DNA of 25,940 nucleotides from a virus. This document shows positions 1-25,940 of the stretch, piece by piece. Location of the stretch: the IMG/VR virus record IMGVR_UViG_3300009506_000172, positions 1-25,940 of that record; one strand, written 5' to 3'. Position 1 is the first letter of the stretch; the number at the start of each line of letters is the position of its first letter. The position numbers were made by a program, and so were the translations under genes. The notes under the pieces were generated by a model. The model was not told the DNA's origin. It made no database searches and saw nothing but the letters and a program-made list of their open reading frames with translations.

Positions 1-689
1 GACCCAGGCCCGTCCCACCCCGGCTGAAAATATCCGCCGCTGTAGACGATCGTCTCGGCGCCTCCGTTCACGGATGCCCAAACCTTGGTTCCGGGAACGT
101 ACGGCAGGCTGGGCGTGGTGTCGGACACGTCGAGCTGGAAGCCGGACGACGGGTGAACCTGCGACTGGTTCGGACCGGGAACCATGTTGATGAGCACGAG
201 GTCGCGAGCTTCGAGGTCCTCGATCACCGCGTCCACGTAGACGCCGGGGAGCTCGACCTCGAACTCGCCGCCGCTGCCGCCAGGGAATCCATCGTCGAAT
301 CGCAAGCGGAACGCGAGGTCGAGCGACGTACCTGCGTGGAGGTTGAACGCGAAGTTGTCGGCGTAGACGTCGTCGCTGCCGAGGTGCGCGAGGTCCACGC
401 TGAAGACCGGGGAACCGGAGGCCAACGCCTCGAACACCCACTTGCTTGATCCGGGCATCTGCTGCGGAGCTCGCAGCCTCAGCCAGTAGCGAACGAGCTT
501 AGCTCCGACCTCCACCGGACTGATCAGTTGGCCAACGTGGATCTCGTCGCCGCTCACGAACGTCTCGAACCGTCCAGGCTCGTCGTGGCCCAAGACGAAG
601 AGGTACTGCCCTTCGGGCTGGGTCGCGTAGCTCGGGGCAACTCGCCCTTGCGAGTAACCGAACGCACGCTTGAACGGAGTGAATCCCAT
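1..689 (-). CDS. Tail surface/receptor-associated protein, 3' end beyond the window (partial)
   Basis: The frame opens at an ATG at 689 and stays open without a stop to the left edge, giving about 229 visible residues. A Shine-Dalgarno-like AGGGGAC overlaps the stop of the preceding gene 7 bp upstream, which supports this start. The visible protein begins MGFTPFKRAFGYSQGRVAPS and is beta-rich, with alternating hydrophobic residues, Gly/Pro turns and no obvious membrane segment. Around residues 30-75 there is a stretch about a 'value' (LFVLGHDEPGRFETF) followed by charged beta strands. It is the third of three consecutive surface-type proteins after the baseplate J-like gene, so I infer a role in the distal tail or baseplate periphery. 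I do not recognise a named family. The coding call is strong because of spacing, frame continuity and codon usage like its neighbours; the function is only contextual. Confidence 0.75.
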   Translation of the reverse strand, partial: MGFTPFKRAFGYSQGRVAPSYATQPEGQYLFVLGHDEPGRFETFVSGDEIHVGQLISPVEVGAKLVRYWLRLRAPQQMPGSSKWVFEALASGSPVFSVDLAHLGSDDVYADNFAFNLHAGTSLDLAFRLRFDDGFPGGSGGEFEVELPGVYVDAVIEDLEARDLVLINMVPGPNQSQVHPSSGFQLDVSDTTPSLPYVPGTKVWASVNGGAETIVYSGGYFQPGWDGPG

Positions 690-696
690 CGGTCCC

Positions 697-1404
697 CTAC
701 AGTTGGCGCATCACTTCGAGCTGGTCGAAGTAGGCGCGGCGCGTGACGTCGATCACTTGCATGCCGAACCCTGCTCGACCGGAGGTGAGCGGCGGGCTCC
801 CCGTTGCTACCTGCAAGGCGTCGTCGATGAACTCAACCATCCCCGGCTCCTCGGTCCACGTCGGAGACGTCACGTCCAGCGGGTCGTCGTTGGTGTTGCG
901 GTACACCTTGAGCACGACGTCGCCGGTCCCGTTCACGATAGCGTCGAGCCGCACGTGGACCCACTCGCCGATCTCGTACTCCGCAGCGCTGCGCAGCAAC
1001 ACGCCGTTGGAGTCCGGGTCCGGCACGTAGTCAGGAACGCCGTCGACGATACGTCCCTTCTTGAGCACGAGGTGCGGCGGGTCCCCGTCGGACAACCCGA
1101 GCAGGTAAGCATCGTCGTTCACCGAGGTCCCACCGAGGCAGATGAAGAGCAGCGGGGACCACCCGAGAACGCCGCCGGACGTTCCGCGCTGGATAGCCCC
1201 GCGAACGCTGCCTCCCTTCGCCATCGGCGCGAAGTTCACTTGGTTCGAGAACAACGCGACCGCCCCGTTGACCACGTCCAACGAGTTGAACCCGTAGAGG
1301 AACGAGCCTCCGCCGCCCGGTCTCGCGATCCCGGCAGTGACGCCCCGGTCTACCGTCCCGGCCGAGAGGCTTTCAGAAAGAAGGGTCCAGTCAGATTCCG
1401 CCAT
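697..1404 (-). CDS. LamG/concanavalin-like tail protein, putative receptor binding
   Basis: A protein of 235 residues that looks like one jelly-roll domain of the LamG/concanavalin-like type. The signs are a run of amphipathic beta strands, the segment GEWVHVRLDAIVNGTGDVVLKVYRN-like (roughly residues 147-170, typical of the 'W..vrl....ngtg.v.lkvy' strands of this fold), and a C-terminal strand AYFDQLEVMRQL, where such domains usually end with 'yfD.v.v'. Start ATG at 1404 has a good GAGGAG ribosome site 7 bases upstream. These domains bind carbohydrate in many phage tail proteins, so carbohydrate contact is plausible but inferred. The N-terminus carries a Gly-rich turn (RPGGGGSFLYGF). It sits between the 751-residue repeat protein and the partial surface protein. 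Confidence 0.78.
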   Translation of the reverse strand: MAESDWTLLSESLSAGTVDRGVTAGIARPGGGGSFLYGFNSLDVVNGAVALFSNQVNFAPMAKGGSVRGAIQRGTSGGVLGWSPLLFICLGGTSVNDDAYLLGLSDGDPPHLVLKKGRIVDGVPDYVPDPDSNGVLLRSAAEYEIGEWVHVRLDAIVNGTGDVVLKVYRNTNDDPLDVTSPTWTEEPGMVEFIDDALQVATGSPPLTSGRAGFGMQVIDVTRRAYFDQLEVMRQL

Positions 1405-1414
1405 CGTTGTCTCC

Positions 1415-3670
1415 TCAGATCGTTTCCATGAAGGTGGTCCAGTAGGTTTCCGGGTCGCGCCTCACGTAGTGTGTCCCGGTGCCCGAGTCCGTCAGGTCGA
1501 TCGTCGTGCCGCCTACCTGGCGTCGTAGGTTGAAGGTGTACGAGGTGGAGGTCCCGACGAAGTATTCGTGGCGCAGGTTGAGCGGTGAAGGGAGCGCTCC
1601 GTTCTTGTTCTCCATCGTCACCTTGGACCCGCTCGCGATGCCGTGCGGGTCCGTGGTCGTGAAGAGGTCCGTGCTCGGGTCCGCGGTGCAGGAGCGCGGG
1701 GGAACTGCCGACCCGAAGTCTTCGAACTCGTTGGTCCCGCGATACTGCGCCGCCGACAAGTCTGCTGGTGCGAACTCCCAGTCGAAGTCGCTGTTGTTCC
1801 AAGCGTCCTCGAAATCTTCCTTCGGCTCGCCGTCGAAGGTCGCCGCCTCCAAGTCGACGCCGACCCCTTCGAACTCTGTTTTGAAATCTTCGTTCGATCC
1901 CCAGCCTTCTTCGAAGTCTTCCAGCGGATACCTTGCGAGAGCGCTGGGGCCGGAGTTGACGTCTACCGGGTCGAACCCGAGCTCGCGCGCCAGCACGCCC
2001 GCGTGGACTTTGACGAACCCTTCGGGCGGCGACTGGACCCGCACCTTGCCGTGGAGGTTGACCGCTCCGATCCCCGTCGGTCCGACGACGCCGGAGGCGT
2101 TGATGAGCGCGACGAAGTCGTCGGCCTTCGCCGCACCTTCGAGCGCGATGTTCCCCGTGCCGGAAGCAGGGACGCCGATCTGCTCGTTGCTGTAGCCGAT
2201 CTTCTGCAACGTGCCCGCGGTGACGCCCGTTACCTTGATCTCGCTGTCGTAGCCTTTCCAGCGCGAGGCGATGCCGAGCTGGACCGGACCGCCGAACAAA
2301 AACGAGTAGGCCTCCGTGGAGTAGATCCCCGCGGCCGTCAGCGCTTCGTCGACGCGGTCGGACACGTCGCTGAGGTCGATGTCCCCGTTGTCGACCCGCA
2401 CTCGGACGACGTGCCGCTTGTTCACGTGGACGTCGAAGTATTCGCCGGCCGGGTCGAACGGTATCGGAACCGCGGGCGCGTGGTCGGCCGCGTACAACAT
2501 CGCCACGGTTCCGACGAGCGCGTCCGTCAGCGCGGGGCCGCCCTGGTCGGACGTGAACTGGAGCTGCTCGCCGATCGTCACGGGCCACGGCTCCGTCCCC
2601 GTGATGGGCACCGTCTGGAACCCTAGCCGGTTGACGCCTCCCGAGTTCGCCGTGCCGCCCGTGACCTCCACGGAACCACCTTCCAGGTCGTCGGAGGTTA
2701 CCCTGACGCGCGAGCCCACCGAGTCGGCGCTCGCTCCGCTGATCGCTGCGTCGATGGATGCGGCTACCTCGCTCGACGTAGCGTTCGCGATGTCCGCGAA
2801 ATCGACGTCGTCGAAGATGATCGTCTGCTCCGAGCCGCCGTCGACCTTCACCGTTAGCGTCGCGCCGTCGAACAGGTCGTACGTCTCCGCGTTGTCGCAG
2901 GTGCGAGAGGGAACGGTCTGCGTGTACGAGTTCGCGTCGTACTCCGCGATCCCCACGCTCGGGAGCTCGCCGAGGTAGACGTACCACTCGAACGAGTCAT
3001 AGGCGTCGTCCCCGCCGAAGTTCGCGACCCCGACCGGGCCTAGCTCGAAGAGGAAGAAGTCCGTTCCGCGCCAACCTTCCTCGAACGCTTCGCGCGCCGT
3101 TTCGGCGTCGAGCTGCCTTCGCTTCGTGTAGCAGTAGCGGATCGTCTCGTCCTCGATGTCGGCCACGGGTACGGCTTCGAGGCCGCCTGCTCCGTCGTAG
3201 CGCACGAAGCTGATCTGCCCCCGATGAGTCGAGTCGTCGAAGTTGTCGCCATCCACGGTCCCGCTCTGTACTTGCAGCAGGCCGAGCACCTCCTGCCCGT
3301 TCGAGTAGATCCGCTGGCAATCGTCCGCCCGTCGGATGCGGCACAGGCTTTGGGGTCGCTCGGGTTCGATCCCCGCGACCAAGTTCCCGGACCAGGAACC
3401 GACGGTCACGGCGGCGCACACGGCACCCTCCGACGTCGCGCTGGTTACTCCGGCAACCGGGTCAACCGGGGCCTCCAGCGCGCTGGCGGAGAGCTGCGCG
3501 AAGTTCTGTCCGTTGGGGACGGCGACGCTCGAGAGCACGTGGACGAAGTCGAAGGACAGCGCGCCGAAACCCGCGTACTCGCGAGCCGAAGACGTTTCCC
3601 CGGTCGACCAACCGCCAGCCTCCCCAGGTGCCGAACCGGCTGTCTCGAACCCGCCGTTGTCGATCGCCAT
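1415..3670 (-). CDS. Large modular tail protein with sheath-like and FE(E)GW repeat modules
   Basis: A protein of 751 residues directly after the baseplate J-like gene (5 bp gap), where simple myophages usually encode further baseplate or fibre components. I see no single known family over its length. Residues about 264-353 match a domain inserted in the tail sheath (see separate feature). Two looser units of the same helix-then-strand pattern follow at about 428-500 and 509-570. Acidic-aromatic motifs occur at residues 194-200 (EAFEEGW), 584-590 (EDFEEGW) and 618-624 (EDFEDAW), with related pieces between. Residues about 655-745 look like a small beta domain about 90 residues long. The N-terminus (MAIDNGGFET...) resembles the start of a carbohydrate-binding beta-sandwich. 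A baseplate or fibre-base protein is the best guess. The ribosome site is weak. Confidence 0.8.
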   Translation of the reverse strand: MAIDNGGFETAGSAPGEAGGWSTGETSSAREYAGFGALSFDFVHVLSSVAVPNGQNFAQLSASALEAPVDPVAGVTSATSEGAVCAAVTVGSWSGNLVAGIEPERPQSLCRIRRADDCQRIYSNGQEVLGLLQVQSGTVDGDNFDDSTHRGQISFVRYDGAGGLEAVPVADIEDETIRYCYTKRRQLDAETAREAFEEGWRGTDFFLFELGPVGVANFGGDDAYDSFEWYVYLGELPSVGIAEYDANSYTQTVPSRTCDNAETYDLFDGATLTVKVDGGSEQTIIFDDVDFADIANATSSEVAASIDAAISGASADSVGSRVRVTSDDLEGGSVEVTGGTANSGGVNRLGFQTVPITGTEPWPVTIGEQLQFTSDQGGPALTDALVGTVAMLYAADHAPAVPIPFDPAGEYFDVHVNKRHVVRVRVDNGDIDLSDVSDRVDEALTAAGIYSTEAYSFLFGGPVQLGIASRWKGYDSEIKVTGVTAGTLQKIGYSNEQIGVPASGTGNIALEGAAKADDFVALINASGVVGPTGIGAVNLHGKVRVQSPPEGFVKVHAGVLARELGFDPVDVNSGPSALARYPLEDFEEGWGSNEDFKTEFEGVGVDLEAATFDGEPKEDFEDAWNNSDFDWEFAPADLSAAQYRGTNEFEDFGSAVPPRSCTADPSTDLFTTTDPHGIASGSKVTMENKNGALPSPLNLRHEYFVGTSTSYTFNLRRQVGGTTIDLTDSGTGTHYVRRDPETYWTTFMETI
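1706..1927 (-). repeat. Acidic-aromatic FE-W motif cluster within tail protein
   Basis: Protein-level repeat in the 751-residue tail protein, residues about 582-655. Motifs EDFEEGW, EDFKTEFEG, EDFEDAW and NEFEDFG follow one another at 10-29 residue spacing. A related copy (EAFEEGW followed by a Phe-rich stretch) lies upstream at residues 194-235, encoded near 2966-3091. Seen directly in the translation; function unknown. Confidence 0.6.
2612..2881 (-). repeat. Copy 2 of a ~90-residue domain shared with the tail sheath
   Basis: Residues about 264-353 of the 751-residue tail protein align by eye without large gaps to residues about 163-253 of the sheath. About 55 of 91 positions are identical. 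The most conserved parts are DIANAT followed by EVAA, and TGGTAN followed by GGVNRL near the end. The unit reads as strand-strand-helix-strand-strand. Confidence 0.8.
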
Positions 3671-3675
3671 CTACT

Positions 3676-5223
3676 CTAAATCTCCGTAGCAGTGTCGCCG
3701 TTGATCACGGTCACGATCCCTAGTTGCGGGAACTCTTCCAGCTCCAGGTCAACGTCGCGCGAGGACCCGTTGAGCACCAGCCCGTCGGAGCCGTCGTCCA
3801 TCTTCCGCACGCCTTCGGTGTCGCGGACGACGTCGTAGATGTCGGAGTAAGCGATCTCCGAGGCGGGCGTTCCGTCGGCATTCTTGTAATAGAAGCCAAA
3901 GTTGACGCGCGGGTTCTCCGAACCCGTCTGCAAGGTCCGGCCGCCCCACGCGAGCGGAGCGGCGAGCGTGAACGCGAACCAGTCCTCCAGGTTGTCGATG
4001 ATCCGCTGCTTGACCACGGACGGGGTCTGACCTTCCGCGACGAACACGGTAGCGACCACGTTGATCGTCTTGTAGACCGGGTCCGTAACGAACAGCTTGA
4101 AGGTTATCGTGTTCGGGTAGGTCACAGTGCACAGCGTGTAGACCGCGTCCTTGAGTTCCTCGGTCGGCAACCCGCCGCCGACCGGCACCACGTAGAGCCG
4201 ACCTTGGTTCTCCGCGATCGCGGTCTTCTGGTCGGACGTCAACATCAGCGCGCGGGCCACGCGGGCGTCGCGACGTGCGTTGATCTCGTAGTCCTCGCGG
4301 GCCACGGTTCGATTCAGCACCCGGATGGACTGCGGGGCGAGCTCGCGGATCTGGGCCGAGCTCATCCGGGCCGAACCGCCGTCCGCGTCGCGCTCATTGT
4401 CGCACGAAACGATCACCGGGTTTCCGACGCTGTCCGTGTACGTTCCATCGACTTTCTGGATCGAGTTCTGCTCGACGTTGCCGACCTCTCCTCCGCCCGT
4501 TTTGTACCTGAACGAGATCGTGCCGACGGGGATCTTCCCGTTGACCCCGTTGCCGAACCGCACCGTAGCTCGGTCGTTCTGGTCTACCGCGACGGTGCAA
4601 TGCTTGTCGGAAGCGGTGGAGGAGAGCAGCGAGCTGACCACCGTGTACGAGCCGTCCGCTGCCGTCGGGACGAGCGAGCCGTCCAAGAACGGCCGCTGCG
4701 CGAGCTGGTACTCCTGGTTCGGAGCTCCGTTGGACGGCAGCGTCTCCGTGTGGCTGACGCTGTTTTCGACGAGGACCGTAAGCTCGGGCGGGTCGGTGCT
4801 GGCCGGCAGCGTCGCGTCTTCGAGCAGTTGGAAAACTACCGGGTCGGTGATCTCCTTGGTGCGGAACGTGTCGCCTGCCTTGAACGGGACGAACCCGACG
4901 GGGACCGAGGCGAGGGTCAGCTTCAGCTCAGCGACCGCGGCGGTGGCGCCGAACGGTGTGAAACCTAGAAGCTTGGCCAAGGCAATGAGGTTCTTGCGCT
5001 GCTTGGCGTCGCTGATGCGGGACTCGCCGGCTTGGTTATCCTGGTAGAAGGTGAGGACGCCGCCCACGAAGCTCATGAGCCAGAGGAGCAAGTTGCCGAA
5101 GTTCGCGCGGTTGTGGTCCGTCCACGTCGGGAACGTTCCCGCGAGCAGGTTGGTGAGCCGTGCTCGGATCGCGTCTTCGTCCTTGTCGGTGTAGTCGAGG
5201 TTCAGCCCGAAGCCAGCAGCCAT
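3676..5223 (-). CDS. Baseplate J-like wedge protein (T4 gp6 / P2 gpJ family)
   Basis: A protein of 515 residues with the layout of Baseplate_J proteins, which form the wedge ring joining the hub to the fibres. The N-terminal helical region includes the typical 'D...ANFGNLLLWLMSFVGGVLTFYQD' type segment (residues about 37-63), where the family contacts neighbouring wedge proteins. The hallmark motif FGNGVNGKIPVG is at residues 223-234, followed by a YKTGGGEVGNV strand (240-250). The C-terminal half contains the helix after 'TVAREDYEINARRDARVARA' (about 307-326) that is typical of this family. Length is normal for phages with simple baseplates. It follows the gp25-like gene by 13 bp, the same wedge-gene order as P2 W-J and T4-like 25-6. 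The start at 5223 lacks a strong ribosome site, suggesting translational coupling. Confidence 0.95.
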   Translation of the reverse strand: MAAGFGLNLDYTDKDEDAIRARLTNLLAGTFPTWTDHNRANFGNLLLWLMSFVGGVLTFYQDNQAGESRISDAKQRKNLIALAKLLGFTPFGATAAVAELKLTLASVPVGFVPFKAGDTFRTKEITDPVVFQLLEDATLPASTDPPELTVLVENSVSHTETLPSNGAPNQEYQLAQRPFLDGSLVPTAADGSYTVVSSLLSSTASDKHCTVAVDQNDRATVRFGNGVNGKIPVGTISFRYKTGGGEVGNVEQNSIQKVDGTYTDSVGNPVIVSCDNERDADGGSARMSSAQIRELAPQSIRVLNRTVAREDYEINARRDARVARALMLTSDQKTAIAENQGRLYVVPVGGGLPTEELKDAVYTLCTVTYPNTITFKLFVTDPVYKTINVVATVFVAEGQTPSVVKQRIIDNLEDWFAFTLAAPLAWGGRTLQTGSENPRVNFGFYYKNADGTPASEIAYSDIYDVVRDTEGVRKMDDGSDGLVLNGSSRDVDLELEEFPQLGIVTVINGDTATEI

Positions 5224-5236
5224 GCGGGCGATGGTA

Positions 5237-5665
5237 CTACACGGGCAGGTCGACTTCGAGGCCCCGCACGATCACCTCGTTGCCCGCGGCGTTTTTCGTG
5301 ATGGCGTCGAACCCTACTCGTACCCGAAGTTCCACGCCTTTATCTCGTTGACGTTCCTCGAGAACCACGCTCCGAAGCTTCGCTCGCGGCTCCTGTTGGA
5401 AAGCTTCCGCCGTGTAGACCCGCGCCAGTTCCTGGTTGGTCGGGGTCGCGTTCTTGTGCCGCAGGAGGTGCAAGCGCGACCCGAGCTCGTCGTCCCAAGG
5501 CACCTCCCCGGCCTGCGCTCCGCTGTTGCGCTCGGTCCCGAGGATCTGCTCCACGGAGGAGATGACGAGCTCCGCGCCGCCGCTGTTCGCGAAGTCCTGC
5601 TTCTGGTCGCGCCGGAACGGCCGGAGGAGCCCGTAGCCCAAGAGGTCGTCAGCCATGGGCTCCAT
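5237..5665 (-). CDS. gp25-like baseplate wedge protein (GPW_gp25 family)
   Basis: A protein of 142 residues. Family signs are GEVPW followed by LGSRLHLLRH (residues 53-70, the conserved 'f.s.l..ll' strand-helix) and AEAFQQEPRAKLRSV (residues 86-100), which matches the 'al..ePR' motif of gp25/gpW proteins. In this family the EPR core is involved in sheath-like contacts at the base of the contractile sheath; gp25 nucleates sheath assembly by joining the first sheath ring to the wedge. It sits directly upstream of the J-like gene, as expected. Start could be the ATG at 5665 or a second ATG at 5656; neither has a strong ribosome site. The N-terminus is somewhat longer than in minimal family members. 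Confidence 0.88.
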   Translation of the reverse strand: MEPMADDLLGYGLLRPFRRDQKQDFANSGGAELVISSVEQILGTERNSGAQAGEVPWDDELGSRLHLLRHKNATPTNQELARVYTAEAFQQEPRAKLRSVVLEERQRDKGVELRVRVGFDAITKNAAGNEVIVRGLEVDLPV

Positions 5666-5689
5666 CTTGCCGCACTTGCGACGCGACCG

Positions 5690-5992
5690 CTAGTCGTCGT
5701 CTATCTCGTCGTAGACTGCTTGAGCTGCCGCACGCTGAACCTGGACTTCGGTGATCGCCGCTTCGATCTGCTCTTTCTGTTTGCCGAGTAGCGCCTCGTG
5801 CTCGGTAGCTTTCGCCAACTTCTTGCCGAGGAGTGCTTTCGCCATAGGCGGACCGCCTCCCCGCGGGACCGCGACCTTCTTTCCTTGGTCGTTGACGACC
5901 TCCAACGGTCGACCTAGCCCAGCGCGCTTCGCTTCGACCTTCGCCTTGCGCTCCTGCTTCAGCACCTCTCGTTCTTCTTTGCTCATCGGCAT
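5690..5992 (-). CDS. Small charged coiled-coil protein of unknown function
   Basis: A protein of 100 residues with no family I recognise. Residues 3-25 are rich in Lys, Glu and Arg (SKEEREVLKQERKAKVEAKR), consistent with a helix. A short Gly/Pro segment (RGGGPP, about residues 44-49) breaks it. Residues 50-97 form a second amphipathic helix ending in an acidic tail. It has no signal peptide or membrane segment. The ATG at 5992 is preceded by AGGAGA about 8 bases away and lies 1 bp after the sulfotransferase stop, so the two are likely translated in tandem. By position it could be an assembly factor, a small baseplate component or a partner of the sulfotransferase; nothing in the sequence decides this. 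Confidence 0.75.
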   Translation of the reverse strand: MPMSKEEREVLKQERKAKVEAKRAGLGRPLEVVNDQGKKVAVPRGGGPPMAKALLGKKLAKATEHEALLGKQKEQIEAAITEVQVQRAAAQAVYDEIDDD

Positions 5993-5993
5993 G

Positions 5994-6923
5994 TCAGTTC
6001 TCTCCTCTTGACGTCACCGATCTACCGCCGCGTAGAACTGCGTTCGGCCTACCTGCTCCGGCAGGACCGTACTCGAACTTGGAGAACGTGTACTGGTATC
6101 GCTGCGCGAACTCCTGAGCAAGTATCGGCGGGACGATGTCGTGCCAAGTTGTGTCTGGTGGCTTGATCGGACCCGACTCGCGCCGGTGGATGACCTTCCC
6201 TCTGTGCAAGGCATCGAGGTCGGTCGCCTTCGCTTCCACGTTGTCGAAGTCGTGCTCGTAATCCGGGATGTCGAGGTCGACGTACAGTTGCCGCATCGTC
6301 TTCTTCGGCTGGTGGACCAAGTCTTCAAACCTCACGAACACGATGTTCGGGAAACGCTTCGGCCCACAGAGAACCTTGTCTTCGATGCGGACGAGGTTCG
6401 CACCTATCTGCCCCGGAGGTCGGCCCGTCCTCGGGTCCCCGATCGGGTCGAACCATCGTCGCAGCTTGTCCATGAACGGCTCGTTCGGCAAACCGCCCGG
6501 AGCATCCGACAAGATCGGGAATCTCATGTGCAGGTTGTGCAGCGACGCGGCGCAGTTCAAAGGGTGCCGTACGGTGACGATGATCTTCGATCTCGGGTGC
6601 GTGTGGGCGAGCGCGTCGTGGTGGTTGATCCACCCTCTTCCCTTGTCGAAGATGAAGGGTACTTCGTGCTCGCGGTATCGAGCGTCCAAGATGGCGCGCG
6701 AGACGTCGAGCATCCAGCGCTGGGTCCCCGGTTCGTCGTGGTGTAGGTCGCTGAGGATCTCCCTCGAACCGCTCCACAGCATGTGCTGTTGACCGTACAT
6801 GCGGTCGCAGAGAGATTCGTTGGTCGTCGAGTGACTGTCTGGGCGTTGCGCTATGATGTCGCGCAACAGATCGGAGCCGCTACGTGGCAGCCCAGCTATG
6901 AAGAAGTAGGTTCGTTCGTTCAT
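5994..6923 (-). CDS. Sulfotransferase family protein in the tail operon
   Basis: A predicted PAPS-dependent sulfotransferase of 309 residues. The N-terminal strand-loop-helix FFIAGLPRSGSDLL (residues 7-20) is the 5'-phosphosulfate-binding loop. FDKGRGW (92-98) is a family signature. VTVRHPLNCAASLHNLH (116-132) matches the 3'-phosphate-binding motif, with Arg119 and Ser127 in the usual places. VRFEDLV (197-203) is the usual late strand. The loop carries Asp18 where most relatives have Thr. The family transfers sulfate from PAPS to an alcohol or amine, often of a glycan or lipid; the substrate here is unknown. I chose ATG 6923 over a GTG at 6959 because GGGGGA lies 7 bases upstream. It follows the large fibre gene and precedes a small coiled-coil gene. 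Sulfotransferases are known as auxiliary genes in some phages; the role in surface modification is inference. Confidence 0.88.
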   Translation of the reverse strand: MNERTYFFIAGLPRSGSDLLRDIIAQRPDSHSTTNESLCDRMYGQQHMLWSGSREILSDLHHDEPGTQRWMLDVSRAILDARYREHEVPFIFDKGRGWINHHDALAHTHPRSKIIVTVRHPLNCAASLHNLHMRFPILSDAPGGLPNEPFMDKLRRWFDPIGDPRTGRPPGQIGANLVRIEDKVLCGPKRFPNIVFVRFEDLVHQPKKTMRQLYVDLDIPDYEHDFDNVEAKATDLDALHRGKVIHRRESGPIKPPDTTWHDIVPPILAQEFAQRYQYTFSKFEYGPAGAGRPNAVLRGGRSVTSRGEN

Positions 6924-6928
6924 GTTTT

Positions 6929-6936
6929 CTTCCCCC
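6929..6936 (-). promoter_or_regulatory. Ribosome binding site deciding the sulfotransferase start
   Basis: GGGGGAAG on the minus strand ends close before the ATG at 6923; the GGGGGA core is 7 bases away. The alternative GTG at 6959 lies immediately after the stop of the fibre gene and would add 12 residues unlike the family's N-terminus. Confidence 0.65.
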
Positions 6937-6959
6937 GTGCAGGACCCGCTTCTTAGCAC

Positions 6960-9900
6960 CTAAGCCAGTTGGCCGCCAACGGTGAAGACCCCTTCAGCAA
7001 CCGCGAGGATCTCCCCGTAGGCGTACTGCTCCTTCGTCTTCACGGGGCTCGCCCAGGTGGACGGCTTGTTCAAGGTAGCCCCGCTTCCAGCGGCGATGGT
7101 CGGCTGCGTCCCGTCGCTTTGGTAGACCCGGCAGAAGAACGCGGGAGGGATGCTCGACGGAACCTCGATGGTCGGGCCTCCGGTGCAAACGAGGACCTTG
7201 TTCCAGTCGTCGCGGCTGAGCACGTAGGTTCCGGCTCCAACCAGGACGACGTCCCCTCTGGGTTCAGCGAAGTCCCGGCTCGTCGCGATCGCGTTATCGC
7301 TTGGCTGGAACAGGTCGACGCCGCGGAAGTCCTTCGCCGGGGAACCGTTCGACAGGGTCCGAATGCGAGCCTTGTAGCTGTTCGTGTACGAGTCGTCTGT
7401 CTGGAGGCACACGCCCGCGACCGGGACGAAGTGCTTGAACGGCAACCCTTGGCGAATGATGGACCGGAACTCAGCCTCCATACCGCGCTCGGCGTCGGAC
7501 AGGCTCGCATACTCTACCTGGCCTGTGATACCTCGAAGCGCGACGCGAAAGTCGTTGGTGGCAACGATGAAGAAGTTGACGAAGTTGCCGGAAGCCACCT
7601 CCTGCCAACCCCAGTCATCGCCACCTAGGTCGACGTTGATCGGGAGCCGAGCCCCGGAGTATTGGTCCGGGTGTTGGTAGTAGGCGAAGCCCTTACGCAG
7701 ATAACCTGTGCTGGAGCTGTTCGTCACCCACCACTTCCCACCAGTCCAGTAGCGGAAGACGCCTTCCAGGAACACGCCTCCGGTTCCCGTGTTCATGTCT
7801 TGGTTGCCTAGCTTCAGGGGCCAGTCTAGCGAACGCTGCCCGTTGAACATGCTGACTTGTTCGTTGTCCAAGACATCGATCTTCAAGTCGCCGAGCTGGA
7901 GCTTGCCGTCGGAGATGTGCAACGCCACGTCGGAATCCAAAGTACCGTCGCCTTCCCCGACCGCGTACGAGACCTCCAAACCTTCTAGCCAACGCAGACC
8001 CCACACCGCGTCGATCCATTCCCGCGTGGCGCCATCCATGGTCGGCGGGTGGGCACGAACTCCCATGTACGTAGTGAAGTTGGGGGTGGTGCTATAACCT
8101 TCGACTAGAACCGCTCCACGTTTCAGAGCTTCTTCGTACTTAGTCAGGTCTTTCTCCGGGGCTTGGAACGACCCATCGGAACCTATGCCACCGAAGAACT
8201 CCCCGTAGGTTTCGTAGGGCTGCCCCGAAGTCGGGCTGTCGGAGTAGTAGCACGTCGCGATTGTTCTCTTGCGTCCGTTCAGGTACGTGGTGAACGGTTT
8301 CTTTTCGCCAAGGGTTACCGCGGTTCTGTTCAGGTAGAACCTGTCTCCGCTGTAACCGATAGCCAACCGATCATCTGGATCTGCCGGTTGGTCTTCCAGC
8401 TCGGCCAAGCCGTTCGGGACTCCCGGGGTCTGTTGCGCGAAGACCTTTCTGTCCCAAGGGAAGTCGCTTCCAAACGTGGACTCTTCGAACCACCATCTGC
8501 TTTGAACGAACGCTTGCCACGGCCCGTCGTTCGGCATGACCATCTCGAGTTCGCCGTCGTCTCTGATCGTTATGTCCCCGGGGCGAACGATCGGATCCTC
8601 CGTGGAGTCTGGATCGATGAAGCGGAACGAGCGTCCGACCTCGAGGATGTTCCTCGCGTAGACGCGCTCCGAGTTGACTTCGCGCCACACCTTCTGATCG
8701 TAGGCGCTGGTCATCTCGGTGTTGTAGTCCGGGGTCGGGCCGGCCCCGAGCGGACCCAAGAAGTTCGTCCAGTACGAACCCGGAGTATCCCCCGCATCGA
8801 ACGGCTCGCTGTAGCCAGGACCCGGTTCGGGTATCTCGACGACGTCGTCGGGGTCTCCAACGTAGTCCAGCTTCAGTTGCCCTCCAACGTCTGAAGCGAA
8901 CCAGTGCCGGTTGATGTCGGGGTCGGTGTTGATCTGGTTGACGCATTCGGACAGGTAGTACCAGTCAGAAAGGTTAGACAGCTCCGTGTGATACCAGAGC
9001 CCGTTGACCTTCCACCACACGGGCCAGTTGAACAGGACCGTTATCGGCCACGTAGCACCAGCTCCTTGCACGCTCGGCTTCGTGATCGTTCCCGTGTACT
9101 TCTTTCCGACGTCGTGCGTCGCGTCGGCGGCGAGAACGATGTCTTGCGCCAAGTCGACCAACGTCACCGCGCCCACGAGCGACGTCGCTGCTCCGCCGTC
9201 GTAGACCCAGATTCGTCCCGTGGAGCTATCCACCCAAAAGTCGCCGTTGCGCGGGACCGTGGGACCGGTTACCGGAGCATGGTGGAAACGGAACGCGGTG
9301 CCGTAGCTCGTGGAGTTGTTTTCATTGTTTGTCCCGACGCCGAACTGCCCACAGTTGTTGCCGAGCGCTTCGACGTTGCCCCCGTCGGTGTCTCCCCAAG
9401 CGAACGCAGCCAAACCCTCCGCACGGATCTTGTAGTTGTCGTGAGCGTAACCTCCGGCACGGCAACCGAAGTGGGCGGTGCTTGCCCCGGAGATGATCTC
9501 GCCGCACCCGTCGACCATCCCCGTTGCCATGCACCCGTCGCCATAGACGTAAATCCGTGCTTGCCATCCGCCAGACCCGTCGTCCCAAGCATTCACGTAC
9601 CCTTGGGCAAAAGCACCCGAACCGTTGTTGTAGATGATGGCGTCGATGCCGTCCGCAGCCCACGCCATGCCTTGAACGAAGGCTCCGTATGCCGAGATGT
9701 AGCTGTAGATGTTCGCTGTCGAGTTGTCGTCGGCTCCTGCGTAGCCTTGAACGAACGAGCCGGACCCTCTGGCGAGCAACTCCGCTTCGGAGTAGTCGCC
9801 GTAGGCCACCGCGTAGCCTTGAACGAACGCACCCTCGCCACCGTTGACGCCGCTCGCCGCGTAACCGTCCAGACCAAACGTGAGCGCGTAGCCTTGGGAG

Positions 9901-11861
9901 AACGAGCCGTATGCGTTGGAGTAGATCTCGCACACGTCGCCACCGCCGCCGAAGGCGTAGGTCGAGCCCATGAGAACGGCTCCGCCATACGTGGCTTCGG
10001 CGTACGATTCGGATCCGTCGCCGGACCCGAGCATCACCGCAGAGAAGGGCGGGCAGTAGAACTCGTTGTCTCCTCTCCAATAACCAACGTACCCAGAACC
10101 TTCGGTGTAGATCGCTCCAGCGGTTACCCCGCCGAATGCCAGCGAGTCGTCGCGCTCGATGGTTCCTGTTCCCTCGTCTGCTGGACTAACGCCGACGAAC
10201 TCCGCTCGGTCGGAGCCCAGGACCAGCGCTTCGATGCCTCCCCACGGCTTCCTTGGCTGGTAGGGAACGTATTCTCTGAACCACAGGTTGTTCGTGATCT
10301 CAGTCCTCGGTGATTTTCCCAACCCGTAGGATTCGTCCCAGATGCCCCACGAACTGTAGATGTCGGTGTTAGGCCAGTTGACGTGAAGCTTCGACAGGTC
10401 TTCCGGGATGACCCCGGCCTTGAACCTTATGGCGATGACGTCGTACCACGGGCTCACGCCGAACGCGGCTATCCATTCTGCCGATACGTCGGCAGCTTCG
10501 ACCTTGTCGTCCAGCCCAGCGGCGACTATCTGACTGTTGAAGAGGTCGACGACCTCCGCGATCGTCGTCAGCGTGTGACCCTGTTCGAGCGCTAGCGGAA
10601 GCAGCTCCGTACCGACCGAGAACACGACCGGGTCTGCGTAGACGTAGGACCAATAGTCAGGAGGCGGAGAGACCCCTTTATACAAGATGAACACGAACAG
10701 CGGAACTATCTCCCTAACTTCTGGAAGCCCGAGATTCCGTGTCGAATCCTTTGGGAAGATGTCTTGGTCGAACACGAACCGTCGCGTGTCGCCAGCAACG
10801 CTCTCCCTCGGCCAGTATGGCGACTTCCACACGTTCTGTTCGTCGGTACTCTTGAACCAGTAGTGCGTCGTCGGCTGGTTCGAGAACGGATTGTAGACGG
10901 TCCTGTCCTCCGTGATGACCAACGATCCTCCAGGGTCTAACCGAAGGATGTGCGTGTACTGGTATGACCCGGTGGAGTACGCCTTGATCTTGTCGTCGAC
11001 GCCTTGGGCTACGATCGCAGCCTGCACAAGAGCAGCAGCGGTCTGCCAGGGCGTGGACCCGACGTCGAGGGTTACCGGGTCCCCACCGTCGATCGAGATG
11101 TCGAAGTCGACGTAGGCCGATGGAGATATGAAGAACCCCAGCGAAGCGCGCGAGCTGCTTTGGTCGACCCCGATCTTGTAACCGGCCTCTTCTTGGTACG
11201 GCTCCGCGACGAGCGTTTGCCCAACGGCGAAACGGTAGGAATCTGGATCGTAGACGTAGTTCAGATCAGTGAACAGATCAGGAGGCGTTCCACCCGGGCC
11301 TGTAATCGTCTTGGCCAACAACTTGAGCGAGTAGCCCGGAGCCGTGTAGATCCCGACAGGGTATGGCCAGTCTGGCTGATCTCTGGCGGCGATTTTATCC
11401 CCGACACCCGCTTCCTGGAATGCGTTGTTCAGTTGGTTGGAAATGCCCCAGATGATGTTACCGACGGAGGAGGGGTTCGCTCCGCTGACTGTGAACGGCG
11501 TCTCGTCGTTGAGCTGGAACTCCAGGTCCCACGTCATGCCCCAGGAGGGGTATCCCAAGAAACACTGAACGCCGATCGAAGTCTCTGTTTCAGTTTCAGG
11601 CGGGTAGTCCTCCGCTGGGATGATGTTCGACTCTACGTTGGACAGGTCGGCGCTGCGCTTCCACGTGCCGTCTTTGCCCTTCTGCCATAGGGTGCTCGGG
11701 GTGTACTGGTGATAGAAGATTCCGATCTTCGCGTTGACCAAAGTCCCCGGAGCGCTCGGGTCGTTCGGGTCGCCGTCGTAGCCTTCGGCGGACGATGGGT
11801 TCAGAAGGTTTCCCTTCAGCGGCATGTTGTCGATGATGAACTGCTCGAACGGCGTGGCCAT
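6960..11861 (-). CDS. Giant tail fibre protein with YadA-head-like repeat region
   Basis: A 1633-residue fibre. Residues 1-500 hold at least three related beta-helix-beta units ending in GVGDKIAA (153-160), GVDDKIKA (287-294) and GLDDKVEA (449-456). Residues about 545-850 are a Gly/Ala-rich region with GAFVQGYA-type motifs recurring every ~25-30 residues, like the left-handed beta-roll of trimeric adhesin heads. NGDFWVDSSTGRIWVYDG (872-889) is a common fibre motif. The last ~100 residues (GTYVLSRDDWNKVLVCTG onward, ending in FTVGGQLA) match the C-terminal beta-sandwich of many phage fibres. The start overlaps the previous stop by 1 bp (TGATG) after GAGGAGG. I infer a trimeric receptor-binding fibre. 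GC is lower than in neighbouring genes (about 48-58% on lines I counted). Confidence 0.88.
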   Translation of the reverse strand: MATPFEQFIIDNMPLKGNLLNPSSAEGYDGDPNDPSAPGTLVNAKIGIFYHQYTPSTLWQKGKDGTWKRSADLSNVESNIIPAEDYPPETETETSIGVQCFLGYPSWGMTWDLEFQLNDETPFTVSGANPSSVGNIIWGISNQLNNAFQEAGVGDKIAARDQPDWPYPVGIYTAPGYSLKLLAKTITGPGGTPPDLFTDLNYVYDPDSYRFAVGQTLVAEPYQEEAGYKIGVDQSSSRASLGFFISPSAYVDFDISIDGGDPVTLDVGSTPWQTAAALVQAAIVAQGVDDKIKAYSTGSYQYTHILRLDPGGSLVITEDRTVYNPFSNQPTTHYWFKSTDEQNVWKSPYWPRESVAGDTRRFVFDQDIFPKDSTRNLGLPEVREIVPLFVFILYKGVSPPPDYWSYVYADPVVFSVGTELLPLALEQGHTLTTIAEVVDLFNSQIVAAGLDDKVEAADVSAEWIAAFGVSPWYDVIAIRFKAGVIPEDLSKLHVNWPNTDIYSSWGIWDESYGLGKSPRTEITNNLWFREYVPYQPRKPWGGIEALVLGSDRAEFVGVSPADEGTGTIERDDSLAFGGVTAGAIYTEGSGYVGYWRGDNEFYCPPFSAVMLGSGDGSESYAEATYGGAVLMGSTYAFGGGGDVCEIYSNAYGSFSQGYALTFGLDGYAASGVNGGEGAFVQGYAVAYGDYSEAELLARGSGSFVQGYAGADDNSTANIYSYISAYGAFVQGMAWAADGIDAIIYNNGSGAFAQGYVNAWDDGSGGWQARIYVYGDGCMATGMVDGCGEIISGASTAHFGCRAGGYAHDNYKIRAEGLAAFAWGDTDGGNVEALGNNCGQFGVGTNNENNSTSYGTAFRFHHAPVTGPTVPRNGDFWVDSSTGRIWVYDGGAATSLVGAVTLVDLAQDIVLAADATHDVGKKYTGTITKPSVQGAGATWPITVLFNWPVWWKVNGLWYHTELSNLSDWYYLSECVNQINTDPDINRHWFASDVGGQLKLDYVGDPDDVVEIPEPGPGYSEPFDAGDTPGSYWTNFLGPLGAGPTPDYNTEMTSAYDQKVWREVNSERVYARNILEVGRSFRFIDPDSTEDPIVRPGDITIRDDGELEMVMPNDGPWQAFVQSRWWFEESTFGSDFPWDRKVFAQQTPGVPNGLAELEDQPADPDDRLAIGYSGDRFYLNRTAVTLGEKKPFTTYLNGRKRTIATCYYSDSPTSGQPYETYGEFFGGIGSDGSFQAPEKDLTKYEEALKRGAVLVEGYSTTPNFTTYMGVRAHPPTMDGATREWIDAVWGLRWLEGLEVSYAVGEGDGTLDSDVALHISDGKLQLGDLKIDVLDNEQVSMFNGQRSLDWPLKLGNQDMNTGTGGVFLEGVFRYWTGGKWWVTNSSSTGYLRKGFAYYQHPDQYSGARLPINVDLGGDDWGWQEVASGNFVNFFIVATNDFRVALRGITGQVEYASLSDAERGMEAEFRSIIRQGLPFKHFVPVAGVCLQTDDSYTNSYKARIRTLSNGSPAKDFRGVDLFQPSDNAIATSRDFAEPRGDVVLVGAGTYVLSRDDWNKVLVCTGGPTIEVPSSIPPAFFCRVYQSDGTQPTIAAGSGATLNKPSTWASPVKTKEQYAYGEILAVAEGVFTVGGQLA
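9312..9944 (-). repeat. Degenerate GAFVQGYA-type repeats (beta-roll region of the fibre)
   Basis: Protein-level repeat at fibre residues about 640-850. Copies visible in order are GSFSQGYA, GAFVQGYA, GSFVQGYA, GAFVQGMA, GAFAQGYV, GCMATGMV, more degenerate AHFGCRAGGYA and AAFAWGD, and GQFGVG. Spacing is about 25-30 residues, mostly with small polar/acidic loops between. The pattern is that of trimeric-adhesin head (YadA-like) repeats. Confidence 0.75.
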
Positions 11862-13735
11862 CAGACTTCCTCCTCAACGTCCAGAAGTTGGGCACCTTGC
11901 GCGACCGTGTACTGCACCGTGTCGAGCCAGATGATCGTGTCCTGTGCTCCAGCGTTCACCGTGTAGCCGTCCGTCACTGGCTCCGGCGTTCCGATGGGCT
12001 GCTTCAGTCCTTGTTGGTTTGTGGCTGTGATGATCCCTGACTTCAGCTTGCTGAACAACACAACCGCCGTTCCTATCGGACCGTCGTTGTCGAAGTTGGG
12101 GAACGTCACGGGACGCTTCACGAACCCGCCGAGGTTGTACTCTTCCGACCCGCCGACCGCGACCGTTTGCTCCAAGCCGCTCAGGCCCTTCGTGTAGAGG
12201 TTCTCGAAGGCGAAGTTCGGCCCGCCGTCCGGGGTCTTTTCGTCTGGCACCGTCTCGTCGACTCGCAGCGTCCGCGTCCAGTTGCTAGGCCCTCCTCCCC
12301 ACGCACCTTCGACGAACGAGCCGCGGTTCCCCCCGCTGTCCTCGTCGAGCACGGGAGCCTCTATCAAAGGCTGGTTGCTTTGGATGGTGATGGTGTGGTT
12401 CTGCGGTGCCGAACCGTTCGAGCCACCGCTGCGCAGGCGCGACGCTGGCTTGGCGATCGTTACCTGCTGAACCACGTTCGCTACGACGACCACGGAGTTG
12501 ACCGTAGTTTGCGCTCCGTTCTCGTGGCGCGTCATGACGTAGCGGAAGTTCGTGGCCGAGTTGTTGAACCTCCCTACCGGGTCCTTGCACGTTACGATCT
12601 TGTTCGCCTCGAACGTCGTCGCGTTCGGGATGTCGATGTCTATCCCCGTCGGGTCGGAGTACAGGATCTCGTCGAAGTTGGCTGCGGTGTGTTGGATGCC
12701 AGGAGCGGGCGTCGCCTCCGTACCCTTCAGCGCAGCTTGCCCGACAGGGTAGGTCTTCCCAGTCACCGACCCGCTAGAAAACAAGTTGCGCAGGTACACG
12801 GCGTCGAACCCGTCGACCTCCGACCCTGGAGGGTCGACGTCGTGGTTGGTGTCGAGCGTCGCCGAGAACGCGAGCGTCGCAGCGTCGCGCACCTTGACCC
12901 TAGCAGCCAACAACTGGAGCGACGTTCCGCGGTTCGCGGCTTGCAGGTTGACCACGCTCGTCTGCGACCCGCTGCCAGCCGGGGTCACCGTGCGAACCAC
13001 GGACTTGCCGGAACCGAAGTCCTCGAAGACCACCTGGTCGAACGGCTTGTCCGCCGTGACCTCGACCTGGTACGTGTCGTTCTCCTTCAGCGCGGTTTGC
13101 CGAACGCCCGTCGGCCCGAGCGGGTAGTTGTCGGGGTCCGGTGCAGGGTTCGGTCCCGTGAACTTCGCCTGCGTCACGGTGGGCGGTAGGTCGAGCGTCA
13201 CGGCCAACGTGTCGACCGCACCGTCCTCCCCGTCGGGTGTCTTGACCATCGCCTCCACGTTGCCGTCGACGTCCACGGTGATCGCCACGTCGCCGCGGTA
13301 CAGAGCACCGATGCCTCCGGCGTCCCGCGGAAGCACCGCGTCGACTACGTTGGCGTTCGGGGCGCTGAGTTGAACGAGCGGGTAGGAAGCTCGGACACGA
13401 ACCAAGATGTCGCGCGCCGAGCAGGTGATAGCTTGGAGCACCGTGTTCGCCGGATCGTCCTGCCAGTCCTTCGCGTCGCTGTCGCCCCAGCCCGGCTCGC
13501 CGCCCGGCACCGAGGCGTCCTCTATGTAGATCCAACCCCCGCCTGCCGCACCTGGCTCCTCGTACCAGTCGTCCAAACCGAAGCCGCGCTTGAACTGCGA
13601 GCGCAGCGCGTCCAGGTCGTCCTGGATCGTCTGCGCGTTCGCCTCCATGTCCGGGCCGGACGGCACCTCGTCGTTGTAGGCGTCAGAGTTGCGGAGCTGG
13701 TCTTGCCGGAGCTTGTTTCGTGGCATGGCGACCAC
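11861..13735 (-). CDS. Fibre or baseplate-attachment protein with fibre-type N-terminus
   Basis: A protein of 621-624 residues. The ATG at 13726 (MPRNKLRQDQLRNSDAYNDE) or an in-frame GTG at 13735 is the start; neither has a strong ribosome site, but the ATG matches the usual beginning of such proteins. Residues about 1-60 are a charged helical segment ending in LDALRSQFKRGFGLDDWYEE, a pattern common at the N-terminus of phage fibre and baseplate-attached proteins ('l.DDLnalRSQ.kri.G...WyD'). The rest is a chain of beta domains with Ig-like character (for example around residues 175-285 and 380-500), and it ends with a beta-rich domain and an acidic tail. It lies directly before the giant fibre, overlapping its start by 1 bp, so I infer that it connects the fibre to the baseplate or forms a second fibre. 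Confidence 0.82.
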   Translation of the reverse strand: MVAMPRNKLRQDQLRNSDAYNDEVPSGPDMEANAQTIQDDLDALRSQFKRGFGLDDWYEEPGAAGGGWIYIEDASVPGGEPGWGDSDAKDWQDDPANTVLQAITCSARDILVRVRASYPLVQLSAPNANVVDAVLPRDAGGIGALYRGDVAITVDVDGNVEAMVKTPDGEDGAVDTLAVTLDLPPTVTQAKFTGPNPAPDPDNYPLGPTGVRQTALKENDTYQVEVTADKPFDQVVFEDFGSGKSVVRTVTPAGSGSQTSVVNLQAANRGTSLQLLAARVKVRDAATLAFSATLDTNHDVDPPGSEVDGFDAVYLRNLFSSGSVTGKTYPVGQAALKGTEATPAPGIQHTAANFDEILYSDPTGIDIDIPNATTFEANKIVTCKDPVGRFNNSATNFRYVMTRHENGAQTTVNSVVVVANVVQQVTIAKPASRLRSGGSNGSAPQNHTITIQSNQPLIEAPVLDEDSGGNRGSFVEGAWGGGPSNWTRTLRVDETVPDEKTPDGGPNFAFENLYTKGLSGLEQTVAVGGSEEYNLGGFVKRPVTFPNFDNDGPIGTAVVLFSKLKSGIITATNQQGLKQPIGTPEPVTDGYTVNAGAQDTIIWLDTVQYTVAQGAQLLDVEEEV

Positions 13736-13750
13736 GATGATACAGCACGC

Positions 13751-14470
13751 TCAAACCGGGATCGAATCGCGGATCTTCGCGAGCGTGTTCACGAGGTCCC
13801 GCAGCGTTTGGACGCTGCCCTCCAGATCCTCGGGGTCCATGTCGTCGGGCAGCGGAAGCTCGGGCAATCCCACGAGTTCACAGAACTGGTTGACCAGGGA
13901 GAAGAACGGGTTGAGCAAAGCCAGCGCGGTCCCCAGCGCGTCGAACTGCGATTGCATGCTGATCTCTGCGGCGTCGATCACGCACTGGAGCGACGGCACC
14001 TCGGCGACCAAACCCTTGCCGACCTCGATCCTTTGCAACCCTTCGACCAAGGCTTCTAGCTCGGCCACCAAACCGTCGAGCGACTGGATGATGGTGTCGA
14101 TGATCCCGACGATCATCAGCGGCACGGTGAGCTGGGGTACGAGCTTGAGCACCTTGTCGATCTTGGACACGAGCTCCTCGATTGCCTCGGCGAGTATCGT
14201 GGGGTCGGGCGGCGGGCCCAGCGCGTCCGTGAGCGCTTCGGACAACTTCTTCAGCGCTTGCATGATCTCGATGATGTTGAAGATGGGCGACAGCGGCGCG
14301 AGGATCGCGCTCGCCTGCGCGATGAGCTGCTTGGCGAACTGCAAGCCCGAACCCGGAGCTGCGGTCGGGACCTGCGCGCATATCTCGATCCCGCCAGGAA
14401 ACACGATGCACAGCCCGTCAACGCCGGGGAGCATCTCGACTGCGAAGTCACAAGGGTCTTCCATCGGCAT
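13751..14470 (-). CDS. Helical, hydrophobic protein of unknown function next to the spike
   Basis: A protein of 239 residues that I cannot assign to a family. The N-terminus (about 35 residues) has beta character and three cysteines at 7, 21 and 31 with a FPGG turn. Residues about 40-205 are a series of amphipathic to hydrophobic helices, including LTVPLMIVGIIDTIIQSL (about 114-131), separated by Pro-rich turns. The C-terminal segment is acidic (PLPDDMDPEDLEG). The start at 14470 has AGGAGA 7 bases upstream that follows the spike's stop codon. Position directly after the spike gene is where many phages encode a spike tip (PAAR) or a spike-associated factor, but no PAAR motif is visible. It may be a spike-associated protein, a chaperone or a membrane-active factor; these are inferences. 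Confidence 0.75.
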   Translation of the reverse strand: MPMEDPCDFAVEMLPGVDGLCIVFPGGIEICAQVPTAAPGSGLQFAKQLIAQASAILAPLSPIFNIIEIMQALKKLSEALTDALGPPPDPTILAEAIEELVSKIDKVLKLVPQLTVPLMIVGIIDTIIQSLDGLVAELEALVEGLQRIEVGKGLVAEVPSLQCVIDAAEISMQSQFDALGTALALLNPFFSLVNQFCELVGLPELPLPDDMDPEDLEGSVQTLRDLVNTLAKIRDSIPV

Positions 14471-14480
14471 CGTGGGTCTC

Positions 14481-15065
14481 CTAGATCGGGTCGCTGCTCG
14501 GGCGCACCACGCGCCCGTTGATCTGAACGTGCATGGCCTTGATCTCGACGGCTCCTTTCGTGTCGAGCCGGATCGCCCCGCGACTCTTGACGGTGATCCC
14601 CTCCTGCTTGCCGTCCATCTCGATGTTGTTGCCGTTGCGCTTGTCCTCGAGGATGAGCGACGCCGTCTCCTCGTTGTCGTCCATCACCATCAGCCAGCGC
14701 TCGGTCTCGAAGAAGGCGACGTTCGGCACCTCCTCCGCGGGGCGGTCGGCAACTTTGCCGGGGGTCTGCACGACCCCTCCCGGCATGCCGTAGTTCGCGC
14801 CGATGTAGTACGGGTGGTCGGGGTCGCCCTGGTTGAAGAACACGGCGACGTCGGCGCCGACCAACGGCACGATGTGAGCCCCGTGGCGCGCGGCTCCGCC
14901 GCCGACGGTCATGGGCCACACCCAACCGGACTCGGGCTCGATCAGTCCAGGGATGCGAACCCTCACGCGCCGCAGCTTCATCGGGTCAACGCGGTTCGTC
15001 ACGACTCCGATCGCAACGTCGGGCAACCTGGGTCCAGGGTTGTTGGGGTCGTCGTACTCGGGCAT
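14481..15065 (-). CDS. Baseplate spike protein, gp5/gpV-like (OB fold plus beta-helix)
   Basis: A protein of 194 residues. Residues about 15-110 form the OB-fold region of the gpV/gp5/VgrG spike family: IGVVTNRVDPMKLRRVRVRIP is followed by WVWPMTVGGGA, then the strand pair GADVAVFFNQGDPDHPYYIG. Residues about 135-190 carry alternating strands (NNIEMDGKQEGITVKSRGAIRLDTKGA-type) typical of the beta-helical needle that pierces the membrane. It has no lysozyme domain, as in P2-type spikes and unlike T4 gp5, and no C-terminal metal-binding His motif is evident. It follows the gp27/gpD-like hub gene by 13 bp, the expected order. A probable ribosome site AAGGGG is 2-4 bases before the ATG. Confidence 0.93.
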   Translation of the reverse strand: MPEYDDPNNPGPRLPDVAIGVVTNRVDPMKLRRVRVRIPGLIEPESGWVWPMTVGGGAARHGAHIVPLVGADVAVFFNQGDPDHPYYIGANYGMPGGVVQTPGKVADRPAEEVPNVAFFETERWLMVMDDNEETASLILEDKRNGNNIEMDGKQEGITVKSRGAIRLDTKGAVEIKAMHVQINGRVVRPSSDPI

Positions 15066-15078
15066 GACCCCTTGTACC

Positions 15079-16443
15079 TCATTCGGGCGAGCACATGGAA
15101 GGCGTCGCTCCCGAATCGTGGTAGCTGAACGTCTCCCGCCCCGTTTCCGGGTCTATCGAAAGCTGCGGGGTCAGTTGCTCCGCGTTCCCGCCCTCCGCAG
15201 CTTCGCCCTCTCCCGGCCGGGTGTTCCGGTTGCCGCGCTGGCGACGCCCGGAGTCGAGCAGCTCCAATCCTCTCACGGTGCGGCTGCTGGTGTCGTGGCC
15301 GCCGTGACCGTCGGACACGAGCTGGAGCGTCATCTTGTACCCGCTGCCTCCGACGTTGTGCTCGACGGTGCGAACGTAGTATCGGACCGACAGGCGCCTG
15401 CCGAACCCGCGACACTCGCAGACGGTTTTCGCCAAGACCATCGGGTCGCCGATGACGTTGAGCTTCAGCTTTATGGCAACCTGCTGAGCCCGTCGCGCCA
15501 AACCCTCCGCCTCCCGCGAAGCGGTCACCGCGTCGGAGGTCGGGCCGACGTCCTCCGACTCGACCTCGCTTTCCTGGATCGTTATTCCCCGCGTCTCCGG
15601 GTCGATGACGATCTCGGGTTCGCCGGGCGGCGGTCGGGGCACCGATTGGAGGAGCTCCTCGGACTCCGTGCCGTACACCTCCTGCACCGGAGCGAGCACG
15701 GTTCGCTGCGGGGCGGTGGCTGCGGAGTCGCCCTCCACGTCCTCCTTGGTGAGCGGGTCGCGCCCGCGTCGACGCACCCTGCCTGGCTTGGCGGTGATGT
15801 CGTTCTCGATGTCGAACGACTCGACCTCGCCCATGTTCGGGTCCGTGTAGTAGTGGAAAATCCTCGTGGGCGCCGCGGCGAAGTCCCGCTCGTGGAAGTG
15901 GAACCCTTGCGAGTCGACGTAGAACTGGAAGCCCTCCAGCCGCGCCAGCCGCATGACGAACTGTGCGTCGGTCATGGCAGCTTGGTGGATGTGCGGGAGC
16001 CTCACGCCCGTGTCTTGGATGAAGCGCGCCGACTCTCCCCAGCCGTACTCCCCGGCGATCTCTCGCACCGCTTCAGCCCGCGTCTTGTTCTCGAACGTCC
16101 GCGCTTTGCGGTTCTTGTTCATCAGCTCGGAGAGTGCCTTGGCCTCGACTTTCAAGCTCACCGAACCCTTGACCTTCGTGATGACGACCTCGCGAGGTAC
16201 GGCCATCCGCCCCGGGTAGCCCCAACTGACGACGAAGCGGTTCCCCTTCTTGAAGATCGGGTCGTCGAGGAAAGCCAGGTCCCTGTTGCTCACCACCAGC
16301 GAGCAGGTGTCGGCCCCGCGCTCCGTGTCCGTGTACTTGAAGCTGATGAGCTTGCTCCCGAGCTGGAGGCTGTGCTCCCCGACGTCCGACAGCAGTCGCA
16401 CCCAAAAGCGCGGAGCGCTCCTGTCGAACACGGGTGTGGTCAC
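15079..16443 (-). CDS. Baseplate hub protein, gp27/gpD (late control D)-like
   Basis: A protein of 454 residues with the layout of phage late-control D/gp27 hubs, which connect the tail tube to the spike. Residues about 9-100 hold the first barrel domain, with FKYTDTERGADTCSLVV then a 'GNRFVVSWGYPG' strand, a family hallmark. Residues about 115-185 contain the helix-strand region (KTRAEAVREIAGEYGW; LPHIHQAAMTDAQFVMRLARLEGFQFYVD). The C-terminal barrel ends near residue 400, followed by a low-complexity tail. I chose a GTG at 16443 because it overlaps the preceding stop as GTGA; the in-frame ATG at 16581 would bury 140 bp inside the LysM gene and add an Arg/Pro-rich N-terminus unlike the family. 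The central region (about 225-300) is an acidic, Pro-rich linker. Confidence 0.92.
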   Translation of the reverse strand: MTTPVFDRSAPRFWVRLLSDVGEHSLQLGSKLISFKYTDTERGADTCSLVVSNRDLAFLDDPIFKKGNRFVVSWGYPGRMAVPREVVITKVKGSVSLKVEAKALSELMNKNRKARTFENKTRAEAVREIAGEYGWGESARFIQDTGVRLPHIHQAAMTDAQFVMRLARLEGFQFYVDSQGFHFHERDFAAAPTRIFHYYTDPNMGEVESFDIENDITAKPGRVRRRGRDPLTKEDVEGDSAATAPQRTVLAPVQEVYGTESEELLQSVPRPPPGEPEIVIDPETRGITIQESEVESEDVGPTSDAVTASREAEGLARRAQQVAIKLKLNVIGDPMVLAKTVCECRGFGRRLSVRYYVRTVEHNVGGSGYKMTLQLVSDGHGGHDTSSRTVRGLELLDSGRRQRGNRNTRPGEGEAAEGGNAEQLTPQLSIDPETGRETFSYHDSGATPSMCSPE

Positions 16444-16790
16444 TGCTCCTCGCGCCTTTGCTCGCTGAAGATGTTTTCTCGGACTACCCGAGGAGACGGA
16501 CCGACGAGCACGCGACCGACTTCTAGCTCGATCGTCGGGTCGTGGATCGGGTCGGGCTGGAAGTCGGCGACGACCCACCACAGCCCGGCAGGCCGAACGA
16601 AGGCGCCGCGGTATCTCCTCGCGGCGATGTTCCAGAGAGTGTCACCGCGGTCGACGACGTGCTTCCAGTTGTCTTCGAGCTCGCGATACCCGAACCGAAC
16701 GCGGTCGGTTAGGAAGACGCGCTCGTCGCCGAGGTCCGACAAGCGGAGACCTTTGCAGAACATGTGGCGGCTGTACTTGCGAGGCGGCAT
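16440..16790 (-). CDS. LysM-domain baseplate protein (gp53/Afp7 C-terminal-like)
   Basis: A protein of 116 residues. A LysM domain lies at about residues 44-95: HVVDRGDTLWNIAARRY is followed by WWVVADFQ and 'G..LVGPSP', the usual LysM landmarks. In contractile tails LysM proteins of this position sit in the inner baseplate between hub and sheath start (T4 gp53, Afp7 C-terminal region). The N-terminal 40 residues are charged, with no signal peptide. It begins 1 bp after the preceding stop and its own stop overlaps the hub GTG by 4 bp. The LysM could bind the sheath/tube interface rather than peptidoglycan; this is known for relatives but inferred here. Confidence 0.9.
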   Translation of the reverse strand: MPPRKYSRHMFCKGLRLSDLGDERVFLTDRVRFGYRELEDNWKHVVDRGDTLWNIAARRYRGAFVRPAGLWWVVADFQPDPIHDPTIELEVGRVLVGPSPRVVRENIFSEQRREEQ

Positions 16791-16791
16791 G

Positions 16792-17313
16792 TTAGACGAT
16801 CCCCGTTCCCCCGAGCCTGAACTCGTCGTCGTTGTAGACCTGCTCGGAAGTGATCCGCACGTCGCGGATCTCCGTGAGTTGGATGGTGGCTCGGAACTCC
16901 ACGGACCGCGCTTGGCGGTTGAACCTGCTGTGCGTGATCCTCACGCTGCGGACCTTGCACGTCAGCGAGAGCATCCCCGGCCAAACGAGCAACGCTCGCG
17001 GCGACCCGGCGCTACCGACCTCGTCGGCAGCTCCCATCGGGTAGCAGAGCGAGAACAAGAGTCGCCGCGCCCGCATCATCTCGATGTGGCTCGCGACGTC
17101 GCGCACCATGTAGTGGAGCTCGAAGTCGACCGTGAAGTTCGTCGTGTTCTTGAACTGCGAAGGCTGGTGGCTCAAGCCGAGCACGGTGTCGTCGTCGTGC
17201 GCCGCGGACACGGCTTCGGCGAACTGCACCGGGTTGGCTTGCGCCTCGAGGCTGACCGCGGTCGCAACGTTCGTTATGGTCATCCGCGGGGGTGTGTTGT
17301 TGAGGTCGAACAT
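16792..17313 (-). CDS. Tail tube initiator-like protein (CIS tube/Afp7 N-terminal type)
   Basis: A protein of 173 residues. Its strands fit the tube-like N-domain of contractile injection system Afp7 proteins: NFTVDFELHYMV then a helix around ARRLLFSLCYPMG, then RALLVWPGMLSLTCKVRSVRITHSRFNRQARSVEFRATIQLTEI (about 112-155), matching the 'v.f.wG......v..v...f...G.prrA.v...l.Ei' pattern of this fold. It directly follows the tape measure (TGATG overlap) and precedes the LysM gene; the pair looks like a split Afp7. I infer that it forms the first ring on which the tail tube assembles. The family assignment is by pattern memory, so a remote-homology check would be needed for certainty. Confidence 0.72.
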   Translation of the reverse strand: MFDLNNTPPRMTITNVATAVSLEAQANPVQFAEAVSAAHDDDTVLGLSHQPSQFKNTTNFTVDFELHYMVRDVASHIEMMRARRLLFSLCYPMGAADEVGSAGSPRALLVWPGMLSLTCKVRSVRITHSRFNRQARSVEFRATIQLTEIRDVRITSEQVYNDDEFRLGGTGIV

Positions 17314-19946
17314 CAGCCTTCCTCACCGTACGACACGCGCCGGAACTCCGAGGCGTTGCGGTCCCTGCTCACGCGCTCCACCGAGCTCGCGAGCACCTCC
17401 TCCTCGATCGACATGTTCGAGTGGATGACGATCTCCTGCGGTCCCTGCTGCTGGCTCGACATCGCGGCGAGCGAGGACTGGAGGGTCGACATCATCTCGC
17501 CGCGCTCCTGCGACATGTTGGCAGCTTCGGCGACGGCTGGGAAAGCTCCGGGAGCCGCTGGCACGGACATGATCGGCTTCTCCTCGGCGAGCGCCATCGT
17601 CGTCCGCTTCGTCGTACCCTCCGCGCCGTCGCCGATGATCCCCAAACCTTCGAGCGCTGCGGTCATCAGTCGGAACGGGCCCGTGGTGACGAACAGGACG
17701 AGCTCCTTGAGCCGGTTGAGCACCCAGACGACCGCGCCGGCGAACGCCATGAACGCCGAGGCGACGATCGAGATGACGTTGAAGACCCAGCCGAGTACGC
17801 CGGCGAATATCTTGAGCGTGCCGATCAGGCCGCCCGTGTCGCCGGCGAAGGCGTTGGCTCCCCCGCCCATCACGGCGAACCCGTCGAATATCTGGGCTAC
17901 GAGGAACCCGAACATGGTGCCGAGCACGTCCATGAACGGAGAGACCGTATCCCAGAAGATCCCTGCGACCTCGAGGAGTCCGGCACCCAAGTCCCACACC
18001 TTACCGCCGAACTCGGTCAAGCCGGGGCCGACGTCCGCCCAGAAGCTCTTGCCCCACTCGACGGCCCGCGTCGTGAACTCGACCACGGCGGTTATCGCGT
18101 CGATGACGTTCTCCGCGATGCGCCCGAACATCTCGCCCATCGCCCTGCCCGACTGGTTCGCCTCCTCGGAGGGAGCGCCCGCGAAAGCTTGGACGCTGTC
18201 GCCGACGAACCCGAACGCCGCCGCTAGACCGAGCACCGCTGAGCCGAGCCGTTCCAGCGTCGGGCCCGCTTGGTCCATAAACGCCCCGAACCCTTCGCGC
18301 ACGCCTTCCAAGAAGCGCTGGATGCGGTAGCCCGCAGCGTAGATGGTACTGATGAAGCCGAGCACGCCTTCGTTCTCCGCCTTGGATAGCTCCTCGGCTA
18401 GCGGCCCGCTGATCTTCCCTTCGGAGAACAGCGCGACCAGTCCCTCGAACGCGAGCTTCGCGTCGCTGACGAACTTCGTGAAGGTCTCGCCGAGCCCACC
18501 GACGTCTCGCTTTACGGCCACCACCATCGCCCCCACAGCGATCGCCACGGCCCCCGCGGCAGCGATGACCGGCGCCGCTGCGATCGCTATCGCGCCCATC
18601 GCGAGCGCGAGCCCTTTGAGGATCGGAAGCAGCAGGACGATCGTGAAGGCTGACGCCATCATCCCGCCGAACGCCATCATCGCGATGCCCGCCGACGCAG
18701 CGATCCCGACCAGCGCGGTTTGGGCCGGCTTCGGTATCGCGTTGAACAGGCGGATGACGATGTTCAACCCGTTGGTGATGACGTCCACTAGGGGCTTGAA
18801 CACGCGGGCCGCGGGCTCGCCAAACACGACGCCCAGCGTTTGGACGGTGCCGGCCAGCAAAGTTTTCTGCCCCTCGAACGTGTCGAGCAAAGTCTCGCGG
18901 AACGACTCCGCAGTCCCCGAAGCGTTCGCCATCTCCTCCCGGAGCGCCTTGATGGCGTCGCGCCCTTCGAGCGTGACCTGGCGCCCCTCGCGCATCGTGG
19001 TGAACGACGCGGTCTGGATCGCGGAGAACGCCAGCAAGCCGCGCGCCCCGGTTGCCTTTACGACGATGGCGTTGCGGTCCTCGTCGGTCATCGAAGCCGT
19101 GGCGTCCTTGAGGTCCAACAGGATGTCGACCGCGCTCCGCATCTTCCCGGTCTCCTCGTCGAAGACGTCGACCCCGGCCTTGCGCACCGCAGCTTGGGCT
19201 CCTGAGTCGGAGGCAAGCCTGCGCAGGACCTCTCGCATCGCGGTGGCGGCGGACGACGCCTCGATGTTCCTGTTCCGCAGTTGGCCAACCGTGATGAGCA
19301 CGTCCTCGAGGGACGTCCCGAATATAGCGCCGGCCGCGGCAGCTTTGGCCAAGCCGACCTCGAAGTCCCGCGCTTGGAAGTTCGTTAGCTGGGTAATGCG
19401 AAGCAGCTTGTCCGTGACCTCCGTCGCGTCGGTCGCCGCCATGCCGTAGGCGTTCAGCGTACCGACGACGGCTGCGGCAGCCTGCCCGACGCCGAGTTGC
19501 CCGAGCGAGCCCGCCGCGAGGTCCAGCACCGGGATGAGCGTTTGGGTTGCCTGCTGGGCGGTCTGCCCAGCCGTGGCCAGGCTCAGCAAACCTTCGACCG
19601 CTTCGTCGGGCGAGAACTGCGTCGCGATGCCCGCGTTGATCGCCGACGTTCGCAGAGCGTCCATTTCTTGGGAGGTAGCGCGCGACACCGCGCCCACCCC
19701 GGCCAACCCACGCTCGAACTCTCCAGCTTGATTCGCTAGCCCGAACAAGCCGGCGAGGACGCCCGCCCCCGCCGCCATGGTGCCGACCGCAGCCCCGAGC
19801 CCGACGGCCGCACCCCGCATCGCGGTCGCCGCCAAGCTCGTGTTCCTCGTCATGCCAGTCATCTGCTGGTTGATCCCGGCCATCTGGGCAGAGGCTTGGT
19901 CCTCCGCCGTGAACTGGAACCCCATGCCGAAGTTGTTGAGCGCCAT
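17313..19946 (-). CDS. Tail tape measure protein (TP901-type)
   Basis: A protein of 877 residues that sets tail length and blocks the tube interior before ejection. The TP901-type domain lies at about residues 75-330: [19 protein letters not shown], then [20 protein letters not shown] and [35 protein letters not shown]. The N-terminal 60 residues are helical and Gln/Ala/Gly-rich. Residues about 400-480 contain long hydrophobic segments (for example [21 protein letters not shown]), which in this family may enter the host membrane. By the family's usual scaling of about 1.5 A per residue the tail would be roughly 130 nm long. The C-terminus is charged and helical. The ATG at 19946 has AAGG close upstream. 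Confidence 0.95.
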
Positions 19947-19967
19947 CGCCTTGAATGTTACACGGCC

Positions 19968-19990
19968 GGGCGCGTTCCTCCAACGCGCCC
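19968..19990 (-). promoter_or_regulatory. Perfect 9-bp RNA hairpin before the tape-measure gene
   Basis: On the minus strand GGGCGCGTT is followed by a 5-nt loop GGAGG and then AACGCGCCC, a perfect 9-bp inverted repeat. It starts 5 bases after the stop of the frameshift ORF and ends 21 bases before the tape-measure ATG. No U-tract follows, so it is not a typical intrinsic terminator. Confidence 0.7.
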
Positions 19991-19994
19991 GAAG

Positions 19995-20297
19995 TTACTC
20001 CTCCACGGGCTTCTTTGTTTTCAGGGCTCTAGCCTCCGCGCGCCGCTGCTCCAGCAACCACTCCTCGTGGGCGTCGATCTCCCCGAGGCTCATCTCCATC
20101 ACGTCGGCCCGGGTGAACGAGAACCCCGAGCCGCCGTGCAGCGAATAGCAAAGGTTACGGATCTTCTGCCAGATGTGCTCGTCGCTGACGAGCGGGAACA
20201 GGCCCCCGCCTACTGCCTTGCGGAGTTGCGGCGACGCGATCGCGGCAGGAAGAACCGCAAGTTGAAAGGGAGGTTTATCTCCTTGTGCGTCTTGCAC
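19995..20297 (-). CDS. -1 frameshift extension of the tail assembly chaperone
   Basis: An open frame of up to 100 residues overlapping the gp26-like gene by 88 bp in the -1 frame, directly before the tape measure. Its only in-frame start candidate before the overlap ends is a GTG at 20297 without a ribosome site. A -1 shift at C_CCT_TTC (20264-20270) would instead join residue 234 of the upstream protein to 89 residues of this frame, giving a 323-residue product. The region is charged and helical (EEWLLEQRRAEARALKTKK), as in the C-terminal parts of tail chaperones such as the lambda gpGT 'T' segment or the small ORF before tape measures. Function in tape-measure handling is inferred from this context. 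Confidence 0.82.
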   Translation of the reverse strand: MQDAQGDKPPFQLAVLPAAIASPQLRKAVGGGLFPLVSDEHIWQKIRNLCYSLHGGSGFSFTRADVMEMSLGEIDAHEEWLLEQRRAEARALKTKKPVEE

Positions 20298-20965
20298 CGT
20301 GGACAGAATACTTCGAGCTCGGTATCGACGCCGCCGTCGACCTCCTCGAACTCGTCGAACATCTCAGTCAACACCCGACCTGAAAGCTTCTCCAGGTACG
20401 CTTCGACCTCGCGCCTGCCGGACGTTTCCTTGCCGCCGGAGCGAACGCCCACGATGCGCGTCGCGAGCATCTCGATCAGGTCCGGCTCGTCGTCGATCAT
20501 CCTGATGGCGCTCTTCTCGTCGGCGCCGACGTTGAGCCGGTAGATGACCGTGTCGTCGCCGACCTTGAACTCGAAGCGGTTGCCCTTCCTGAACGTCTCG
20601 ACGGACGACTCGGGGAGCTTCTTCACGGGCAGTTCGTGGAGCGGGAGGTCCCACCAGAACTTCTTGCCGCGGCACTTCTTCGAATCGCACGGCACCTTGA
20701 AGTCGTAGATGTTGCCGTGCGTCTCGATGCGGATCTGGATCAGCGAGTAGAACCTGTCGGCGGTTAGAACGGCGTCCCAGTCGAGGACGCCGTCCTTCGT
20801 CTCGTACGGTCCCGGCTGCTCGGTCTCCAGCCAGCAGTTCTCCAGGATCTTGTTGAACGTCACGCCGGCTTCGATCTCGTCCTGCTTGGACAACAGCTTC
20901 AGCTCGGCTCCCGTGATGTGCCTGATCTTCCCGACTAGCCCCGACGGGCAGGTGATGATGCTCAT
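20210..20965 (-). CDS. T4 gp26-like / tail assembly chaperone (frame-0 product)
   Basis: A protein of 251 residues resembling the T4 baseplate-assembly family (gp26-like). RFYSLIQIRIETHGNIYDFK (71-90) is followed by a cysteine pair C93/C98, then a second pair in CPRC (221-224) and the late LPF...RFFLP segment. The four cysteines suggest a metal site. Such proteins lie between tube and tape-measure genes and act as assembly chaperones that are not always in the mature virion. The ATG at 20965 has AAGGGA 4 bases upstream, just at the foot of a hairpin. Its C-terminus overlaps the next ORF in the -1 frame, with a slippery site at residues 233-234, so two products are expected. The final 13 residues of frame 0 are Arg-rich (PRSRRRNSARQ). 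Confidence 0.85.
   Translation of the reverse strand: MSIITCPSGLVGKIRHITGAELKLLSKQDEIEAGVTFNKILENCWLETEQPGPYETKDGVLDWDAVLTADRFYSLIQIRIETHGNIYDFKVPCDSKKCRGKKFWWDLPLHELPVKKLPESSVETFRKGNRFEFKVGDDTVIYRLNVGADEKSAIRMIDDEPDLIEMLATRIVGVRSGGKETSGRREVEAYLEKLSGRVLTEMFDEFEEVDGGVDTELEVFCPRCKTHKEINLPFNLRFFLPRSRRRNSARQ
20264..20270 (-). promoter_or_regulatory. Programmed -1 frameshift site (slippery heptamer C_CCT_TTC)
   Basis: In frame 0 the codons read ctC CCT TTC AAC, so the heptamer C CCT TTC fits X_XXY_YYZ exactly. Slipping back one base re-pairs Pro CCC and Phe TTT and enters the open -1 frame. Three bases downstream TTGCGG (20260-20255) can pair with either CCGCGA (20245-20240, one wobble) or CCGCAA (20231-20226), a possible stimulatory stem. 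Confidence 0.8.
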
Positions 20966-20974
20966 TGCGTCCCT

Positions 20975-21010
20975 TCCCCCGGCCGCCAGAGAGCGGAGGC
21001 GACCAGGGGA
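20975..21010 (-). promoter_or_regulatory. 13-bp RNA hairpin over the chaperone's translation start region
   Basis: In the minus-strand RNA the arm at 21010-20998 pairs with the arm at 20987-20975 over 13 pairs, closing a 10-nt loop (20997-20988). Two of the pairs are G-U and would be A-C mismatches in plus-strand RNA, so the structure belongs to the operon transcript. The 3' arm ends in the first base of the AAGGGA ribosome site. No U-tract follows. Confidence 0.72.
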
Positions 21011-21027
21011 GGGAGCCTACCTCAACT

Positions 21028-21489
21028 TCAACCGAGATCGAAGTAGGAGTGCACGACCTCGATCGAACGCATGACGTTCTCGTCGGCCGTGTTGTCCCAC
21101 TGCCCTGCCACGAAGCGGCGGATCCACGCTTCCTGGAGTCGCCACCGCATCAGCTCGGAGTTGTCGCGGTCCAGTTGAACGATGTCTGCCGTCCTCTTGT
21201 AGTACGGCTCGATGATGCCGCCGTCGGCTACGGCGTCCGCGCACTCGCGGAACCACTCCCACAGCTCCAAGTCCTGCGTGGCACCTTGGGTGAGGGTGAT
21301 GTTCGGGTACGTGAGCCGACCCGCGTCCTTCGCCGCGGCGCGGGTCCCGCCACCCTCCCACTGCTCGACCACGGCGAGTTCCGCCGCGAGCTCCGAGCAG
21401 TCTTGGAAACCGGCGTAGCCGAGGCCGTCCACCTCGACCACGAACTTGAACTTCTTGTGGTAGGTCCGTGGAGTTCCGAAAACTGGCAT
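21028..21489 (-). CDS. Tail tube protein (T4 gp19-like)
   Basis: A protein of 153 residues that forms the inner tube of the contractile tail. It matches the T4 gp19-like tube family. The N-terminal strands FKFVVEVDGLGYAGFQDCSELAAE (about 14-37) are followed by the charged stretch VVEQWEGGGTRAA, then the conserved loop-strand RLTYPNITLTQGATQDLELWEWF (about 58-80), a family hallmark. The C-terminal half has RRFVAGQWDNTADENVMRSIEVVHSYF, the usual 'vmr.iEl.hd.f' ending. The ATG at 21489 has AGGGAG 8 bases upstream. It directly follows the sheath by 25 bp, the canonical order. Like the sheath it should be strongly expressed, unlike the chaperone downstream. Confidence 0.95.
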   Translation of the reverse strand: MPVFGTPRTYHKKFKFVVEVDGLGYAGFQDCSELAAELAVVEQWEGGGTRAAAKDAGRLTYPNITLTQGATQDLELWEWFRECADAVADGGIIEPYYKRTADIVQLDRDNSELMRWRLQEAWIRRFVAGQWDNTADENVMRSIEVVHSYFDLG

Positions 21490-21514
21490 GTCAGTCGCTC
21501 CCTTTCATCCGATG

Positions 21515-23770
21515 TTAGAGCCCAGCTTCCGCCAGCTCCTGGTCCAAAGCCCGCGTGTCCTGAGACACCTTGATGATGATCCACTCGGTAGGCTTGTTCG
21601 TGGCCAAGCCCATCAGGATGTTCATGCGCTTGGCGAACACCTCCGACTCCGGGTTGATGCCTTCGCCGACGTCCGTGTAGAACGAGTTGCTCGGCTTGTC
21701 GCCGCGGAACGCGCCCTTGCGGAACTGTTGGAGCAGGAACAAGTCCATCGAGCGCTTGACCTTCGCCCGCAGCCCCGGCGTCTGGTTGACGTGGCGCGCG
21801 AACTCGATGCCGTCGCGGACCGAGGCCTCGATGTGTATGACCCCGCGCCGCTCACCGACGCTCGGGAAGTTGCCGTCCTCTCGAAGCGTGACGGTCCCGT
21901 CCACGTATCCGGGGAGCACCATCGGGTTGATGAGGTCCGGGTAGATGGCGTCGCGAACGTCGTCGTCCTCCGCCTCGTCCGTCTCGAACCCCGTGATGCC
22001 CGCGAGCTTGAAGCCTTGCTCGAAGCCCGCTGGCTGCTCGTAGATCCCGGCACCCGCGTTGCGCGCCGCGATCCTCGCGAAGAACCCCGCCATGTGGCCG
22101 GAGATCGGGCACACGATGTTCTTGACGTCGCCGTAGACCGACTTGTCGGGGTTGAGCACCGTCGGGTTGGGCCAGTACACGGCGCCGAACTCCGACAAAC
22201 CCTTGAGCGCCGCCGTAACGGTGACGTAGGTCCGAGCTTGCTGGTACGTGTACCCGGTCGGGATGTCAATGATGGGGAAGCAGAGACCCATGCGCTCGTT
22301 CTCGCACCAGGAGATCATCGCCGAAGCTACGGCTGGCGTAGGCTGGTCGGGGATCGCCAGCACTCGGATGTTCTTCTTCGTGTTGAAGGACTGCAAGCCG
22401 GTGCGGCTCACCTTCGACCCGATGAAGTCCAAGTCAGCGAGGTCGGCGAGGCCGTCGTTGCCGCCAGTCATGGGGCCGAACGGGTCGGGAGCTCCGCCTA
22501 CCAACGGGCTGTTAGCCGGGCGGAACGCCGGGCCGATGTCGCTGATGACAGCGTAGTCTGACCCGCTGTCCTCGTCGTTGAACACGGTGACGAAGTATCG
22601 GGCCGAGTTCGGGTTGATGGACAGGTTCGGGTGGGTCTTTACCGCAGCGCCCTTGAAATACTCCACGAGGTTGAAGTCGTCGGCTTCCCCGTTGGTGGCG
22701 TCCGCCACGACGACCTCCCAGTCGGCCGCGTATGCCCCGTAGGACTTGCCGTCGAACTGGACGCACGCGACGGCGGCCCCCGTGGTGCCGTTGTGCACCG
22801 CGTTGTCGAGCCCGAGCTCGTCGTCCGCCGTGCTGCTGGCGACGACCTGGATCCCGTTCGGCGCAGCGCCCGGGGTGGTGCTCTCGATCTTCACGGCGCC
22901 GGAAACGTCGGTGACCTCGCAGCCGGCGACGGCGCCTTCGACGACGGTCTTCACTTCAGCAACCGTGACCGCGTCGATGTTGTCGACGTTGCCCGTCCCG
23001 TTGAGCAGGCCCGTGGTGAAGTTCAAGCGGTTGACCCCGCCAGTGTTCGCGGTGCCGCCCGTGACGTTCACGCCGCTGCCCGTGCCCCTCGTGTCGGAGG
23101 TGATGCGGGGCGCCCCTCCGTCCAGGTCGCAGCTCGCGCCGACGATCTTCGCGTTGATGACCGCCGCGACCTCCTCTGCCGTGGCGTTCGCGATGTCGAC
23201 GAACTCGCTCGTCAAGAAGGTGATGGTCTGCTCGACCCCTTCGTCGATCTCGACCAGCAGCGTCAAGCCGTCAGCCAAGTCGTACGTGGGCGCGTTGCCC
23301 GCGGTGCGCGAGGCAGCCGTAGCGGTGAACGTCGCGGTCGCCGCGCCGGTGTCGTTGACGTCGACCTCCAGCGTGTCGCCAGGCTCCAGGTCGAACGGAG
23401 CGACAGCGGTCCCGAGGACGAACCCCTTGGTCGGGGAACTCGCTTCGCTGTCGAGCTGCAAGGTCCCCTTCGCTGCCGTAGCGAGGGTGCCGAGGTCGAG
23501 GTCGGAGTAGTGGGCGGTGCGGCAGAACCACAAGTCTTGACCTTCGTTCTCGAAGAACCCGCGCACCGCGCTGGCAGCGATGCCCCCGGCAACGTCGCCC
23601 CCGTAAATCTTGAACCACTCGGGGTAGGAGCGAGTGCGGGTCGGGGTCATCGGACCGCGCATCGTGATCCCGACCATCGCGGTGATCGACAACGGGGCCG
23701 CAGCGATCTGCCGGATCTTCGGAGCTTCTTCCTGAACTATTGTTTTCGAGGCGAGGAGTTCACGGCCCAT
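21515..23770 (-). CDS. Tail sheath protein with a large inserted domain
   Basis: A protein of 751 residues forming the contractile sheath. Residues 1-100 carry the sheath N-terminal strands (ITAMVGITMRGPM; FFENEGQDLWFCRT). Residues about 336-751 carry the conserved core and C-terminal domain, with VLAIPDQPTPAVASAMISWCE (470-490), NPDKSVYGDVKNI and a late stretch RRGVIHIEASVRDGIEFARHV...TPGLRAKVKRSMDLFL. Residues about 105-335 are an insertion containing the shared domain (163-253) and a related second unit (262-327). The length is within the upper range for sheaths with insertions, which usually decorate the outer surface. The start at 23770 follows GGGAAG. It lies between the coiled-coil gene and the tube gene. 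Confidence 0.95.
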   Translation of the reverse strand: MGRELLASKTIVQEEAPKIRQIAAAPLSITAMVGITMRGPMTPTRTRSYPEWFKIYGGDVAGGIAASAVRGFFENEGQDLWFCRTAHYSDLDLGTLATAAKGTLQLDSEASSPTKGFVLGTAVAPFDLEPGDTLEVDVNDTGAATATFTATAASRTAGNAPTYDLADGLTLLVEIDEGVEQTITFLTSEFVDIANATAEEVAAVINAKIVGASCDLDGGAPRITSDTRGTGSGVNVTGGTANTGGVNRLNFTTGLLNGTGNVDNIDAVTVAEVKTVVEGAVAGCEVTDVSGAVKIESTTPGAAPNGIQVVASSTADDELGLDNAVHNGTTGAAVACVQFDGKSYGAYAADWEVVVADATNGEADDFNLVEYFKGAAVKTHPNLSINPNSARYFVTVFNDEDSGSDYAVISDIGPAFRPANSPLVGGAPDPFGPMTGGNDGLADLADLDFIGSKVSRTGLQSFNTKKNIRVLAIPDQPTPAVASAMISWCENERMGLCFPIIDIPTGYTYQQARTYVTVTAALKGLSEFGAVYWPNPTVLNPDKSVYGDVKNIVCPISGHMAGFFARIAARNAGAGIYEQPAGFEQGFKLAGITGFETDEAEDDDVRDAIYPDLINPMVLPGYVDGTVTLREDGNFPSVGERRGVIHIEASVRDGIEFARHVNQTPGLRAKVKRSMDLFLLQQFRKGAFRGDKPSNSFYTDVGEGINPESEVFAKRMNILMGLATNKPTEWIIIKVSQDTRALDQELAEAGL
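23012..23284 (-). repeat. Copy 1 of a ~90-residue domain shared with a distal tail protein
   Basis: Sheath residues about 163-253. The match to the 751-residue tail protein (residues about 264-353) includes identical stretches DIANAT and TGGTAN with GGVNRL. A degenerate second unit follows in the sheath at residues 262-327 (VTVAEVKTVVEGAVAG, then VKIES). Confidence 0.8.
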
Positions 23771-23773
23771 GGC

Positions 23774-24223
23774 TTACTTCCCTTCCTTCTTCGTGGTGAA
23801 CTTCGAGGTGCTCGGCTTGGCTGCGGGGGCGGCGACCGCCTTCGCTTGGGCGTCCCGGCGAGCTTTGGCCGACTGCGCTTTCTGCTCGGCGAGCTTCTTC
23901 TCCTCGGCGAGCTTCTTCTCCTGCTGCCGCTTCCACTCAAGCTTGTCGGTCCTCTTCACCGACAACTTGCCCGCGCGGATCTTCGCGGCCACCACGGGGA
24001 TGGACCGCACCTCGTCGGGCAGCGGCGGGGTCGACTGTTTGGGCAGGACGCGCAGCGTGCCAGGGTGAACCCTCCGCACCATGCGCGGACTCATCGACCC
24101 GTCCGCGTGCTCGTCCCATACCCTGATCGCGGTTTGCTCGAAACCCCAAGCCTTGCGGTGGAAGGTCGGGTGGTCGAGCAAGATGATCTCAACTTGGTTC
24201 GTTTCGTTCGTTAGCGTGACCAT
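23774..24223 (-). CDS. Small tail-associated protein with a Lys/Glu-rich coiled coil
   Basis: A protein of 149 residues with no family I recognise. Residues 1-90 look globular and beta-rich, with a conserved-looking HPTFHRKAWGFEQTAIRVWDEH segment. Residues 91-125 are a long Lys/Glu/Ala helix with a near-repeat (EEKKLAEEKKLAEQKAQ). The C-terminus is a Lys/Ala/Ser-rich tail (PAAKPSTSKFTTKKEGK). There is no signal peptide or membrane segment. The ATG at 24223 has GGAGGAGAG two bases upstream. It precedes the sheath by 3 bp, so it is likely translated together with it; a neck or sheath-associated role is possible but not shown. Confidence 0.8.
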   Translation of the reverse strand: MVTLTNETNQVEIILLDHPTFHRKAWGFEQTAIRVWDEHADGSMSPRMVRRVHPGTLRVLPKQSTPPLPDEVRSIPVVAAKIRAGKLSVKRTDKLEWKRQQEKKLAEEKKLAEQKAQSAKARRDAQAKAVAAPAAKPSTSKFTTKKEGK

Positions 24224-24238
24224 TGCTCTCCTCCGGGT

Positions 24239-25474
24239 TCACCCCATTTGCAGCGAAGTCAAAACCAGTTCCTCGACCTCTGCCGATCGATCGACGACTC
24301 CTTCGCCCTCAAGTCCTGGCAGATCCTCAATGTCGAACCCTCGGACGACGAACGTACCACTGAATGAGCGAAGGTTCGAGGTGTTGGCTCCGCCCGCGAC
24401 GCTCGGCGTCCCTCCGGGCTGCCAGTCCATCTCCCACCGAACCTCGCCAGCGTCCGGGTCGTTCTCGTCGCGATCCATGTATAGGTACTTGTTTCTGTGG
24501 AAGAACTTGAGCGTCAACGAGTGCAGGGCGAGCAGCTCCCGCTTGAGCTCCGCCATGCCGACGATCCTGAAGACGAGGTCCACGGTGAACGGCACGCGGC
24601 GCTGGAGGTGCTCGCCCTGCTCCCCGTCCGTCGACCCGTACCACTCGGCGACGTTGGTGCTGTACTCGCGGTTCTCCTCGGTCTCCGGGCCCACGACCGC
24701 TATGCCTGGGAGCTCGGCGAGCTCGACCGCGCCGACGTCGCTGAGCGGGTCGGCGTCGTAGTCCGTGTGGGTCGAGCTCGAAACGTTCGGGATGATGCCC
24801 AGCCGCATCTGCCGCACGAGCTCGCGAACGAGGCGCTGGACCTCCTCGCTGTCGGCGAGCTGAACGCGGCGGTACGTTACGGCGAGCGGGGCGGTGACGG
24901 ACTCGCCCGGGATCGGCTCGCCGTCGTCGTCCAAGTTCTCGACCGTGACGTCTACCTTTCCCTCGCCGTACGAGCGGCACGTCAAGCGGCACGCTACGGC
25001 TGACTCGTCGACGAGCGTCTCGTGGGCTTCGAGCACGAGCTCCGAAGCGCTCACGGTCGCGACGGTGTACAACGGGTTCTCGTCCGAGCTGTCGTTCGAG
25101 GTGCTACCGGAAACAACGATCCGGCAACCGGGGACGAACCCGTCGTCGACGAACGAACCGCTCGCCCGCGATATGGTTCGAGTCGAAGCGACGAAGCTAA
25201 GCTCGGCCGCGGACGACTTGCGCAGCACCGGAGGGATGGGCGACATCGGGAGCTCGACCAGGAGGCGGTTGCTCCTCGGCACGAGCACCCGGCGCGAGCG
25301 CTTGTCCCCGAACGTCACCCGCACGGTCGGGCCGGGCGCGGGGATCGGACCCGTTGCCGTCGACAAGTCCGGGATGGTGCGGACGCGGAACCCGTCCCCG
25401 TAGATCGAGACTAGGTAGCCTCCGGCCGTGGACACGACCGACGGGTTCACTGTGAAGATCGAGGGGACCGCCAT
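24239..25474 (-). CDS. IPT/TIG-domain neck protein, putative tail terminator
   Basis: A protein of 411 residues. Residues about 5-85 look like an IPT/TIG (Ig-like) domain: IFTVNPSVVSTAGGYLVSIYGDGF followed by VRVTFGDKRSRRV and LLVELP are the usual strands. Residues about 95-200 form a second beta domain. Residues about 205-410 contain an amphipathic helix (EEVQRLVRELVRQMRL) and a C-terminal alpha/beta segment with VPFTVDLVFRIVG and FSGTFVVRGFDIED, similar to tail-terminator or neck proteins. Position between the neck protein and the sheath fits a terminator that caps the tail. The family assignment is tentative. The ATG at 25474 has no strong ribosome site; 27 bp separate it from the preceding stop. 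Confidence 0.8.
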   Translation of the reverse strand: MAVPSIFTVNPSVVSTAGGYLVSIYGDGFRVRTIPDLSTATGPIPAPGPTVRVTFGDKRSRRVLVPRSNRLLVELPMSPIPPVLRKSSAAELSFVASTRTISRASGSFVDDGFVPGCRIVVSGSTSNDSSDENPLYTVATVSASELVLEAHETLVDESAVACRLTCRSYGEGKVDVTVENLDDDGEPIPGESVTAPLAVTYRRVQLADSEEVQRLVRELVRQMRLGIIPNVSSSTHTDYDADPLSDVGAVELAELPGIAVVGPETEENREYSTNVAEWYGSTDGEQGEHLQRRVPFTVDLVFRIVGMAELKRELLALHSLTLKFFHRNKYLYMDRDENDPDAGEVRWEMDWQPGGTPSVAGGANTSNLRSFSGTFVVRGFDIEDLPGLEGEGVVDRSAEVEELVLTSLQMG

Positions 25475-25501
25475 CGCGTGCGATGATAGCAGACTCCGGC
25501 G

Positions 25502-25940
25502 CTAGGATCCGAGCAGCCCCGCGGCGGCCTTCACAACCCGCTTCATGATGCGGTTTTCGACCTGCGATCGGTCGCGGTAATACTTCATCAACACAGGGGT
25601 GAAAACCGGCCGAGGCGGGATGACTATGTACCGCGTACTCTTCTTGAGTCGGATGCCGAACGTGTGGAACCAGTAGCCCCGCATCTTCGGGGTCACCCGG
25701 ATCCTCGCGCCGAACTCCTGCACCATCGCGACGTTGACCAAGGGCCTGCCGCGCGCCTTGGACTTGCGGGAGATCCCGACGAACACCGTCTTGGCCGGGC
25801 GCTTGGGCTCGACGTTGATCGCTCGGTACATAGTGCCGCGAGCGATGAGCGCCTTCGTCCCGTCGATGCCGAGCTTGGCTCGTATCTGGAGGCTGACGTC
25901 CGACAGCGGGCGGATCCGCTTGCCCCCAGGGTTCTGGTAG
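25502..25940 (-). CDS. Neck / tail-completion protein (HK97 gp10 or Mu gpG-like), 5' end beyond the window
   Basis: The frame is open to the right edge and gives 145 visible residues. The ATG at 25831 is probably internal, because the frame continues upstream with protein-like sequence (PGGKRIRPLSDVSLQIRAKL). The visible region contains VFVGISRKSK, VAMVQEFGARIRVTP and IPPRPVFTPVLMKYYRD, the last resembling the 'iPaRpfl' motif of virion-morphogenesis/HK97-gp10 proteins, and a basic C-terminal helix. Such proteins join the head to the tail or complete the tail. The position at the head-ward end of the tail genes fits. Length and the true start cannot be judged from the window. Confidence 0.75.
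   Translation of the reverse strand, partial: YQNPGGKRIRPLSDVSLQIRAKLGIDGTKALIARGTMYRAINVEPKRPAKTVFVGISRKSKARGRPLVNVAMVQEFGARIRVTPKMRGYWFHTFGIRLKKSTRYIVIPPRPVFTPVLMKYYRDRSQVENRIMKRVVKAAAGLLGS

Follow-up and report, generated by a model that had tools for sequence, protein, structure and literature searches.

A conserved CCCTTTN site and probable -1 frameshifting in the gp26-like tail assembly chaperone gene of an uncultivated phage clade

Tail assembly chaperones (TACs) made by frameshifting are well known, and the class includes -1, -2, and +1 forms across phages (PMC5009743). The window analyzed here, a 25.9 kb IMG/VR record (IMGVR_UViG_3300009506_000172, taken over its whole length of 25,940 nucleotides) that is probably a fragment, carries contractile-tail genes on the minus strand, and among them a gp26-like gene overlaps a second open frame in an arrangement that had not been annotated (Table 1). 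The question raised by this locus is whether the second frame is a gene of its own or an extension reached by ribosomes that slip in the first. Based on comparative sequence analysis, the gp26-like gene very probably encodes a tail assembly chaperone in two lengths via a -1 slip at CCCTTTC, which would make the overlap part of a single chaperone gene with two products, a reading that is well supported.

Table 1. Features of the chaperone locus and neighboring tail genes in the window
Feature	Position	Strand	Basis
Tape measure protein gene, presumed chaperone client	17313..19946	-	PhageMin_Tail E 3.3e-34; tape-measure PHROGs, best 1.1e-54
TAC-C, extension in the -1 frame, 91 aa from slipped CCC TTT onward; would make the 323-aa TAC-NC	19995..20270	-	Translation, PHROG 20255, alignment A8
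TAC-N, gp26-like short tail assembly chaperone, 251 aa, frame 0	20210..20965	-	Pfam, PHROG, structure
-1 slippery heptamer C_CCT_TTC	20270-20264	-	Read in sequence
SD-like AAGGAG, 8 nt 5' of heptamer, possible stimulator	20279..20284	-	Clade anti-SD energy
Tail tube protein gene (gp19-like), upstream neighbor	21028..21489	-	Phage_T4_gp19 E 1.3e-28
Tail sheath gene, one of the queries for relatives	21515..23770	-	PHROG 15814 E 6.2e-170; tail sheath PHROG 17610 E 2e-34

Slip site and reading frames in the window

The sequence CTCCCTTTC at 20264-20272 (minus strand) holds the heptamer CCCTTTC, which lies, as a preliminary description of this DNA had claimed, in frame 0 of the gp26-like gene and within the overlap of the two frames, where the codons CTC CCT TTC specify residues 232-234. 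Frame 0 ends at the stop at 20210, and the -1 frame, which opens 151 nt 5' of this stop, runs to its own stop at 19997-19995, leaving a gap of 48 nt before the tape-measure ATG at 19946. The same description had proposed a slip product of 323 instead of 251 residues and a -1 frame open almost to the tape measure gene, and both points hold: translation with a -1 slip gives 232 + 91 = 323 residues, with the junction INL-PFQLAV. CCCTTTC is the sole X_XXY_YYZ heptamer in the gp26-like gene, and CCCTTTN is unique among the 23 in-frame heptamers of this type found in 15 genes of the window (7,471 codons). A heptamer usable in the overlap also arose in 5.5% of synonymous shuffles, so the evidence from the window by itself is no more than suggestive.

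We also examined elements that might stimulate slippage. Using an assumed host anti-SD, the mean binding energy of the 20 nt upstream of the heptamer across the clade of relatives defined below was -5.8 kcal/mol, compared with -4.4 +/- 0.4 kcal/mol in synonymous shuffles (none of 200 was as low); the SD-like element taken in the window alone was not significant (P 0.52). An upstream SD-like stimulator is also known at dnaX. A downstream stem or pseudoknot found no support in the window (z of -0.1 to 0.3 for 50- and 80-nt stretches and -0.9 for 103 nt), no conserved downstream structure was detected across the clade (mean z only -0.7 to -0.8), and no upstream hairpin was seen (mean z 0.16).

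Conservation of the site and alternative explanations

Relatives were collected by scanning viral contigs with the TAC-N and sheath proteins, after which an HMM found the gp26-like ORF in 54 places, duplicates included. The clade of the window comprises 25 distinct sequences (the window and 24 others), the most divergent of which is 28% identical to the window; 23 are left once those sharing about 85% identity or more are removed. A TAC-N profile scan of genome contigs returned no relatives, and phage isolates yielded remote relatives only, none of them close. The order sheath, tube, TAC, and tape measure is kept in the relatives, and in 20 of the 23 clade sequences the start of the next long ORF lies no more than about 110 nt from the stop of TAC-C. 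C_CCT_TTN is kept in all 25 distinct sequences, and a check independent of the heptamer gave the same picture: all loci from one of these scans with a sheath identity of at least 41% to the window, and in which the TAC region was found, carry C_CCT_TTN. In the TAC-N tree, the CCCTTT loci form one side of a branch (support 98/92). Moreover, in each clade member the -1 frame crosses the frame-0 stop, 12 to 44 codons past the site, into one shared domain of about 60 residues wherever the contig continues (the contigs of L033 and L032 end too early to show the domain; L032 has a longer twin, L039). The conservation of both heptamer and -1 frame that the preliminary description had put forward for comparison was thus observed throughout the clade, and no member was found that lacks the slippery site and has a separate start with a ribosome site instead.

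Codon-level comparisons suggest that the nucleotides themselves are under selection. When pairs of loci with the same residue were compared, the codon before Pro was identical in 100% of pairs versus 22% expected from per-locus codon usage, and the Pro codon CCT in 100% versus 29%; the excess identity of these two columns (0.78 and 0.71, respectively) far exceeds that of the next best column of the gene (0.29), and in the clade loci CCT accounts for 8-37% of the codons used for Pro. The second slip codon varies between Phe and Leu (mostly TTC, otherwise TTT, TTA, or TTG) while TT is constant, which points to selection on nucleotides. The product of the per-locus probabilities is about 10^-34 if independence is assumed, and as the loci are not independent this value indicates a direction only. 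Taken across the clade, conservation of the heptamer goes far beyond chance. CCCTTTN after the second CxxC may serve as an annotation rule for gp26-like genes in this clade.

Three other explanations of the two-frame arrangement were considered. It is very unlikely that the downstream ORF is a separate gene, started at GTG 20297 or by translational coupling, with the heptamer being incidental. The GTG is indeed present, starts in the right frame near the domain exist in some relatives (such as an ATG in L003), and the 63-residue length of the PHROG 20255 profile suggests that separate short genes were called for its members. However, the GTG sits 5' of the heptamer and has no SD sequence evident by eye, in agreement with the earlier claim that this ORF has only a GTG start without a ribosome site. 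Besides, 11 of the 23 non-redundant sequences, the window included, offer no ATG, GTG, or TTG in the -1 frame from the heptamer to the domain, the SD energy is weak in most of the others, and a separate gene would leave the fixation of C CCT unexplained. The view that frameshifting accounts for the downstream ORF better than its own initiation is supported by these absent starts and fixed codons. Production of the extension by transcriptional rather than ribosomal slippage is still less probable: T6-T8 runs occur in some other groups (L009, L012, and L049), where such slippage may take place, but at the window site the only runs are CCC and TTT, which are generally too short for slippage by RNA polymerase, and the conserved bases are those required by a two-tRNA slip. 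Finally, splitting of one ORF by a sequencing or assembly indel, conceivable in a single contig, is refuted by the recurrence of the two frames in 25 distinct sequences of diverse identity and can practically be dismissed.

The two predicted chaperone forms and related systems

The frame-0 product was previously described as a gp26-like protein with four cysteines, and this assignment was confirmed by several approaches. TAC-N matches Pfam PF12322 (T4_baseplate) with an E-value of 2.8e-13 (50.5 bits versus a cut-off of 24.5) and PHROG 150 with an E-value of 1.5e-16; PF12322 is matched at E <= 0.01 by 27 of the 28 members of the TAC-N alignment (A7), and C93, C98, C221, and C224 are invariant (alignment A9). 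The AlphaFold model of TAC-N (pLDDT 92.9) has 63 BFVD matches at E <= 1e-3, several of which are named T4-like baseplate hub and one of which is Gp26 of Aeromonas phage 25 (E 1.2e-5), and a PDB fold search of TAC-N gave no significant match to a solved structure. The slip point falls right where the confidently folded domain of this model ends, and the frame-0 tails past the site vary in length and sequence, with the tail in the window being of low predicted confidence. The extension is predicted to be helical with moderate confidence, and its domain follows the pattern LFP...LCY.QHGGSG..FT.ADV..M.L.EI...EWL..R..EA in the clade alignment (A8). It is matched by PHROG 20255, listed in PHROG as of unknown function, in 18 of 23 clade members, and its profile aligns with the extensions of other gp26-like groups (93% probability, E 2.7e-7). 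A weak match to Pfam P2 GpE, below significance, was obtained for one TAC-C relative (E 0.03).

We infer the slippage itself, its rate, and a role in tail assembly. Most ribosomes would stay in frame 0 and produce TAC-N, while a minority would slip by -1 with CCU in the P site and UUC in the A site, re-pairing to CCC and UUU, and then read the -1 frame to yield TAC-NC with its helical C-terminal domain. On the model of lambda G/GT, TAC-N may coat the tape measure, the TAC-C domain may recruit tube subunits, and both forms would leave the finished tail.

The preliminary description had regarded the arrangement as a mirror of lambda G/GT. The layout is alike, since lambda gpG/gpGT also involves a -1 slip late in the short gene, just before the tape measure, that gives a C-terminally extended form; however, lambda slips at GGGAAAG whereas the window has CCCTTTC, no Pfam or PHROG match to lambda gpG or gpT was found, and the closest precedent is the T4-like TAC pair (gp26/gp51), in which TAC-N is gp26-like and the long form likewise consists of TAC-N and a C-terminal domain. 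Because of this precedent, a gp26-like frame-0 partner is expected rather than odd. The T4-like pair of TAC-N and frameshifted TAC-NC is already known as a class; Vladimirov, Gautam & Davidson 2022 (Virology 566:9-15) are said to have reported frameshifting in some T4-like groups, whereas T4 itself reportedly has separate short and fused long TAC genes, unlike the frameshifting proposed for the window clade. Vladimirov et al. 2022 identified TAC genes of T4-like phages, and are cited on these TACs by PMC10885494 and PMC12846349. Comparison of the same type has also revealed, in the myophages of Vandenendeviridae/Andersonviridae, a -1 frameshift that is conserved where TAC-N ends, with the motif GTTTTT instead of the CCCTTT of the window clade (PMC12846349). 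P2 gpE/E+E' is another -1 frameshifted TAC of a contractile-tail phage, and no relation between TAC-N and the P2 TAC was seen. A literature search on CCCUUUC in phage frameshifting gave no relevant paper among those listed.

Other recoding modes in the gp26-like family and further observations in the window

Beyond the clade, homologous gp26-like genes appear to reach the same C-terminal domain in different ways. In L009, L011, L012, and L049, the extension lies in the -1 frame at T-runs. In eight loci (SP-15, LIS04, BRock, vB_SagM-GXN1, L013, L068, L085, and L089) it lies in what we label the +1 frame, a label that covers +1 or -2 and, at T-runs, fits both; five of the eight have TTT_C at the shift place, and on the TAC-N tree the label needs at least two changes. 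In L050-L052 the extension is fused in frame. It is likely that one homologous family has switched its recoding mode while keeping the product, using -1 slippage at C_CCT_TTN, -1 slippage at T_TTT_TTY or a T-run, +1 (or -2) shifting at TTT_C or T-runs, and in-frame fusion (three contigs). This family may provide a natural test of frameshift-signal swapping with both products kept. What is new, as read from these sequences, would be the CCCTTTN site in an uncultivated clade, an explanation for PHROG 20255, and the access to one domain by -1 shift, +1/-2 shift, or in-frame fusion in homologous genes.

The isolate phages with a +1 (or -2) extension carry it at 4600-4868 in SP-15 (L004), 4610-4870 in LIS04 (L005), 1830-2090 in BRock (L087), and 1745-2090 in GXN1 (L088). 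In SP-15, BRock, and GXN1, TTT_C stands where it is expected, and in LIS04 an A follows a T-run. The form TTT_CGN, seen in BRock, GXN1, and L068, resembles the +1 site of influenza PA-X. The annotations of these four isolates give the extension as a separate hypothetical protein or leave it out, and do not mark it as frameshifting. The in-frame TAC-C-like tails are found at 3349-4189 in L050, 4975-5836 in L051, and 3041-3902 in L052, no separate short form being seen; the fused gene of L051 is followed by a 382-aa ORF and not by a long tape measure gene.

Elsewhere in the window, a 624-aa protein at 11861-13735 (minus strand) matches PHROG 15433, which is named tail sheath (E 1.2e-63), in addition to the sheath gene in Table 1; the PHROG 15433 name may be doubtful, or this may be a second sheath-like protein. 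In a 751-aa protein at 1415-3670 (minus strand), residues 255-356 share similarity with positions 154-252 of the sheath family PHROG 15814 (E 5.7e-8). An open frame of 1139 aa at 14911-18330 (plus strand), antisense to the tail genes, is most likely a consequence of high G+C content.
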